From Actinokineospora auranticolor (GTDB taxonomy: Bacteria > Actinomycetota > Actinomycetes > Mycobacteriales > Pseudonocardiaceae), in contig NZ_PTIX01000016.1 in the NCBI RefSeq assembly GCF_002934265.1, positions 62,001 through 126,000 on the forward strand: a DNA stretch of 64,000 nt, written 5' to 3'. The notes beneath the pieces were generated by a model, which had not been told where the DNA came from, did not search any database, and was given only the letters and a program-made list of their open reading frames with translations. The translations under genes were made by a program, and so were the position numbers. Of this stretch, positions 1 to 64,000 are shown piece by piece. The number at the start of each line of letters is the position of its first letter. The first letter of the stretch is position 1.

Positions 1-1362
1 GGTGCCCGCGACGAGCGTGGGCACCACGTCCGCGGCCAGCCCGGCCAGCTCGACCGCGCGGGCGAAGCGGGCGAAGGCGGGCCGGGAGGCGTGGCGGCTC
101 GGCAGCGCGATCACGTCCCGGCTGATGACCGTCACGTCCCGGCCGCGCCGCGCGCGCAGGCAGGTCTGGACGCTGAGCGGCGCGGTGGTGCCGGTGCGCC
201 GGGCGTTGATCTCCAGCGGCACCAGCTCACCGGTCGGCCGCACGAGGAAGTCGATGTCGAACCACCCGCGGTAGCCCACCAGCGCGAGCTGCTCGCCGAC
301 CGCGACGCAGAACGCGGACAGCAACGCCGAGCGCGCGGGCGCGATCACCACGCCGTCGTCGGTGACCCCGCCCGCGAACTGGGTGCCGTTCATCGCCATG
401 GCCGTCACGCCCTCCAGGCGCACCCGTCCCAGGTGGTCGATGGTGCAGTCGCCGCTGACATCCGACCATGGGAGGTCGGAACGCCACTGGTAGTCCTGCA
501 CGATCGTGGGCAGTCCGTTGTGGAACGTGTCGTCTTCGCGCAGGCGCGCCAGCGTTTCGAGCACCGCGCGGCGGGTCGACGTCCGGTGCGGGGACAGCAC
601 GGCCGTGCCGTAGCCGCCGACGCCGAACGGCGCCTTGAGGACCACGGTCCGGCCGCGCGCGCCCGCGTCGACCAGGGTCGCGACCAGGTCCGGTTCGGAC
701 TCGCAGAGCCGCTCCCCGGTCAGGTGGATCCCGTCGGGGGAGTCCAGCGCGTTGTGCGCCTTGGCGAACAGCTCGGGGCTGGAGGCCTTGGACTCGGCGA
801 ACGCGGGTAACGCGGCGTCGGTGGACCGCACCGCGGCGGCTTCCGGCAGGTCCCGCGCGTACTCCCGGTACGGCGCGCTCTCGCCCCACGGGATGAGCCG
901 CGCGCCCGCGTCGACCGCCGCGCGCACCCGCGCGGACAGCACCGGGTCCGCGCCCAGCGCGGCGAACCCCGGCCCCAGCGGCCCCGGCACGGTGACCGGC
1001 TCGAACCGGTCCCACCCCAGCAGCGCCACCTGGCGCTCCCACCACGGTTCGCCGTCGAACTCCGGCACCAGGACCAACCCGGGGTCGGGGGAGTGGAACG
1101 GCGCCAGGCAGGCGTAGCCCAGGTCCCCGGCGGCGACGTCCGCGCGGACGTCGTCCGGTACCCCTTCGGGCAGCATCGCGTCGTGGAACTCGACCACGTT
1201 GCCGACGTGCACGTCACCCACGCGCCCGGCACCTACGTGAGCACCGTTCACCTTGCCCTCGCGGGGATGTGCGCCGGTGCGGACGTCCTTGCCCTTGTGG
1301 ACACCGCTCATGTGGACACCCCCGTCCCGAATCCCGCTCTCGTGCGGGTTCTCCGCGCTCAC
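1..1362 (-). CDS. ATP-grasp ligase, 3' end outside the window
   Basis: The leftward frame stays open for 454 codons to the window edge. ATP-grasp features are clear. A nucleotide-binding stretch LKAPFGVGGYG lies at about residues 242-252 (Lys243), and the metal-binding acidic strand FDIDFLV (368-374) is followed by VPLEINARRTG with Glu384 and Asn386. ATP-grasp enzymes join a carboxylate to an amine or thiol through an acyl phosphate. The gene begins 35 bases after the aminomutase upstream and is probably co-transcribed with it, so a beta-amino acid is a plausible substrate (inference). I chose GTG at 1362 because GGGAG precedes it; an in-frame ATG at 1311 is the alternative. The first 50 residues are Gly/His-rich and unlike a usual ATP-grasp N-terminus. 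Confidence 0.8.
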   Translation of the reverse strand, partial: MSAENPHESGIRDGGVHMSGVHKGKDVRTGAHPREGKVNGAHVGAGRVGDVHVGNVVEFHDAMLPEGVPDDVRADVAAGDLGYACLAPFHSPDPGLVLVPEFDGEPWWERQVALLGWDRFEPVTVPGPLGPGFAALGADPVLSARVRAAVDAGARLIPWGESAPYREYARDLPEAAAVRSTDAALPAFAESKASSPELFAKAHNALDSPDGIHLTGERLCESEPDLVATLVDAGARGRTVVLKAPFGVGGYGTAVLSPHRTSTRRAVLETLARLREDDTFHNGLPTIVQDYQWRSDLPWSDVSGDCTIDHLGRVRLEGVTAMAMNGTQFAGGVTDDGVVIAPARSALLSAFCVAVGEQLALVGYRGWFDIDFLVRPTGELVPLEINARRTGTTAPLSVQTCLRARRGRDVTVISRDVIALPSRHASRPAFARFARAVELAGLAADVVPTLVAGT

Positions 1363-1397
1363 CGGTCTCCCACCCCGCTCCCCCTTCCGCCCACCGC

Positions 1398-2363
1398 TCA
1401 GTCCTCGCGCGCCTTCCAGGTCTCCGTGCTGAGGGTCAGCCCGTCGAAGTCGGTGACGTGCCCCAGGTCGAAGTCCCAGTGGTTCGTCGGGACCAGCACC
1501 TTGCCGCGCGCGGCGGGCATGTCGATGACGTGCTGCGGGAAGGCGAGGCCGTCGAGCCGCTCGCGCAGCCGCGACATGATCGCCACCTCGTCGCGCAGGT
1601 CCATCTCGAACCGGGCCGTGGTCGGGATGCGCTGGCAGTGGTAGAGGTAGTACGGCCGCACCCCCAGCTGGAACAGCCTGGTGTAGAGGCGGTACAGGAC
1701 CTCGACGTCGTCGTTGACGCCCTTGAGGAACACGCTCTGGCAGATGAGGAGGTAGCCCATCGCGCGGAACTGGGCGATCAGGTCCTCCACCTCGGGCGTC
1801 AGCTCGTCCGGGTGGGAGATGTGCAGGCTCAGGTACATCGTCGGCCGCAAGGTGGCCAGCTTGCGCATGAGGTCGAGGTTGACCTGGCCCGGGGACTGCA
1901 CCGGGAACCTGGTGTGGATCCGCATGACCTTGACGTGCTCGACCTCGGCCAGCGAGGTGAACAGGTACTCCAACCCCTTGGGGTTGATCAGCGGGTCGCC
2001 GCCGCTGGCGATGATGTCGTGCAGCTCGCCGTCCTGCTTGACGTAGTCGACGATGGTGTCGATCTGCGCGGTCCCCAACCGCCCCAGGCGGTCGAGGCCG
2101 ACGCCGACCCGGTCCTGCCGCTCGCAGTAGCGGCAGTTGGCGCCGCAGGTGTACGAGAGCAGTACCAGCAGGCGTCCGTCGAACTTGCGCACCCCGCCGG
2201 GCACGGCGGTGTTGGCCTTCTCGCTGAGCAGGTCCCGTTCGATGTCGGCGGGGATGTCCTCGTGCGCCGGGTCGTAGACGTACATCTTGCGGACGGCGTC
2301 GCTGCGCTCGGCCAGTTCCAGCAGGTACGGCGTGGTCTTTTCCGCGAAGCGAGCTTCAGTCAT
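1398..2363 (-). CDS. KamA-family radical SAM/PLP amino acid 2,3-aminomutase
   Basis: This 321-residue protein belongs to the lysine/glutamate 2,3-aminomutase family, which moves an amino group from the alpha to the beta carbon using a [4Fe-4S] cluster, S-adenosylmethionine and PLP. Cys73, Cys77 and Cys80 form the radical-SAM CxxxCxxC motif (TCGANCRYC). SGGDP is present, and the PLP lysine is probably Lys288 in MPAARGKV near the C-terminus. The length matches the short EpmB/KamA-like members, which lack the long ends of clostridial lysine aminomutase. ATG 2363 is preferred; the frame is open to 2507, but that extension is Arg/Pro-rich and looks non-coding. The substrate cannot be read from sequence. 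With no epmA-like or acetyltransferase gene beside it, the adjoining ATP-grasp ligase is the likely next step. Confidence 0.88.
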   Translation of the reverse strand: MTEARFAEKTTPYLLELAERSDAVRKMYVYDPAHEDIPADIERDLLSEKANTAVPGGVRKFDGRLLVLLSYTCGANCRYCERQDRVGVGLDRLGRLGTAQIDTIVDYVKQDGELHDIIASGGDPLINPKGLEYLFTSLAEVEHVKVMRIHTRFPVQSPGQVNLDLMRKLATLRPTMYLSLHISHPDELTPEVEDLIAQFRAMGYLLICQSVFLKGVNDDVEVLYRLYTRLFQLGVRPYYLYHCQRIPTTARFEMDLRDEVAIMSRLRERLDGLAFPQHVIDMPAARGKVLVPTNHWDFDLGHVTDFDGLTLSTETWKARED

Positions 2364-2965
2364 GCGCCTACTCGAATCTCTCGGAGGGACGTGGCGGGAC
2401 ACCGCCCGGGCACCGCGCCCGTCGCCGGACGGGTCGCGCGACCCGTCGCCGGTCGGGCCGCGCGCTGCTGCCGGGGATCGCGGCCGGGGCGTGCGGCCGA
2501 TTGTCACCGGTGGATCGTCTTGGGGTCGTCGTGGTGGTAAGCGAATTCGTTACCCGGTTAACCGGTAGGCCAATTTCGACAGTCGACGATGGTCACCGCC
2601 GGTTTTTCGCCAGGCCGCTCGGGTGCGGCCCAACATAGCGAAAACCCGGGGCGGTGTCGCTGCTCTCCTTGGACCGCACCGGTTAGGACGTTCGGCGGAA
2701 ATCCGCGCGGTTGCGTCCTTTTGGACCAACGCCGTCCCGTGTGTAACAGTCGGGTTGTTTGCGCGAAACACACGCGACAGTCGGGGAGCGCTGCCTATAC
2801 TCGGAGTAGGGGAGGTGACCTGTGGTTTTCGCCCACCTGTTGGCAGCGCGGAGAGTTGACCTCTCACGGCACCTGCCGCCGACCGGTTGGTGACTCATTT
2901 TCGACTCCCCGCGCGTCCACTCGGGCGCGTTCGTCACCGGTTCCTGACGCGAAGGACTGTGCACA
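2364..2965. promoter_or_regulatory. Divergent intergenic region between the aminomutase and flavoprotein genes
   Basis: This 602-base stretch separates two divergent operons and shows no convincing gene; its open frames are Arg/Pro/Ser-rich and lack family features. It should hold both promoters. A perfect 20-base palindrome lies at 2428-2447, flanked by an 11-base direct repeat (CCCGTCGCCGG at 2418-2428 and 2442-2452). A 12-base palindrome CCGGTTAACCGG is at 2554-2565. A TATACT hexamer at 2796-2801 faces the rightward genes, but I see no good -35 box at the right distance. Confidence 0.5.
2428..2447. repeat. Perfect 20-bp palindrome with flanking direct repeats
   Basis: The two halves around ACGGGTCGC/GCGACCCGT match perfectly over 20 bases. 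The palindrome sits 65-84 bases upstream of the aminomutase ATG and is embedded between two copies of CCCGTCGCCGG. It could be an operator or a leader hairpin of the leftward transcript; sequence alone does not decide. Confidence 0.45.
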
Positions 2966-5107
2966 ATGGCCAAGTCCGCAAGGCCTGCTTGGAGACGCGC
3001 GTGGGCCACGCCCGCGCGCAAGGCGGTACTGGGGGCGCTCGCCTCCGTTGCTGTCGCTCTTGGGGCCGCGGGTCTTGTGCAAGCGGGCACCGCCCGCACC
3101 GCGCTGCTCATCGGGGCCTGTACCGCCTTCGCCGCCCTGATCGCGGCTTTCCTCGTCCAGCTGGCCCGTTCGGCCGCCCCGGTGCCCGGTGACCTGGACG
3201 GCACCACCGTGGACAACTCCGCCGCCGCGGACGCCGCCGACGCCGCGCTGGTCCGCGACCCGGACTTCCTCGCGCTCGGCCTGGGCGGCACCAACATGAT
3301 GGCGATGCTGTGGACGGTCGCCATGGGCAAGCGCGCGGTCGGCGTGGAGATGCGCGGCGACCCGTCGCTCGGCGTGCACTGGAACATCCGCGAGGACCTG
3401 TACCACCACTTCGGACTGATCGACCAGATGATGCTGGAGCGCTACGGCGCCGACGGCGTGCCCAAGCGCGGCAACGGCACCCCGTTCCTGCTCGCCGAGT
3501 GCTTCTACCACCCCGACACCGCCGCGGGCGCGGTCGCCGCGGACGAGGTCGTCACCGGCTTCCTCGACTCGCACATCGGCGAGGACGCGCACGTGTCCGG
3601 CATCATCCACCACACCGAGTTCATCGACGACCGCTGGGCCGACGGCCGACCGCAGCGCGTGGTGACCGTCGTGGACTCCGCGCTGCCGCCGACCGACCAC
3701 GACCCGTCCAAGATCGGCAGGCCGATGGTGGAGGTCCTCGACGGACCCTCCACGTTCCAGGCGGGCGCCTCCGAGGTGCTCATCCTCCAGCGCCGCTACC
3801 TCGAGGCGATCGAGCGGATGGACCTCGAGCGCGGCGCGCGGCCCCGGGTCCGGTTGTTCACCAGCCACCGCGTGGTGACGCCGAACGACGACGGCGGCTA
3901 CCTGAACTGGCTGCGCCGCGACGAGGGCTTCACGCCGCAGCGCGACGGCCGGATGGGCGTGCGGATCGAGCAGATCCGCGAGCTGGACTACAAGGGCAAG
4001 TTCCGCCGCGTGCGGGTGCCCGGCACCGAGGTGCTCGACCTCGGCGTGCCCGAGCTGTTCATGATCGCGCAGGGCTTCGACAGCACCGACGCCACCCGCC
4101 TCGGCTTCCGCCAGGAGGAGGTCAAGGTGGACCACCAGGACGGCCGCGGCCCCGTGGTGGCCCAGGCCGACTACCTGGCCGGGCTGATGGAGGTCCTGGT
4201 CGACGGGCGGCTGCGCAGGCGCATCGCGTCGGAGTTCGACAAGCAGGGCAACGAGTACTGGGTGCGGCAGATCGCCGTGGGCCACCAGGACGACCCCGAG
4301 GTGGGCTGGATCCTGGTGCAGGTACCCGACTTCAAGACCTTCGACCCGATCCTGGCCGGACTGGTGCCCCCGGGCACCGACCGCAAGGCGCCGGAGTACT
4401 TCGCCGCGTACCAGTACCTGCTGCGCGACTTCTACCTCGAGCAGGTCTCGCACATCGTGGAGATCCCGCGCGAGGAACTGGAGTCGGTGCAGATCCCCTA
4501 CGGCCCCAAGCTGTTCAGCCTGGTCGAGCAGGTCGGCGCGGACGCGCTGGTGGCGGCCAACGGCGTCGTCGCGGGCGACTCCTTCGGCAACGGCCACTTC
4601 CTGACCAGCGGCGGCGCCATCACCGGCATGGTCGGCCACGGCGCCCGGGTGCTGCGCTACTGGGAGGCCCGGGCGGCGGGCGCCGACCAGCCGACCGCGG
4701 TGCGCGGGTTGGCCGACGGCATCAAGGCGGACACCGACGGGTGGCTGCACGTCAGCGCCCAGGAGTTCAGCCAGGCCGTGCCGATCAACTTCGGCGCCGA
4801 GCGGATCGAGCGGATCTCCGCGGCCAGCGGCAAGTCCACCGAGGCCCGCGCGAACACGATCGACGCCACCCGCAGGCACCGGCACTCGCTGGTGCCGCTC
4901 GACCCGTCGGACTGGCGGCGCCTGGTGATCCGCAGCGGCCGCACGCACGCGCTGTCGCTGCCCCCGCTCAGCCAGGTCCACCCCGCGCTGCGCGGGTCGG
5001 GGGAGGTGGCCGGGGAGTCCTCGGACGTGATGGCGGACGAGGCCGGGATGACCACCGGCAACGGCCAGGCGGACCTGGCCGCCCCGGCGCTGAACGCGGG
5101 GGCGTGA
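2966..5107 (+). CDS. Membrane-anchored FAD-dependent oxidoreductase-like protein
   Basis: The 713-residue protein has two N-terminal membrane helices (about 19-40 and 44-66) and a large soluble domain. That domain opens with a Rossmann-like dinucleotide site, LGLGGT at 104-109, then a helix and a second strand ending in Val-Glu (127-128), the usual ribose-binding acid. Near the C-terminus GDSFGNGH (Asp538) followed by TSGGAITGMVGHG resembles the second FAD motif of glutathione-reductase/hydroxylase-type flavoproteins. I infer a flavoenzyme at the membrane surface; the substrate is unknown. The following gene carries a second copy of the domain. Its ATG overlaps this stop as TGATG, so the two are translationally coupled. 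The start is ATG 2966 with GAAGGA upstream. Confidence 0.75.
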   Translation: MAKSARPAWRRAWATPARKAVLGALASVAVALGAAGLVQAGTARTALLIGACTAFAALIAAFLVQLARSAAPVPGDLDGTTVDNSAAADAADAALVRDPDFLALGLGGTNMMAMLWTVAMGKRAVGVEMRGDPSLGVHWNIREDLYHHFGLIDQMMLERYGADGVPKRGNGTPFLLAECFYHPDTAAGAVAADEVVTGFLDSHIGEDAHVSGIIHHTEFIDDRWADGRPQRVVTVVDSALPPTDHDPSKIGRPMVEVLDGPSTFQAGASEVLILQRRYLEAIERMDLERGARPRVRLFTSHRVVTPNDDGGYLNWLRRDEGFTPQRDGRMGVRIEQIRELDYKGKFRRVRVPGTEVLDLGVPELFMIAQGFDSTDATRLGFRQEEVKVDHQDGRGPVVAQADYLAGLMEVLVDGRLRRRIASEFDKQGNEYWVRQIAVGHQDDPEVGWILVQVPDFKTFDPILAGLVPPGTDRKAPEYFAAYQYLLRDFYLEQVSHIVEIPREELESVQIPYGPKLFSLVEQVGADALVAANGVVAGDSFGNGHFLTSGGAITGMVGHGARVLRYWEARAAGADQPTAVRGLADGIKADTDGWLHVSAQEFSQAVPINFGAERIERISAASGKSTEARANTIDATRRHRHSLVPLDPSDWRRLVIRSGRTHALSLPPLSQVHPALRGSGEVAGESSDVMADEAGMTTGNGQADLAAPALNAGA

Positions 5108-8100
5108 TGGACGCGATGACCGGGGCCGCGCTGCGGCCCGTCCCCGTGCTGCGCGGCCTGCGCGAGCGCCAGTTGGCGCTCGTCGTGCTCTGCGCGGGCA
5201 CCCTGATGATCATCCTCGACGGTTCCGTGGTGAACGTCGCGCTGCCGTCCATCCAGACCGACCTCGGGTTCGCCCAGACCGACCTGGCGTGGGTGATCAA
5301 CGCCTACCTGATCCCCTTCGGCGGGTTGCTGCTGCTGGCGGGTCGACTCGGTGACCTCTTAGGTCGCAAACGCCTGTTCATCAGCGGATTGGCCGTGTTC
5401 ACGGTCGCGTCGCTGGCCTGCGGGCTGGCGAACAGCCAGGCCGTGCTGATCGCGGCCCGGGCCGCGCAGGGCATCGGCGGGGCCGCCGCCTCGGCGGTGG
5501 TGCTCGGCATGATCGTGACGATGTTCCCCCGCCCGAGGGAGCAGGCCCGCGCGGTCGGCGTCTACTCCTTCGTGGCCGCGGCGGGCGCCTCGCTCGGCCT
5601 GCTGGCCGGTGCCGCGCTCACCGAGGCGATCAACTGGCACTGGATCTTCTTCGTCAACCTGCCCCTCGGCGCGGCGACCATCGTCGCGGCGCTGCGGCTG
5701 CTCGACGAGAACACCGCCGACACCGACGCGCAGACCTCGGACGTGCTGGGCGGTCTGCTGATCACCCTGGGCCTGTCGCTGTGGGTCTACACGATCGTGC
5801 AGGCCGGGGAGACCGGCTGGGGCTCGACGCGCACGATCGTGCTGTGCGCGGTGTCCACCGCGCTGGTGCTCGGCTTCGTCGCGCACCAGGCGCGGGCCCG
5901 GGACCCGTTGGTGCCCCTGGGCATCTTCCGCGCCCGCAACGTCGGCTGGGCGAACCTGGTGCAGACGCTGATGGTGGCCGGGTTCGCCGGGGTCTTCTTC
6001 CTCGGCGCGCTGTACATGCAGAACGTGCTGCGGTTCAGCGTCGCCGAGGTCGGGCTGGCGTTCCTGCCCGCCGCGGCGGCCATCGCGACGCTGTCGCTGA
6101 AGGTCACGCCGAAGCTGGTGGACAAGGTCGACGCCAAGGCCGTGCTGGTGCCGGGCATGCTCCTCATGGTCGCGGGCCTGGCGCTGTTCGCCAGGGTCCC
6201 GGTCGACGGGGACTACCTGGTGGACGTGCTGCCGGTGATGCTGCTGCTCGGCACCGGCGCGGGTCTGTGCTTCCCCGCCGTGATCACGGTCGCCATGGCC
6301 GACGCCACCACCAGCGACGCGGGTGTGCGCTCCGGTCTGGTCAACACGACCCAGCAGATGGGCCCCGCGCTCGGCCTGGCCGTGCTGGCCGCGATGTCCA
6401 GCGCGCGCACCGGCGACGCGCTGGCGGACGGCGTGCCCGCGCTGGAGGCGCTGACCTCCGGCTACCGGCTGGCGTTCCTCGTCGGGGCCGGGATCGTGCT
6501 GGTCGCCGCCGTGCTGGGCATGACCGTCGTGCAGCCCGCGGTGCCGAAGACGGCGCCGAAGTCCCTGGACGACACCGCGGTCGACGCGCACGACCACAAC
6601 CTCGCGGGCGTGCGCGACCCGGACTACCTGGCCCTCGGGCTCGGCGGCACCGGGATGATGGGCATGCTGTGGTCGGTCGCGGAGGGCAAGCGGGCCGTCG
6701 GTGTCGAGCTGCGCGGCGACCCGTCGTACGGGGTCATGCACTGGAACCTCAACGCCGACATCTACCACCACCTCGGCGTCATCGACCAGCTGATGCTGGA
6801 GCGCTACGGCGCCGACGGCGTGCCCAAGCGCGGCGACGGCAGCCTGTTCCGGCTCGCGGAGTGCCTCTACAGCACCGAGACCGAGGCGGGCGACGCCTCC
6901 GCCGACGAGGTGGTCAGCGGGTTCGACCTGGAGTCGCACGTCGGCGGCGTGGTCTTGCACGAGGAGCACGTCGACGACCGCTGGCTCGACGGCAGGCCGC
7001 ACCGGGTCGTCGCCGACCTGGGCGGCATGACGCCGCCCACCGGCCCGGACCCGTCGCGGCTCGGCCGCGACCTCGCCGAGGTGCTGGCGGACCGGCCGAC
7101 GTTCCTCGCGGGCGCCGAGGAGGTGCTGGTGATCCTGCGCCGGTACCTGGAGGCCGTGGAGGCCATGGACCTCGCGTCCGGCCGCGAGCCCCGCGTGCGG
7201 CTGTTCACCAGCCACCGCGTGCTCACCGAACCGCGGCGCGCGGCCAAGGGCGCCACCGGGTTCGAGCGGCAGCCCGACGGCAGGCTGCGGGTGCGCCTGG
7301 AGATGGTGCGCAGCCTCGACCACAAGGGCAAGTTCCGCCGCGTCGCGGTGGACAACGCCGAGATCGTCGACCTGGGCGTGCCCGGTCTGATCGTGATCGC
7401 CGAGGGCCAGTCCGGCGCCGACGCGCGCAGGCTCGGGTTCACCCAGCGCGACGTCCGCGTCGACCACGGCGACGGCAACGGCCCGGTGCCCGCGCAGGCG
7501 GACTACCTGGCCGGGCTGATCGAGGTGTTCATCGACAGCCGGGTGCGCAGGCGGGTGTCCACCGAGTTCGACCGCAACGGCACCGCCTACACCACGCGCC
7601 AGATCGCGATCGGGCACGAGGACGACGCCGAGGTCGGCTGGGTGCTGATCGAGGTGCCGGAGTTCAAGACCTTCGACCCGGTGCTCGCGGGGCTGGTGCC
7701 GGAGGGCACCGCCAAGGACACCGCGAAGTACTTCGCCGCCCACCAGCTGCTGATGCGGGACTTCTTCCTGGAGCAGACCGCGCACCTGCTGGAGATCCCC
7801 AAGGCCGAGCTGGCCAAGATCCAGCTCACCTACGGGCCAAAGCTGTTCCGCCTCGTGGAGCGGATCGGCTCGGACGCGGTGGTCGCGGCCAACGCCGTGG
7901 TCGCGGGCGACTCCTTCGGCAACGGGCACGTGCTCACCAGCGGCGGTGTCACCACCGGCATGGTCGGCCACGCCCACCGCGTGCTGCGGTACTGGCGGGC
8001 CCGCGAGTCGGGGGTGACCCACGAGCAGGCGCTGCGCGACCTCGCCGACGGGATCAAGGCCGACACCCAGGCCTGGATCCGGCACAGCGAGTCGGAGTTC

Positions 8101-8295
8101 AGCCCGATGCCACCCGCGGACCGCCGGGCGTTGGCCGCGACCCGCGAGCACCGGGCGTCGCTGCTGATCCGCGACCACTCCGACGAGTGGATCCGGGTCG
8201 TGATCCAGGCGGGCAGGCTGCACGCGTACGCGCTGCCGCCGCTGGCCGACACGCACCCGGCGGCCCGCGCCGCCGCGGAGTCGCCGTCGTCCTGA
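5107..8295 (+). CDS. DHA2-type MFS exporter fused to an FAD-dependent oxidoreductase-like domain
   Basis: This 1,062-residue protein is a natural fusion. Residues 1 to about 480 form an EmrB/QacA (DHA2) drug:H+ antiporter with about 14 helices; NVALPSIQTDL and GRLGDLLGRKRLF are classic motifs. After a short linker, residues from about 500 repeat the soluble domain of the preceding gene. LGLGGT is at 510-515, ERYGADGVPKRG, VRLFTSHRV, KTFDP and LAGLVP are conserved, and GDSFGNGH (Asp935) lies near the end. The frame is continuous, with no stop or codon-use break, so this is not two genes. The preceding protein places the same domain behind only two helices. I infer a pump whose substrate is modified by, or gated through, the attached redox domain. 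A strong hairpin follows. Confidence 0.85.
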   Translation: MDAMTGAALRPVPVLRGLRERQLALVVLCAGTLMIILDGSVVNVALPSIQTDLGFAQTDLAWVINAYLIPFGGLLLLAGRLGDLLGRKRLFISGLAVFTVASLACGLANSQAVLIAARAAQGIGGAAASAVVLGMIVTMFPRPREQARAVGVYSFVAAAGASLGLLAGAALTEAINWHWIFFVNLPLGAATIVAALRLLDENTADTDAQTSDVLGGLLITLGLSLWVYTIVQAGETGWGSTRTIVLCAVSTALVLGFVAHQARARDPLVPLGIFRARNVGWANLVQTLMVAGFAGVFFLGALYMQNVLRFSVAEVGLAFLPAAAAIATLSLKVTPKLVDKVDAKAVLVPGMLLMVAGLALFARVPVDGDYLVDVLPVMLLLGTGAGLCFPAVITVAMADATTSDAGVRSGLVNTTQQMGPALGLAVLAAMSSARTGDALADGVPALEALTSGYRLAFLVGAGIVLVAAVLGMTVVQPAVPKTAPKSLDDTAVDAHDHNLAGVRDPDYLALGLGGTGMMGMLWSVAEGKRAVGVELRGDPSYGVMHWNLNADIYHHLGVIDQLMLERYGADGVPKRGDGSLFRLAECLYSTETEAGDASADEVVSGFDLESHVGGVVLHEEHVDDRWLDGRPHRVVADLGGMTPPTGPDPSRLGRDLAEVLADRPTFLAGAEEVLVILRRYLEAVEAMDLASGREPRVRLFTSHRVLTEPRRAAKGATGFERQPDGRLRVRLEMVRSLDHKGKFRRVAVDNAEIVDLGVPGLIVIAEGQSGADARRLGFTQRDVRVDHGDGNGPVPAQADYLAGLIEVFIDSRVRRRVSTEFDRNGTAYTTRQIAIGHEDDAEVGWVLIEVPEFKTFDPVLAGLVPEGTAKDTAKYFAAHQLLMRDFFLEQTAHLLEIPKAELAKIQLTYGPKLFRLVERIGSDAVVAANAVVAGDSFGNGHVLTSGGVTTGMVGHAHRVLRYWRARESGVTHEQALRDLADGIKADTQAWIRHSESEFSPMPPADRRALAATREHRASLLIRDHSDEWIRVVIQAGRLHAYALPPLADTHPAARAAAESPSS

Positions 8296-8321
8296 CGCCC
8301 GCCTGACGTTCGCACGGAAAA

Positions 8322-8355
8322 CCCCGCGGTACGACGGCATCGTCGTACCGCGGGG
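8322..8355 (+). terminator. Perfect 15-bp stem-loop after the MFS-flavoprotein gene
   Basis: CCCCGCGGTACGACG and its exact complement enclose a GCAT loop, 26 bases after the stop at 8295. There is no T-run on the plus side, as is common for actinobacterial terminators, but TTTTCC follows it on the minus strand. Confidence 0.8.
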
Positions 8356-8402
8356 CACCCGCGTCTGCCATCGTGTCCGGGGAGAGATCCCTGGGGGAGA
8401 TC

Positions 8403-9641
8403 ATGACCACGCATCAGACCGTCTTCCTGTTCTTGGACCTGGCCGTCGTCGTCGCGCTCGCCCGCCTGGTCGGCGCCCTCGCCCGGCGCCTGGGGCAACC
8501 CGCGGTCATCGGCGAGATCCTGGCCGGTGTGCTGATCGGCCCGAGCCTGCTCGGCACCGGCGTGACCGACGTGCTGTTCCCCGCCGACGTCCGCCCACTG
8601 CTGTCCACCCTGGCCAACGTGGGCGTGGCGGTGTTCATGTTCGGCATCGGCGTCGAGCTGGACCGCGCCCTGTTGCGCGGCAAGGGGAAACTCGCGACCG
8701 CGGTGTCCCTCGCCTCGATCGCGCTGCCGTTCGCGCTGGGCGCGCTGCTGGCCCTGTACCTCGTGGGCAACCACACGGCGCCGCACCGGCTCGGGTTCGT
8801 CCTGTTCATCGGCGCGGCGATGTCGGTGACGGCGTTCCCCGTGCTGGCCCGGATCCTCGCCGACCGCGGCCTGTCGAGGACCCCCGTGGGCGGCATCGCC
8901 CTGGTGTGCGCCGCGGCGGGCGACCTGCTCGCCTGGTGCCTGCTCGCCGTCGTCGTCCTGGTTTCCGGCGGCGGTGGACAGTGGTTGTTCCTCTGGGGTC
9001 CGGCCTACCTCGTGGTGATGCTCTGGCTGGTCCGCCCACTGCTGCGCAAGGTGCTCACCGACCGCGTGCCGACCTCGGTGGCCCTGTCGATCCTGATCGC
9101 GGGTCTGCTGCTCTCCGGCGCCGCCACGGAGTGGATCGGCCTGCACTTCATCTTCGGCGCGTTCCTGTTCGGCGTGGTGGTCCCGCACGAGGGGACCAGC
9201 AGGCTGCGCGAGTCGGTGGTCGAGCGGATCGACCTGTTCAACGGGACGTTGTTGCTGCCGGTGTTCTTCATCGTGGCGGGGCTCAAGGTGGACCTGTCGG
9301 CCATCGGCGCCACCGGCGTGCTGGAGCTGGCGCTGGTCCTCGTGGCCGCCGTCACCGGGAAACTGGGCGGTGCCTTCGCCGCCGCGCGGCTCAACGGCAT
9401 GCCGACCAGGGAGGCCGCCGGGCTCGGGGTGCTGATGAACACCCGGGGCCTGACCGAACTGATCATCCTGTCCGTCGGGCTGCGACTGGGGATGCTGGAC
9501 CAGCGCCTGTACTCGGTCATGGTGGTGATGGCCATCGTCACCACCGCCATGGCGGGCCCGCTCCTGCGCCTCCTCGACCTGCCGACCGACCCGCCCGCCC
9601 CGGTGCACCGGCCGCGGACGGCCGCGGCCGCCGCCGAGTAG
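8403..9641 (+). CDS. Kef/CPA2-family monovalent cation:proton antiporter
   Basis: This is a 412-residue integral membrane protein of the CPA2 (KefB/GerN/NapA) family, exchanging Na+ or K+ for protons. The repeated start GQPAVIGEILAGVLIGPSLLG is typical, as is the mid-protein helix with an acidic residue (AAAGDLLAWCL), where family members bind the ion. There is no C-terminal TrkA-N or TrkA-C regulatory domain, so it is a membrane-only form. ATG 8403 follows GGGGGAG; an upstream in-frame start at 8373 is possible. It lies beyond a strong hairpin after the MFS-flavoprotein gene and is probably a separate transcript, so any link to the neighbouring redox exporter is positional only. Confidence 0.88.
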   Translation: MTTHQTVFLFLDLAVVVALARLVGALARRLGQPAVIGEILAGVLIGPSLLGTGVTDVLFPADVRPLLSTLANVGVAVFMFGIGVELDRALLRGKGKLATAVSLASIALPFALGALLALYLVGNHTAPHRLGFVLFIGAAMSVTAFPVLARILADRGLSRTPVGGIALVCAAAGDLLAWCLLAVVVLVSGGGGQWLFLWGPAYLVVMLWLVRPLLRKVLTDRVPTSVALSILIAGLLLSGAATEWIGLHFIFGAFLFGVVVPHEGTSRLRESVVERIDLFNGTLLLPVFFIVAGLKVDLSAIGATGVLELALVLVAAVTGKLGGAFAAARLNGMPTREAAGLGVLMNTRGLTELIILSVGLRLGMLDQRLYSVMVVMAIVTTAMAGPLLRLLDLPTDPPAPVHRPRTAAAAAE

Positions 9642-10190
9642 CCGGGCGGCGATAGTCCACGCGAAAGGAGCGGGTCCCGGTCGGTGCCGGACGCCTCGTC
9701 CGACCACCTGCTCGCCACCCGGTCGGGACAATGGTGGTTCCCATCGGAAAATGAACGCCATGTCTTGTCGCCGACCGGAACCGGGCTGGGGTGCGCGGGC
9801 GCGGGCCGCCACCGGGTCGTCACGCTGTTCGCGGTGTCCACAGTGGCCACACCGTAGGCGTCGGGAGCGACCCACCGCGCACGAGCCGATCGACACCCGC
9901 GTCCGCCCATCGGACGCCACCACCTGGCTCGCCCGCACCCGCGAGCCGGGTGGTTCCGCCCGGCTCGCGCCGGGTGCTCCACTCCGGACAGTTCGATGAC
10001 GTGAAACCGATTCGCGGCAAGCGCGTCGTTCGCCCTTGGCGGACCGCGACCGGACAGGATCTCTCCGCGTCGGGAAATCGGAACAAACGGACACGATCCA
10101 CCGATCCTTCGCCTGCTGAGCGAATTTTCCGAAACCCCCCACCCGGGAGGTGTTCACCGGGTAATTTCCCCTCAGTGACGAGGAGGCTGG
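9642..10190. other. 549-base intergenic region with a perfect 10-bp hairpin
   Basis: No convincing gene is present; the small open frames are rich in Arg, Pro and Ser. GCGAGCCGGG at 9941-9950 and CCCGGCTCGC at 9959-9968 form a perfect stem with an 8-base loop, about 300 bases after the antiporter gene; it could end that transcript. The last 100 bases are AT-richer and should carry the promoter of the flotillin operon. Confidence 0.45.
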
Positions 10191-10817
10191 ATGGGTGAGT
10201 TCGTCGGGGCGGCGTTGAGCTTCCCGGCCGTGCTGTTCAGCTTCCTGCTCGTCGTGGTCGTCGGCTACTGGCTGCTGGTGCTCGTCGGGCTGTCCGAGAT
10301 AGACCTTCCCGGTGCCCCGGACCCCGACGGCATCGGGCTGGGCGGCGTGCCGCTGACCGTCGCCGTGTCCGTGGTGACGGTCGTGGCCTGGTTCCTCGCG
10401 CTGGTCTCCGGCGTGCTCCTCGACGACCTCGGCCTCGCGGGCGCCCTCCTGGTCATCGCCCGCGCGGTGGCCCTGGTCGTCGTGCTGGTGGTCGCGCTGC
10501 TGGTCACCAGGCTTGTCGTCATCCCGTTGCGGAAGGCGTTCCCGGAGGACGCCGGGCCCAAGCGGGCGGACTTCGTCGGGCTGGTGTGCGTCGTGCGCAC
10601 CGGGTCGGTGGACCGGACCTTCGGGCAGGCCGAGGTGACCTCGGTCGACGGGTCCTCCGCCGTCATCCAGGTCCGGCAGCCCGGAGTGGAGCCGCTGCGG
10701 GCGGGCAGCACCGCCGTCATCCACGACTACGACCCGGTGGGCGAGTTCTTCTGGATCACCCCGGTCGACCTGACCCCCCTCGCGGACCCCCGCGACCAAC
10801 CACGGCCAAGGGACTAG
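10191..10817 (+). CDS. YqiJ-like inner-membrane protein with OB-fold tail (flotillin partner)
   Basis: This 208-residue protein has an N-terminal helix (about 10-33), two or three more hydrophobic helices to about residue 110, and a C-terminal beta-rich segment (GLVCVVRTGSVDRTF to the end) that fits the OB-fold of the YqiJ/NfeD-like group. Such proteins accompany flotillins and probably help to assemble them in membrane microdomains. It sits 4 bases before the flotillin gene, the same pairing as E. coli yqiJ-yqiK. The start is ATG 10191 with GAGGAGG upstream. The assignment rests on topology, the tail and context, since the primary sequence is weakly conserved. Confidence 0.7.
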   Translation: MGEFVGAALSFPAVLFSFLLVVVVGYWLLVLVGLSEIDLPGAPDPDGIGLGGVPLTVAVSVVTVVAWFLALVSGVLLDDLGLAGALLVIARAVALVVVLVVALLVTRLVVIPLRKAFPEDAGPKRADFVGLVCVVRTGSVDRTFGQAEVTSVDGSSAVIQVRQPGVEPLRAGSTAVIHDYDPVGEFFWITPVDLTPLADPRDQPRPRD

Positions 10818-10821
10818 AAGC

Positions 10822-12828
10822 ATGGACGTCATCTCCACCGGGCTGGGTGTGCTGCTCGGCGTCATCCTCCTCGTCGTCATCGTCCTGCTGTTCCTGATCG
10901 GCAGGCTGTTCCGCAAGGTCGACCAGGGCAAGGCGCTGATCGTGTCGAAGGTGAAGAAGGTCGACGTGACCTTCACCGGCGCGGTCGTGCTCCCGGTGCT
11001 GCACAAGGCCGAGGTCATGGACATCTCGGTGAAGACCATCGAGATCAACCGGGCGGGCACCGAGGGGCTGATCTGCCGGGACAACATCCGCGCCGACATC
11101 CGGATCACGTTCTTCGTGCGGGTCAACAAGACCGTCGAGGACGTCATCAAGGTGGCGCAGGCGATCGGCACCGCGCGGGCCAGCGACGAGCAGACGTTGC
11201 AGGTGCTGTTCAACGCGAAGTTCTCCGAGGCGCTCAAGACCGTCGGCAAGCACCTGGACTTCGTCGACCTCTACACCAAGCGCGACGAGTTCCGCGACCA
11301 GATCATCCGGGTGATCGGCACCGACCTCAACGGCTACAGCCTGGAGGACGCGGCGATCGACTACCTGGAGCAGACGCCGATGGCGCAGCTGGACGCGGCG
11401 AACATCCTCGACGCCCAGGGCATCCGCAAGATCACCGAACTCACCGCGGTCGAGCACGTGCGCACCAACGAGTACCGGCGCAACGAGGAGAAGGAGATCA
11501 CCCGGCAGAACGTCGACGCCCGGGAGGCCATCCTCGAACTCGAGCGCAGGCAGGCGGACGCGGAGATCAAGCAGCGCCGCGAGATCGACACCATGCGCGC
11601 CCGGGAAGAGGCCGAGACGCAGAAGGTGCAGGCCGAGGAGCGGCTCAAGGCCCAGGGCGCGAACCTGCGCACCGACGAGTCGCTCGGCATCCAGGCGGAG
11701 AACCAGGCCCGCGAGATCGCCGTCGCGCAGAAGAACCGCGAGCGGGTCATCGCGATCGAGACCGAGCGGATCGAGAAGGACCGGCTGCTGGAGGTCATCT
11801 CCCGCGAGCGCGAGACCGAGCTGTCGCGGATCGCCAAGGACAAGGAGGTCGAGGGCGAGAAGCGCGCCGTCGCCGAGGTCGTCCGGGAGCGGATCGCGGT
11901 CGACCGGACGGTGGCCGAGCAGGAGGAGAACATCAAGCGGCTGCGCGCGGTCGAGGAGGCCGAGCGCGGGCGCCAGGCGCTGGTGATCGCCGCCGAGGCC
12001 GCCGCGCAGGAGAACCTGGTCAAGGACATCAAGGCCGCGGAGGCGGCCGAGGCCGCCGCCAAGCACAAGGCCCGCGAGGAGATCGTGCTCGCCGAGGCCC
12101 GCCAGCAGGCCGCCGAGCTGGACACCCGCGCGCAGATCCGGCTCGCCGAGGGCGAGCAGGCCCGGGCCGCCGCGACCGGGCTCGCCGAGGTGCAGGTGCG
12201 CGAGCGCGACGCCGCCGCGATCGAGAAGGTGGGTCGCGCGGAGGCCGCTGTCGCCCGCGAGAAGGCGATGGTCGAGGCCGCCGCGATCCGGGAGAAGCTC
12301 AAGGGCGAGGCCGAGGGCCTGTCAGAGAAGGCGGGCGCGCTCGCCGCGATGGACGACGCGACCCGCGAGCACGAGGAGTACCGGCTCCGGCTGGAGGCGG
12401 ACACCTCGGTGCGGCTGCGCGGGATCGACGTGCAGCGCGAGGTCGCCGAGGCGCAGGCGATGGTGCTGGCCGCCGGGCTGGAGAAGGCCGACATCGACAT
12501 CGTCGGCGGCGAGTCGATGTTCTTCGACAAGATCGTCGGCGCGGTGTCGCTCGGCAAGAGCGTCGACGGCTTCCTGGACCACTCGGAGACGGCGCGCACG
12601 CTGGCCCGGCCGTGGCTGGACGGTTCGTCGAGCTTCACCGACGACCTGCGCGGCCTGCTCGGCTCGCTCGGCAGCGAGGACGTGAAGAACCTGACCGTGT
12701 CGGCGCTGCTGCTCAAGATGATCAACTCGGACGGCGGCGAGTCCGGCAAGCTCCGGGAGCTGCTCGGGCACGCGCAGCGGTTAGGGGTGGCGGACAAGCC
12801 GGTGGCCGCCCTCGCCGCGAGCCTGTAG
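10822..12828 (+). CDS. Flotillin-like protein (YqiK family)
   Basis: The 668-residue protein has one N-terminal membrane helix (about 8-31). A SPFH/band-7 domain follows (about 32-220, with VDQGKALIV, TEGLICRDNIRADIRITFFV and DFVDLYTKRDEF). A long charged coiled coil (about 220-560) is rich in Ala-Glu-Arg repeats, and a short C-terminal domain ends the protein. This is the layout of bacterial flotillins, which oligomerise on the inner membrane face and organise membrane domains. It stands between a YqiJ-like gene and a giant AAA ATPase gene (6 bases apart), clearly one operon. The C-terminal region beyond the coil (SMFFDKIVGAVSLG onward) probably contacts the ATPase; that is inference. Confidence 0.9.
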   Translation: MDVISTGLGVLLGVILLVVIVLLFLIGRLFRKVDQGKALIVSKVKKVDVTFTGAVVLPVLHKAEVMDISVKTIEINRAGTEGLICRDNIRADIRITFFVRVNKTVEDVIKVAQAIGTARASDEQTLQVLFNAKFSEALKTVGKHLDFVDLYTKRDEFRDQIIRVIGTDLNGYSLEDAAIDYLEQTPMAQLDAANILDAQGIRKITELTAVEHVRTNEYRRNEEKEITRQNVDAREAILELERRQADAEIKQRREIDTMRAREEAETQKVQAEERLKAQGANLRTDESLGIQAENQAREIAVAQKNRERVIAIETERIEKDRLLEVISRERETELSRIAKDKEVEGEKRAVAEVVRERIAVDRTVAEQEENIKRLRAVEEAERGRQALVIAAEAAAQENLVKDIKAAEAAEAAAKHKAREEIVLAEARQQAAELDTRAQIRLAEGEQARAAATGLAEVQVRERDAAAIEKVGRAEAAVAREKAMVEAAAIREKLKGEAEGLSEKAGALAAMDDATREHEEYRLRLEADTSVRLRGIDVQREVAEAQAMVLAAGLEKADIDIVGGESMFFDKIVGAVSLGKSVDGFLDHSETARTLARPWLDGSSSFTDDLRGLLGSLGSEDVKNLTVSALLLKMINSDGGESGKLRELLGHAQRLGVADKPVAALAASL

Positions 12829-12834
12829 CACCCG

Positions 12835-15800
12835 ATGACCGACACCACGGAGACCACCGGGCCCGCGCTCGACGCCGGTACCTACGAGGTCCTGCGGGCC
12901 CGGCTCGGCGAGCAGGCCGCCGAGCTGGCCCGGCGGGCCGAGGCGCTCAACGACGACCGGCTGCGCGTGTTCGGCGGCACCGAGCTGCGGCTGGTCGGCA
13001 CCGAGCGGATCCGCACGGAGAACAACTGCGTCCCGCGCGACATCATCTCCGTCGACGGGCTGATGCTGTTCGGCTACAACGTGTTCATCGGCCTCAAGCC
13101 GGAGACCTCGGTCGACGACGTGTTCTCCCTGCACCGCTTCGCCCGCGACGGCGAGGCGTTCCGCTTCGAGGCGGCGGGGCCGGACGAGCTGCCCGAGCTG
13201 TTGCGCGGGGAGGGTTTCCGGCGCGACTTCGGCGAGCTGTACCGGTACTACCGCGAGACCAGGCTGCTGCAGCTGCGGCACGTCGAGGGCAAGCTGCTCG
13301 CGGTGTTCCAGACCGGGCCGCGCACCGAGGACGTGAAGGTCCTGCGCTGGAACATCGCCCCCGGCGGCGCGGTGTCCTATGCGGACAACCGCGGCGAACG
13401 CGACCACGTGTTCCCGCCCGCGCAGGACTTCGAGTGGGTCGAGACCACGCGTGACGACCACGTGCTCGGCCGGTTCCCGCACATCTCCATCCTGGGCAAG
13501 GTCTTCGTGGAGACCGTGCGCGGCGACCTGACCGTCAAGGTCGAGAACAACACCGAGACCGGCGAGGGCATCTACGCCGAACCGGTCGCCGAGCCGTTGC
13601 AGAGCCTCGCCGACGCGGACGTGTACTACGCCGAGGTCGGCTCGCTGATCCTCCTCCGGATCCGCCCCTACAACGAGACCGAGTGGCGGCACCTGGTCTT
13701 CGACACCCGCGCCCGCTCGGTCGTCCGCCTCGACGGCATCGGCCAGGCCTGCCGCAGGCTCCCCGAGGACCAGGGGATCATCTTCCCCGGCGGCTACTAC
13801 CTGGCCACCGGCGTGCACAAGACGTTCGACACCGAGGTGGCGAGCCTGGAGTACGAGCGCGTCATCCGCTCGCCCAACGGCGAGGACGTCCTCTACGCCT
13901 TCCACGCCCGCGAGGAGGGCCGCACGCTTCTGCTGCCCTACAACGTGATCCGCAAGGAAGTGGCCAACCCGCTGGTCTGCCACGGGTACTCGCTGTTCGA
14001 CGACGGCACCCTCGTGGTGTTCCGCGCGACGTCCGAGGAACCCACCCGCGTGCACCCCATGCAGGTCTGGCAGACGCCCTACCTGTCCGACACCTACGCC
14101 GCCGCGCGGCCCGTCGGCACCGGGCCGCTGGAGCGGGTCGGCAACGCGGACCTGGTGCGCGGCATCTCCGACTGCCTGTCGGTGGCCCAGATGGTCGGCG
14201 ACATGGCCCCGTCGACCGCGGTGTTCGAGGCGCTGATCACGACCTGCGCGCGCGTGTTCGACCACTACCACTGGCTCGGCGAGGCCGACCTCGGTGACCT
14301 GCGCACACCGCTGGCCCAGGTGCGTTCCACCGCCGAGCAGGTGCTCGACGAGTTCGAGACCGTGCAGGCCCTCACCCGCCAGGCCGCCGACGCCCTCGCC
14401 GAGGCCGGTGCCCAGGTCGGCGCGCTGGTGCGGTCCGCGCGCGGCGCGGCGCCGAAGTCGGCGGACGGGTGGGTCGCCCAGCTCGCGGACCTGCGGCGGG
14501 CCCAGGGCAGGCTCGTCACCCTGCGGGAGCGGCGGTACCTCGATCTGGCCACAGTGGACTCGTTGACCGCGGAGCTGGCCGCCGAGCTGGTCTCCGCCGG
14601 GCAGCGAGCGGTGGCCTTCCTCGGTGGCGCGGACGCCTTCGCGGGCTACCACGAGCAGGTCGACCGGCTCGTGGCCGACGCGGCGGCCATCGGCACGGTG
14701 GCCGAGGCCGGACCGGTGGGGGAGCGGCTCGCGGAACAGGCCGAGGGGCTGGAGATCGTCACCGACGTGGTCGGTTCGCTCGACATCGCCGACGCCACCG
14801 CGCGCACCGCCATCCTGGAACGCGTCGGCGAGGTGCTGGGCGGGGTCAACCGGGCCCGCGCCACGCTCGCCGCGCGGCGCGGGGAGCTGCTGGCCACCGA
14901 GGGGCGGGCGGAGTTCGCGGCCGAGTTCGCGCTGCTCGGCCAGGCGGTCACCGGCGCGCTCGCGGTCGCCGACACGCCGCAGCGCTGCGACGACCAGCTC
15001 GGCAGGCTCATGCTCCGGCTGGAGAACCTGGAGTCGCGGTTCGGCGAGTTCGACGACTTCCTCACCGAACTCGGCGAGAAGCGCTCGGACGTCTACGAGG
15101 TGTTCTCCTCGCGCAAGCAGGCGCTGCTCGACGAGCGCGCCCGCCGCGCGGACCGGCTGGTCGAGTCGGCGGACCGGGTGCTCGGCAGCGTCCAACGCAG
15201 ACTGTCTACTCTGGCCTCGCTGGACGACATCAACACCTACTTCGCCTCGGACCCGATGGTCGCCAAGCTGCGCGCGGTCACCGACGACCTGCGCGAGATC
15301 GGCGACCAGGTGCGGGCCGAGGAGCTCGCGGGCAGGCTCAAGGCCGCCCGGCAGGAGGCGGGGCGCGCGCTGCGCGACCGGCTCGACCTGTTCACCGACG
15401 GCGGCGACACCCTGCGGTTCGGCAAGCACGCCTTCGCCGTCAACACCCAGCCGCTCGACCTGACCCTGGTCCCGCACGACGGCGGCATGGCCTTCGCGGT
15501 GACCGGCACGGACTACCGCGCGGCCGTCACCGACCCGGACTTCGCCCAGACGCGCGGGTACTGGGACCAGCTGCTGGTCTCCGAGTCGCCCGAGGTCTAC
15601 CGCGCCGAGCACCTGGCCGCCGCGATCCTGACCACCGGTGACCTGGACGCGCTGCACGCGGCGGCCGTCGAGTCCGGCGGTCTGCTCGCGGCCGTGCGCG
15701 CCGCCGCCGAGTCGCGGTACGACGAGGGCTACGAGCGCGGTGTGCACGACCACGACGCGGCCCTGATCCTGGACGTCCTGCTGCGGCTGCACGCGGGCGC

Positions 15801-17718
15801 GGGTCTGCTGCGCTACCCGCCCGCCGCTCGCGCCGCCGCGCAGCTGTTCTGGGCGTTCGGCGCGGAGTCCGCCGCCAGGGACCGGTGGTCGGTGCGGGCG
15901 TCCTCGCTGGCCAGGGCCCGCGCGGCCTTCGGTCCGCCCGCCGCGATCGCCGAGCTGTGCGGGGAACTGACCACGGCGGTGGCGGGTTTCCTGCGGGTCG
16001 CGCCCGACGCGGCCGTGGGGGAGTACCTGTTCGAGGAACTCGCGTCCGCGCCGTTCGGGTTCGTCACCAGCGCGGGCGCGCGGACCGTGGTCGAGCGGTT
16101 CCACCGCGCCCTCGGCGGTAAGGACACCTCGTACGCCGAGGACCTGCGCGCGCTCGGCGACGACCTCGACGCGCGCCACCAGCTGGTCTCGGCGTGGTTG
16201 GGCGCGTTCCTCGCGACCACCGACATGTCCGATGTGGACCTTCCAGAAGCGGTGGCGCTGGAGCTGTGCGGTGACCTGCTGGCCCGGCACGACTCGTCCG
16301 CGGCGTTGGCCGAGCGGGTCGACGGCCTGCTCGGCGCGCACCCCCGGGTCGTCGACCGCGCGCTGCCCGTGCGGCTGGACGACCTGCTGGACCGCACCCG
16401 GCGGTTCCGGCTGGAGCGCGTCCCCGGCTTCCGCGACTACCAGCGCAGGCGCAACGAGCTGGTCGCCGCGGAGAAGCGGCGGCTGCGGCTGGACGAGTAC
16501 CGGCCGAAGGTGATGAGCGCGTTCGTCCGCAACCGGTTGCTCGACGAGGTCTACCTGCCGCTGATCGGCGACAACCTGGCCAAGCAGCTCGGCGCGTCCG
16601 GAGTGGACAAGCGCACCGACCAGATGGGCCTGCTGCTGCTGATCTCGCCGCCCGGCTACGGCAAGACGACGCTGATGGAGTACGTCGCGAACCGCCTCGG
16701 CCTGGTCTTCGTCAAGGTCAACGGCCCGGCGCTGGGCCACGGCGTGACGTCGTTCGACCCGGCCGACGCGCCCAATGCCACGGCCCGGCAAGAGGTCGAG
16801 AAGATCAATTTCGCGCTGGAGCTGGGCAACAACGCGCTGCTGTACGTCGACGACATCCAGCACACCAACCCGGAACTGCTGCAGAAGTTCATCTCCCTGT
16901 GCGACGCCCAGCGGCGCGTCGAGGGGGTGTGGAACGGGCGCACCCGGACGTACGACATGCGCGGCAAGCGATTCGCGGTGTGCATGGCGGGCAACCCGTA
17001 CACCGAGTCCGGTAAGCGCTTCCGCGTCCCGGACATGTTGTCCAACCGCGCGGACGTGTGGAACCTGGGTGACGTGCTGTCGGGCCGGGAAGAGTTGTTC
17101 GCGCTGAGCTACGTGGAGAACTCGCTCACCTCGAACCCGGTCCTGGCCCCGCTGTCGACCCGCGAGCGGTCCGATGTGGAGTTGTTCGTCCGCTTGGCCC
17201 AGGGCGATGACGGCGCCCGGGCGGACCAGCTGGCCCACCCGTACTCCGGCGTCGAGGTCGAGCAAATCCTCTCGGTCCTGCGCAAACTCCTCCGCGTCCA
17301 GCGGGTGGTGCTGGACAACAACCGCGCCTACATCGCCTCGGCCGCCCAGGCGGACCCGTCCCGCACGGAACCGCCGTTCGGCCTCCAGGGTTCCTACCGG
17401 AACATGAACAAGCTGGCCGAGCGCATCGTCCCGGCGATGAACGAGGACGAGCTGGAGGCCGTCATCGACGACCACTACCGCGGCGAGGCCCAGACCCTGA
17501 CCGCGGGCGCCGAGGCCAACCTCCTGAAACTGGCCGAGATCCGCGGCCGCCTGACCCCGGACCAGGCCGAACGTTGGTCGGAAGTGAAGAAGGCCTACCT
17601 CCGCACCCAAGCCCTCGGCGGCGGCACCGACGACCCCATCAGCCGCGCCGTCGGCGCCGTCGGCCTCCTCGCCGACCGCGTCGAAGCCGCCATCGACCGG
17701 GCCGCGGGCCACCGCTGA
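12835..17718 (+). CDS. Giant AAA ATPase of the DUF3686 'DNA repair ATPase' type
   Basis: This is a 1,627-residue protein. The N-terminal 550 residues form a beta-rich region matching the DUF3686 family (start TYEVLRARLGEQAAELARRA). A helical, coiled-coil middle follows to about 1,200. The C-terminal AAA module has a Walker A site PPGYGKTT (about 1272-1279), a Walker B site ALLYVDDIQH (about 1334-1343), and a sensor-like MAGNPYTESG segment. The database name 'DNA repair ATPase' is historical; the biochemical role is unknown. Its place just behind a flotillin gene suggests an ATP-driven machine working at the membrane rather than a classical repair enzyme. The frame is continuous and codon use is like that of its neighbours. 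Confidence 0.85.
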   Translation: MTDTTETTGPALDAGTYEVLRARLGEQAAELARRAEALNDDRLRVFGGTELRLVGTERIRTENNCVPRDIISVDGLMLFGYNVFIGLKPETSVDDVFSLHRFARDGEAFRFEAAGPDELPELLRGEGFRRDFGELYRYYRETRLLQLRHVEGKLLAVFQTGPRTEDVKVLRWNIAPGGAVSYADNRGERDHVFPPAQDFEWVETTRDDHVLGRFPHISILGKVFVETVRGDLTVKVENNTETGEGIYAEPVAEPLQSLADADVYYAEVGSLILLRIRPYNETEWRHLVFDTRARSVVRLDGIGQACRRLPEDQGIIFPGGYYLATGVHKTFDTEVASLEYERVIRSPNGEDVLYAFHAREEGRTLLLPYNVIRKEVANPLVCHGYSLFDDGTLVVFRATSEEPTRVHPMQVWQTPYLSDTYAAARPVGTGPLERVGNADLVRGISDCLSVAQMVGDMAPSTAVFEALITTCARVFDHYHWLGEADLGDLRTPLAQVRSTAEQVLDEFETVQALTRQAADALAEAGAQVGALVRSARGAAPKSADGWVAQLADLRRAQGRLVTLRERRYLDLATVDSLTAELAAELVSAGQRAVAFLGGADAFAGYHEQVDRLVADAAAIGTVAEAGPVGERLAEQAEGLEIVTDVVGSLDIADATARTAILERVGEVLGGVNRARATLAARRGELLATEGRAEFAAEFALLGQAVTGALAVADTPQRCDDQLGRLMLRLENLESRFGEFDDFLTELGEKRSDVYEVFSSRKQALLDERARRADRLVESADRVLGSVQRRLSTLASLDDINTYFASDPMVAKLRAVTDDLREIGDQVRAEELAGRLKAARQEAGRALRDRLDLFTDGGDTLRFGKHAFAVNTQPLDLTLVPHDGGMAFAVTGTDYRAAVTDPDFAQTRGYWDQLLVSESPEVYRAEHLAAAILTTGDLDALHAAAVESGGLLAAVRAAAESRYDEGYERGVHDHDAALILDVLLRLHAGAGLLRYPPAARAAAQLFWAFGAESAARDRWSVRASSLARARAAFGPPAAIAELCGELTTAVAGFLRVAPDAAVGEYLFEELASAPFGFVTSAGARTVVERFHRALGGKDTSYAEDLRALGDDLDARHQLVSAWLGAFLATTDMSDVDLPEAVALELCGDLLARHDSSAALAERVDGLLGAHPRVVDRALPVRLDDLLDRTRRFRLERVPGFRDYQRRRNELVAAEKRRLRLDEYRPKVMSAFVRNRLLDEVYLPLIGDNLAKQLGASGVDKRTDQMGLLLLISPPGYGKTTLMEYVANRLGLVFVKVNGPALGHGVTSFDPADAPNATARQEVEKINFALELGNNALLYVDDIQHTNPELLQKFISLCDAQRRVEGVWNGRTRTYDMRGKRFAVCMAGNPYTESGKRFRVPDMLSNRADVWNLGDVLSGREELFALSYVENSLTSNPVLAPLSTRERSDVELFVRLAQGDDGARADQLAHPYSGVEVEQILSVLRKLLRVQRVVLDNNRAYIASAAQADPSRTEPPFGLQGSYRNMNKLAERIVPAMNEDELEAVIDDHYRGEAQTLTAGAEANLLKLAEIRGRLTPDQAERWSEVKKAYLRTQALGGGTDDPISRAVGAVGLLADRVEAAIDRAAGHR

Positions 17719-17735
17719 TCTGCGAGACTCCGGCC

Positions 17736-18392
17736 GTGCGTGAACTTTTCCCTGTCGACGGCGACAGCCTGGCGCGGTTCCTGACCCGCTGGTATGGCCC
17801 ACCGGACCGGCAGTCCGTGCTTGACGGCAGCCGCGCTCCTGGGCCGCTGCGCGACTGGTTCGAGGTGACCTCTCGCTGGTCGACGCCGGTCGCCACCCAG
17901 AACCGCGTGCTGAGCGAGCCTTGGCTCGAGGACGGCAAGCTGGTCTTCTGGGAGGAGAACCAGGGGGCGTGGTCGTGGGCGATCGATGCCGACGGTGACG
18001 ACCCGCCGGTCTATGACCGGGAGAACGTCGACGGCGCGGTGTGGCAGCCCACGGGCGAGCCGCTGTCGACGTTCCTGCTCCACGTCGCGGTGTTCGAGGC
18101 GGTGATGGGCTCGGCGTTCGGTGCCTGTGCCTGCGTTGTGTCGCAGGCACAGTGGGAGGGGATCGTGGCGCCGGTGCACCCGCTGCCGATGCCTGATTGG
18201 CGCTGGCCCGCCCGCGGCCATCGCCTGTACGCGGCGGACGGGCTGCTCGCCTTCGGCGGACCGAACCCCGGACCGGGCGAGACAGCCGAAACGGCGACCG
18301 CGCGCGAGGTGTGGGTGGCGGCCGACAAGCCCGCCCGTCTGGCGTACCTCACGAAGATCGAGAACCTGGAGTGGGACGCCTTCACCGCGTGA
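17736..18392 (+). CDS. Hypothetical cytosolic protein, SMI1/KNR4-like style
   Basis: This 218-residue acidic, Trp-rich protein has no membrane segment or signal peptide. Segments such as FWEENQGAWSWAID and YDRENVDGAVWQP recall the SMI1/KNR4 (SUKH) fold, whose members often act as immunity or regulatory proteins, but I cannot confirm membership. It starts at GTG 17736, 17 bases after the AAA ATPase stop, and may be the last gene of that operon. Upstream open codons are Arg/Pro-rich and were left out. Function unknown. Confidence 0.65.
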   Translation: MRELFPVDGDSLARFLTRWYGPPDRQSVLDGSRAPGPLRDWFEVTSRWSTPVATQNRVLSEPWLEDGKLVFWEENQGAWSWAIDADGDDPPVYDRENVDGAVWQPTGEPLSTFLLHVAVFEAVMGSAFGACACVVSQAQWEGIVAPVHPLPMPDWRWPARGHRLYAADGLLAFGGPNPGPGETAETATAREVWVAADKPARLAYLTKIENLEWDAFTA

Positions 18393-18651
18393 GACCGAGA
18401 CGAGTCTCGGGATCGGCACGGTGGGCGGCGGCCGAGGGCTGTGCTCACCCTGTCCACTGTGGCCTTTGGCAGTGGCGACACGGCAGAGCACGCCGAGTCG
18501 CTTCGCTTCCGCGACGAGGAAGTCGTAGGGCGACCGGATGCTCACGATCCGTGCCGTGTGCCTGGTCTCATCCCGCGCGGGCTCGGGTCTCCTTACACTC
18601 CGGCCGTCGACCTCGTTCTCGGAGGTCCGGGCGCTGTCTGGGGAAGTGGAC

Positions 18652-19269
18652 ATGGTGTGGCGATGGTGGGCCGCCGCCGCGGTGGCCTTCGGGGTGCTCG
18701 CGGCCGGGTGCGCGACGGACGGGCAGCCGGTCCCGTCACCCGGGGTGAGCGGTGCCGTGCGCGCGCCGATCGACCTGGCCGAGACGCAGGGCCGCTGGTG
18801 GAGTTGGGCGGCGTCCCGGCCGAGCGGGTCCGACCCGGTCAGTGACCTCGTCGGCACCCAATGCCACGTCAACCAACCGGACGACCTGTGGTTCGTCGCG
18901 GGCACCTTCGGCGGCAAGGCCCACCGCCGGTGCGTGGTCCCCGCCGGTCGAGCACTGGTCGGTCCGGCGGTCAACCTGGTCAGCACCCCGGAGGACTGCC
19001 GCGACTTCCTCGACGCCGCCGAGGGCACCGTCACCCTCGACGGCGCGCCGGTCACCCTGCGGCGGACCGGGCCGACCCGCCTCACCGTGCGCGCCGTCGA
19101 GGGCAGCGCGATCTACGACGAGGCGGGCGACCACCGCGGTTGCGGCTGCGGCCTCTGGTTCGAGATCGAGCCGCCCGCGCCCGGGCCGCACGAGTTGCGG
19201 ATCAAGGGCGGGTCCGACGGGCTCGCCGTCGAGGTCGTCTACGACCTCGTGGTCGGCGACCGGAGCTGA
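18652..19269 (+). CDS. Secreted lipoprotein, function unknown
   Basis: The 205-residue protein has a short charged start, a hydrophobic core and a lipobox LAAGC at about residues 16-20, so it should be lipid-anchored outside the membrane. The mature part holds several Cys residues (NLVSTPEDCRDF, RGCGCGLWFEIE) and ends in a beta-rich segment. I recognise no family. ATG 18652 with GGGAAG upstream is chosen because it puts the signal peptide at the N-terminus; the frame is open further upstream. Its stop abuts the convergent SnoaL-like gene directly, with no terminator between. Confidence 0.75.
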   Translation: MVWRWWAAAAVAFGVLAAGCATDGQPVPSPGVSGAVRAPIDLAETQGRWWSWAASRPSGSDPVSDLVGTQCHVNQPDDLWFVAGTFGGKAHRRCVVPAGRALVGPAVNLVSTPEDCRDFLDAAEGTVTLDGAPVTLRRTGPTRLTVRAVEGSAIYDEAGDHRGCGCGLWFEIEPPAPGPHELRIKGGSDGLAVEVVYDLVVGDRS

Positions 19270-19743
19270 TCAGCCCTCGGTGGCCAGGTTGTCCAGGAGT
19301 TCGTCAAGGCGGCCGAAGGCGCGGGCGCCCGCCAGGTGGTGGGCGTAGTCGCGGGACTCGACGATCAGGCCGTCGCGGACCCGGGTGATGAAGACGCAGG
19401 GCAGGGTGAAGTCGCGGCCGTCTCGGGTGATGGCGTAGCTGAACTCCTGGATCACCACCTCGGGGTCGTCGGTGCGGTGGACCACCTGGTCGACGACCTC
19501 GAACCGGTCGACGGCGGGGGTGCGGTCGGGGGCGCCGACGAAGTGCGCGCGCACTTCGGCCCGGGTGCGCAGCGGGGTGTCGCCGAGCGGGGCGAACGGG
19601 TGGCGGACGTCGGTGTCTTCGGCGTACAGCCCGGCCAACTCGTCGAACGCGGCGGCCTGCTCCCGGTCAGTGAGGCCACCGGAGATCAGGCGGGAGACCT
19701 CCGCGGTGACGGCGCGGACGACTTCGGTGGGAGTTCGTGGCAT
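19270..19743 (-). CDS. SnoaL-like / NTF2-fold protein
   Basis: At 157 residues this matches the SnoaL-like cone-fold superfamily: an N-terminal helix pair (AAAFDELAGLYAEDTDVRHPF), then strands with DRFEVVDQVVHRTDD and VVIQEFSYAITRDGRDF, ending in LIVESRDYAHHLAGARAFG. Members bind small hydrophobic ligands or act as isomerases and hydrolases; the substrate here is unknown. It is divergent from a TetR-type regulator across a 102-base gap that contains inverted repeats, so it is probably a target of that regulator. The ATG is preceded by GGGGA. Confidence 0.82.
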   Translation of the reverse strand: MPRTPTEVVRAVTAEVSRLISGGLTDREQAAAFDELAGLYAEDTDVRHPFAPLGDTPLRTRAEVRAHFVGAPDRTPAVDRFEVVDQVVHRTDDPEVVIQEFSYAITRDGRDFTLPCVFITRVRDGLIVESRDYAHHLAGARAFGRLDELLDNLATEG

Positions 19744-19845
19744 CTCATCCCCCAGGACGGGTAAGCGGAGTCTGGACTCTGGTTAGCCTACCGAAGTCCC
19801 CGCTCCGGTTACCCTGCTCCACACGGGCGAATCACGAGGAGGGCC
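19744..19845. promoter_or_regulatory. Divergent promoter region with inverted repeats, likely TetR operator
   Basis: Between the divergent SnoaL-like and TetR genes lie GAGTC-TG-GACTC (19768-19779) and a wider pair GGACT (19774-19778)/AGTCC (19795-19799). TetR proteins usually repress their own divergent promoters through such symmetric sites. The exact operator is a guess. Confidence 0.45.
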
Positions 19846-20391
19846 ATGCGCCAGGACGCGCGGGAGAACCGGGAGCGGATCCTGGCGGCGGCCGAGGACG
19901 TGTTCGGCACGCGGGGCGCGGCCGGGTCGACCGAGGAGGTGGCCCAGCGCGCGGGCGTCGGCATCGCGACCGTCTTCCGGCACTTCCCCACCAAGGACGC
20001 CCTGATCGAGTCCGCCCTGCTCCGCCACTACGAGCGGCTGGGCGAGCGGGCCCGCGCCCTCGCCGACCACCCCGACCCGGCTGAAGCGTGGCGGGCGCTC
20101 GTCCGCGCGCTGATCGAGACCGGCGCCACCAAACTGACCCTCGCGGCGACCCTGTCCGACCGCACCCAGACCCCCGCCGCGGCCATGCGGGCCGCCAAGC
20201 ACCTGAAGACCGCGGTCGGCGACTTCCTCCACCGCGCCCAGGCGGCCGGTGCCGTGCGGGAGTCGGTCACGATCGACGAGGTCTACCTGCTCATCCGCGC
20301 CCTGGCCCAGGCCTGCGCCACCGCGCCCACCCCACCCGACACCCGCGACCGCGCCATCACGATCGTCCTCGACGGCCTGGCCCTGCCGTGA
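19846..20391 (+). CDS. TetR-family transcriptional regulator
   Basis: This 181-residue protein has the TetR N-terminal helix-turn-helix (residues 8-55): RILAAAEDVFGTRGAAGSTEEVAQRAGVG leads into the recognition segment IATVFRHFPTKDALIESALL. The C-terminal helical ligand domain (60-181) is variable, so the inducer is unknown. ATG 19846 follows GAGGAGG. It is divergent from the SnoaL-like gene, its most likely target besides itself. A strong convergent hairpin closes the transcript. Confidence 0.92.
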   Translation: MRQDARENRERILAAAEDVFGTRGAAGSTEEVAQRAGVGIATVFRHFPTKDALIESALLRHYERLGERARALADHPDPAEAWRALVRALIETGATKLTLAATLSDRTQTPAAAMRAAKHLKTAVGDFLHRAQAAGAVRESVTIDEVYLLIRALAQACATAPTPPDTRDRAITIVLDGLALP

Positions 20392-20404
20392 CGGGCGCGG
20401 TGGA

Positions 20405-20445
20405 GTGGCGGCGGACCAAGGGGAGGGCACCTGGTCCGCCGCCAC
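20405..20445. terminator. Bidirectional terminator hairpin, perfect 14-bp stem
   Basis: GTGGCGGCGGACCA (20405-20418) pairs exactly with TGGTCCGCCGCCAC (20432-20445) around a 13-base loop. It lies between the convergent TetR gene and the ferredoxin that ends the sulfonate-type operon, so it can serve both strands. Confidence 0.82.
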
Positions 20446-20451
20446 AGTCCC

Positions 20452-20805
20452 TCAGGAGATGAGCCTGGGACCGCTGGGCGTGAGGCTGGGGCCGACGGCG
20501 AGCGCGGCGCCGGGAGTTCGGCCCCGACCCCAGCCGAGGTGCGCCCGGTAGCTGCCGAGCAGACCCGTCTCGACCAGGTGCGCCACGTCGTGCTCCGGGG
20601 AACCCGGCGGCAGCGGCGTGGTGTGCGGGGCGACGTAGAGGGCGTCCGTCGGGCAGTTCGCCTCGCACTGGAAGCAGGTCTGGCAGTCCGACTGGCGCGC
20701 GATGACCGGCACGCCGTCGGCACCGAGGTCGAACACGTCGGTGGGACACACCTTGACGCACTTGTCGCACGACACGCAGCGTTCCGGGTCGAGGAGTTCG
20801 ATCAC
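20452..20805 (-). CDS. Two-[4Fe-4S] ferredoxin-like protein (AprB-like)
   Basis: This 117-residue protein has two cluster motifs: CVSCDKCVKVCP at about residues 10-21 and CQTCFQCEANCP at about 41-52. It ends in an extended tail (about 60-117) that could wrap around a partner, as in the beta subunit of adenylylsulfate reductase. It probably passes electrons to or from the flavoprotein encoded just upstream. The GTG start overlaps the flavoprotein stop as GTGA, so the two should be made in equal amounts. It is the last gene of the leftward operon and is followed by a strong terminator. Confidence 0.85.
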   Translation of the reverse strand: MIELLDPERCVSCDKCVKVCPTDVFDLGADGVPVIARQSDCQTCFQCEANCPTDALYVAPHTTPLPPGSPEHDVAHLVETGLLGSYRAHLGWGRGRTPGAALAVGPSLTPSGPRLIS

Positions 20806-22361
20806 GCGACGGCCTCCGTCCAGGTCCGGACGCGGTCCAGGCCCCCGCTGAGCACGCGGTGGTGCTGGGTCGGGTCCTGCTCGGGGAAGTCGAGCCGCTT
20901 GGCCATGCCCCGGCTCTCGGTGCGGGTCAGCGCGGAGTGGTACATCCACCGGGCGTGCGCGGTCATCGCGGCGGCGGAGCGCAGGCGCCCAGCCCCGGAA
21001 CCGTCCGCGAAGGCGTGTTCCCGCAGCGCGGTCCACACACCATCCAGTTCGGACAGGGCCGCGCGCAGCCGGTCGCCGTGGCGCAGGTAGTTGATGTCGT
21101 ACGGCAGCACTTCCCGCTGCACCAACCGGATCGCCTCGGCGGCCGACGGCGCGGCGCCGAATCCGGTGGGCCGCAACCCGGCCCCGCCCGCCGCGCGGAC
21201 CGGACGGTCCCGGTGACGCCCCTCCGCGAGCGCGAAGGCCGCCGCGCCCGCCCCCGCCCAGGCACCCGAGGACATCGCCCACGCGGCGTTGTGGCTGCCG
21301 CCGCCGGTGAAACCCCCGCAGATCGGCTCACGGGTGGCCGCGTCGCCCGCCGCGTAGAGTCCCACGACGGTGGTGGCGCAGTCGTCGCCGGTGATCCGGA
21401 TGCCGCCCGTGCCGCGCACCGTGCCCTCGGCCAGCAGCGTCACGGCGAACCGCTGGGTGAACGGGTCGATGCCCAGCCGGTCGAAGGTCAGGAAGAAGTT
21501 CGGCTGCGCCAGCCGCATCGCCCGTCTCGTCGGCTCGTCGGCGCGGTCGAGCACGCAGAACACCTTCTCCGACAACAGGGTCCGGGCGATCACCGACCGA
21601 CCGCGCGCGCTGCCCGCGCCCTCCAGCACCTCCCCGTCGGCGCGGCTGAACGTGGCGTACGAGTAGAACGCGGTCTTGGTCACCGAGGTGTGCTCGGGGG
21701 CGATGCCGTACGCGTTGGAGAACTCCATGCCCGACAGCTCCGCGCCCACCTCGGCGGCGAACAGCGCCCCGTCCCCGGTGTTGACGTCACACCCCAACGC
21801 CTTGCTCAGGAAGGCGCACCCGCCCGTGGCCAGCACCACCGCGCCCGACCGCACCCGGTAGTCCGCGCCCTCCTGCCGCCGGTGTCCGACCGCACCCGCC
21901 ACCGCGCCGTCGCGGTCGACCAGCAACTCGCGCACCGGGCTGTGGTCGAGCACCCGCACCCCCGCCCGGCGCACCAGGACCCGCATGCGCCGCATGTACT
22001 CCGGCCCCTGCAACCCGGTGCGCAGCGGCGCCCCGTCCGGGCCGGTGGGGAACGGGTAGCGGGCCACCTCGGCCAGTTCGTTCATCTGCGCGTACGTCTG
22101 GTCGAGCACCCGCCCCATCCAGCGGCGGTCGGCGAGGTAGCCGCCGAGCCCCTCCCGCGCGGCCATCGCGGCCTCGCGGGCCTCCGGGTCCGGCGGCACG
22201 TACCAGACGCCGGTACCCGCCGACGCGGTCGCGCCGCTGGTGCCGCAGTAGCCCTTGTCGGCCAGGACGACGTCCGCGCCCCGCTGGGCCGCGCGCAGGG
22301 CTGCCCAGGTGGCCGCGGGGCCGCCGCCGACCACGAGCACATCGGTGTCGAGGGTGGTCAT
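20802..22361 (-). CDS. FAD-binding oxidoreductase, fumarate reductase/AprA-like
   Basis: The 519-residue flavoprotein has an N-terminal FAD site VLVVGGGPAATWAALRAAQRG-type (start about residue 8), the substrate-loop sequence KGYCGTSGATASAG, and the second FAD motif GLYAAGDAATREPICGG. A helical C-terminal domain similar to succinate dehydrogenase and APS-reductase alpha chains follows. It pairs with the overlapping ferredoxin gene, as AprA does with AprB, but its reaction is not known. In an operon for sulfonate-type uptake and flavin-dependent C-S cleavage, a role in handling released sulfite or another sulfur intermediate is plausible (inference). The start is ATG 22361, 15 bases after the permease stop. 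Confidence 0.85.
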   Translation of the reverse strand: MTTLDTDVLVVGGGPAATWAALRAAQRGADVVLADKGYCGTSGATASAGTGVWYVPPDPEAREAAMAAREGLGGYLADRRWMGRVLDQTYAQMNELAEVARYPFPTGPDGAPLRTGLQGPEYMRRMRVLVRRAGVRVLDHSPVRELLVDRDGAVAGAVGHRRQEGADYRVRSGAVVLATGGCAFLSKALGCDVNTGDGALFAAEVGAELSGMEFSNAYGIAPEHTSVTKTAFYSYATFSRADGEVLEGAGSARGRSVIARTLLSEKVFCVLDRADEPTRRAMRLAQPNFFLTFDRLGIDPFTQRFAVTLLAEGTVRGTGGIRITGDDCATTVVGLYAAGDAATREPICGGFTGGGSHNAAWAMSSGAWAGAGAAAFALAEGRHRDRPVRAAGGAGLRPTGFGAAPSAAEAIRLVQREVLPYDINYLRHGDRLRAALSELDGVWTALREHAFADGSGAGRLRSAAAMTAHARWMYHSALTRTESRGMAKRLDFPEQDPTQHHRVLSGGLDRVRTWTEAVA

Positions 22362-22376
22362 GAGTCCTCCGGTCGG

Positions 22377-23228
22377 TCATGAGGTGGGGACGCGCCAGGA
22401 CGTGAAGCGGCGCTCGACGGCGACGAGCGCCTGGTTGAACAGCACGCCGAACACCGAGAGCGTGACGATCCCGGCGTACATCCGCGGCACGGCGAAGTTG
22501 TACTGCGACGCGTTGATCAGCTGACCCAACCCGGCCTTGGCGCCGACCATCTCGGCGGCCACCAGCACCAGGATCGACACCGCGCCCGCCAGCCGGATGC
22601 CGGTGAACACCGTCGGCACGGCGGCGGGCAGCACCACCTTCTGGAACACCCGCGGCGGCGGCAGGTCCATCGACCGGGCCAGCTTCACCAGCGTCGGGTC
22701 GACCGTGCGGACCGCGCTGATCGTGTTGAGCAGGATCGGCCACGCGCAGGCGTAGAGCACGATGGCGATCTTCGAGGTCTCACCGATGCCGAGCAGCAGC
22801 ACGAACACCGGCAGCAGCGCGAGCGCGGCGGTGTTGCGGAACACCTCCAGCAACGGCCCCAGGATGTCCGACACCCGTTTGTACCACCCGATCAGCAGCC
22901 CGAGCGGCACCGCGACCAGCACGGCCAAGCCGAACCCGCTCAGCGCCCGCACCAGGCTGGCCTCCAGGTGCGTGGTCAGCTCGCCGTCGAGCAGCAGCTC
23001 CCACCAGGCCACCGCGACCTCGCTGAACGGCGGCAGGAACGTCGGGTCGACCAGCTCGAAGCGGGGCGCCAGCTCCCACAGCAGCAGGAGCGCGGCGATC
23101 GCGGCGGTGCGGGTCACGACCGCGCCTGCCAGGCGGCGCAGGCGGACCAGGCCACCGGGTCGCCTGGCCGGGGCGGGGGTCGCGGGCGCGGGTATATCCA
23201 CTGTGGATGGTAGCTCGGTGGTGGTCAC
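22377..23228 (-). CDS. ABC transporter permease, SsuC/TauC family
   Basis: This 283-residue inner-membrane permease has about six helices and the family EAA-type loop near VKLARSMDLPPPRVFQKVVLPAAVP, which contacts the ATPase. The hydrophilic first 35 residues are Pro/Ala-rich. It belongs to the nitrate/sulfonate/taurine importer group. GTG 23228 overlaps the ATPase stop (GTGA), so translation is coupled. It forms an importer with the two genes before it. Confidence 0.9.
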   Translation of the reverse strand: MTTTELPSTVDIPAPATPAPARRPGGLVRLRRLAGAVVTRTAAIAALLLLWELAPRFELVDPTFLPPFSEVAVAWWELLLDGELTTHLEASLVRALSGFGLAVLVAVPLGLLIGWYKRVSDILGPLLEVFRNTAALALLPVFVLLLGIGETSKIAIVLYACAWPILLNTISAVRTVDPTLVKLARSMDLPPPRVFQKVVLPAAVPTVFTGIRLAGAVSILVLVAAEMVGAKAGLGQLINASQYNFAVPRMYAGIVTLSVFGVLFNQALVAVERRFTSWRVPTS

Positions 23229-24037
23229 AGCGCGGCCCTCTCCTTCTCGCGCGAGCGGGCGACCTCGTCGCGCAGCAGCGTCCAGATGTCGTGCCGGTAC
23301 CCGGCGAACTCGGGCGTGGACCGGGTGTCCGCGCCCGCCGCGCGGCTGTCGAGCCCGATCGGCCGCACCTGCTTGATCCGCCCCGGCTGCGAGGTCATCA
23401 CCGCGACCCGCTGACCGAGGTACACGGCCTCGTCGATGCCGTGGGTGATGAACACGACCGTCTTGCCGGTGCGCTCCCAGATCCGCAGCAGCTCCTCCTG
23501 CAGCGACTCGCGGGTCTGCGCGTCCAGCGCCGCGAACGGCTCGTCCATCAGCAGCACGTCCGGGTCGTAGGCGAGGCTGCGCGCGATGGCGACCCGCTGG
23601 CGCATGCCGCCGGAGAGCTCGTGCGGGTAGCGGCGCTCGAACCCGGTCAGGCCGACCAGGTCGAGGAAGTCCCGGGCCCGCGCGGCCCGCTCGCGGCGGG
23701 GCACGCCGGTGGCCTCCAGACCGAACTCGACGTTGCCCAGCGCGGTCCGCCACGGCAGCAGCGCGTACTGCTGGAACACGATGCCCCGGTCGAGACCCGG
23801 CCCGGTGACCGGTTTCCCGTCGACCAGCACCTGCCCGCTGGTCGGCTTCGTCAGTCCGGCAAGCAGTTCCAGCAGCGTCGACTTCCCGCAGCCGCTGGGC
23901 CCGACCACCGCCAGGAACTCGCCGGGTGCCACGGTCAGGTCGATCCCGTCGAGCGCGGTGAACGTGCCGGTGCCGCCCGCCTCGCGCACCGCGAAGGTCT
24001 TGCCGACACCCCGGAACTCGATCTTCGCGGTGCTCAT
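23225..24037 (-). CDS. ABC transporter ATP-binding protein, SsuB/TauB family
   Basis: The 270-residue ATPase is complete. Walker A is GPSGCGKST (about 48-56), the Q-loop lies in VFQQYALLPWRTA, the signature is LSGGMRQR (about 145-152), Walker B is VLLMDEPFAALD, and the switch His is in VFITHGIDEA. The sequence DALLPWRT-type after the Q-loop is typical of the sulfonate/nitrate/taurine group. Its ATG overlaps the stop of the binding-protein gene (ATGA), and its own stop overlaps the permease start. Confidence 0.93.
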   Translation of the reverse strand: MSTAKIEFRGVGKTFAVREAGGTGTFTALDGIDLTVAPGEFLAVVGPSGCGKSTLLELLAGLTKPTSGQVLVDGKPVTGPGLDRGIVFQQYALLPWRTALGNVEFGLEATGVPRRERAARARDFLDLVGLTGFERRYPHELSGGMRQRVAIARSLAYDPDVLLMDEPFAALDAQTRESLQEELLRIWERTGKTVVFITHGIDEAVYLGQRVAVMTSQPGRIKQVRPIGLDSRAAGADTRSTPEFAGYRHDIWTLLRDEVARSREKERAAL

Positions 24038-25059
24038 CCGCCCGCCTGCCCCGACTTGTTGTACTGGTTGGTGTACAGGTCGGACGGCTTGAGCGACCCG
24101 GCCTCGACGTCACCGCGCTTGCCCAGCCAGTCCAACCACAGCGCGAACTCCTGGTCGCGGATCACCCCGCCCCGCTCGGCCACGCCGAAGGACTTCCAGA
24201 ACGCCAGCGGCCCGGAGTCCTCGGACCGACCGCGCTTGGCCACGATGTCCCGCATCCGGGCGATCACCTGCTCGCGCGGGGTATCCCGCGACCAATCGAG
24301 AGCCTTGGCGACCCCGGTGACGAAGGTGGTCGTGGTGTTCGGGTTCTCCTGGACGAACCGCTTCGTCATCACGTAGGTGCCCGCGCTGAACGGGCCCAGC
24401 AGCTCGAAGTCGGTGAACAGCGGCCGCAGCCCGCCCGCCGCCAGTGCCTTGTCGCGCAGGATCCCGCTCAGCGCCGCCACCTGGATCTGGCGCTGCCGCA
24501 GCGATTGCTCGGTGTTGACCGGCGGCAGCGCCAGCCGCTCGACCTTCTTCGCCTCGTCGCCGGCGATCCCGGCGAGCTCCAGGTAGGTGTCCAGGATGGC
24601 CTCCGCGTGCGCGCCGAGGGTGTTCATCCCGACCTTCGCACCGGACGCGACCAGGTCGGCGGGCGTGCGGATCGGGCTGGAGTCCAGGACGAAGTAGCCC
24701 GTGTAGGAGTCCTTGTCGGAGCCGTAGTAGCTGATCACCGACACGATCGGCGCCTTGCTCGCCACCAGCTTCACCACCGCGCCGTTGAACGCGCCGCCGA
24801 AGTCGACCTGGCCGGTGGCCGCGGACTGGATGTCCTGCGGGCCGCTGGTGGTGTTGCCGACCCACTCCAGCTCCAGGTCGCCCAGGTACCCGAGGTCCTT
24901 GGCCAGCTCGGGCAGCGTGACCTGTCCGACCCAGCCCTGGTAGCGCAGCTTCTTGGTCTCGGCGCCGCCCGCCGCCTCGCCGCGCCCGCACGCGGTGACG
25001 AGCGCGGTCGCGCCGAGCGCGGTGAGGCCGAGGAAAGCCCTTCTGGATGTGGTGCGCAC
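24034..25059 (-). CDS. Substrate-binding lipoprotein, sulfonate/nitrate ABC importer
   Basis: The 341-residue protein starts with a twin-arginine-like, lipid-anchored signal: TTSRRAFLGLTALGATALVTAC, with Cys at about residue 23. The mature part is an SsuA/TauA-type binding protein (DFGGAFNGAVVKLVASKAPIVSV; GMNTLGAHAEAILDTYL) that captures the ligand outside the membrane. The ligand is not certain; sulfonates, sulfate esters or other organosulfur compounds fit the operon. GTG 25059 is preceded by GAAGGA. Codons upstream of it are Arg-rich and non-coding in style. Confidence 0.88.
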   Translation of the reverse strand: MRTTSRRAFLGLTALGATALVTACGRGEAAGGAETKKLRYQGWVGQVTLPELAKDLGYLGDLELEWVGNTTSGPQDIQSAATGQVDFGGAFNGAVVKLVASKAPIVSVISYYGSDKDSYTGYFVLDSSPIRTPADLVASGAKVGMNTLGAHAEAILDTYLELAGIAGDEAKKVERLALPPVNTEQSLRQRQIQVAALSGILRDKALAAGGLRPLFTDFELLGPFSAGTYVMTKRFVQENPNTTTTFVTGVAKALDWSRDTPREQVIARMRDIVAKRGRSEDSGPLAFWKSFGVAERGGVIRDQEFALWLDWLGKRGDVEAGSLKPSDLYTNQYNKSGQAGG

Positions 25060-25100
25060 TTCGATGTCCTTCTGTGGTGGGAAAAGGGTGGACGGCGCCG

Positions 25101-26432
25101 TCAGACGGCGGAGGCGAGGTCGGCGAAGCCGTCGGCGGGGCGGGCGAGTCCGTAGTGCTCGCGCAGGGTCGTGCCGGTGTAGTCGTCGCGGAACAGGCCG
25201 CGCCGCCGCAGGATCGGCAGGACGGTGTCGACGAACTCGGTCAGACCGGAGGGCAGCAGCGGGGCCATGACGTTGAACCCGTCGGCCGCCCCGGTGGTGA
25301 ACCACAGCTCGATGTGGTCGGCGATCCGCTCCGGCGTGCCCACGACGACGGTGTGGCCGCGTCCGCCGCCCAGCCGCGACAGCAGCTCGCGCAGCGTCGG
25401 GTTCTCCCGCTCGACCAGGTCCCGGACCAGCGCGAACCGGCTCTGCGCGCCGTTCACCCCGGTCACCGGCAGCGGCGGCAGCGGCCGGTCGAGCGGGTGC
25501 CCGGACAGGTCGAACCCCAGCATCTCCGACACCTGCGCCACCGCCCGCGCGGGCACGATCAACTCGTCGAGTTCACGGGCCAGGCGGTTCGCTTCCTCCT
25601 CCGTAGACCCGAGCACCGGCACCACCCCCGGCAGCACCTTCACCGAATCCGCGCCGCGACCGTGCCCGGCCAGCCTGCCCTTCAGGTCGGCGTAGAACTT
25701 CCGCGCCGACTCGACGGTCTGGTGCGCGGTGAACACCGCCTCGGCCCACCGCGCGGCGAACGCCTTCCCGTCCTCCGACGACCCGGCCTGCACCAGCAGC
25801 GGGTGGCCCTGCGGCGACCGGGTCGAGTTGAGCGGGCCGCGCACCCGGTGGAAGCGGCCCTCGTGGCCGATCTCCCGGACCTTGGCCGGATCGACGAAGC
25901 GCCCGGTCTCCCGGTCGGCCAGGACCGCGTCGTCGGCCCAGCTGTCCCACAGTGCCGTGACCACCCGCAGGTACTCGTCCGCGCGCTCGTAGCGCTCGGC
26001 GTGGTCGGGCGCGCCGGGCAGGGAGAAGTTCTGCGCGGACCGGTCGCCCGCGGTCGTGACGATGTTCCACCCCGCGCGACCACCGCTGATGTGGTCGAGC
26101 GAGGCGAACCAGCGGGCCAGGTTGTACGGCTCGCTGTAGCCGGTGGACACCGTGGCGATCAACCCGACCCGCGAGGTCACCGCCGCCATCGCGGTCAGCA
26201 GCGTGAGCGGCTCGAACACGTGCGCCGCCGTGTGCTCGACGTCGCCCCAGACCTGCACGCCGTCGGCGAGGAACACCGAGTCGAACCCGCCTGCCTCGGC
26301 GATCCGGGCCAGCTCCTGGTAGTGGCGGACGTCGCCCAGGCGGGCCGGGTCGGTGACCGGGTGCCGCCAGGCGGCCTCGTGGTGACCCACCCCCATGAGG
26401 AAGGCGTTGAGGTGCAAACGGCGTACGGACAT
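25101..26432 (-). CDS. FMN-dependent monooxygenase, NtaA/SnaA/DszA (LLM) family
   Basis: This 443-residue protein is a luciferase-like flavin monooxygenase of the NtaA/SnaA/SoxA(DszA) group. Landmarks are LHLNAFLMGVGHHEAAWRHP at the start, DSVFLADGVQVWG, GYSEPYNLARWFASLDHISGGRAGWNIVTT and the C-terminal MAPLLPSGL. These enzymes use FMNH2 from a separate reductase to oxidise sulfur- or nitrogen-containing substrates; DszA and SfnG/MsuD relatives cleave C-S bonds. The following ABC importer of the sulfonate class suggests an organosulfur substrate. ATG 26432 has GGAG upstream. No flavin reductase gene is visible in the window. Confidence 0.9.
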   Translation of the reverse strand: MSVRRLHLNAFLMGVGHHEAAWRHPVTDPARLGDVRHYQELARIAEAGGFDSVFLADGVQVWGDVEHTAAHVFEPLTLLTAMAAVTSRVGLIATVSTGYSEPYNLARWFASLDHISGGRAGWNIVTTAGDRSAQNFSLPGAPDHAERYERADEYLRVVTALWDSWADDAVLADRETGRFVDPAKVREIGHEGRFHRVRGPLNSTRSPQGHPLLVQAGSSEDGKAFAARWAEAVFTAHQTVESARKFYADLKGRLAGHGRGADSVKVLPGVVPVLGSTEEEANRLARELDELIVPARAVAQVSEMLGFDLSGHPLDRPLPPLPVTGVNGAQSRFALVRDLVERENPTLRELLSRLGGGRGHTVVVGTPERIADHIELWFTTGAADGFNVMAPLLPSGLTEFVDTVLPILRRRGLFRDDYTGTTLREHYGLARPADGFADLASAV

Positions 26433-26543
26433 GCGCGCTCCAAGCGTGCGAATGGGGAGGCACACCGCATTCGACGCGGTGCTGCGAAGTGGTCCCATCC
26501 TGTTTCAGCCCGTCGCGACCGGTCAACTATGCGACCGGCGAAA

Positions 26544-27719
26544 TTAACTCCGGCCCATGAAGTGGGAAGTCCGCACCGCCCCTATCGGATCCGCGTACAC
26601 CTCGGCCAGAGCGACCCCGGCCGCCGACACGGCCAGGATCTCGGCAGGTGGGAACGCGCTCGCCCGGATCGAGGTGGTGGGGGAGGAGCACAGCAGCGAC
26701 CGCCGACCGACCTCGGCGCGGATCGCGTCAAGGCATTCCGGGATGGCCGAGGCGCCCAATTCCGCGACGATCAGCACATCGGGGTTGACGATGTCGTACA
26801 ACAGCGCGGCGGCCCGGCCGACGATCCCGCCGCGCGCGACGAACAATTCCCGCGCCCGCGCGTCCCCGCCCTGGGCTTTGCCCAGCAGGTCCCAGAACGA
26901 CGCGCCCGACACCCGCCGCGCCCACGCCTGGTCCGCCACCGTGGCCTCGAAGCAGCCGGTGTGCCCGTCGGGGCAGGGGATCGCCGGGTCGCCGACCGGC
27001 AGGTGGGCGACCACCCCCGCGCCCGAGCGCGGCCCCCGGTGCACCTCCCGTCCCGTGCGCACGGCGGCGTCGACCACGTTGCCCACGAACAGGAACAGCA
27101 CCGACTGCTCGGGGTCGACGTCACCGAACAGCCCCTCGGCCTGCACCAGACCGCGCGTGTGGTTGTCCACGTGCACCGGCAGCCGGACCCGGTTGGCCAC
27201 GATGTCGCGCACCGGCACCGACCGCCACCCGAGGGACGGGTGCGAGACCAGCACGCCCTGGTCGGCGTCGACCCAGCCGCCGGTGGCGACACCGACCGCC
27301 CTGGTCCGCCCGGGTTCGACCCACCGCGCGGCGACCGCGGCCACCGAGTCGACGGCCGCGCCGGGGGAATCGCCGCGGTACTCCACGCGCCGCTGGCGGA
27401 TGATCCGTCCACACAGGTCGGCCACCGCCACGGTGCCGAACTCGTGCGCGAGGTGCACCCCGATCACCTCGCAGGCCCGGGGGTTCACCGCGAGCGGCAC
27501 GTGCGGCCTGCCCACCCGCCCGTCGGGCCTGCCCTCGGTCTCCCGGATCAGCCCGGTGTCCAAGAGGACCGCGCTGTGCCGGGTCATCGTCGACCCGCTC
27601 ATGCCGACCAACCGCCCCAGTGCCCGCCGCGACAGCGGACCGTGGCGCAACACCGCGCGCAGCATCATCGCCGTACTGGACGCGAACCGGTCTTCGCCGG
27701 GTACCGAGATCGCGGACAT
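26544..27719 (-). CDS. ROK-family transcriptional regulator
   Basis: The 391-residue protein has an N-terminal winged helix-turn-helix (about 12-75: AVLRHGPLSRRALGRLVGMSGSTMTRH, LIRETEGRPDGRVGRP). A ROK domain follows, with the sugar-kinase-like ATP/ligand core (GVATGGWVDAD, PVHVDNHTRGLVQAEGLFG) and the zinc-type segment around PCPDGHTGCFEATV. In XylR/NagC-like members the ROK domain senses a sugar or sugar phosphate. It lies 111 bases upstream of the monooxygenase operon in the same direction and may control it, although its usual ligands are sugars. ATG 27719 was chosen over an Arg/Pro-rich upstream extension. Confidence 0.9.
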   Translation of the reverse strand: MSAISVPGEDRFASSTAMMLRAVLRHGPLSRRALGRLVGMSGSTMTRHSAVLLDTGLIRETEGRPDGRVGRPHVPLAVNPRACEVIGVHLAHEFGTVAVADLCGRIIRQRRVEYRGDSPGAAVDSVAAVAARWVEPGRTRAVGVATGGWVDADQGVLVSHPSLGWRSVPVRDIVANRVRLPVHVDNHTRGLVQAEGLFGDVDPEQSVLFLFVGNVVDAAVRTGREVHRGPRSGAGVVAHLPVGDPAIPCPDGHTGCFEATVADQAWARRVSGASFWDLLGKAQGGDARARELFVARGGIVGRAAALLYDIVNPDVLIVAELGASAIPECLDAIRAEVGRRSLLCSSPTTSIRASAFPPAEILAVSAAGVALAEVYADPIGAVRTSHFMGRS

Positions 27720-27937
27720 CCCCCGATGCTCGCACGATCCGCCGCGCGCGGAACCCGCGTCCACAGCGCGGAACCACTTGCGCCGGACCGCGCACCAGGC
27801 GCTTGGGCCGTTCGGGGGGTGTTTCCCGACCGGCCCGGGAATCCCGACCACTCGAACGCGCGGGTGCGTTCCGCGCATACCGCCCACCGGCGCGCGCGAA
27901 CCGTGCATGATCGAGACAACGACGGCCGGAGGTGCGG

Positions 27938-28267
27938 GTGGCGAACCGGAGACGGGTCTGGGTGATCGGCGCGGCGGTCGCCACAGCGGTGGTGGTCGTG
28001 GCCGGGGTGTGGCTGGTCCGCGCGCTGGTCGGGTACTTCCGGCTGCCACTGGACGAGCGGGACTCGCAGGCGAGCGTGGTGAGCATGTTCATCGGCGGCG
28101 CGTCGCTCGTGCTGGGGCTGGTGTCGCTGGTCGTGACCCTGGCGCAGTCCCGGCGGGCGCCCGCGCCGACCCAGACCATCACGGCGTCCGGGGGCGGGAT
28201 CGCGCAGGGCGTGATCGGCGGCGACATCGTCAACCACCCGGCGGGCCCAGGTCGGGAGCACCGGTGA
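27938..28267 (+). CDS. Small two-helix membrane protein with C-terminal signalling-type motif
   Basis: This 109-residue protein has two membrane helices (about 7-31 and 47-70) and a C-terminal tail carrying TITASGGGIAQGVIGGDI (residues 80-97). The N-terminus of the next protein carries a near match, VTATGGFAYGVIGADI (11-26). Such adjacent-gene sharing of a short Gly-rich motif is the hallmark of bacterial amyloid signalling pairs, in which an effector carries the motif at its C-terminus and an NLR/STAND sensor carries it at its N-terminus. I therefore propose a membrane effector, with homotypic motif contact as inference. GTG 27938 is preceded by GGAGG; GTG 27932 is possible. The stop overlaps the next start (GTGA). 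Confidence 0.7.
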   Translation: MANRRRVWVIGAAVATAVVVVAGVWLVRALVGYFRLPLDERDSQASVVSMFIGGASLVLGLVSLVVTLAQSRRAPAPTQTITASGGGIAQGVIGGDIVNHPAGPGREHR

Positions 28268-31200
28268 CGGCCGCGGACGGCGCCGTCCAGCACGTGACCG
28301 CCACCGGCGGCTTCGCCTACGGCGTGATCGGCGCGGACATCCACGTCCTGGGCGACGGCGCGCCGCTGTACCTGCTCCGGCGCTGGTCACCGCCGACGCC
28401 CCCACCCGACGCGTGGCTGCGGGAGGTCCCCAGCCGACTGCTGCACGCCCGCAGCGCGGTGGTCGGGTTCACCAGCCGCGCCGACGAACTCGACCGGCTC
28501 CGGGCCTGGCGCGACGCGGACGGCGACCTCGCCGCGCACTGGTTGCACGGCCCCGGCGGCGCGGGTAAGACCCGTCTCGCCGACCGGCTCGCGGCCGAGT
28601 CCGACGCGGCGGGCTGGCTGGTCGTCACCGCCACCCACGGCCCGGGGGCCGTCGCCGTCGCGCCGGGCAGCCAGGACCTGCGTGTCGACGGGAAGGCCGG
28701 GGTGCTGCTGGTCGTCGACTACGCCGACCAGTGGCCGCAAACCCACCTGCGGTGGCTGCTGAGCAACGCGCTGTTCGCCCAACCCGGCACGCGGACCCGG
28801 CTGCTGCTGATCGCCCGAACCGACACCGCCTGGCCCGCCGTGCGCGGCGCGTTGGTCGCGTTGCGCTCCCGGACGTCCTCTTCGGCGCTCACGACCCTGC
28901 CACCGGCCGACCGCACGACCATGTTCACCGCCGCCCGCGACGCCTTCGCCCCCTACTACGACCTGATTGACCCGGCGGACGTGCGGCAGCCACCCGACCT
29001 CGACGGCAACCCCGAGTTCGGTCTCACGCTCGCCGTGCACATGACGGCCTTGGTCGCCGTGGACGCGCACGCGGCCAGTCGCACCCCGCCCGCCGACCTG
29101 GCGGGCACGACCGCGTACCTGCTCGACCGCGAACACCTGCACTGGCACCTCATGCACGAACGCCGCGACGGCTACCGCACGACCCCCGAGGCCATGCACC
29201 GGGTCGTGTTCACCGCGACGCTGACCGGCGCCCAACCCCTCGCCGCCGCCGAGCGCGTCGTCGCCGACCGCCTGGACCTGCCGGACGACGCCGTCGGCGA
29301 CCACGCCGCGTGCTACCCGCCGGAGGACGGCGCGGCCCTGGAACCGCTCTACCCGGACCGCCTGGCCGAGGACTTCCTCGCGCTCACCCTGCCGGGCCAC
29401 GACGCGGACCACCCGGCCGCGCCCTGGGCGGCCGAGACGGCGCGGGCGGTCCTCGCGCGGGTGCCGACGAGCCGTGAGCCCGCCGACTGGACACCCCGCG
29501 CGGTCACGTTCCTGGCCGCCGCGGCGCACCGCTGGCCGCACGTCGCCGAGACGTTGTTGCTTCCCCTGCTGCGCCGTGATCCGCACCTGGCCGTGGCGGC
29601 GGGCAGTGGCGCGTTGGGCGTGGTCGCGACCATTCCGGGGATCGACCAGACCACGCTGACCGGCATCATCGAACGGTTCCCCGCCGCGGTCGACCCGGAC
29701 CTGGCGGCCGGGGTCGCCGCGGTGGCCAATGTCCACATCGGACGTAGGCTGGTCGAGGAGACCGATCTCGCGACCAAAGCGGTGTTGTACGGCGCGCTCG
29801 GGTCCCGATTGCTCGCCGCGGACCGGTTCGACGAGGCGCTGGCGGCGTTCACCGAGTGCGTGGCGCTGCGCCGCGAACTGCACGCCGCCGATCCCGACGC
29901 CCACGCGGGCACCTTGGCGGCGGGCGTGGACAACCTGGGCATCGCCATGGCGAGCCTGGGCCGCCGCGACGAAGCCGTGCGGCTCGGGGAGGAAGCGGTG
30001 GCGGCGCACCGCGCGCTCTTCGCCGTCGACCCGGAACGGTTCGCCGTCGCACTGTCCCGGTCGTTGGGGAACCTGGCGAGCCACTACACGGCCGTGGGCC
30101 GGGTGCGGGAGGCGGAAGCCGTCTCCGACGAGGCGATCGCGCTGCCGCGAGACCCCGACGAGTCCCCCGACGAGTCCGTGGCGCTGCTGCGCGTTCACGG
30201 CACTCGCCTGAGGGACAAGGGGGAGTGGGCGGCGGCGGTCGCGGTGTTCGAGGAGCGGGTCGCGCTGCTGCGTGAACTGGTCGAGGCGAACCGGCTCGTC
30301 CACACGCCCGACCTGGCCATCGCCCTGGGCGACCTCGGGACGGCGTTGGCGGACGCGGACCGGCACCCGGCGGCGCTGGAGTCGACCGTCGAGGCCGTCG
30401 CCCTGTTCCGCGGCGTCGCCACCGAGGACAACAGCACCCAACGCGTCCACCTGGCCGTCACGCTGACCCACCTCGCGGACCGGCTCGCCACCGCGCAGCG
30501 GCCCCAAGAGGCCGTGGACGCGGCGGAGGAGGCCGTGGCCATCTTCCGCGTGGAGGCCGAACGCAACCCGACCGCGCACGCGGTGAGCCTGGCCGAGGCG
30601 CGCGCCGCCCTGGCGGTCGCGCAGGCGCGCGCGGGCAGGCGCGCCGACGCGGTGCGGACGGCGGGGGAGGCCGTGGCGGGCCTGCGCGGCCCGGCCGCGA
30701 CCTACCCGGACCGGTTCGAACCCCGGCTCGCGATCGCGTTGGGAAACCACGCCACCGACCTGGCGACCGCCGGTCGCCCGGCCGAGGCACTCGCGGTCGC
30801 CGCGGAAGTGGTGGCGCTGCGCAGACGACTGGCCGCGCGCGACCCCGAGCGCGAGACGGCCGGTCTCGCCGCCGCGCTAAGCGACTTGGGCGCCAGGCTG
30901 ACCGAGAACGGCAGACCCACCGACGCCGTCACCGCCGCGGCGGAGGCCGTCGAGCTGAGCCGCGCCCTGCTCGACGCGGGCGAACTCGCGGGCACGCGGC
31001 GGTTGGACAAGGCCCTCACCGCCCACGGCCTGGCGCTGGTGGACGCGGGCCGCCCGGCCGAGGCGGTGGCGGCGCTCACCGAGTCGGTACGGCTGTGCCG
31101 GTCGCTCGTCGAGGCGGACACCGCGGACTCCGCCGGGAGCCTGGCCACGGCACTGGTCAACCTGAGCCTCGCGCTGGCCGCGTCGGGTCGGTCGACCGAG

Positions 31201-32157
31201 GCGCTCGCGACGGGGGTGGACGCGATCGCCGCGCTGCGACCGCTGGCCGCCGCGGTCCCCGAGGTGTTCCGGCCGCACCTGGCGAGGGCGCTGGCCAACC
31301 ACGGCGAGCTGCTGGCGGAACTCGACCGCGTCCCCGAGGCGGTGACCGTGCTGCGCGAGTCGCTGGCGCGCTACCGGGACTTGGCCGCGGTGGAGGAGGG
31401 CTTCGAGTTCGACGTGGCACACGGATCGGCCCGGCTGGGCGCGGTGCTGTACCGACAGGGCGAGCACACCGAGGCGGCCACCATCCTCAAGGACGCGGTC
31501 GTCCGACACCGAGCACTGGCCGCCGCCGAACCCGCCGCGTTCACCTTGCCCCTGGCCAGGACGCTGCGGTTGTCGGCATTGGCCACCGCGCGCGCGGGCG
31601 GCGACCGCGACGCGGCTCTACGTGAGGCCGAAGAATCGTTGGCGCTGCTGCGTTCCCTATCGGCCTCCCCGGACGACATCGCCGACGCGCTGGAGCTGAT
31701 CGAACTCCTCCCGATCATCCCCGCACCACCACGGCCCGATCCGGAACTGGCGCGGACCCGGGAGGTGCTGCGCCGCTCACACACCGCGTCGAGGTGGCTC
31801 GGCCTGCGGCTGCTGGTGCCCGCCGCGCTGTACACCGCCGTCGGGGTCTTCACAGCTGTGCGGGGCGCCGTGCCGGTCACCATCGCCACCGCCTTGGTCG
31901 TGGCGGTCGCCGTGCTGTCGGCCTTGATGTTCGCGCTACGCAGCGACTACGCGACCGTGCCGTTCTCGGTATTCGCGGTCTGCACGGACACCAAATCGGC
32001 GGTGCTGCTACTCGGCATCGCCGCCATCACCTGGTTCGACCGCATCGTGACCGACCCAGGGCTCTGGATAACCTTCGCCGCCGCCCTGATCGTCGCGACA
32101 TTGAGCGCGGTGTGGGCCCGGATATCAGTCGAGTCCGTGATCGGCAGAGTGGGCTAG
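28264..32157 (+). CDS. STAND-type NTPase with TPR array and C-terminal membrane helices
   Basis: This 1,297-residue protein opens with a short motif (residues 11-26) matching the tail of the upstream membrane protein. An NTPase follows, with P-loop GPGGAGKT at 96-103 and Walker B VLLVVDYAD at about 147-155, then a winged-helix-like region. TPR-like repeats span about 500-1140, each with Glu-Ala-Val/Leu helices such as DEAVRLGEEAVAAHR. Three or four membrane helices end it (about 1178-1285), which is unusual for this class. Architecture and context suggest an NLR-like sensor that oligomerises on ligand binding by the TPRs and activates the partner. The start GTG overlaps the preceding stop, and the 3' end overlaps the convergent TPR gene by 4 bases. 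Confidence 0.82.
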   Translation: MTAADGAVQHVTATGGFAYGVIGADIHVLGDGAPLYLLRRWSPPTPPPDAWLREVPSRLLHARSAVVGFTSRADELDRLRAWRDADGDLAAHWLHGPGGAGKTRLADRLAAESDAAGWLVVTATHGPGAVAVAPGSQDLRVDGKAGVLLVVDYADQWPQTHLRWLLSNALFAQPGTRTRLLLIARTDTAWPAVRGALVALRSRTSSSALTTLPPADRTTMFTAARDAFAPYYDLIDPADVRQPPDLDGNPEFGLTLAVHMTALVAVDAHAASRTPPADLAGTTAYLLDREHLHWHLMHERRDGYRTTPEAMHRVVFTATLTGAQPLAAAERVVADRLDLPDDAVGDHAACYPPEDGAALEPLYPDRLAEDFLALTLPGHDADHPAAPWAAETARAVLARVPTSREPADWTPRAVTFLAAAAHRWPHVAETLLLPLLRRDPHLAVAAGSGALGVVATIPGIDQTTLTGIIERFPAAVDPDLAAGVAAVANVHIGRRLVEETDLATKAVLYGALGSRLLAADRFDEALAAFTECVALRRELHAADPDAHAGTLAAGVDNLGIAMASLGRRDEAVRLGEEAVAAHRALFAVDPERFAVALSRSLGNLASHYTAVGRVREAEAVSDEAIALPRDPDESPDESVALLRVHGTRLRDKGEWAAAVAVFEERVALLRELVEANRLVHTPDLAIALGDLGTALADADRHPAALESTVEAVALFRGVATEDNSTQRVHLAVTLTHLADRLATAQRPQEAVDAAEEAVAIFRVEAERNPTAHAVSLAEARAALAVAQARAGRRADAVRTAGEAVAGLRGPAATYPDRFEPRLAIALGNHATDLATAGRPAEALAVAAEVVALRRRLAARDPERETAGLAAALSDLGARLTENGRPTDAVTAAAEAVELSRALLDAGELAGTRRLDKALTAHGLALVDAGRPAEAVAALTESVRLCRSLVEADTADSAGSLATALVNLSLALAASGRSTEALATGVDAIAALRPLAAAVPEVFRPHLARALANHGELLAELDRVPEAVTVLRESLARYRDLAAVEEGFEFDVAHGSARLGAVLYRQGEHTEAATILKDAVVRHRALAAAEPAAFTLPLARTLRLSALATARAGGDRDAALREAEESLALLRSLSASPDDIADALELIELLPIIPAPPRPDPELARTREVLRRSHTASRWLGLRLLVPAALYTAVGVFTAVRGAVPVTIATALVVAVAVLSALMFALRSDYATVPFSVFAVCTDTKSAVLLLGIAAITWFDRIVTDPGLWITFAAALIVATLSAVWARISVESVIGRVG

Positions 32158-32975
32158 GCCCGATCGTCGCGTAGCGCGCGGGCGTGGACCATGCCCTGCT
32201 CGTGAGCGGGCCGGTCCGGGTGCTCGGCGGGCATGAGGTGCAGTACGACCTCACCCTGCTCGATGAGTTCGTCAAGGTCTTCACGAACCCCGAACCGCCG
32301 AAACCGCGCGTCAAGGGCACTGCAGAGCGAGCGAGTCGCCTGAAGGCGGTGCTCGGGGCCCGCGTCCGCGAGCGCGTCCCGCGCCACCGCGAGAGCTTCA
32401 GCCAGGTCGGCATCGGCAGTGAACTCGGCGAACCGACCCAACAGGTTCGCCCCCAACATCTCGCGAGCGATGAACCGCTGAGGCGACCCAGGTTCGGTAG
32501 TGCCCAGCGCCGCCCGCCAAAACGCAACCGCCGCATTGCGATGGGGGAGCGACCCGAACACCTCCGCCCGTACCGAAAGCCCCACACCCACAAGCTGGCG
32601 GTGGCGGCCCGCGTCAGGATGACCGGGCGGCAGCGCCGCAAGAGCGTCCTGCCACAACCCCAGCGCTTCCTCGCAGTCGCCCCGATCGGTGGTGGCGACA
32701 CCCCGAGGCATCAGCGCACTGGCAAGCTGAGCCTGCTGCCGAGGATAAGTCGGATCGTCGGGTGACAGGATCGCCAGCACTTCCCGGTGCGCTTCGACGG
32801 ACCTGGTGATGTCGTCGAGGTCGCCAAGCCGCTCAAACCGCAGCCGCAGCAACACACCGAGGTTCTCCACCGCCTCGACCCGCTCGGGAAGCCCTATGGG
32901 CGCCACTTCCCTCAACGCACTCAACGCCACCACCGCGTCATCCAACGCCTGAAGATCACCAACGTTCTCAAACAC
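32154..32975 (-). CDS. Orphan TPR-type protein, possibly truncated
   Basis: This 273-residue protein is entirely tetratricopeptide-like, with repeats such as LGDLDDITRSVEAHREVLAILSP. It resembles the repeat half of actinobacterial TPR-CHAT proteins but has no CHAT domain or other catalytic domain. A stop lies only a few codons upstream of the GTG start at 32975, and no strong ribosome-binding site is visible, so it may be the surviving piece of a larger gene. It is convergent with and overlaps the STAND gene end. Codon use is less GC-biased than in its neighbours. Confidence 0.55.
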   Translation of the reverse strand: MFENVGDLQALDDAVVALSALREVAPIGLPERVEAVENLGVLLRLRFERLGDLDDITRSVEAHREVLAILSPDDPTYPRQQAQLASALMPRGVATTDRGDCEEALGLWQDALAALPPGHPDAGRHRQLVGVGLSVRAEVFGSLPHRNAAVAFWRAALGTTEPGSPQRFIAREMLGANLLGRFAEFTADADLAEALAVARDALADAGPEHRLQATRSLCSALDARFRRFGVREDLDELIEQGEVVLHLMPAEHPDRPAHEQGMVHARALRDDRA

Positions 32976-33709
32976 GCTCTGAGACTCTCAGCGCATCTGA
33001 CGGCACCAACGAACAGATAGTAGCCAAGCGGTCACCGGTTGTCCGGCGGTTGGCGAAGAATCGCTAGCGTGACACCCCGGAGAATGCAAAGTGTTTTCGT
33101 ATTCGTGCTCGGCCGCGTCATGAGCGAGGCGTTCGAACTCGTTTCCTCGACATCGGCGTCTCCGCCTGCGCGCACCGACGGCGTCCGCCTTCCCCTGAGT
33201 TCCCGGAATGGCGGTCGGCACCTGCGCCTGCGGAACGACATCGCGCCCTGGTGTGATCGGTCGGAGCGATGACTGGGCGTCGGTGGTTTCCGTGGCTGGC
33301 GGAGGTGCTGGCCGTGAGGGCGACCAGATGGGCTTGTCCCGGCACGCCGAGCCCCATCCGGCCAGAGCGCCGTTGCGCGGTATCTGCCTGTGGTGGCCAC
33401 AATTGGCAGCCACTGTGCGCAGACGCGGCTGAGCCACCCGCCGTGCGTCTGCACGGACATCTCAAGCCAGGCCGAGCTCTGCCACCAGGGCCGCGAACGC
33501 CCGAGTCGACAGGCCCGTGCCCAGACGGCTCACGCTACCGGAACCACGCCCGGATCATCTCAACAGGCGCTCGCTCAACCCTGCGCGATGGCAGGCGACA
33601 ACGGTCGTTGTGCCGACTGCCGGTATGACCACCCTGTCGAGCCCCAGCCAAAATTGAGCCCTCCTCGTCTTCGGCGATAGCGGACTCCAGCACGGGAAGA
33701 TCCACTAAC
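32976..33709. other. 734-base region without a supportable gene
   Basis: Base composition is less GC-rich here and the third-position bias of real genes is lost in all frames. Open frames of 70-150 codons on both strands lack family features. It may be decayed sequence of the conflict island plus the promoter of the next operon; GGGAAG lies just before the GTG at 33710. Confidence 0.45.
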
Positions 33710-34270
33710 GTGCTACCCGTGCAGTCACACCCTCCACGCTCGAGCGACGAGGACCTCGTTCGCAACATCATGCAGCCGCCCTTCTGGGTGGTGCACGCCC
33801 TCGATATCGATGAATGGTCGACGGAGGCGATGGTCGAGGGCGCGTTCGCGTTCGATACCCGGTTCGTCAAGGAGGGAACGCACCCTCCGCACGCACTGGA
33901 CGTGGCGAGCTGCTGCCGCCGCTATGCGCGCGAGCACCCGGACCAGCGGGTTGTGTTCTTCACCGATGTCACCAGGTGGCTGGACGAGCAGGGGTCGTCG
34001 TGGGCGGCGCTGGAGGTGGATTGGCTCTCCGCGCTCAACTACATTCCCGGCAACACCTTGGGCCTGTTCATGACCGTCAGCCGACGGGCTTTGATGCACA
34101 TCGGCAACGCCGCCATTGTCCACCGGGTGCACTATGGCGACGGATCGAGTGAAGTTCTCACCGAGGGTGAACGAGATGCCGTCCGACAAGCCCTGGCCGA
34201 GAAGTTGGCCGACGATTGGCCTCCCTTCATTCGTGGTCTCATCGACCGGGGACAGCTCGCGCTCGGGTAG
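33710..34270 (+). CDS. Hypothetical protein, first gene of the CHAT locus
   Basis: This is a 186-residue soluble protein of no family I recognise. It has a mixed alpha/beta pattern with conserved-looking aromatic segments (PFWVVHALDIDEWS, RVVFFTDVTRWLDEQGSSW, YIPGNTLGLFMTVSRRALM) and an acidic helical C-terminus (TEGERDAVRQALAEKLADDW). There are no membrane helices or signal peptide. It is 25 bases upstream of the small Cys-motif gene and reads with the WD40 and CHAT genes, so it is likely a component of the same system. GTG 33710 is chosen; GTG 33719 is equally possible. Confidence 0.65.
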   Translation: MLPVQSHPPRSSDEDLVRNIMQPPFWVVHALDIDEWSTEAMVEGAFAFDTRFVKEGTHPPHALDVASCCRRYAREHPDQRVVFFTDVTRWLDEQGSSWAALEVDWLSALNYIPGNTLGLFMTVSRRALMHIGNAAIVHRVHYGDGSSEVLTEGERDAVRQALAEKLADDWPPFIRGLIDRGQLALG

Positions 34271-34295
34271 TGCGCCACGAAGACGGGAGGACGCG

Positions 34296-34652
34296 GTGGA
34301 CAGGTTCGAGCGGGATGTGCTGACCATGCTCTGCGCGGGGTTGCCCGAGCTGCGCCAGGAATGCGCGAACCTGTCGGCGGACCGCAAGGCGCTGCTGGAC
34401 CGCATAGAGGTCGAGGCCGCCTCCCGCCGCCCGGTGGCCAGGCTCGTCTCGCAACTGCTCGAGTGCGACCCCGAGGACATTGTGGAAGCGCGCCGAGGCC
34501 CCGCCACCGGCCTGCCCGGCGCGGGCGGGGGTCGAGCCGACGACGAGGTCTTCGGCTGTCCCGACGACAGTTGCAACCACCGTGCGCGAACGGTTCCGGC
34601 GGGTGAACCGCCCCGGTGCGCGTTGCTCGGCCTGCGCATGAGGCGCCTGTAG
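34296..34652 (+). CDS. Small helical protein with C-terminal Cys/His motif, CHAT-locus adaptor
   Basis: The 118-residue protein has a helical N-terminal domain (about 1-58: DRFERDVLTMLCAGLPELRQEC to VARLVSQLLEC), a Gly/Ala-rich linker, and a C-terminal metal-binding-like motif FGCPDDSCNHRART followed by PPRCAL. The size, helical bundle and place before a caspase-like TPR-CHAT gene resemble the small helper proteins of CATRA-type (caspase and TPR-repeat-associated) conflict systems, but I cannot run the profile. GTG 34296 follows GGGAGG. The stop overlaps the next start by one base. Confidence 0.68.
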   Translation: MDRFERDVLTMLCAGLPELRQECANLSADRKALLDRIEVEAASRRPVARLVSQLLECDPEDIVEARRGPATGLPGAGGGRADDEVFGCPDDSCNHRARTVPAGEPPRCALLGLRMRRL

Positions 34653-35530
34653 TGGGCAAGTTCTTCGAGGAGCTGGCCAAGAAGCTGGCCGAGCGCTGGA
34701 TGGCGTTGCTGGTCCTGCCCGGCGCGCTGTTCATCTTGCTCGCCGCGCTCGCGCTGTGGCAGGGCCAGCGGCTCGCGCTCGACTGGACCAGGGCGCGACA
34801 GGGGCTGGACGCCGTGACGGCGCTGCGCCTCCAGGTCGGCGGCCAGGTTACCGCCGTGCTGGCGTTGCTCCTCGCCTCGGCCGGGATCGGCTTCGCTGTA
34901 CAAGGTCTCGCCGGGCTGACCAGGGCGGTCTGGCTCGGCCGCTGGCCGGGTCCCGTGCGGCGTCTACGTGCGGCGGCGCGCAGGCGGCGGTGGCTGTCCC
35001 TGGTCGAGAAACGGGCGGCGGTCGACCGGGACGACCCCGACCGGCAGGCGAAGGTCGACCGGTTCGCCGAGCGGGCCAACCGGATCGCGATGGCCGAGCC
35101 GGGTCGTCCGACCTGGATGGGCGACCGGGTGCACGCGGTGGAACAGGTGGCGCTGAACCGGTTCGGCGTCGACTTGGCGTTCGGTTGGTCGCGGTTGTGG
35201 TTGGTGCTACCCGACACGGTCCGCGCGGAGATCACCGCGGCGGAGTCGACGTTCGCCGCGGCGGTGGCGACCGGCACGTGGAGCCTGCCCTACCTCGTGC
35301 TCGCCGCGTGGTGGTGGCCCGCCGCCGTGATCGGTCTGGTGTTCGGTGCCACCGGGTGGGCCAAGGGGCGCCACGCCATCGCCGAGCTGACGGTGTTGTC
35401 GGAGGCCGCCGTCGATCTGCACGGGCGCACCCTGGCCCGTGCCCTCGGTGTCGGCGACCAGGAGGAGACGGGGGTCCTCACCATCGATCAAGGGCGGGAG
35501 ATCACCGCTTTGGTCCGAAAGGGACGGTGA
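34652..35530 (+). CDS. Multi-helix membrane protein of the CHAT locus
   Basis: This 292-residue protein begins with an amphipathic segment (GKFFEELAKKLAERW) and two membrane helices (about 18-38 and 63-88). A charged cytosolic stretch follows (about 95-190, many Arg/Asp), then a second hydrophobic hairpin (about 210-240: LPYLVLAAWWWPAAVIGLVFG) and a soluble C-terminus. I know no family name. In CHAT-centred systems a membrane protein is a natural effector, cleaved or gated by the protease to damage the cell membrane (inference). The GTG overlaps the preceding stop (TAGTGG). Confidence 0.68.
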   Translation: MGKFFEELAKKLAERWMALLVLPGALFILLAALALWQGQRLALDWTRARQGLDAVTALRLQVGGQVTAVLALLLASAGIGFAVQGLAGLTRAVWLGRWPGPVRRLRAAARRRRWLSLVEKRAAVDRDDPDRQAKVDRFAERANRIAMAEPGRPTWMGDRVHAVEQVALNRFGVDLAFGWSRLWLVLPDTVRAEITAAESTFAAAVATGTWSLPYLVLAAWWWPAAVIGLVFGATGWAKGRHAIAELTVLSEAAVDLHGRTLARALGVGDQEETGVLTIDQGREITALVRKGR

Positions 35531-35534
35531 GCGC

Positions 35535-37295
35535 GTGGAGCACGAGCCGGTCATGCAGTGGGTGCTGCGGAAGCGAAAACCACTGGACGAGGAGGCGCAC
35601 ATCCGGGTCAGCGTCCGCGCCGGGGAGTACCGGGTCGACCACACGGGTTTCGGTCACCGCCGCTACCCGGACAAGCAAAGTGCGTGGGACGCCGTGCAAG
35701 CGCTCCGCGCGGGACATGACGGCGTGTGGGTCCAGGTGGAGTGCGACGACGCCCCGTTCGCCGCGATGCGCCCCGCGGATGGTTCGCGGGTGCTCTACGA
35801 CACCGCGGGCGAGTGCCTGTACGGGCACTGGGGCACGCACGCGGACAGTTGGTGGAAACGCTACGAGCAGGCCATGGCCGCGGGCGAGACCTTCCGGCAG
35901 ACCCTGGCGCACGAGCTGTTCGGTGGCTTCATCGACGCGGTCGCCTACCGCGACCCCCTCACCGGGGACGACCGGTACGCCGTGGCGACCGCAGTCGACG
36001 AAGGCTCCGACTACTACGTGGTCGACTACCCGGACAGGTCCACGGCGGAGACCCAGTACGAGGAGACCGTCCACGCCAACCGCAGCGAGGAGTTCCCGTA
36101 CCGGTCCTGCGACATCCCCGCGATTGTCATCGACTCCGCCTCGGACATGCCGGACAACCTCGTCCGACTCCCGAATGGCGCCGTCATGGACCGCGTCGAC
36201 CACCTGGAGATGTACGGCTACCGCGCGACGATCGACTTTCCCACGACCCCCCGCTCGGCGAAACCCGGTCGGGTGCGAGGCATGACCAGCCGCCCGCGGA
36301 GTTGGGGGCCGGGTCCGATGGAGGTCGTCGACGCGACGCCCGAGTCTTGGTCGTCCGGCAGCGCGCCGCACGCGCTGACGCTCCTCGACCTCCCCGACGG
36401 CAGCCTGCTGATGGCCTCCGGCGACGACGGCGGCGCGACCGTGTGGAGTCCCCGCGACGGTATGCCCCGCCAGGAGTTCGTCGGTCACGGTGATCGGGTG
36501 CTCGCCACCGCGTTGTTGCCGTTGCCCGAGGAGGAGGCGGTGCTGGCGACCGGCGGGCAGGACGGGCTCGTCAAGCTGTGGGCGGTGCGCGACGGCCGAC
36601 CGCTGTTGAGCTTCGAGGCGCACCGCCGCCCGGTCAACGCCGTCACCTGGGCCTGCCCACCGGGCGAAGTGCCGTGGTTGATCACCGGTGGGGACGACGC
36701 GACCGTCGTGGTGTGGGACCCGGAGACAGCAAGCAAGATCGTGGACTGGGAGGTTGGCACGCCGAGCGTGCACATCGTGTGGTCGCTCGACGCTCTCGTG
36801 CTCGCGAACGGGCACGTCTGCGTGGTGGCTGGATCGGATGATGGTGCCAGCTCGGTCGTCCACGTGTGGGACGCGACCACGCGGACGACCCTGCACACGT
36901 TCACCCTGGAGCGCGGCGGGTTCGGGATCGAGTCGCCGAGTGTGGCGGTTGTGGGGTTGGCGGACGGGTCGTTCCGGGTGGGGGTCGCCGGCGGCTCGGA
37001 GGTGCGGGTCTGGGATGGGTCCACCGGTGAGGAGATCCGCGCGTTCTCCGTCCCCGGCAGGTACGGCCAACTCGCCATGGCGGTCCTGGAGGATCTGCGG
37101 GTCGCGGTCGCGGTGACCGACGGCGAGCGCACCGCGGTGTGGGACAGCGAGTCCGGGGAGGAACTGGCCTCGGTGACGGGCCGCGAGACGTACCCGACCG
37201 CACTGGCCATGACGACCACAATGGACGGTGGTGTCGTGCTCGCCGTGACCGATGTGGACCACGTCCCGGCTCGTCTGCTCCGTTTGGCGGAGTGA
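35535..37295 (+). CDS. WD40-repeat protein of the CHAT locus
   Basis: The 586-residue protein has an N-terminal domain of unknown fold (about 1-240), a short linker, and a WD40 propeller (about 275-580). Repeats include ASGDDGGATVWSPRDG, ATGGQDGLVKLWAVRDG and ITGGDDATVVVWDPET. WD40 propellers are protein-interaction or ligand-sensing platforms, and in caspase-like systems they often serve as the sensor. It starts at GTG 35535, just after the membrane-protein gene, and ends 2 bases before the CHAT gene start, so all are co-transcribed. ATG 35553 is an alternative start. Confidence 0.82.
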   Translation: MEHEPVMQWVLRKRKPLDEEAHIRVSVRAGEYRVDHTGFGHRRYPDKQSAWDAVQALRAGHDGVWVQVECDDAPFAAMRPADGSRVLYDTAGECLYGHWGTHADSWWKRYEQAMAAGETFRQTLAHELFGGFIDAVAYRDPLTGDDRYAVATAVDEGSDYYVVDYPDRSTAETQYEETVHANRSEEFPYRSCDIPAIVIDSASDMPDNLVRLPNGAVMDRVDHLEMYGYRATIDFPTTPRSAKPGRVRGMTSRPRSWGPGPMEVVDATPESWSSGSAPHALTLLDLPDGSLLMASGDDGGATVWSPRDGMPRQEFVGHGDRVLATALLPLPEEEAVLATGGQDGLVKLWAVRDGRPLLSFEAHRRPVNAVTWACPPGEVPWLITGGDDATVVVWDPETASKIVDWEVGTPSVHIVWSLDALVLANGHVCVVAGSDDGASSVVHVWDATTRTTLHTFTLERGGFGIESPSVAVVGLADGSFRVGVAGGSEVRVWDGSTGEEIRAFSVPGRYGQLAMAVLEDLRVAVAVTDGERTAVWDSESGEELASVTGRETYPTALAMTTTMDGGVVLAVTDVDHVPARLLRLAE

Positions 37296-37297
37296 GA

Positions 37298-40200
37298 GTG
37301 CAGATCGACGAGCAGATCAACCGGGTGGCGGACTGGGTCCGCTACCCGCTTCCGGCCGCGTTCTCCCGCGACGCCGAGGAGGAGTCCACCAAGCTGTGGC
37401 GAACCGTGCGCGCGGCGACCGACGCCAGCGGGTCACGGGTGCTCGCGGCACAGCTGACCGCGGCCAAGACCGTCCTCGGCCAGTTCCACCACCGCCGCTA
37501 CCGGTTCCGACGGCGCCCGATCGACCTCGCCAAGGCGATCATCTGCCTGTCCCAGGTCGCCGACGACCACCAGCGGATCCCCCCGGACCTGACCCCGGTC
37601 GTCGGCCGCTTCGCCGACCGGCGGACCCAGGTCGAGGTCGGCACGAGCCTGCTCGACGGCTTCGAGCCGGAACTGGTGGAGGCAGGCATCCTGCTCGTCG
37701 CTGCGCACGCGGCAGGCTCCCCGGAATTGAGGCGCGTGCTGTTCCTCGCCTACCTGCGCCGCTACCAGGACTCACGCGCCCCGGCTGATCTCGAGCACGG
37801 CATCGAACTGGGCGACAGGGTGATCGCCACGACAGACGACGCGGAGATCATCGAAGCCCTCGCCCGCGCCTACCTGGACAGGTACGCACTCCACACCCAC
37901 CTGGACGACCTGGAGCGCGCACGTGAGCTCCTGCACGACGTCCCCTCCGCCCGCGGCGCACTGGGCGTCGCCTACCGACTGCTCTACGACCACACCGGTA
38001 TCGACAACCACCTCGACCGCGCCATCGACTTCTGCGAGTCCACCCACCTCGCGATCGCCCTGGCCCGCCGGTTCGAACGCGACGCCACCCTGCCCGACCT
38101 CGACCGCGCGTGGACACTGGTCGTCCCACCCGTGGACGTCGAGTCCGCAGCCGACATCGTCGCCCTGTTGTTGCTGCGGTACCGACACCGCGGCGACCGC
38201 TCGAGCCTCGACCGCGCCGTCACCCTGGCCAAGGACACCCTGGCCGAACTACCCGACCACCACCCCCGCCTGCACGGCCTCCACCTGGCGCTGGCCGCCG
38301 CGCTGCACCAGCGCTACCTGGGCGGGGGTGCGGAGGCGGACCTGCACCAGGCCGTCAAGAACGCGACCTGGGCGCACCGGTCACGCCCGGCGAACAACAC
38401 CGCCCCCGACTCCGGTGCGGTCTTGGCCGAGATCCACCTGACCCGCTACGCCCGCAACGGAGTAGGCGCCGACTTGGACGCCGCGGCCCGCCTGACAACG
38501 GACGCGGCGGTGTCCGCCCGCATCCACCACGCCCGCTACCTCGCCACCCAGGACCGGGCCGAGATCGACCGGGCGGTGGAACTCGGCGACCAAGCCGTGC
38601 GCACGACCCGCGCGGGCCGTGCGTCGCTGCCCGACCGCCAAGCGCAACTTGCCCTCCACCTGCGAATCCGCGATGCCGAAGGGGACTTGGCCATGGCCAC
38701 GGCGTTGGCCGAGGGCGCCGTGGCCGCCACCGGAACCGATCACGTCGACCTGCCGGATCGCCGCGCCGTGCTCGCCGACGCCTACCTGGCCCGGTTCCGC
38801 GCCGATCCGGACGCCGCGCACCTGGCCGAAGCGGTGTCGGCGAGCGAGCGCGCGTGGGAGCTGGTGCGGGCCGATCCGCAACACCCCCGGCGGATTCGGC
38901 GAGCGGGGGAACTCGCCCGCTGCCTGCTCGAGGCGGCCCGCATCGACGCTCCCGTTCCGGCGGACACCGTGCGCGCCCTCGCCGACGAGGTGTTCCTCGC
39001 CCCGTCGGCGTCTCCGCACGACCAGGTCGCCGCCCAGCACGCGGTGGGTGAGCTGCTGTTGGCGATCGGTGAACCGGACCTCGCCGTGCCGGTGTTGGAC
39101 GCGGCGATCAGGTTGTTGCCGTCGCTACCGCCGCGCGAGGCGGACTGGGCGGACCGGTTGGGCACCCAGTCGGGCTTGGTGCAGGCCGCGGTCGCGGCGC
39201 GCTGCGCGGTGGCGGACCCGGCCGGGGCGGTCACCGTCGCCGAACTCGGGCGCGGCGTGCTGCTCGCGGCCGAGGCGGGCATCCGGGTCGACCTGTCCCA
39301 GCTCCGGTCCGCGCGGAGTCAGCTGGCCGACCGGTTCGAGTGGGTGTGCGAGCGGCTCAACACCCCGGACTTCCCGACCTCGGAGCGCAAGCGCTGGTGG
39401 CGGGACTACGACGAGCTGCTCGCCGAGATCCGCGACCTGCCCGGCTTCGGCGACTTCCTCGCCGAGCCAGCTGAGCGGTCGCTGCGCCCCGAGGCGGGCA
39501 CGGCCGTGCTGGTCAGCGCGCACCGCCGTGGTGGGCATGCCGTATTGGTGCGCTCCGACGCCGAGCCGGTGGTGGTGGACCTGCCGGACCTGGTGGACGT
39601 GGAGGCCCGTGTCGCGGCGATGCTCAACGTCGTCCAGGGCAACTCGTTGGCCATGCAGATGCGGCGACGCCCTGTCCTGCTCGACACACTCGCCTGGCTG
39701 TGGGACGCCGTGGTCGGGCCGGTCATCAGCGCACTGCCATCCACCCGCGTCTGGTGGGTGCCCACTGGCGTCCTGGGACTGCTCCCCTTGCACGCGGCGG
39801 GACACCCGGGGGAGCAGGGGGCATTGGACCTGGTCGTCTCGTCGTACACCCCGTCACTGCGCGTACTGCGCGCCGCGCGGTCCCGACCACCGGCCGCGGA
39901 ACGCCGTGTGCTCGCGGTCGCCATGCCGCAAGACCTGGCCACCGCGGCCGAGGAAGTCAAGTCGCTGCGGGGGACCACGCTGGTGGACACCGCCGCCACC
40001 GGGGACGCGGTCTTGGCGGCCATGGGCAAGGCGACTTGGGCGCATTTCGCCTGCCACGCCATCACCGACCCGGTCTCGCCCGCAGCGGGCGGACTGGTCC
40101 TGCACGACCGGGACGTGCTCCTACCCGAGATCGGCGGACTGCACCTTCCGGACGCCGAACTCGCCTACCTGTCCGCCTGCTCGACGGCCAACCACGGCAC

Positions 40201-40453
40201 CCGCCACGCCGACGAGGTGCTCCACCTCGCGTCGGCTTTCCACCTGGCGGGCTTCCGCCACGTCATCGCCACCCTCTGGCCCTTGCACGACACAACCGGC
40301 GCCACGGCCGCCCACGCCTTCTACGACCGACTCCCCGACAGCCCAACCGCCCCCGACGCGGCAACCACCCTGCGCCACGTCACCCGCGAACTCCGAGACT
40401 CCGACCCCCAACGCCCGGACCGCTGGGCAGCCCTCATCCACAGCGGCCCATAA
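37298..40453 (+). CDS. TPR-CHAT protein (caspase-like protease)
   Basis: This is a 1,051-residue protein. Residues 1 to about 650 are degenerate TPR-like repeats (for example LDRAIDFCESTHLAIALARRFE), and the last 350 form a CHAT domain, the caspase/HetF-associated peptidase. The catalytic dyad is intact: His920 in HFACHA and Cys961 in LSACST. VWWVPTGVLGLLPLHAA and the terminal WAALIHSGP are typical CHAT segments. Such proteases are activated by sensors and cleave a partner to trigger cell suicide or dormancy. The WD40, membrane and small helper genes just upstream are likely partners. The start GTG 37298 lies 2 bases after the WD40 stop. A terminator-like hairpin follows. Confidence 0.9.
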   Translation: MQIDEQINRVADWVRYPLPAAFSRDAEEESTKLWRTVRAATDASGSRVLAAQLTAAKTVLGQFHHRRYRFRRRPIDLAKAIICLSQVADDHQRIPPDLTPVVGRFADRRTQVEVGTSLLDGFEPELVEAGILLVAAHAAGSPELRRVLFLAYLRRYQDSRAPADLEHGIELGDRVIATTDDAEIIEALARAYLDRYALHTHLDDLERARELLHDVPSARGALGVAYRLLYDHTGIDNHLDRAIDFCESTHLAIALARRFERDATLPDLDRAWTLVVPPVDVESAADIVALLLLRYRHRGDRSSLDRAVTLAKDTLAELPDHHPRLHGLHLALAAALHQRYLGGGAEADLHQAVKNATWAHRSRPANNTAPDSGAVLAEIHLTRYARNGVGADLDAAARLTTDAAVSARIHHARYLATQDRAEIDRAVELGDQAVRTTRAGRASLPDRQAQLALHLRIRDAEGDLAMATALAEGAVAATGTDHVDLPDRRAVLADAYLARFRADPDAAHLAEAVSASERAWELVRADPQHPRRIRRAGELARCLLEAARIDAPVPADTVRALADEVFLAPSASPHDQVAAQHAVGELLLAIGEPDLAVPVLDAAIRLLPSLPPREADWADRLGTQSGLVQAAVAARCAVADPAGAVTVAELGRGVLLAAEAGIRVDLSQLRSARSQLADRFEWVCERLNTPDFPTSERKRWWRDYDELLAEIRDLPGFGDFLAEPAERSLRPEAGTAVLVSAHRRGGHAVLVRSDAEPVVVDLPDLVDVEARVAAMLNVVQGNSLAMQMRRRPVLLDTLAWLWDAVVGPVISALPSTRVWWVPTGVLGLLPLHAAGHPGEQGALDLVVSSYTPSLRVLRAARSRPPAAERRVLAVAMPQDLATAAEEVKSLRGTTLVDTAATGDAVLAAMGKATWAHFACHAITDPVSPAAGGLVLHDRDVLLPEIGGLHLPDAELAYLSACSTANHGTRHADEVLHLASAFHLAGFRHVIATLWPLHDTTGATAAHAFYDRLPDSPTAPDAATTLRHVTRELRDSDPQRPDRWAALIHSGP

Positions 40454-40513
40454 CCACTGTGCTCGAACCGGAACGCATCGTGGACGAACCGCCCTGGGCC
40501 CGCGGTCCGGGGC

Positions 40514-40531
40514 GGTGGCGAATCCGCCACC
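40514..40531 (+). terminator. Terminator-like hairpin after the CHAT gene
   Basis: GGTGGCG-AATC-CGCCACC forms a perfect 7-bp stem with a 4-base loop, 60 bases after the CHAT stop, followed by a T-rich stretch (to about 40562). Good candidate for the end of the operon. Confidence 0.6.
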
Positions 40532-40690
40532 CTTCGCGTTTGGGCAATTTGTCTGTTTCTTGGCATCCGGACGCCGCGCACGGCGGTACGTCGCATCGCA
40601 CGGTGCTGCGCCAAGGCGCGGGTGCAGGCATGGCTGGGCAGGCGGAGGGGTATGTCCGGCTTGGCCTGAAGACGTCGTTGAGGAGGCGTG

Positions 40691-41701
40691 GTGTCCGCTG
40701 CTGTGCTCACCGCCACCGGCCTGGAGTGGCTCGATTGTGGACGGCCGCCCAGATCGGCGGTGTCGAGGTCGGCCGCGAGTGCGATCGACGAGGTGCGTGC
40801 GCACTTGGCCGACGGTGGGCTTGAGCTGCCGATGCCGGGGGAGGACACGGTGGCTCGGTGGGCTGCTCTGGCGCGGTTGGGGCGAACCGACTTGGTGGTG
40901 GCGCGGCTCGCGGAGGGGCATGTGGACGCGGTCGCGATCTTGGCCGAGTCGGGGCGGGACGCGGTGGCGGGCGCGGTGTACGGGGTGTGGGCGTCGCGGT
41001 CCGGCGGGGTGTGTGCGCGACTGGTCGGCGGACGGGTGTGCGGTACGACGAGGTTCTGCTCCGGTGGCGCCGGGTTGGACCGGGTGCTCGTGGTCGCGGT
41101 GGACGAGGCGGGGGCGGCGCGGCTGGTCGAGATCGATCCGGCGCACCCCGGGGTCACGGTGGACCCGTCGAGTTGGCAGGCGATCGGGATGGACGCTTCC
41201 GCCAGCGCCGACGTGCGATTCGACCACGTGGAGCCCACCGCGGTCGTCGGGCCGCCGGACTGGTACGCGGCGCGCCCGGGGTTCGCGGTGGGTGGTGGCG
41301 GTGTCGCGGCGGTGTGGCTGGGCGGTGCGGTCGGCGTGCTCGACGACGTGGTCGACGTGCTGGGCGGGCGGGCCGACGAGCACCAGCTGGCGCACCTGGG
41401 TGCCCTGCACGCGGCTGTCGCCGGGGCGGGCGCGCACCTGGAGCACGTGGCCCGGATGGTCGATGCCGGTGTGGCGACCGGTCATCACCTGGCTACCTGC
41501 CGGGCGGTGGTGGAGCGAGCGGCGTGGGAGGTCCTTGATCGCGCGCCGCGGGTTGTGGGGCCGACGCCGCTGTGCCGGGACCGGGTGTTCGCGCAGCGGT
41601 TGGCCGATCTGCAGGTCTACGTGCGCCAGCACCACGCTGAACGGGATCTCGCCGCGTTGGGTCGAACCGTGCTGGACCGTGCCGGGCGGGGCGCGGGATG
41701 A
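40691..41701 (+). CDS. Acyl-CoA dehydrogenase-like protein
   Basis: The 336-residue protein shows the acyl-CoA dehydrogenase fold in outline: a central beta region with DASASADVRFDHVEPTAVVGPPDWY and a C-terminal helical bundle (AHLGALHAAVAGAGAHLEHVARMVD). It is shorter than usual (about 380) and lacks a clear N-terminal helical domain, so it may be an atypical member without normal fatty-acid activity. It is coupled to the PIG-L/methyltransferase gene (ATGA), a combination seen in actinobacteria and probably serving a secondary glycolipid or natural-product pathway. GTG 40691 is chosen over GTG 40688 for spacing to GAGGAGG. Confidence 0.78.
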   Translation: MSAAVLTATGLEWLDCGRPPRSAVSRSAASAIDEVRAHLADGGLELPMPGEDTVARWAALARLGRTDLVVARLAEGHVDAVAILAESGRDAVAGAVYGVWASRSGGVCARLVGGRVCGTTRFCSGGAGLDRVLVVAVDEAGAARLVEIDPAHPGVTVDPSSWQAIGMDASASADVRFDHVEPTAVVGPPDWYAARPGFAVGGGGVAAVWLGGAVGVLDDVVDVLGGRADEHQLAHLGALHAAVAGAGAHLEHVARMVDAGVATGHHLATCRAVVERAAWEVLDRAPRVVGPTPLCRDRVFAQRLADLQVYVRQHHAERDLAALGRTVLDRAGRGAG

Positions 41702-42981
41702 GGCAGACCACCGACGAAGACGAGTGGGCGTCTTGGTTGACCGGCCTGCGCCGGTTCCCCGACGAGCGCTACGACCTGGCCGTCGTGGTCGCCGCGCACC
41801 CGGACGACGAGACGCTGGGCGCGAGCGGGCTGATCCAGGCGCTGCACGAGCGCGGCACCGAGGTCCGCCTGGTGGTCGCGACCGACGGGGAGGCCGCCTT
41901 CCCCACCCTGTCGCCCGCCGAACGCGCCGATCTGGGCCGCGCCCGCAGGCAGGAGCTGACAGCGTCGCTGCGCGCCCAGGGGCTCGGCGAGGTGGAGGTG
42001 CGCTGGCTCGGGCTGCCCGACTCGGGGCTCACGGGCCGTCGCGTCGAACTCGCCGGGGCCTTGGTCGGTGAACTGGCCGACGCGGACCTGTGCCTGGTGC
42101 CGTGGCCGGGAGACCCGCATCCCGACCACCAGTGCGCGGGCGAGGTGGCGCTCCAGGTGGCGCCGGTGACCGCGCACCGCTGGTCCTACCCGATCTGGAT
42201 GTGGCACTGGCTCAAGCCCGATGATCGCCTTGTCCGGCGCGAACGGGCGTTCACGATCGCGCTCGACCGGGGTCGGCGCGAGCGCAAGGCGGCCGGGATC
42301 GCCCGGTTCGTCTCGCAGGTGGAGCCGGGGCCGGAGGGTGTTCCGATCCTGGACACGGCGATGTTGAGCCACTTCGACCGGGACGTGGAGGTCGTGTTCC
42401 GGGAGCCACCGCGTGCGAGCGCTCCCGTCGACCGGTTCGCCGACCTCTACGCCGCGCACACCGACCCCTGGTCGGTGACCGACAGTTGGTACGAGCGGCG
42501 CAAACGCGCGGTCACCCTCGCGTGCCTGCCGGAACAGCGGTACGGCACGGTCGTGGAGCCCGCGTGCGGGATCGGTCAGCTCACCGTCGACCTCGCCGCC
42601 AGGTGCGAGCGGTTGACCGCCTTCGACCCCGTGCCCGTCGCCGTCGACCGGGCCAGGACGCGCACCGCGCACCTGCCCCACGTGCGGATCGAGGTCGGCG
42701 CACTACCGCGCGACCTGCCGGACGAGCCCGCGGACCTGGTGGTGTTCAGCGAGATCCTCTACTACCTCGGCGACACCGACCTGGACTCCACAGTGGACAA
42801 GGCGGTCGCGGCGCTGCGCCCCGGTGGGCACCTGCTCGCCGCGCACTGGCTGCCATGGGCGGCCGAGGCACCCCGGGACGGCATGGACGCCCACCGCCGC
42901 CTGCTGGCCCACCCCGACCTCGACCCGCTCGTCGAACACCTGGACCACGAGTTCGCCGTCCACGTGCTGCGCCGCCGGTGA
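41698..42981 (+). CDS. Bifunctional PIG-L deacetylase / SAM-dependent methyltransferase
   Basis: The 427-residue protein fuses two enzymes. Residues 1 to about 220 are a zinc-dependent PIG-L/LmbE-type N-acetylglucosaminyl deacetylase, with AHPDDE at about 33-38 and HPDH at about 140. Residues from about 250 are a class I SAM methyltransferase of NodS type, with the SAM site VVEPACGIGQLTVDLA starting near 284 and an acid at the end of strand 2 (LTAFDPV). It probably deacetylates and then methylates an amino sugar or related substrate. It overlaps the genes on both sides (ATGA and GTGA), forming a three-gene operon with the broken glycosyltransferase. Confidence 0.88.
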   Translation: MRQTTDEDEWASWLTGLRRFPDERYDLAVVVAAHPDDETLGASGLIQALHERGTEVRLVVATDGEAAFPTLSPAERADLGRARRQELTASLRAQGLGEVEVRWLGLPDSGLTGRRVELAGALVGELADADLCLVPWPGDPHPDHQCAGEVALQVAPVTAHRWSYPIWMWHWLKPDDRLVRRERAFTIALDRGRRERKAAGIARFVSQVEPGPEGVPILDTAMLSHFDRDVEVVFREPPRASAPVDRFADLYAAHTDPWSVTDSWYERRKRAVTLACLPEQRYGTVVEPACGIGQLTVDLAARCERLTAFDPVPVAVDRARTRTAHLPHVRIEVGALPRDLPDEPADLVVFSEILYYLGDTDLDSTVDKAVAALRPGGHLLAAHWLPWAAEAPRDGMDAHRRLLAHPDLDPLVEHLDHEFAVHVLRRR

Positions 42982-43444
42982 TCACACCGATCACCGCCGT
43001 CGCGATCGCCGTCCCGGCCCGCGACGAAGCGGAGCACATCCACGCCTGCCTGCGCGCCATCGCCACGGCCGCCCGTGGCCTACCCGCCGCCATCGCGTGG
43101 TCGGTGTGATGGCCCACCTCGACCACCGCACCACCCTGGGCCATGTCGCGCTGCTGCGCTACGCCCATGTTCTCGACAAGGCCCGGCTACCGGAGGGCCA
43201 CGGCAACGTCTACGGCGCCAATCTCGGCATCCGCGCCGACGCCTACGACGCCGTCGGCGGCTTCGGCTCCCTCTCCACCGGCGAGGACCACGACCTGTGG
43301 CGTCGACTCGGTCAGGGCGGACACCCCCGCGCCTACGCCGACCACATCACCGTCACCACCAGCGCCCGGACCCGCGGACGCGCCCGCGGCGGCCTCGCCG
43401 ACCTGCTCGACTCGCTCGAGAGCACTGCCGGACCGCCGGTCTGA
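42978..43444 (+). pseudogene. Family 2 glycosyltransferase, internally deleted and frame-shifted
   Basis: The first 43 codons give a normal GT2 start (ITAVAIAVPARDEAEHIHACLRAI), then a stop at 43107-43109. A second open frame, shifted by two, begins at ATG 43109 and gives the C-terminal half of a GT2 enzyme (NVYGANLGIRADAYDAVGGF, STGEDHDLWRRL). The central part with the nucleotide-sugar DxD region is missing. The whole span is 467 bases, whereas family members near PIG-L/methyltransferase genes are about 230 residues. The GTG overlaps the methyltransferase stop. The sugar-transfer step of this operon is therefore probably lost, unless a homologue elsewhere covers it. Confidence 0.8.
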
Positions 43445-43509
43445 CCAGCAGCGTTTCACCTGTCGCGGTGGCGGGAACACCGCTGTGAGTTCGCGCGGAG
43501 GGAACGACG

Positions 43510-44616
43510 ATGCCGGTGCCAGAGGGTCCGACGGATCTGCCGAAGCGGTCGTGGAAGGTCGTGCTGCGGGGCACGGTCAAGGAGTTCCAGCGGGACAACC
43601 TGCTGGACTGGGCAGCCGCGCTGACCTACTACGCGGTGCTGTCGCTGTTCCCGGCGATCATCGTGCTCACCTCGGTGCTGGCGATGCTGGGTCCTTCGGC
43701 GACCGCCACGGTGATCGAGAACGTGCGGCTGCTGGCGCCCGGCGAGTCGGCCGGGATCATCGTGGACGCGATCACCGGGCTCCAGCGGACCGGTGGGGCG
43801 GCCGGGGTGTTGGCGGTGGTGGGCGTCGCGGGGGCGTTGTGGTCGGCCAGCGGGTACATCGGGGCGTTCATGCGGGCGTCGAACGCGATCTACGAGATGC
43901 CCGAGGGCAGGCCGGTGTGGAAGACCATCCCGTTGCGGGTCGGGTTGACCGCCGCGGTGGTCGTGTTGTTGGCGGTGTGCGCGTTCGGCGTGGTCACCAC
44001 CGGCACCGTTGCCGAGCGGGTGGGAACGCTGCTGGGTATCGGCGACACCGGTGTGCGGATCTGGGACATCGCGAAATGGCCCGTGATCGCGCTGCTGGTC
44101 GGGCTGGCTTTGGCGATCTTGTACTGGGCCGCGCCGAACGTGCACCAGCCCCGCTTCCGATGGCTGAGTCCCGGCGGGCTGCTCGCGGTCCTGCTCTGGG
44201 TGCTCGCCTCCGGCGCGTTCGGGCTCTACGTCGCCAACTTCGGCTCCTACAACAAGACCTACGGCTCACTCGGCGGGGTCATCGGCTTCCTCGTCTGGCT
44301 GTGGATCTCCAACATCGCCGTGCTCCTCGGGGCCGAACTCGACGCGGAACTCGCCCGCGCCAAGCAGATCACCCAGGGGCTGCCGGCGGAGCAGGAACCG
44401 TTCCTGCCCCCGCGCGACACCCGCGCCCTCGACGAGGATCAACGTGCCGACATCGAACCCGCCGTCGAGGCGGTCGCCACCGACGGGGAGCCCGGGGAAG
44501 TTCAGAAGCCGGTTCAGCGGCGGTCGCCTAATAGGACAGTCGCCACTCTCGTGGCGGGCGGGGCCGTGGCCACCCTGACCGCGGTCGTGCTGGCGTCCCG
44601 CCGTCGCCGCTCGTGA
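43510..44616 (+). CDS. YihY/BrkB-family inner-membrane protein
   Basis: This 368-residue protein has six hydrophobic helices and the family start WAAALTYYAVLSLFPAIIVLTSVLAMLG, with GYIGAFMRASNAIYE and YGSLGGVIGFLVWLWISNIAVLLGAEL conserved. The family was once called ribonuclease BN, which is an error; its role is unknown, possibly export or envelope maintenance. The acidic tail beyond residue 290 ends in one further short hydrophobic segment and basic residues, an addition seen in actinobacteria. ATG 43510 has GAGGGA upstream. It is convergent with the decarboxylase, 10 bases apart. Confidence 0.9.
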   Translation: MPVPEGPTDLPKRSWKVVLRGTVKEFQRDNLLDWAAALTYYAVLSLFPAIIVLTSVLAMLGPSATATVIENVRLLAPGESAGIIVDAITGLQRTGGAAGVLAVVGVAGALWSASGYIGAFMRASNAIYEMPEGRPVWKTIPLRVGLTAAVVVLLAVCAFGVVTTGTVAERVGTLLGIGDTGVRIWDIAKWPVIALLVGLALAILYWAAPNVHQPRFRWLSPGGLLAVLLWVLASGAFGLYVANFGSYNKTYGSLGGVIGFLVWLWISNIAVLLGAELDAELARAKQITQGLPAEQEPFLPPRDTRALDEDQRADIEPAVEAVATDGEPGEVQKPVQRRSPNRTVATLVAGGAVATLTAVVLASRRRRS

Positions 44617-44626
44617 TGGCCGGGGG

Positions 44627-46090
44627 CTAGGCCACGACGCGGATGGTCTTGAGTTCGGGGTCCACCGAGTCCGGGATGACCATCCCCGCCGTGACTCCGG
44701 TGAGCAGGTAGTCGAGGGCGTGTTGCTCGATGCGTTCGCCGGGGAGCAGGACGGGGATGCCGGGTGGGTAGGGGGTGACCTGTTCGGCGCAGATCCGGCC
44801 GACGGCTTCGCGGGCGGGCACGTCCCGGGTGTCGGCGAAGAAGGCGTCGCGGGGGAGCATGACCGTGTCGAGTTCGAGGTCTCCCAGGTCCGGCAGCGCC
44901 ACCTGAGGTGGTGTGGGCAGGGCCTTCGCGGTCTTGGCGAGGGCGGTCAGGCCGTCGATGAGGATGGTGGTGGTGTGGGTGGTGTCGGCGATGCTGAGTT
45001 GGGCTTCGACGCGGCGGTGGTCGGAGAGCCCGACGTCGATGGCGTGGTGGGCGCGCAGCCAGTCGGCGGCCTGGTAGCCGGAGATGCCGAGGTCGGAGAC
45101 GTCGATGAGGATCTTGAGCGGGTCGAGTTCGTGGGAGGCCTCGACACCGATCAGTTCGTCGCGGAGCACGTGCGGGCCGGGGATGTCCTCGATGGCGGCG
45201 CGCACGGTGTCGGCGAGGTCGAGGGCGCCGGTGAGCAGCCGGTGCCCGTGCTGGACCATCTGGCGGCGCCAGCCGTCCATGGCGGCGTAGACGAGGGTGT
45301 TGGGGCTGGTGGTGGCGAGCATGTCCGCGCAGGCCCGCAGGTGTGCGGGGTCGACGAGGTCGCCCTGCAGGTGGAACACCGAGCCCTGCTCCAGTCCGGC
45401 GCCCATCTTGTGGACGCTGACCACGCACAGGTCCGCGCCCGCGTCCATCGCCCAGGTGGGGAGCTGTTCGTGGAAGGGCAGGTGCGCTCCCCACGCCTCG
45501 TCCACCACCAGCGGCAGCCCGCGCTGGTGGCACAGTTCGGCTATCGCGGTGATGTCCGCGCACGTGCCGTACGGGGTGGGGCTGGTGATCAACACCCCCG
45601 CGACGTCACCGTCGCGGTCCAACGCCTCGGCCACCGCGTCGGGCGAGGGTGGGTGGGCCAGGTGCAGGTCGGGGTCGTAGCGCGGGTGCACCCAGGTCGG
45701 TCGCAGCCCGGAGAGCACCAGGCCGGAGACGACCGATTTGTGCACGTCGCGGCTGACCAGGATGCGGCCGTGCCGCCCGGCGACCGCGAGCACCGCGCTC
45801 TTGACCGACAGCGAGCTGCCGCAGGTGGAGAAGAAGGCGTGTTCGGCGCCCACTGCGTCGGCCATCAGCCGTTGTGCGCGTTCGATCACCTTGCCGGAGG
45901 AGGAGCGGTCGTCGAGTCCGCCGGTGGCCAGCAGGTCGTTGCGGAACACGTCCTCACCCAGCACCGCTCGCACCCGCGGGTCGGCGCCCCGGCCGTGCTT
46001 GTGCCCCGGTGGCGTGAAGGGCGTGTGGCCGCGGGCGTGGTAGCCGGCCAGGGCGTCGAGGACGGGTGCCTCGTCGTGGTTCACGGACAT
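44627..46090 (-). CDS. PLP-dependent Orn/Lys/Arg decarboxylase-type protein
   Basis: The 487-residue protein belongs to the aspartate-aminotransferase-fold Orn/Lys/Arg decarboxylase family. GHTPFTPPGHKHG at the start, FFSTCGSSLSVKSAVLAV, VVDEAWGAHLPFH and the PLP lysine Lys228 in SVHKMGAG are all present. The C-terminal small domain (EAVGRICAEQVTPYPPGIPVLLPGE) is typical. It probably decarboxylates arginine, lysine or ornithine to a polyamine precursor; which one is not evident. It lies 7 bases downstream of the SDR gene in one leftward operon. The length fits the short, single-ring members such as Bacillus SpeA. Confidence 0.88.
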   Translation of the reverse strand: MSVNHDEAPVLDALAGYHARGHTPFTPPGHKHGRGADPRVRAVLGEDVFRNDLLATGGLDDRSSSGKVIERAQRLMADAVGAEHAFFSTCGSSLSVKSAVLAVAGRHGRILVSRDVHKSVVSGLVLSGLRPTWVHPRYDPDLHLAHPPSPDAVAEALDRDGDVAGVLITSPTPYGTCADITAIAELCHQRGLPLVVDEAWGAHLPFHEQLPTWAMDAGADLCVVSVHKMGAGLEQGSVFHLQGDLVDPAHLRACADMLATTSPNTLVYAAMDGWRRQMVQHGHRLLTGALDLADTVRAAIEDIPGPHVLRDELIGVEASHELDPLKILIDVSDLGISGYQAADWLRAHHAIDVGLSDHRRVEAQLSIADTTHTTTILIDGLTALAKTAKALPTPPQVALPDLGDLELDTVMLPRDAFFADTRDVPAREAVGRICAEQVTPYPPGIPVLLPGERIEQHALDYLLTGVTAGMVIPDSVDPELKTIRVVA

Positions 46091-46097
46091 GCCCCTT

Positions 46098-46991
46098 TCA
46101 GGAGATCGGTGAGCCGCCGGTGACGCCGACGACCTCGCCGGTGGTGTAGCTCGATTCCTGGGAGGCGAGGAAGACGTAGGCGGGCGCGAGTTCGGCGGGT
46201 TGAGCGGGCCTGCCCAGCGGTGCTTGCGCGCCGAAGGACTCCACCTTGTCCGGTGGCATCGTGGCGGGGATCAGCGGTGTCCACACTGGACCGGGGGCGA
46301 CGGAGTTGACCCGTACGCCGCGGTCGATCAGGTTCAGCGCGAGGCCCTTGGTGAAGTTGACGATCGCGGCCTTCGAGGCGGCGTAGTCCAGCAGGTGCGG
46401 TGAGGGCTGGTACGCCTGGATCGAGGAACTGGTGATGATCGACGCGCCCGGGCTCAGGTGTGGTAGGGCGGCCTTGCACAGCCAGAACATGGCGTAGACG
46501 TTGGTCTTGAGCACGCGGTCGAACTGCGCGCTGTCGATCTCGGCGAGGCCGCCGTCTTGCGACATCTGGTAGGCGGCGTTGCTGACCAGCACGTCGATCC
46601 GCCCGAACGCGGCCACAGCGGCGTCGATCACCCGCGCGCAGGCGGCCTCGTCGGTCAGGTCGGCGACCTCGATCTCGCCGCGCCTGCCCGCCTCCCGCAC
46701 GAGTCCGATGGTGGTCTCGGCGTCCTCGCGTTCCTTGGGCAGGCAGGTGATGAGCACGTCCGCGCCCTCCCTGGCGAAGGCCAAGGCCACCGCGCGCCCG
46801 ATCCCGGAGTCGCCGCCGGTGATCACGGTCGCGGCGTCGGTCAGCCGCCCGGAGCCCCGGTAGGTGTGCTCCCCGTGGTCGGGCTCGGAGTCCATCTGCC
46901 GTGTGGGGCCCGGGTGCTCGACGTCGTCGGCTGACTCGACCGGGCCGGGGTACTGGCGGCGCGGGTCCTGGCGGGTCGTCTGGTCCGGCAT
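46098..46991 (-). CDS. Short-chain dehydrogenase/reductase, YghA type
   Basis: This 297-residue SDR has an extended N-terminus (PDQTTRQDPRRQYPGP) typical of the YghA/general-stress group. It carries the cofactor motif TGGDSGIGRAVA, NAAY, and the catalytic Ser-Tyr-Lys in ITSSSIQAYQ and YAASKAA. It reduces or oxidises an alcohol/aldehyde using NAD(P)H; homologues respond to general stress. ATG 46991 follows GGGAG, and the upstream codons are not gene-like. It heads the operon with the decarboxylase and is divergent from the epimerase gene across 105 bases. Confidence 0.9.
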   Translation of the reverse strand: MPDQTTRQDPRRQYPGPVESADDVEHPGPTRQMDSEPDHGEHTYRGSGRLTDAATVITGGDSGIGRAVALAFAREGADVLITCLPKEREDAETTIGLVREAGRRGEIEVADLTDEAACARVIDAAVAAFGRIDVLVSNAAYQMSQDGGLAEIDSAQFDRVLKTNVYAMFWLCKAALPHLSPGASIITSSSIQAYQPSPHLLDYAASKAAIVNFTKGLALNLIDRGVRVNSVAPGPVWTPLIPATMPPDKVESFGAQAPLGRPAQPAELAPAYVFLASQESSYTTGEVVGVTGGSPIS

Positions 46992-47096
46992 CGCGGCTCC
47001 CGAGTCGCTGGTCCATGTGTACGGGACAGAAGTGCCCAGGAGCGGGAGCGGGAAACCCGAGCGGTTAGCGCGCGCCGCGCACGGGTATGCGAGGAC

Positions 47097-48113
47097 ATGC
47101 GCATAGTGGTCGTGGGTGGAAGCGGCAACGTGGGGACCGCGGTTCTCCGGGCGGCCCGAGCTGCCGGGCACACCGCGGTCGGGGTGTCACGGCGGCCCCC
47201 ACGGGCTGGTGCGCCTTACGACGGCGTTGACTGGCACTCCATCGACATCAGCGGCGCGGACGCGTCCACGAGGCTGTTTGAGGTGTTCGACGGGGCCGAT
47301 GCGGTGGTCCACGCCGCGTGGGCGGTCCAGCCGAGCCACGACCAGGACTACCTGCGGTCGGTGAACGTGACCGGTAGCCGCGCGGTGTTCGACGCTGTCA
47401 CCGACTCGGGTGTCACACGGCTGGTGTACCTGTCTTCGGTCGGGGCGTACGCGGCCCGCCGGTCGATGAGCCGAGTGGACGAGAGCCACCCCGTGACGGG
47501 GGTGCCGAGTTCCTCCTACAGCAACCACAAGGCCGAGGTGGAGTCGATCCTCGACGCGTTCGAGGCAGACCACCCGGACGTGTCCGTGGCGAGGTTGCGG
47601 CCCGGGCTCATCCTGCAACGCGACGCGGCCAGCGAGATCCGCCGCTACTTCATCGGTGCCCTGATCCCACGTCCACTGTGGAAGGTCGCACGCGACGGCA
47701 GGTTGCCGGTGCTGCCCCTCCCGCGTGGCCTGGTGCTTCAGTTCGTGCACTCGCCCGACGTGGCCGCTGCGGTCCTCGCGGCGGCGGAACGGGGCTACCG
47801 GGGCGCGGTGAACCTCGCGGCCGACCCCGTGCTCGACGCGCGGGACCTCGCCGCGGTCCTGGGCGGACGCGTGGTCGAACTCCCCGCGCGGGTCGTGCGC
47901 GCCGCGGTCGCCGCGGCGTGGCGGGCCCGGGTGGTGCCCACTTCGCCCGGGTGGCTCGACCTCGCCCTGTCCGTGCCCCTCCTGCGCACCGACCGCGCCA
48001 AGTCCGAACTCGACTGGGCACCGACGACCGACAGCCACGACACGCTGCGCGCGCTGCTCGACGGACTCGCCTCGCGCGCGGGCATCGAATCCAGCCCGGT
48101 TCTGCACCCCTGA
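47097..48113 (+). CDS. NAD-dependent epimerase/dehydratase-family protein
   Basis: The 338-residue extended SDR starts with the Rossmann motif VVVGGSGNVGTAVL and keeps the YxxxK catalytic pair in SSYSNHK, preceded by the Ser in YLSSVGAYA. The C-terminal substrate domain (WKVARDGRLPVLPLPRGLVLQFVHSPDVA) is close to the sugar-epimerase/hydroxysteroid-dehydrogenase-like group. Its substrate is unknown. ATG 47097 lies shortly after the divergent SDR. It is followed 17 bases later by the alcohol dehydrogenase, so the two are likely co-transcribed. Confidence 0.9.
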   Translation: MRIVVVGGSGNVGTAVLRAARAAGHTAVGVSRRPPRAGAPYDGVDWHSIDISGADASTRLFEVFDGADAVVHAAWAVQPSHDQDYLRSVNVTGSRAVFDAVTDSGVTRLVYLSSVGAYAARRSMSRVDESHPVTGVPSSSYSNHKAEVESILDAFEADHPDVSVARLRPGLILQRDAASEIRRYFIGALIPRPLWKVARDGRLPVLPLPRGLVLQFVHSPDVAAAVLAAAERGYRGAVNLAADPVLDARDLAAVLGGRVVELPARVVRAAVAAAWRARVVPTSPGWLDLALSVPLLRTDRAKSELDWAPTTDSHDTLRALLDGLASRAGIESSPVLHP

Positions 48114-48130
48114 CCCGAAAGGCATTCCCG

Positions 48131-49315
48131 GTGAAAGCCCTGACCTGGCACGGAAAACGCGACGTCCGCGTCGACACCCACCCCGACCCGGTCATCCAGG
48201 ACCCGACCGACACCATCATCCGCGTCACCTCCACCGGGCTCTGCGGATCCGATCTGCACCTCTACGAGGTCTTCGGGCCGTTCCTCACCGAGGGAGACAT
48301 CCTCGGCCACGAACCCATGGGCGTGGTGGAGGAAGTCGGGGCGGAGGTGACCTCGCTCAAGGTCGGCGACCGCGTCGTGGTCCCGTTCAACATCTCCTGC
48401 GGCGACTGCTACATGTGCGGGCAAGGGCTGCACTCGCAGTGCGAAACGACGCAGGTCCGCGAGCAGGGCATGGGCGCGTCGCTGTTCGGCTACACCAAGC
48501 TCTACGGCGGCGTTCCCGGCGGGCAGGCCGAGTTCCTGCGCGTGCCCTTCGCCGACCGCCTACCCGTCAAGGTCCCGGAAGGGCCCGCGGATACCCGGTT
48601 CCTGTTCCTGTCCGACGTGCTGCCGACCGCGTGGCAGGGCGTCGAGTACGCCGACGTCCAGCCCGGCGGCACCCTGGCCGTGATCGGGCTTGGCCCCATC
48701 GGGGAGATGTGCGCCCGCGTCGCGCAGCACCGCGGGGTCGAGAAGGTGATCGGCATCGACCTGGTCGACGAACGCCTCGCCCGCGCCGCCGAGCGCGGGG
48801 TGACCACACTGGACCTGCGTGAACACGGTGCCGACCTCGCCGACGCGGTCCGCGAACTCACCGACGGCCGGGGCGCCGACTCCGTCATCGACGCCGTCGG
48901 CCTCGAAGCCCACGGCGCGCCCGTCGCCTCCCTCGCCCAACGCGCCGTCGGACTCCTGCCCGACGCCGCCGCCGAGAAGATCATGCGCACCGCGGGCATC
49001 GACCGGCTCTCCGCCCTGCGCCTGGCCATCGACATCGTCCGCCGCGGCGGCACCATCTCCCTCGTCGGCGTCTACGGCGGCATGAGCGACCCGCTGCCCA
49101 TGCTCACCCTCTTCGACAAGCAGATCCAGCTCCGCATGGGCCAGGCCAACGTCCACCGCTGGGTCCCCGACATCCTGCCCCTGCTCACCGACGACGACCC
49201 CCTCGGCGTCGACACCTTCGCCACCCACACCCTCCCGCTCACCGACGCCCCCGAGGCGTACTCCATGTTCCAGCGCAAGGAAAACGGCGCCATCAAGGTC
49301 GTCTTCACTCCCTGA
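48131..49315 (+). CDS. Zinc-dependent alcohol dehydrogenase, glutathione-independent formaldehyde dehydrogenase type
   Basis: The 394-residue MDR enzyme carries the catalytic zinc ligands (GLCGSDLH and GHEP), the structural zinc Cys cluster (CGDCYMCGQGLHSQC), and the NAD-binding motif IGLGPIGEM. The insertion KLYGGVPGGQAEFLRVPFAD and the length place it in the FdhA-like group, which acts on aldehydes or alcohols without glutathione. It starts at GTG 48131, chosen because the preceding bases encode the end of the epimerase in another frame. It is probably expressed under stress with the neighbouring oxidoreductases. Confidence 0.92.
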   Translation: MKALTWHGKRDVRVDTHPDPVIQDPTDTIIRVTSTGLCGSDLHLYEVFGPFLTEGDILGHEPMGVVEEVGAEVTSLKVGDRVVVPFNISCGDCYMCGQGLHSQCETTQVREQGMGASLFGYTKLYGGVPGGQAEFLRVPFADRLPVKVPEGPADTRFLFLSDVLPTAWQGVEYADVQPGGTLAVIGLGPIGEMCARVAQHRGVEKVIGIDLVDERLARAAERGVTTLDLREHGADLADAVRELTDGRGADSVIDAVGLEAHGAPVASLAQRAVGLLPDAAAEKIMRTAGIDRLSALRLAIDIVRRGGTISLVGVYGGMSDPLPMLTLFDKQIQLRMGQANVHRWVPDILPLLTDDDPLGVDTFATHTLPLTDAPEAYSMFQRKENGAIKVVFTP

Positions 49316-49502
49316 CACCATCCGCCGAGTGCGACCGGTCCCGCCGCCGCGGTGCCGGGCAGGTGCACGGCACGCTCCACGACCTCGGATCAGGCGCCCA
49401 ACGGCGCGCCGAGATCGAGGACGACACCGTCCGCATCGGCCCGTTGTCGAATACGCGTCGCGGTACGGGTCGCCACGGGTGTTCAGGTCGTCCGCAGCCT
49501 GA

Positions 49503-51326
49503 TCAGGTGGTCGGTGGCGGGATGTGGACGGCGATGAGGGCGATGTCGTCCTCGGGTGCGGTGCCGCCGAGGCGGGCGACGAGGGTGTCGAGCAGGGTGG
49601 GCATGGTGCCGGTGTGGCCGGCGAGCAGGTGGAGGGTGTGGGTGGTGGCGTCGTCGATGTCGTGGCCGCGGCGGTCGGTGAGACCGTCGGTGTAGAGCAG
49701 CAGGGTCGACCCGGGCGGCAGGACTGTGTGGTGGTCGGTTCGGGCGGGCGTGGGCAGGTCGGGGTGGATGATCCTGCCGGAGTGTTGGAGCTGGGTGACG
49801 CGGCCGGACGGGCACCGGAGGAGAGGGCTGGGGTGTCCGACGTTGGTCCAGGTGAGGTCCCAGCCGCGGTCTGGGCGTGGGCGCAGGTGGCAGTGCACGA
49901 GGCTGCCGCTGGCGCGCAGGTCGAGTGCCTGGTTGGCGTTCTCGACCGCGGTGACGGTGGTGGCGGGGCCCGCGCCGGGGTGGTCGAGGTCGGCTTGGCG
50001 GATCATGCTGCGGAGCTGGCCCATGAGGGTGGCGGCGTGGATGTCGTGGCCGGTGATGTCACCGATGGTCACGGCCAGCCCGGCCGGGAGTGTGGTGGTG
50101 GCGGGCAGGGGGTAGGCGTCGTACCAGTCGCCGCCGACGAGTTCGTCGGTGGTGGCGGGGCGGTAGAGGGCGGCGGTCTCGATGCCCTCGGTGGTGGGGA
50201 GGTCGGTGAGCATGGCCTGTTGGAGCTGGTGGGCGGTGCTGACCCGGTCGTCGAGGAAGCGGGCGCGCTCGACGGCGCGGGCGGTGTACCCGGCCAGCGC
50301 GGTGACGACGGAGCGTTCGAGCAGGTCGAGTTCGTGTGGGGTGTCCCAGCACACGGCCAGGGCGCCCAGTGGGCCGCGGGTGCCGGGCAGGGGGACGCAG
50401 ATCGCGGTGCGGAGGTTCATCTCCTCGAACGCGGCGACCACCTCGGCGGGGTAGCCCCCGTCGACGAGGCCGGCGGTGTCCTGGATGACGACGGTGGCGT
50501 TGTCGCGGATGGCGCGCGCGGTCGGCCAGTTGTCATCGAGGTCGTAGCTCTCGTAGACCGCTTCGACCGGAACCGTGCCGGTGTGGTCGACCACCCGGCG
50601 CAGCCTCCTGCCCTCCACGAGCACCAGGCCGACGTAGCTGGGCTTGAGGTCGCTGGTGACGAGGTCGCGGACGCGGTCGCGCACCTTGACCAGGCCGGTG
50701 GTGTCGGCGAGGTCGTCGGCGGCTCGCAGCAGCAGTTCCGAGCGGGTCAGGGCGGCTCTGACCTGAGCGGCGTACTCGTCGGCGCGGCGGTGGGCCTGCT
50801 CGGCCCGGTGGGACACGATCCGCAGCCGCAGCTCGGCGGCGCACGCGGCGGCCAGGTCCGCCAAGTCCCGCAGTTGGGCCTCGGTCCAGCTGCGGGGTGA
50901 GGTGTCGATCGCGCACAGTGACCCCAGCACGTGACCGTCGACATCGACCAGCGGCATCCCCGCGTAGGCGGCGACACCGAGGTCGTCGATCGCGGGGTTG
51001 GCGCACCAGTGGTCGTCGGCGCGGGTGTCGGGCAGGACCAGGGGCTCGCCGGAGAGCACGACCTGGCTGCACAGCGAGTGCGACAACGGCGTCGACCGGG
51101 CCGTCGCCCACGGGTCGTCCAGCCCCACCATGCCGGGGAACATCTGGCGGTCCGCCTCGACCAGCGACACCAACGCCACGGGGGTGCCGACCACGCTCGC
51201 CACCAAGCGCGCGAACCGCTCCATCCCGAGATCCGACATCTCGGACAGCCCGGTGTCGCGCAGCGCCGCCAGCCTGGCCGGGTCGGCCAACCCGCCTCGC
51301 GCGGGTACCTCCCGCCTCGTCGACAT
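49503..51326 (-). CDS. GAF-GAF-SpoIIE/PP2C serine phosphatase
   Basis: The 607-residue protein has a first GAF domain (about 25-160: MFPGMVGLDDPWATARSTPLSHS), a short coiled linker, a second GAF domain (about 190-345), and a PP2C-like SpoIIE phosphatase domain (about 370-605). The metal sites are GGDWYDAYPL, DITGHDIHAATLM, TDGLTDR and EDDIAL. Such phosphatases dephosphorylate STAS anti-anti-sigma factors and so free a sigma factor. It is divergent from the RsbW-like and STAS genes at 51.5-52.4 kb, its likely partners. The GAF sensors suggest small-ligand or redox input. ATG 51326 follows GGGAG. Confidence 0.92.
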   Translation of the reverse strand: MSTRREVPARGGLADPARLAALRDTGLSEMSDLGMERFARLVASVVGTPVALVSLVEADRQMFPGMVGLDDPWATARSTPLSHSLCSQVVLSGEPLVLPDTRADDHWCANPAIDDLGVAAYAGMPLVDVDGHVLGSLCAIDTSPRSWTEAQLRDLADLAAACAAELRLRIVSHRAEQAHRRADEYAAQVRAALTRSELLLRAADDLADTTGLVKVRDRVRDLVTSDLKPSYVGLVLVEGRRLRRVVDHTGTVPVEAVYESYDLDDNWPTARAIRDNATVVIQDTAGLVDGGYPAEVVAAFEEMNLRTAICVPLPGTRGPLGALAVCWDTPHELDLLERSVVTALAGYTARAVERARFLDDRVSTAHQLQQAMLTDLPTTEGIETAALYRPATTDELVGGDWYDAYPLPATTTLPAGLAVTIGDITGHDIHAATLMGQLRSMIRQADLDHPGAGPATTVTAVENANQALDLRASGSLVHCHLRPRPDRGWDLTWTNVGHPSPLLRCPSGRVTQLQHSGRIIHPDLPTPARTDHHTVLPPGSTLLLYTDGLTDRRGHDIDDATTHTLHLLAGHTGTMPTLLDTLVARLGGTAPEDDIALIAVHIPPPTT

Positions 51327-51549
51327 CGTCACTCCCACCGGACACGAAACCAGCGCGGAAGCGTAGCCCGCCGACCAGGGCCGCGACAGTGGATGCGAGC
51401 GACGTGACACCGAAGGCGAGAACGTGGGTCTCGTCGTCCGGTGGGGCGGGGCGCCCGGAGCTAGGGTGACGAGGGAGAGCTTGCTGCTCGCCCCACCCAC
51501 GAATGGCCGGGCGACCGAATCGCGAGCGGATGCGGTGGATGCGAAACCG

Positions 51550-51999
51550 ATGACACCCGGCACCACCACACCGCGGACCTCCGCGTTACGCGTCGAGATC
51601 ACCGCGCACATCGACGACATCACCGTCATCCGGGCCGCCCTGCGGGCCTGGCTCACCGCCCGCGACATCGTTGAGGCGCGTCGCGAGGACATCCTCCTGG
51701 CCATCGACGAAGCGATCACCAACAGCATCGAACACGCCTACCGCGACATCGCCCCCGGCCCCGTCACGCTCACCGCGCTGGTGCTCCCCGACGCCACGAG
51801 CGTGCGGGTGTCCATCGCCGACCGCGGCCAGTGGCGCACCCCGACCTCGGAACCGTCCGGGACCCGGGTTCCCCTGAGCGGCCGGGGCCTCAAGATCATC
51901 TACACGATCGCCGACCGCCTGAACATCGACCGCGGCACCCCCACCGCGCCCGGCACCACGACCACCATCGAGTTCAGAGCCGAGACCACCAGACCATGA
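51550..51999 (+). CDS. RsbW/SpoIIAB-type anti-sigma serine kinase
   Basis: This 149-residue protein is a HATPase_c2 (GHKL) kinase. The N box is DEAITNSIEHAY, the G1 box ADRGQW and the G2 box GRGLKIIYTIADR. In partner switching such kinases hold a sigma factor and phosphorylate the STAS antagonist. The following STAS gene overlaps it (ATGA), so the pair is coupled. The start is uncertain; ATG 51550 is chosen because the upstream codons are not conserved-looking and no clear Shine-Dalgarno is visible. Confidence 0.88.
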   Translation: MTPGTTTPRTSALRVEITAHIDDITVIRAALRAWLTARDIVEARREDILLAIDEAITNSIEHAYRDIAPGPVTLTALVLPDATSVRVSIADRGQWRTPTSEPSGTRVPLSGRGLKIIYTIADRLNIDRGTPTAPGTTTTIEFRAETTRP

Positions 52000-52352
52000 A
52001 CCCGCAGCTACCCACCGTCACCGTCGACGGGACGGCGACCTCGATCACCGTCCGGTGCGCGGGCGACATCGACCTCGCCACGGTCGGCGACCTGAACACC
52101 GCCGTGGACCACGCGCTCACCGCGGCGCCCGCGACGCTCGTCATCGATCTCAGCGATGTCCGGTTCCCCGGCTCGTGCGGCCTGGCCACGCTCGCCAGAA
52201 CCGACGAACACTGCCGCGCCAACGAGAACAGGCTCGTCGTCGTCCTGCCGCCCGACAACGCCGCCTACCGCGCGCTCCAGATCACCGGCCTGCTCGACGT
52301 CCTCGACGTCGTCGACACCGTTCCGCATCGTCGACAGCACAACCCGGTCTGA
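51996..52352 (+). CDS. STAS-domain anti-sigma factor antagonist
   Basis: The 118-residue STAS protein has the fold landmarks ITVRCAGDIDLATVGDLNTAV and LVIDLSDVRFPGSCGLATLAR. The phospho-acceptor region reads FPGSCGL instead of the more common DSSGL, so a serine is kept in the first position only. It is the probable partner of the RsbW-type kinase it overlaps and a substrate of the divergent SpoIIE phosphatase. It ends 28 bases from the convergent PRC-barrel gene. Confidence 0.88.
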   Translation: MNPQLPTVTVDGTATSITVRCAGDIDLATVGDLNTAVDHALTAAPATLVIDLSDVRFPGSCGLATLARTDEHCRANENRLVVVLPPDNAAYRALQITGLLDVLDVVDTVPHRRQHNPV

Positions 52353-52380
52353 CCCACTGAGCCGCGCGTACCGCCGCCGC

Positions 52381-52668
52381 TCACGACGCCGCGGGTTCGA
52401 TGTCGTCAGGTCCCCAGCGGACTTCGGTCCACGGGATCTCGCGGACACCGCGGTGGATCACGCGGGCGAGCCGGTTGACGGTCCAGGGTCGTTGGATGCC
52501 GGGTCGTTCGTAGCCGAGGAAGCGGCTGCGGTGGCGGGGTGCGACCAAGACTGCGGTGATGACCGGGGTGCCGTCGGGGCCGGGGGTGGTGAGCAGGTCG
52601 ACAGCCCGGCCGAGGGGACGGCCGTCGTGGTCGTGGACGGTGCGGCCGAGGAGGTCACTGGCGCGCAT
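52381..52668 (-). CDS. PRC-barrel domain protein (small)
   Basis: The 95-residue protein reads as one PRC-barrel: ASDLLGRTVHDHDGRPLGRAVDLL followed by strands with ITAVLVAPRHRSRFLGYE. PRC-barrels bind RNA or protein partners; this one has no other domain. It overlaps the second PRC-barrel gene by 14 bases and closes the Nramp operon. Its role is unknown, perhaps coupling to the transporter. Confidence 0.75.
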   Translation of the reverse strand: MRASDLLGRTVHDHDGRPLGRAVDLLTTPGPDGTPVITAVLVAPRHRSRFLGYERPGIQRPWTVNRLARVIHRGVREIPWTEVRWGPDDIEPAAS

Positions 52669-53044
52669 CGCGGGCTCCGGGGATGCGGGCGATCACGTGG
52701 TCGCGCAGCCAGCGTTCGAGGGGTGGTTCGTCGAGGAGTTCGAGGTCGATGCCCAGGGTGATGGCGCTGCCGACGTCGGTGACGTGGTGGAACGGGACAC
52801 GCAGCGGCACGGGGTCGCGGTCGGTGTGCAGGCGTCGGCCGACGGAGGCCAGCCAGGTGCCGAACCGGCCGTCGATGCGCAGGCCGAGGGCGATCTGCCC
52901 GACGAGCAGGGCGGTGACGGTCGCGGTGCCGTCGAGGTCGATGTGGAGTTCGATGTCGTCGACCTTGCCGACGGGGCGGCCGTGGCGGTCGACGACTTGG
53001 CGGTCGAGGAGGTGGAAGTCGACGCGCAGCGGGTCGGGGGTCAT
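52655..53044 (-). CDS. PRC-barrel-like protein
   Basis: This 129-residue protein has a PRC-like core (DFHLLDRQVVDRHGRPVGKVDDIEL; ALLVGQIALGLRI) and a C-terminal helical tail (LLDEPPLERWLRDHVIARIP). Its ATG overlaps the transporter stop (ATGA), so it is translated with the membrane protein and may sit against its cytosolic face. No enzymatic motif is seen. Confidence 0.72.
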   Translation of the reverse strand: MTPDPLRVDFHLLDRQVVDRHGRPVGKVDDIELHIDLDGTATVTALLVGQIALGLRIDGRFGTWLASVGRRLHTDRDPVPLRVPFHHVTDVGSAITLGIDLELLDEPPLERWLRDHVIARIPGARDARQ

Positions 53045-54273
53045 GAGGTGCCCATTCCGGTGATGACCATGAGTGGGATCGCGGCGACGGCGGCGAGGAG
53101 GATGACGGCGAGGTAGCCGACGCCGAAGATGTTGGCGAGGCGACCGTTGACCTGGTCGCCGAGGTAGTCGCGGTCGTTGGCGACCACCAGGATCGGCAGG
53201 TAGGTCAACGGCAGCGCGACCGCGCTGAACACCAGGGAGACCTCGGTGACGGTGACCGGGTCCACCGTGGTCAGCAGGAGCGCGACCCCGAGCAGGAGGC
53301 TGACCAGGACGACGGTGTGGAAGCGGGCGGCGCTGCGCGGTGCGACGCTTTTGCCCCAGCGCCAGCCGAAGTACTGGGCGATGGTGTACCCGGCGGACAG
53401 GCCGGTTTCCAGCGCGGCGCCGAAGGTCGCGGCGAACACGCCGAGGATGACCACGGCCAGGCCGAGTTTCCCGAGCGCGAGGGCCACCGGCAGGGTGGTC
53501 TGCCCGATCGAGTCGACCTGCACGCCGAGCGGGGCGAAGACGGTGGCGGCGCAGGCCATGATCGCCAGCGACAGGATGCCGCCGAGCGGGAAGCCGATGA
53601 ACACGTTGGTGCGCTCGGTGATCAGGTCCTTGCGGGTCCACTCCTCCTCGACGCCACCGGAGGAGAAGAAGAACACCTCGTACGGGGTCATGGCCGCGGC
53701 GAACAACGACACCGCGAAGAACCCGTAGCTGGCCCAGCCTTCCCCGGACGCGGATGCCTGCCCCAGCGCCTGGGACCCCAGTTCGCGCCAGGGCGGGTCG
53801 AGGGCGATGAGGGCGACGACGAACACCACGAGCGCGAGTCCGGCGAGGCCGAAGACGCGTTCCATGGTCTCGAACCGCATCCGCCACAGCACGACCCAGA
53901 TCACGAACGCCGCGATCGGCACCCACAGCAGGTAGTGCACGCTGGTCGCCAACTCGATCGCCAACGCCACACCGCCGATCTCCGCCGCCAGGGTCAACAG
54001 CGTCACCAGGTAGGACCCGGCCAGGTTCGCCAACGCCACCTTCGGTCCGAGGCGTTCGCGCACCAGGTCGAACACCGGACGCCCGCTGACCGCCGCGACC
54101 CTGCCGGACATCTCGGCGTACACGCAGATGCCGATGACCCCGACCACGACCACCCAGGCCAGGCGCATCCCGAACCGGGCGCCGGTCTCGGAGTTGGCCA
54201 CCAGGTCGCCGATGTCGACGAACCCGCCGATCGCGGTCAGGATGCCCAGCGTGACCGCCAACGCCCGCTTCAC
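53041..54273 (-). CDS. Nramp-like divalent metal transporter with altered metal site
   Basis: The 410-residue protein has about 11 helices and the LeuT-fold pattern of the Nramp family. The two unwound motifs are changed: DPGN in helix 1 reads DIGD (residues 20-23), and MPHN in helix 6 reads TPYE inside AAAMTPYEVFFFSS. The Met ligand that selects transition metals is thus Thr, as in the Al3+-carrying NRAT relatives, and the neighbouring His is Tyr. It may carry Mg2+ or another hard ion, or not be a metal transporter at all. GTG 54273 overlaps the upstream stop, and PRC-barrel genes follow. Confidence 0.82.
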   Translation of the reverse strand: MKRALAVTLGILTAIGGFVDIGDLVANSETGARFGMRLAWVVVVGVIGICVYAEMSGRVAAVSGRPVFDLVRERLGPKVALANLAGSYLVTLLTLAAEIGGVALAIELATSVHYLLWVPIAAFVIWVVLWRMRFETMERVFGLAGLALVVFVVALIALDPPWRELGSQALGQASASGEGWASYGFFAVSLFAAAMTPYEVFFFSSGGVEEEWTRKDLITERTNVFIGFPLGGILSLAIMACAATVFAPLGVQVDSIGQTTLPVALALGKLGLAVVILGVFAATFGAALETGLSAGYTIAQYFGWRWGKSVAPRSAARFHTVVLVSLLLGVALLLTTVDPVTVTEVSLVFSAVALPLTYLPILVVANDRDYLGDQVNGRLANIFGVGYLAVILLAAVAAIPLMVITGMGTS

Positions 54274-54722
54274 GCGACGGCCCCAACGAGCTCCCGCAGC
54301 CCGGCGGCGAGCCGATCGAGCCTGCTCGCGTTCGCGGTCAGCGCAGCCCTGTCGTCGTCCTCGGCGGCGCGGGCGGTGTCGGTGATCGCGACCACCGCCT
54401 CGGTCAGCAACGGCATCGCCCGATCCCTGAGCCGGGCGGCGCCGTCGGTCGGGACCTCCACCGCGAACAGTTCGTCCACCGCGTCGGCGGCCCGCTCCCG
54501 GGCGTCGTCGAACACCGCCGACCGGTACGGCGCGAGCACCCGCCCGTCCAGCAGCGCGGTCGCGGTCAACCGGGCCGTCCGCACCGCCGACCCGGCGTCC
54601 CGACCGCCGGAGGCGACCGCGGACCGCACATCGTCCTCGGTGGCGGGCAGCACCCCCGGCACCACGAACCCGGCCAGCGCCACCGCCACCACCAGCGAGG
54701 CCACGACCCCGCGCTTTCCCAT
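54270..54722 (-). CDS. Small secreted or membrane-anchored helical protein
   Basis: This 150-residue protein has an N-terminal hydrophobic signal or anchor (KRGVVASLVVAVALAGFVVPG) and a charged, Ala-rich helical remainder outside the membrane (AADAVDELFAVEV; ALTANASRLDRLAAGLREL). I know no family. It heads the leftward transporter operon, with its stop overlapping the Nramp-like GTG (GTGA); a periplasmic accessory role is possible. Confidence 0.7.
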   Translation of the reverse strand: MGKRGVVASLVVAVALAGFVVPGVLPATEDDVRSAVASGGRDAGSAVRTARLTATALLDGRVLAPYRSAVFDDARERAADAVDELFAVEVPTDGAARLRDRAMPLLTEAVVAITDTARAAEDDDRAALTANASRLDRLAAGLRELVGAVA

Positions 54723-54945
54723 GCCCGCGCACTACCCGGTCGGCGAAGACGCCAAACTCCGCCGACCCCCTTCTATGCTGCGGAAATCGACAGTTTGTCC
54801 GGTCCGCTCCGCTTGTCCGGGCAGCGAGCACGCCAGGAGGTAGGACCACCCTGCAAGCGGTCTGGTTCGCCTGACTGGGTGGAGGTGACACGATCACCCG
54901 ATGACGTCCCGCCGGGCGTCGGCAGCGGCGCTCGGAGGAACACCC

Positions 54946-55410
<465 letters not shown>

Positions 55411-55417
55411 CCCGGAA

Positions 55418-55439
55418 CCCGCCCCATCTGTGGGGCGGG
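55418..55439 (+). terminator. Hairpin terminator after the response regulator
   Basis: CCCGCCCCA-TCTG-TGGGGCGGG is a perfect 9-bp stem with a 4-base loop, 7 bases after the stop. There is no T-run. Confidence 0.75.
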
Positions 55440-55672
55440 ATGCCGGTGGTGATCATCAGGTCCGGCGGGGGCGGGGGCGTTGATGTCGCCAACGGGGAGG
55501 ACCACGTGCTCGACAAGTCAGACGAACGAGCGGCTGAACCACGCCAGACCGCGGCGCCACCAGTTTCACGACCGATCGCAGTGGCCACCGCTCGGGGTAC
55601 CGACCCTCCCAGCGCGCGGTCTCCCCGCGCAATGACCGGCCCCGGGGCTACCGCCGAATAGGAACCGCGGCG

Positions 55673-56050
55673 TCACTCCGGGTTGCGCGGTCCGGTGACC
55701 ATGGCGTGCTCGACCGACTCGGCGATCGCGAGAATCCGATCCAAGCGGCTCACCTGCAACGCGCGCCCGGCGACGTTCGAGGAGCCCACGACGAACACCA
55801 GGTCGATCCCCTGGTTGCGCGCCTGTTCGTGTGCGCGGGTGAACGCCGTCAACGCGACCGAACCCAGGAACCCGATCCCGTCCAAGTCGGCGATGACCAG
55901 CAGCACACCGTCGTCGGCGGCCTGGGCGAGTCCGCCGAACAAACCCGTCTCCAGCACCCCGGCAGTGCCCAAGTCGAACTCACCGCGCATCCGCAGCACC
56001 ATGACGCCGCCCTGGTGCTCGCGCTCGACCGCTGTCTCCACCGACTGCAC
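55673..56050 (-). CDS. STAS-domain anti-anti-sigma factor
   Basis: This is a STAS protein of about 125 residues: VMVLRMRGEFDLGTAGVLETGLF, VIADLDGIGFLGSVALTAFTRA and the end DRILAIAESVEHA. The phospho-acceptor loop reads FLGSVAL. GTG 56050 or GTG 56041 is the likely start; a TTG 12 bases earlier also opens the frame. No intact kinase gene is next to it, but a fragment resembling the end of one lies upstream. It probably joins the partner-switching network with the two SpoIIE phosphatases here. Confidence 0.82.
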   Translation of the reverse strand: MQSVETAVEREHQGGVMVLRMRGEFDLGTAGVLETGLFGGLAQAADDGVLLVIADLDGIGFLGSVALTAFTRAHEQARNQGIDLVFVVGSSNVAGRALQVSRLDRILAIAESVEHAMVTGPRNPE

Positions 56051-56532
56051 ACACCCACTCAACCACCATGGCCAGCCGCCTGCCCGGTGACTCGAGAACT
56101 GTGCGTCACCGTGCTGCCGCGGGCGCGGTTCGCTGCCGGGTCACCCGGAGGAGTGGAAGTCGACGATGATCGTGATGCTGGGAGCACTCTCCGTACCTGG
56201 ATCGAGGTCGAAACGAACAGCCAGTGCTCTCAGGATGCCCAGCCCCGGCCGCAGCGGGATGCGATCCGGCGCCCGCCGGATTTGGCGTGCGCCGCCGACC
56301 GCGATGCCCCACCCGGACTTGAACGCCTCGACTCCCTGGGCCCATATCGACTGCCTCGGCGGTGCGATCACCGGCCCCGGCTCGGAATCAGCCATCAACG
56401 GGTACCGATGGCCGAACAGCAGGACGTGCTCACCCGGAGTCCGGGCACCGTTCCCGCTCCCTGGCCCGCCGGTGCCTAGTACCAGCATCCGCCCTGTCCG
56501 CCACGCGAGCTGTCGTCCCGGACACCGCAGGA
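56051..56532. other. 482-base intergenic region with possible anti-sigma kinase remnant
   Basis: A leftward open frame (56141-56488) ends with GLGILRALAVRFDLDPG and ITIIVDF. This resembles the G2 box and last strand of an RsbW-type kinase, but the N box is not recognisable and no start is convincing. It could be the decayed kinase partner of the STAS gene at 55.7 kb. The remainder should hold the promoter of the rightward SpoIIE gene. Confidence 0.35.
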
Positions 56533-57774
56533 GTGATTAGGCTGCCCGTCGTGCCCGAGACCCCCGGCGCCACCGACCGCACGCGCGTGTTGGAGGCGAT
56601 CACCAACGTCGATCTGCGCCACCTCGACCTGGAGGAGTCCCTACGGGTCCTGCTGGAGCGGGTCCGGGACGTCTTCGAGGTCGATACCGCCACCATCCTG
56701 CTCTACGACTCCCACACCGAACGCCTGACCGTGCACGCCGCGGCGGGCATCGCGGACGAGGACATCCTCGGCATCACCGTCGACCTCGGCGCCGGGTTCG
56801 CCGGCCGTGTCGCCGCCACCCGGGAAGCGGTGATCCTCGACCAGGTCGACCACACCACCGTCGTCAGCTCCATCCTCTGGCGCAAGGGCCTGCGCGAGCT
56901 GCTGGGCGTACCCATCCTCGCCCGCGGCACCCTCATCGGCGTCCTGCACATCGGCTCCCGCACACCCCGGCGCTTCACCGACGAGCACACCCAGCTCCTG
57001 CTGCTGGTCGCCGACCGCGTCGCGCTCGCCATCCAAGCCGAACTCACCACCGCCGAACGCGCCGCCACCACCGCCCTGCAGCGCAGCCTGCTGCCCACCC
57101 GCTTCCCCGCCGTCGACGGCCTGCGCTTCGCCGCCCGCTACGTCCCCGGCGCCACCACCGGCTTCGGCGGCGACTGGTACGACGTCTTCACCCTGCGCGA
57201 CGGCCGAATCGGCATCGTCATCGGCGACGTCGCCGGGCACGGCCTCGCCGCGTCCATCGTCATGGGGCGCCTCCGCAGCGCCCTGCGCGCCTACGCCATC
57301 GAGAACGACTCACCCTCGGTCGTACTGTCCAAACTGCACGGCAAGGTCTCCCACTTCGAGGCCCGCAGCATGGCCACCGTGCTCTACGGCATCATCGACG
57401 TACCCCGGGAGAAGATCGTCCTGTCCTCCGCCGGGCACCTCCCATCGGTCCTGGTCGCACCCGGGCACCCAGGCGCGCTCATCCCGGTCCCACCGGACCC
57501 ACCCGTGGGCCTGCACGTGCCCGAACGACGCCCCCGCCGCGACACCACCATCGACCTCCCCGACGGCGCCGTCCTCGCCTTCTACACCGACGGCCTCATC
57601 GAACGCCGCGACCAACCACTCGACCGCTACCTCGACCGCCTCACCACCGCGGTCACCCCCGACGACCCCGCCCTCGTCTGCACCCAAGTCATGGACGCCC
57701 TCATCGAACCCACACCCCAAGACGACGTCGCACTCCTGATCGCACAGGTGAGAACGCACCCGTCGCACCGATGA
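56533..57774 (+). CDS. GAF-SpoIIE/PP2C serine phosphatase
   Basis: The protein is about 413 residues. A GAF domain occupies about 30-175 (VFEVDTATILLYDS, GAGFAGRVAATREAVI, LGVPILARGTLIGVLHIG). A SpoIIE/PP2C domain follows from about 185, with metal sites GGDWYDVF, GDVAGHGLAASIVM, YTDGLIE and QDDVALLI. It should dephosphorylate a STAS protein, for example the one encoded at 55.7 kb in the opposite direction. The start is unsure: GTG 56533 and GTG 56551 are both possible and neither has an ideal Shine-Dalgarno. Confidence 0.88.
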   Translation: MIRLPVVPETPGATDRTRVLEAITNVDLRHLDLEESLRVLLERVRDVFEVDTATILLYDSHTERLTVHAAAGIADEDILGITVDLGAGFAGRVAATREAVILDQVDHTTVVSSILWRKGLRELLGVPILARGTLIGVLHIGSRTPRRFTDEHTQLLLLVADRVALAIQAELTTAERAATTALQRSLLPTRFPAVDGLRFAARYVPGATTGFGGDWYDVFTLRDGRIGIVIGDVAGHGLAASIVMGRLRSALRAYAIENDSPSVVLSKLHGKVSHFEARSMATVLYGIIDVPREKIVLSSAGHLPSVLVAPGHPGALIPVPPDPPVGLHVPERRPRRDTTIDLPDGAVLAFYTDGLIERRDQPLDRYLDRLTTAVTPDDPALVCTQVMDALIEPTPQDDVALLIAQVRTHPSHR

Positions 57775-58493
57775 CGACCACCGCGGGTCGCCCGGTGCGC
57801 GCGTAACGCGCGTCCGTGCGTCGTGGCGCCGAAGGCTGCGAGGCCACGCGGACGTCACGAAGCGGGCCGGTACTTGACCAGTGCGCGGAGGAACGCCCGG
57901 GAGAGCGGTTCCAGCGGAAAGTCGAGGTCGCCGGGCAGGGCGCTCTGCTGAACATGCGCGCCTAGGTCGGCGACGGGCGCCCGCCGGTGCGGATGCTGAT
58001 CCCGGAGAGGCTGACGCCCTCGGTGGGGCCGGTCGCAGAGCCCGTCGCGCAGCACCCGTTCCACAGCCGACGAGGCCGCGTCGACTGCCGACACGCCTGG
58101 AGGACACGCCCCTTCCCCCGCCGGGGCGGCCATCAAGCTGGCCCTTGCCACCAGGTCGCCGAGGGCGTTCATCGAGCCGTACGGCGAGGAGATCCGCCAG
58201 TGCGCCACGACATTTCCGACCCCGTCGAGCATCCTCGCCCCCAACCGCCGTCCCACTCGCGTTCGCCCACGGTCTCAACCGTGGGCTGCTCCGCTCTGAG
58301 ACGGAGGGCTGACCATGAACATTCTGGCCTGGTGAGATCGCTATCGCACGCGACGCTGCGCAGTCGATTTGCAACGGTTTACCTGAGTCTACCCGCTTGG
58401 GTGTCACCCGAAAGCGTAGACCGCCGCGCGAGAAAACCCGCCCGCGACTAGAACGGGAGTCACGGAAAGGCCAGACGTGAAGGAGAGGACTGA
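57775..58493. other. 719-base region with hairpins and a possible gene remnant
   Basis: A leftward open frame (57855-58256) ends plausibly but has no recognisable domain or start, and may be a remnant. A perfect 8-bp hairpin CCCACGGT-CTCA-ACCGTGGG lies at 58266-58285, with a second 5-bp hairpin just after. An imperfect palindrome covers 58386-58420, with outer arms GTCTAC/GTAGAC and inner GGGTG-T-CACCC. These precede the small peptide gene. Confidence 0.4.
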
Positions 58494-58496
58494 GTG

Positions 58497-58565
58497 ATGC
58501 CTGGATTGCTCGACGTCGTGGTCGATCTCATTCAACAGATCGTGGGTGTGGTCGTCGGTTCCTGA
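58497..58565 (+). CDS. Candidate small gene for a 22-residue amphipathic peptide
   Basis: ATG 58497 opens a 22-codon frame ending at TGA 58563-58565. A strong Shine-Dalgarno AGGAGAGG (58481-58488) stands at the right distance, and a long hairpin terminator follows after 8 bases. The peptide begins MPGLLDVVVDLIQQ and is otherwise Val/Ile/Gly-rich, so it would form a short hydrophobic or amphipathic helix, reminiscent of membrane-active peptides. A GTG one codon earlier (58494) could also start it. I recognise no family. Confidence 0.5.
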   Translation: MPGLLDVVVDLIQQIVGVVVGS

Positions 58566-58573
58566 CCCACGCG

Positions 58574-58625
58574 GAGTCGGAGGCCCCTCCGGTGCGAGCG
58601 GGACGCGCCGCGGGGCCTCCGGCTC
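58574..58625 (+). terminator. Strong hairpin terminator after the small peptide gene
   Basis: GAGTCGGAGGCCCC pairs with GGGGCCTCCGGCTC (13 of 14 pairs plus one G-U), and the loop can form a further 6-bp stem. It begins 8 bases after the peptide stop, which supports the small gene as a real transcript. Confidence 0.72.
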
Positions 58626-58734
58626 GGTGCACCCCGTCCCCGCGATCTGCTTCGCCTCGAGCGGTGGTCGCGTCGTGGTCGAGAACCGCTGTCGATCTCT
58701 CCCGCCCTGCCCCTGTCCCCTGACCCATTGAGAT

Positions 58735-59592
58735 GTGCACACGGTGACCGCCGAGAACAACGAACCTGACTTCTCCTTCGATGGACTGAGGGACTTCACC
58801 TGGACCGCGGGCGAGGTGGCGCGACGACTGGGTGTCACGGAGTCGACATTGCGCTCCTGGCACCACCGCTACGGGATGGAGCCCTGTTCCGCGCGGGAGG
58901 GCGGACAACGGCGCTACGGCACCGAGGACGTCGTCCGGATGTCGCGGATGCGCGAGCTGGTCGAGAGTGGGATGCGCCCCTCGGCCGCCGCCGCGCTGTT
59001 GCAGCGGGCGCTCCCGCTCCGGGACGCGCACCAAGCCGTGGTCGCCGCGGGCAAACAGCTCGACACCGGGGCCTGCGCCGATCTGCTCACCCAGGTGATC
59101 CGCTCGTGGGGCGTCACCCGCACCTGGAACCGGGTGTGCAGGCCCGCGTTGCGATCGGTGGAACAGGCCCAGCGCGCCGACCCGGACTGCGTCGACCACG
59201 AGCACGCCCTGTCCTGGTCGGTGACCGCGGCGCTGCACCGCGTCCACCGGCCCGCGGGCGAGGCGTCGATCCTGCTGGCTTGCGGCCCCGGGGAACAACA
59301 CAGCCTGCCCGTCGAGGCGCTGGCCGCGGCGTTGGCCGAACACGGCGTCCCCGCCCGCGTCCTGGGCGCGGCCACCCCCACCCCAGCCCTGGTGCGAGCG
59401 GTCACCACGACCACGCCGCGCGCCGTGCTGCTGTGGTCGCACCACCCCGACCCCGCTCACCACGCCGCCGCCTCAGCACTAGCCGACCTGCCACCCCGCC
59501 TCCTCGTCGCCGGTCCCGGTTGGCGCCACCCGATCCCCTGGGAACAGCCCACATCACTGGTCGACGCGGTATCGCTGCTGAGCGAGCACTGA
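58735..59592 (+). CDS. MerR-family regulator with cobalamin-binding-like domain
   Basis: This 285-residue protein has a MerR helix-turn-helix (about 20-90: TAGEVARRLGVTESTLRSWHHRYG; GQRRYGTEDVVRM). A four-helix-bundle region (about 95-175) contains HEHALS, and a Rossmann-like B12-type domain ends it (about 180-285: ILLACGPGEQHSLPVEAL; LGAATPTPALVRAV). CarH/LitR photoreceptors have ExHxxG here; this one keeps E-x-H but has Pro for Gly and lacks the upstream Trp of the W-x9-EH motif. It may be light- or cobalamin-responsive, or use the fold for another ligand. The start is uncertain (GTG 58735 or 58744). Confidence 0.8.
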   Translation: MHTVTAENNEPDFSFDGLRDFTWTAGEVARRLGVTESTLRSWHHRYGMEPCSAREGGQRRYGTEDVVRMSRMRELVESGMRPSAAAALLQRALPLRDAHQAVVAAGKQLDTGACADLLTQVIRSWGVTRTWNRVCRPALRSVEQAQRADPDCVDHEHALSWSVTAALHRVHRPAGEASILLACGPGEQHSLPVEALAAALAEHGVPARVLGAATPTPALVRAVTTTTPRAVLLWSHHPDPAHHAAASALADLPPRLLVAGPGWRHPIPWEQPTSLVDAVSLLSEH

Positions 59593-60427
59593 TCCCGCCC
59601 TCCAGCCCGTGACGCGATCACCGGCGACGCCATCGCCCTGCGCCTATCGCGGCGCTCGGCAGAAGCGGTCCGTGTCCGAACCGGTGTTCCCGGGGCGGTC
59701 CGCCGCCACCCGCGGCCCCTGGTAGCCGGTGATGGTGTTTCGGGCCTGTTGACCGTGGTCGCCACACCCAACCGCCGACTTGTCGTGGGGCTCGGCACGT
59801 CCTGTATCGGCCCACCGCCCGCAGGTGAGCGGCGGTGTCGGTGTGCTGAACGCTCTGCAACCGAAATGCAACGCCTTTCCCGTGTTGACGCGGTCGGATG
59901 TCACCGGTTGGTGTTGTCTGTCGCGCCACCTCGCCCGGTGTGGTCTAGAACTGGAGTTGGAGTTCCGAACGCGCAGGACACTCGGCGGGGAGCGGTGGGG
60001 CCGGGTTGCTGGGCCTCGCGGCCGGGTTCCTGGTTGTTCTCGGGGTTGGCGGTCGGGTCTGACTCCGGGGCGGAGGGGTGCCGCGGCGCGAGGGGCGATC
60101 GCGCCGCGGAACCTCCTGACCGCAGCGCCCTGTTGCCAAGTCCGAGTTGGCGCGGTGGTCGTTGGCGCGTCGTGTCGCTTCCGTCTGCGTGGCGCGGTTG
60201 ACGCGCTGGTGACTGATCCACGGATATGGGCGGGTTCCGCAGGTGCGGAAATCCCGGGCGCCGCGTGCTGTCGGCGGACGTTTTCCTTGCGAAGGAAGTG
60301 GTTTCACAGAAGTTGCGGATCGATCTGCGTGTGTCGCTTGATGGTGTGGATTGCGCGGCTGATCGCTTGTTCTCCGCACCGCCGGGTAGCACGTCGCCGA
60401 CCGGACACTACGAACAATGGAGTGGTG
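59593..60427. other. 835-base region with a perfect hairpin and no supportable gene
   Basis: Third-position bias is weak and the open frames lack family features. One short frame (ending at the TGA near 60062) has a hydrophobic run GLLGLAAGFLVVLGVGG like the tail of a surface protein, but follows a stop closely. A perfect 11-bp hairpin CCGCGGCGCGA/TCGCGCCGCGG is at 60081-60109, with extra pairing GGAGG/CCTCC outside. It may end an unannotated transcript. Confidence 0.4.
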
Positions 60428-61420
60428 ATGAGACGTCTTGCGATCCGCGTGGGTACCCGAGTCGCGGTAGCCGCCGTGGCGATGGCGACCTTGACACCGG
60501 TGGCCCATGCCGAACCGTTGCGGTGGGTCGCGTTGGGTGACGCCTACACCGCGGGTGGCATCGACGCCGCCGGTGAACAGATCCTCGTCGGCGGGGTGCG
60601 GGACGGGTGCGGCCGGACGAGGGGGTCGTACCCGGAGGTGTTGCGCGCGCGGTGGTCCGGTCGGTACGGGTTGGTCAACGTCAGCTGCGCTGGTGCCTCG
60701 GTCGTCAACGTGGCCGGGGAGCCGCAGCGGCCCCCGGGCTACCACATCCCGTTCTTCGAGGTGTACGACCCGGACTTCCCGTTCCCGCTGGTGCCCCCGC
60801 AGTTGGACGCGGTCACCGCCGACACCGACCTGGTGACGGTGGGCGTGGGCGGCAACACCCTCGGGTTCTCCGAACTGGTGCTGGCCTGCTTGCAACTGGG
60901 GGAGTGGTCCGACCCGGTCACCGACCACCCGTGCGCCGACTACTTCAGCTTCGGTTGGGACGGCGTCCCGACCATCGCCGAACGCCTGGCGCTGGTCGCC
61001 GACGAGTACGACGGCCTGCTCACCATGATCCGGCTGGCCGCGCCCGGCGCGACCGTGCTCGCCGTCGGCTACCCCACGATCTTCCCGGCCGACCCGGCCA
61101 CCTGCGACCGCGGGTTCACCCCGCGGGGCATGCGCAACTTCGCCACGGTCACCTACCCGGACCTGCTCTGGTTGCGCACCGAGGTGGTGGAGCCGTTGAA
61201 CCGGGTCATCGCCGAGCGGGCGGCCCGGCACGGCGCCCGGTACGTGGACCTCTACACCGCGAGCGAGGGCCACGACGCGTGCCGACCCGACGGCCTCAAC
61301 TGGGTCGAGGGCGTTGTCGACCGTGTGGGCCGCTGGGCCGTGGTCCGCGCCAACAGCGCCGGGCACACCGCCGCCGCGGACGCGGTGCAAGCCGCCCTGG
61401 AGACAACTCCCGGTTCGTGA
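60428..61420 (+). CDS. Secreted SGNH-hydrolase-fold protein lacking the nucleophile Ser
   Basis: The 330-residue protein has a signal peptide (RRLAIRVGTRVAVAAVAMATL to VAHAEP). The SGNH fold follows: block I VALGDAYTAGG, block III GVGGNTLGF, and a late block V His in ANSAGHTA. In block I the catalytic Ser of GDS is Ala, and the Asn-Asp of block III is Asn-Thr, so ordinary esterase chemistry should be impossible. Two or more Cys pairs (VNVSCAG, LVLACLQ, DHPCADY) fit an extracellular actinobacterial lipase/esterase scaffold. It could be a binding protein or pseudoenzyme. ATG 60428 follows GGAG. Confidence 0.85.
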   Translation: MRRLAIRVGTRVAVAAVAMATLTPVAHAEPLRWVALGDAYTAGGIDAAGEQILVGGVRDGCGRTRGSYPEVLRARWSGRYGLVNVSCAGASVVNVAGEPQRPPGYHIPFFEVYDPDFPFPLVPPQLDAVTADTDLVTVGVGGNTLGFSELVLACLQLGEWSDPVTDHPCADYFSFGWDGVPTIAERLALVADEYDGLLTMIRLAAPGATVLAVGYPTIFPADPATCDRGFTPRGMRNFATVTYPDLLWLRTEVVEPLNRVIAERAARHGARYVDLYTASEGHDACRPDGLNWVEGVVDRVGRWAVVRANSAGHTAAADAVQAALETTPGS

Positions 61421-61477
61421 GCGCAGGCGGGGTTCGGTGGTCGAGGCGTCCATCGCTCCGAGCTGAACCAGTGCGCT

Positions 61478-61509
61478 GGACCCCACCGCTGATCGAGTCG
61501 GTGGGGTCC
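61478..61509. terminator. Convergent terminator hairpin, perfect 11-bp stem
   Basis: GGACCCCACCG (61478-61488) pairs exactly with CGGTGGGGTCC (61499-61509) around a 10-base loop. It lies between the convergent SGNH-fold gene and the histidine-kinase gene and may serve both. Confidence 0.75.
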
Positions 61510-61628
61510 GTTCCGTTGGCGCCGTCAGGCAGCCGAGAACAGCGGGTACGTGCCAGGGTGAGTGGGTAGGGGCTTCGTAGAGGCTGCCTTCCGGGTCCAG
61601 GGCATGAGTCCGCGGCGCTGTCGCGTGA

Positions 61629-63751
<2,123 letters not shown>

Positions 63752-63752
<1 letters not shown>

Positions 63753-64000
63753 CACGGCACGCCGGGTTCGGCCGATCCGACCCCGGCCACCAGTCGTCGC
63801 ACCGCGGCGCACAGTTCGGTGCTGCTGGAGGGCTTGGGTACGTAAACCGCGCTCGCGGCCCGGATCCGCGCCACGTCCGGGGCCGACCACAACACGGTGA
63901 ACGCGACCGCGGGCAGCTCGCGGTCCCGCTCGCGCAGCCGGGTGAGGAGTTCGAGGCCGTCCATGTCGGGCATCAGGACGTCCACCACCGCGACCTGCGG
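63752..64000 (-). CDS. Response regulator receiver domain, 5' end outside the window
   Basis: The visible 82 codons show the second half of a receiver domain: phospho-acceptor Asp in VVDVLMPDMDGLELL, a Thr-type switch (VAFTVLWS) and the conserved Lys in AVYVPKPSS. There is no DNA-binding domain after it; the protein ends at 63752, overlapping the kinase start. The N-terminal part lies beyond the right edge. It is the probable partner of the MASE1 kinase. Confidence 0.88.

What the first reader, a model, noticed from the sequence alone, without database searches (positions are those of the whole stretch)
2966..8295. A flavoprotein domain used twice: once on a two-helix anchor, once fused to a 14-helix MFS exporter
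The two coupled genes share ERYGADGVPKRG, VRLFTSHRV, KTFDP, LAGLVP and VVAGDSFGNGH, so they are paralogous. In one protein the domain follows two helices; in the other it follows a complete DHA2 exporter. A redox enzyme covalently attached to a drug-type exporter is unusual and suggests oxidation or reduction of the cargo during export, or redox gating. That FAD is bound is inferred from the LGLGGT and GDSFGNGH motifs only.
Basis: partly seen in the sequence, partly recalled or inferred. Interest (0 to 1): 0.8.

Follow-up and report, generated by a model that had tools for sequence, protein, structure and literature searches.

The report
Flavoenzyme-like domain fused to antibiotic-cluster exporter
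In soil bacteria that appear to make fortimicin-type aminoglycoside antibiotics, an unnamed flavoenzyme-like protein occurs as two copies, and in one lineage the second copy is welded onto the drug exporter, which suggests that finishing and exporting the antibiotic may be one coupled act.

Summary
Confirmed. ORF 2966-5107 and ORF 5107-8295 share a ~580-residue domain (360 of 640 residues identical), and the second ORF begins with a complete 14-helix DHA2 exporter. The domain matches no Pfam or NCBIfam model; its AlphaFold model has the group A flavoprotein-monooxygenase fold (Z 22-23), so the flavin guess holds at fold level, with FAD binding untested. The fusion is real: found in 11 genomes, each time beside a free copy, as one clade. 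Four related clusters hold two free copies and an unfused exporter, from a separate duplication (AU p 0.0045). Both kinds of second copy altered the LGVHWNIRE loop and lost the PINFGAERI segment, yet keep most conserved positions; the fused ones evolve faster, still under purifying selection. Best reading: the free copy is the catalyst, and the exporter-borne copy an altered subunit that docks it at the exporter, coupling a late redox step to export. Reaction and docking are inferred. The two-helix anchor is peculiar to the window and its closest relative.

The parts
2966..5107 (+). First copy: 713-aa protein, two N-terminal helices (16-37, 43-70), then a flavoprotein-monooxygenase-fold domain (about 94-680)
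   Evidence: a comparable anchor only in A. iranica by hydropathy
5107..6546 (+). DHA2 (14-helix) MFS exporter part of ORF2, residues 1-480
   Evidence: TIGR00711 237.9 over cut-off 230.2; 14 helices; VIA Z 47.2 to EfpA 8ufd
6547..6591 (+). Low-confidence linker (residues 481-495) between exporter and domain
   Evidence: pLDDT under 50 at 481-495
6592..8295 (+). Second copy of the domain, exporter-borne, about residues 496-1060 of ORF2
   Evidence: 56% identity to the first copy over 640 columns; flavoprotein monooxygenases among the Foldseek hits of the whole model
6700..6760 (+). Altered loop of the second copy, with a one-residue insertion (M544)
   Evidence: M544 in 10 of 10 fused copies scored and absent from 36 of 36 first copies; the most diverged fused copy (L024) was left out of this count
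8373..9641 (+). CPA2-type cation/proton antiporter (Na_H_Exchanger), next gene, same strand
   Evidence: PF00999 7.6e-51; homologues next to, or one gene from, the domain gene in 9 of 37 loci, this one counted
1..1221 (-). Protein without Pfam match whose gene runs out of the window; the cluster enzymes lie beyond it in the same contig (locus L040)
1398..2363 (-). Radical SAM protein of the lysine-2,3-aminomutase-like (KamA) group, between the cluster enzymes and the pair
   Evidence: TIGR03822 225.3, below its cut-off 396; no match in the 27 other regions

Best explanation
The pair is the redox-and-export module of a fortimicin-type aminoglycoside gene cluster. The free first copy is probably an FAD enzyme with the group A monooxygenase fold that performs a late oxidation on the aminoglycoside or on an intermediate. 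The second copy keeps the fold but has altered one conserved loop and lost another segment, and is probably a non-catalytic or changed subunit. In one lineage it became fused to the cytosolic end of the DHA2 exporter, where it would recruit the first copy by heterodimer formation and couple the final step to export. Shown by computation: the architecture, the fold of the models, the cluster type by its enzymes, one clade of fusions, a separate origin of the free second copies, the shared losses, and the split form. Inferred: FAD binding, the cargo, the reaction, heterodimer formation, and coupling.
For: Fold: P0001 model pLDDT 80.4, pTM 0.80; VIA Z 23.1 to 2-hydroxybiphenyl 3-monooxygenase and 22.6 to p-hydroxybenzoate hydroxylase; 551 Foldseek hits at E<=0.001. 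Cluster: scyllo-inosose aminotransferase 2.8e-98, C-6' aminotransferase 7.1e-162, APH(3') above its cut-off, inositol monophosphatase. Setting: at least 2 of 13 cluster-enzyme markers in 13 of 14 other two-copy loci and in 0 of 22 single-copy loci. Fusion: 11 genomes, one clade (domain 89/99; exporter 100/99). Separate second copies in four clusters (AU p 0.0045), each with an unfused best-matching exporter within about 13 kb. Shared losses: 15 of 196 conserved columns lost in both kinds of second copy, 5.0 expected. Kept: G105, W116, G121, R130, R417, R419, R434, Q435, G537, D538 in 11 of 11 fused copies; dN/dS of fused copies 0.16-0.61 against 0.11-0.26 in first copies.
Against: No cofactor, activity, cargo or complex was tested. 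The overlap of lost columns may partly reflect columns that are weakly constrained anyway. H138 is kept in 6 and R142 in 5 of 11 fused copies; G107 is S in 4 of 11 fused copies; the free second copies of S. kobensis and G556 lack the GD pair (S, N), so 'fold kept, FAD kept' is not uniform. The pTM of the fusion model is 0.60, so the placement of the two parts is unsure. No N-formimidoyl fortimicin A synthase homologue was found in the window's own 56-kb region, so its product may be another aminoglycoside. The first copy also occurs in quite different settings without exporter fusion.
Confidence: 0.42

Rival explanations
1. Both copies are active flavoenzymes with different substrates: the free copy acts during biosynthesis, and the exporter-borne copy oxidises or reduces the cargo as it enters the exporter.
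For: Fused copies keep 76.6% of 196 conserved columns; selection is still purifying in the six pairs tried; H138 is kept in 6 of 11.
Against: Both separately arisen kinds of second copy lost the same segment and altered the same loop; the only fused-specific invariant position found is an insertion, M544.
Confidence: 0.25
2. The domain is a redox or ligand sensor that gates transporters, comparable to the flavoprotein subunits of Kef antiporters: the exporter-borne copy gates the MFS exporter and the first copy the adjacent CPA2 antiporter.
For: A CPA2 antiporter gene lies next to or one gene from the domain gene in 9 of 37 loci, in actinobacteria and in one Ktedonobacter; in two proteins from other bacteria the domain carries an FHA signalling domain.
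Against: In 28 of 37 loci no CPA2 homologue was found in the region held; in 8 of 37 a PLP-dependent decarboxylase homologue lies near by, which suggests an enzyme of metabolism. The Kef comparison is recalled.
Confidence: 0.17
3. The first copy is an ordinary early biosynthetic enzyme and the fusion only fixes expression ratio or location, without functional coupling.
For: The first copy occurs in other biosynthetic settings without exporter fusion.
Against: Exporter and second copy recur together in split and fused forms; fused copies and their partners diverge in step, r 0.97 over 55 genome pairs, though shared descent alone could give that.
Confidence: 0.14
4. Sequencing or assembly artefact joining two genes.
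For: None found.
Against: The same fusion in 11 genomes.
Confidence: 0.01

Closest known systems
Group A flavoprotein monooxygenases (p-hydroxybenzoate hydroxylase, 2-hydroxybiphenyl 3-monooxygenase, squalene epoxidase)
   Same: Fold: Z 22-23 over 325-348 aligned residues in the ten best rows; Rossmann-like start and a conserved GD pair late in the chain.
   Different: Identity 9-14% in those rows, no Pfam or NCBIfam match, about 580 residues, NAD(P)H motif not clearly conserved; cofactor and activity unknown.
DHA2 (EmrB/QacA/EfpA) drug exporters
   Same: Whole 14-helix transporter, NCBIfam cut-off passed, Z 47.2 to EfpA.
   Different: Carries a C-terminal flavoprotein-fold domain of about 560 residues.
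Fortimicin/gentamicin-type aminoglycoside gene clusters
   Same: scyllo-inosose aminotransferase, C-6' aminotransferase, APH(3'), glycosyltransferase, GMC oxidoreductase, B12 radical SAM protein; in related loci an N-formimidoyl fortimicin A synthase homologue.
   Different: Contains the domain pair, which is not mentioned in the passages seen of the papers on fortimicin clusters; product unknown.
N-formimidoyl fortimicin A synthase / BD-12 Orf1 (PMC10156733, passages seen)
   Same: FAD enzyme finishing an aminoglycoside-type antibiotic; homologues sit in 9 of the loci.
   Different: Glycine-oxidase (DAO) family, a different protein from the domain studied here.

Membership tests
Group A flavoprotein monooxygenase | p-hydroxybenzoate hydroxylase fold | tested here: met
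   Z 22-23, rmsd 3.0-3.9 over 325-348 residues in the ten best rows, model residues about 93-612
Group A flavoprotein monooxygenase | N-terminal GxGxxG nucleotide-binding motif (recalled) | tested here: inconclusive
   GLGGTN in the window: G105 and G107 conserved in first copies, third glycine absent
Group A flavoprotein monooxygenase | GD motif contacting FAD (recalled) | tested here: met
   G537 and D538 in at least 35 of 36 first copies and 11 of 11 fused copies; S and N in the S. kobensis and G556 second copies
Group A flavoprotein monooxygenase | DG motif for FAD and NAD(P)H (recalled) | tested here: inconclusive
   D413-G414 in the window, but GG in the Ktedonobacteria rows and mostly altered in fused copies
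Group A flavoprotein monooxygenase | Bound FAD and NAD(P)H-dependent oxygenation | not testable with these tools
   Needs purified protein
DHA2 exporter | Sequence family model | tested here: met
   TIGR00711 237.9 over 230.2
DHA2 exporter | 14 transmembrane helices | tested here: met
   14 helices of 15 or more residues in the model
DHA2 exporter | Drug transport | not testable with these tools
   Needs transport or susceptibility assay
Fortimicin-type aminoglycoside cluster | Cyclitol aminotransferase, C-6' aminotransferase, aminoglycoside kinase | tested here: met
Fortimicin-type aminoglycoside cluster | myo-Inositol route (dehydrogenase and phosphatase) | tested here: inconclusive
   PF00459 inositol monophosphatase met; TIGR04380 298.7 below its cut-off 355
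Fortimicin-type aminoglycoside cluster | N-formimidoyl fortimicin A synthase homologue | tested here: not met
   None in the window's own 56-kb region at E 1e-6; present in 9 loci, the one that gave the query counted. It is a tailoring gene; 5 other two-copy loci also lack it in the region held

The most novel reading that the evidence does not exclude
An oxidise-on-export module: the exporter carries a degenerate copy of a flavoenzyme as a docking subunit for the active copy, so that the last redox step of an aminoglycoside takes place at the exporter and the active drug hardly meets the producer's own ribosomes. The duplicate-and-degenerate step evolved twice, and in one lineage was made permanent by fusion.
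Probability: 0.3. Interest if true: 0.82.

Novelty: new variant of a known kind. Interest (0 to 1): 0.62.

Why it matters
It points out a flavoprotein-fold family without a Pfam or NCBIfam model, in a definite biosynthetic setting, and a natural covalent link between a redox-type domain and an antibiotic exporter, with split counterparts for comparison. If coupling is real, it is a way for aminoglycoside producers to finish the drug only while it leaves the cell, and the pair is a handle for finding further clusters of this type.

Tried and rejected
Pfam, NCBIfam, PADLOC and PDB sequence searches with the domain gave nothing significant. The phage collection gave one weak match at E 0.4, taken as chance. 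A first phylum search with one protein as query found only the own genome, 1 of 396. Sequencing error at the fusion was rejected. The two-helix anchor as a defining trait was rejected. A single origin of all second copies was rejected (quick tree of 48 rows, the three third copies and four near-identical Ktedonobacter rows left out, test run after the first tree had been seen). Sister grouping of fused and split exporters is only weakly supported (68/39). Literature: ten searches. Three returned no paper, and no listed title or abstract start in the others was about this fusion; lists were capped (10 of 32, 15 of 32). Passages only were seen of PMC12090562 (its section 18 in full), PMC11405602, PMC12498427, PMC10156733 and PMC6804068. 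The fortimicin cluster record AJ628421 was not examined, so whether it holds the domain is unknown. Viral contigs were not scanned.

Full report
What is there. ORF1 (2966-5107, 713 aa) and ORF2 (5107-8295, 1062 aa) overlap in TGATG and are followed after 77 bases by a CPA2 antiporter gene (8373-9641) on the same strand. The two proteins share 360 of 640 aligned residues. ORF2 starts with a DHA2 exporter that passes the NCBIfam cut-off.

The domain. It matches no Pfam or NCBIfam family and no PDB sequence significantly (best E 0.33, 1.1). AlphaFold with a 39-row alignment gave pLDDT 80.4 and pTM 0.80 for ORF1. Foldseek returned 551 chains at E<=0.001, headed by squalene epoxidase; VIA-align gave Z 22-23 to 2-hydroxybiphenyl 3-monooxygenase, p-hydroxybenzoate hydroxylase and PqsL over 325-344 residues. 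The fold is therefore that of group A flavoprotein monooxygenases. That is not proof of FAD or of oxygenation: the first glycine motif lacks its third glycine and the DG motif (recalled) is not clearly conserved. The ORF2 model (pLDDT 84.9, pTM 0.60) shows 14 long helices, a low-confidence linker at 481-495 and the domain. Its exporter part has Z 47.2 to EfpA, and flavoprotein monooxygenases appear among the Foldseek hits of the whole model. A cytosolic place for the domain follows from established DHA2 topology, not from a test here.

Distribution. One pattern-based scan of genome contigs gave 28 loci in actinobacteria, Ktedonobacteria/Chloroflexota and a few MAGs. Surveys found the domain in 1 of 396 genomes of the phylum with one protein as query (the own genome) and, with the alignment, in 10 of 249 of the own family, 6 of 250 of the family of Dactylosporangium vinaceum (one of the six a weak partial match), 6 of 297 of the family of Actinoallomurus soli and 3 of 394 of the family of Streptomyces MUM 203J. 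It is rare. The exporter fusion was found in 11 genomes, spread over three of these family searches: the window's, A. iranica, A. terrae, A. diospyrosa, A. pegani, G471; D. vinaceum, G899, G768; Microtetraspora (L024) and Actinoallomurus soli. In each a free copy lies directly beside it. The two-helix anchor stands out by hydropathy only in the window (2.53) and A. iranica (2.32) among 36 first copies; the next values are 1.81 (inside an NAD-binding domain, Streptomyces RerS4) and 1.77 (G899), and 8 extensions were too short to score.

Setting. Upstream of the pair, in the same contig (L040), lie an inositol 2-dehydrogenase-like protein (298.7, below the cut-off of 355), an inositol monophosphatase, an APH(3') kinase above its NCBIfam cut-off, a class III aminotransferase, a zinc alcohol dehydrogenase (sub-threshold match), a TylF-like methyltransferase, two radical SAM proteins, one of them B12-binding, and a DegT aminotransferase. 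The last is closest in the PDB to L-glutamine:2-deoxy-scyllo-inosose aminotransferase (2.8e-98), and the class III enzyme to a C-6' aminotransferase (7.1e-162). An FAD enzyme in the A. terrae locus is closest to N-formimidoyl fortimicin A synthase (4.8e-113); homologues are in 9 loci, the one that gave the query counted, but five other two-copy loci lack it in the region held, and none was found in the window's own 56 kb. At least 2 of 13 enzyme markers, taken from the window's cluster, occur in 13 of 14 other two-copy loci and in 0 of 22 single-copy loci. The exception, A. diospyrosa, shares other cluster genes with A. terrae. The regions held differ in length (7.7-40 kb), and the longest belong to two-copy loci; among the eight two-copy loci of under 22 kb, 7 have at least 2 markers.

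History. In a tree of 55 rows the fused copies form one clade (89/99) and their free partners another (91/90), neither starred; in a quick tree of 48 rows the fused clade has SH-aLRT 99.5. Second free copies in MUM 203J, G438, S. kobensis and G556 group with those genomes' own first copies (97/93, starred), and holding all second copies together is rejected (AU p 0.0045; the test was chosen after the first tree had been seen). The duplication therefore seems to have happened at least twice. In all four genomes of the second kind the best match to the window's exporter is unfused and lies between the two domain genes or within about 13 kb of one, with a clear lead over the next paralogue (450 against 358, 433 against 295, 420 against 261, 419 against 253 bits). 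S. kobensis and G556 are near-identical here and count almost as one. The fused exporters are one clade (100/99) and the split ones another (100/100); their sister relation is weak (68/39). One fusion, with split counterparts, is the simplest account.

What the second copy lost. Of 196 columns that are invariant (or all but one) in 36 first copies, fused copies keep 76.6%, free second copies 78.7% and three far third copies 44% (a broken Ktedonobacter copy was left out). Thirty-nine columns are mostly lost in fused and 25 in free second copies; 15 are lost in both, 5.0 expected. The shared losses include L135 and R142 of the LGVHWNIRE loop, and N608, G610 and R613 of the PINFGAERI segment; within the loop H138 is kept in 6 of 11 fused copies and R142 in 5 of 11. 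Uneven constraint among columns can explain part of the overlap. G105, W116, G121, R130, R417, R419, R434, Q435, G537 and D538 are kept in 11 of 11 fused copies, but G107 is S in 4 of 11, and the free second copies of S. kobensis and G556 have lost the GD pair. Fused copies have an extra M544 in the loop in 10 of 10 scored (L024 left out). The loop follows the second strand, where p-hydroxybenzoate hydroxylase has its flavin- and NADPH-contacting arginines (recalled). dN/dS by a simple count is 0.16-0.61 in fused and 0.11-0.26 in first copies over six pairs that share genomes, higher in the fused copy in each pair: relaxed, but still selected. Fused copies are less alike than their partners in 55 of 55 genome pairs.

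Mechanism. The evidence fits a catalytic first copy and an altered second copy whose value lies in its tie to the exporter: docking or control. Heterodimers are an inference. The main rivals are two active enzymes, redox gating of transporters (an antiporter gene lies next to or one gene from the domain gene in 9 of 37 loci), and mere co-expression. No result here tells the reaction. Eight of 37 loci, all with a single copy, have a PLP-dependent decarboxylase homologue near by (one of them confirmed by Pfam), so the family's chemistry is probably metabolic.

Known or new. The parts are known kinds: a flavoprotein fold, a DHA2 exporter and an aminoglycoside cluster. The combination was not seen in the listings and passages of ten searches of a library that lacks most subscription journals.

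Noticed in passing
window 10191-17718: A small membrane protein (by eye), a flotillin-like protein (by eye) and a 1627-aa AAA ATPase with DUF3686 and DUF7902 follow the pair on the same strand.
   Followed up: no
window 1-2363 (minus strand): A protein without Pfam match and a KamA-group radical SAM protein lie between cluster enzymes and pair; neither has a match in the 27 other regions.
   Followed up: partly
L011 11224-13740: On a Streptomyces plasmid, near a type I polyketide synthase gene, the domain follows a prephenate dehydrogenase NAD-binding domain in one frame.
   Followed up: partly
L032 9791-12340 and L034 3932-6178: The domain carries a C-terminal FHA domain in a Ktedonobacterium and an Ilumatobacteraceae MAG.
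   Followed up: partly
L025 9566-12760 and L031 9719-12898: The domain has a C-terminal extension of about 350-400 residues; only L025 was scanned, without Pfam match.
   Followed up: no
L013 17944-20637, L036 16683-18539, L114 15448-18297: A third, far diverged copy (33% identical to the first in L013 and L036) stands near the glycosyltransferase gene in three of the fusion clusters.
   Followed up: partly
L037 9941-12261: One of two copies in Ktedonobacter SOSP1-85 is split over two reading frames (153 and 673 aa), a broken gene or an assembly error.
   Followed up: no
L026, L033: The domain sits with a VioC-like oxygenase (by eye), a PLP decarboxylase homologue and a CPA2 antiporter, a different small cluster type.
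   Followed up: partly
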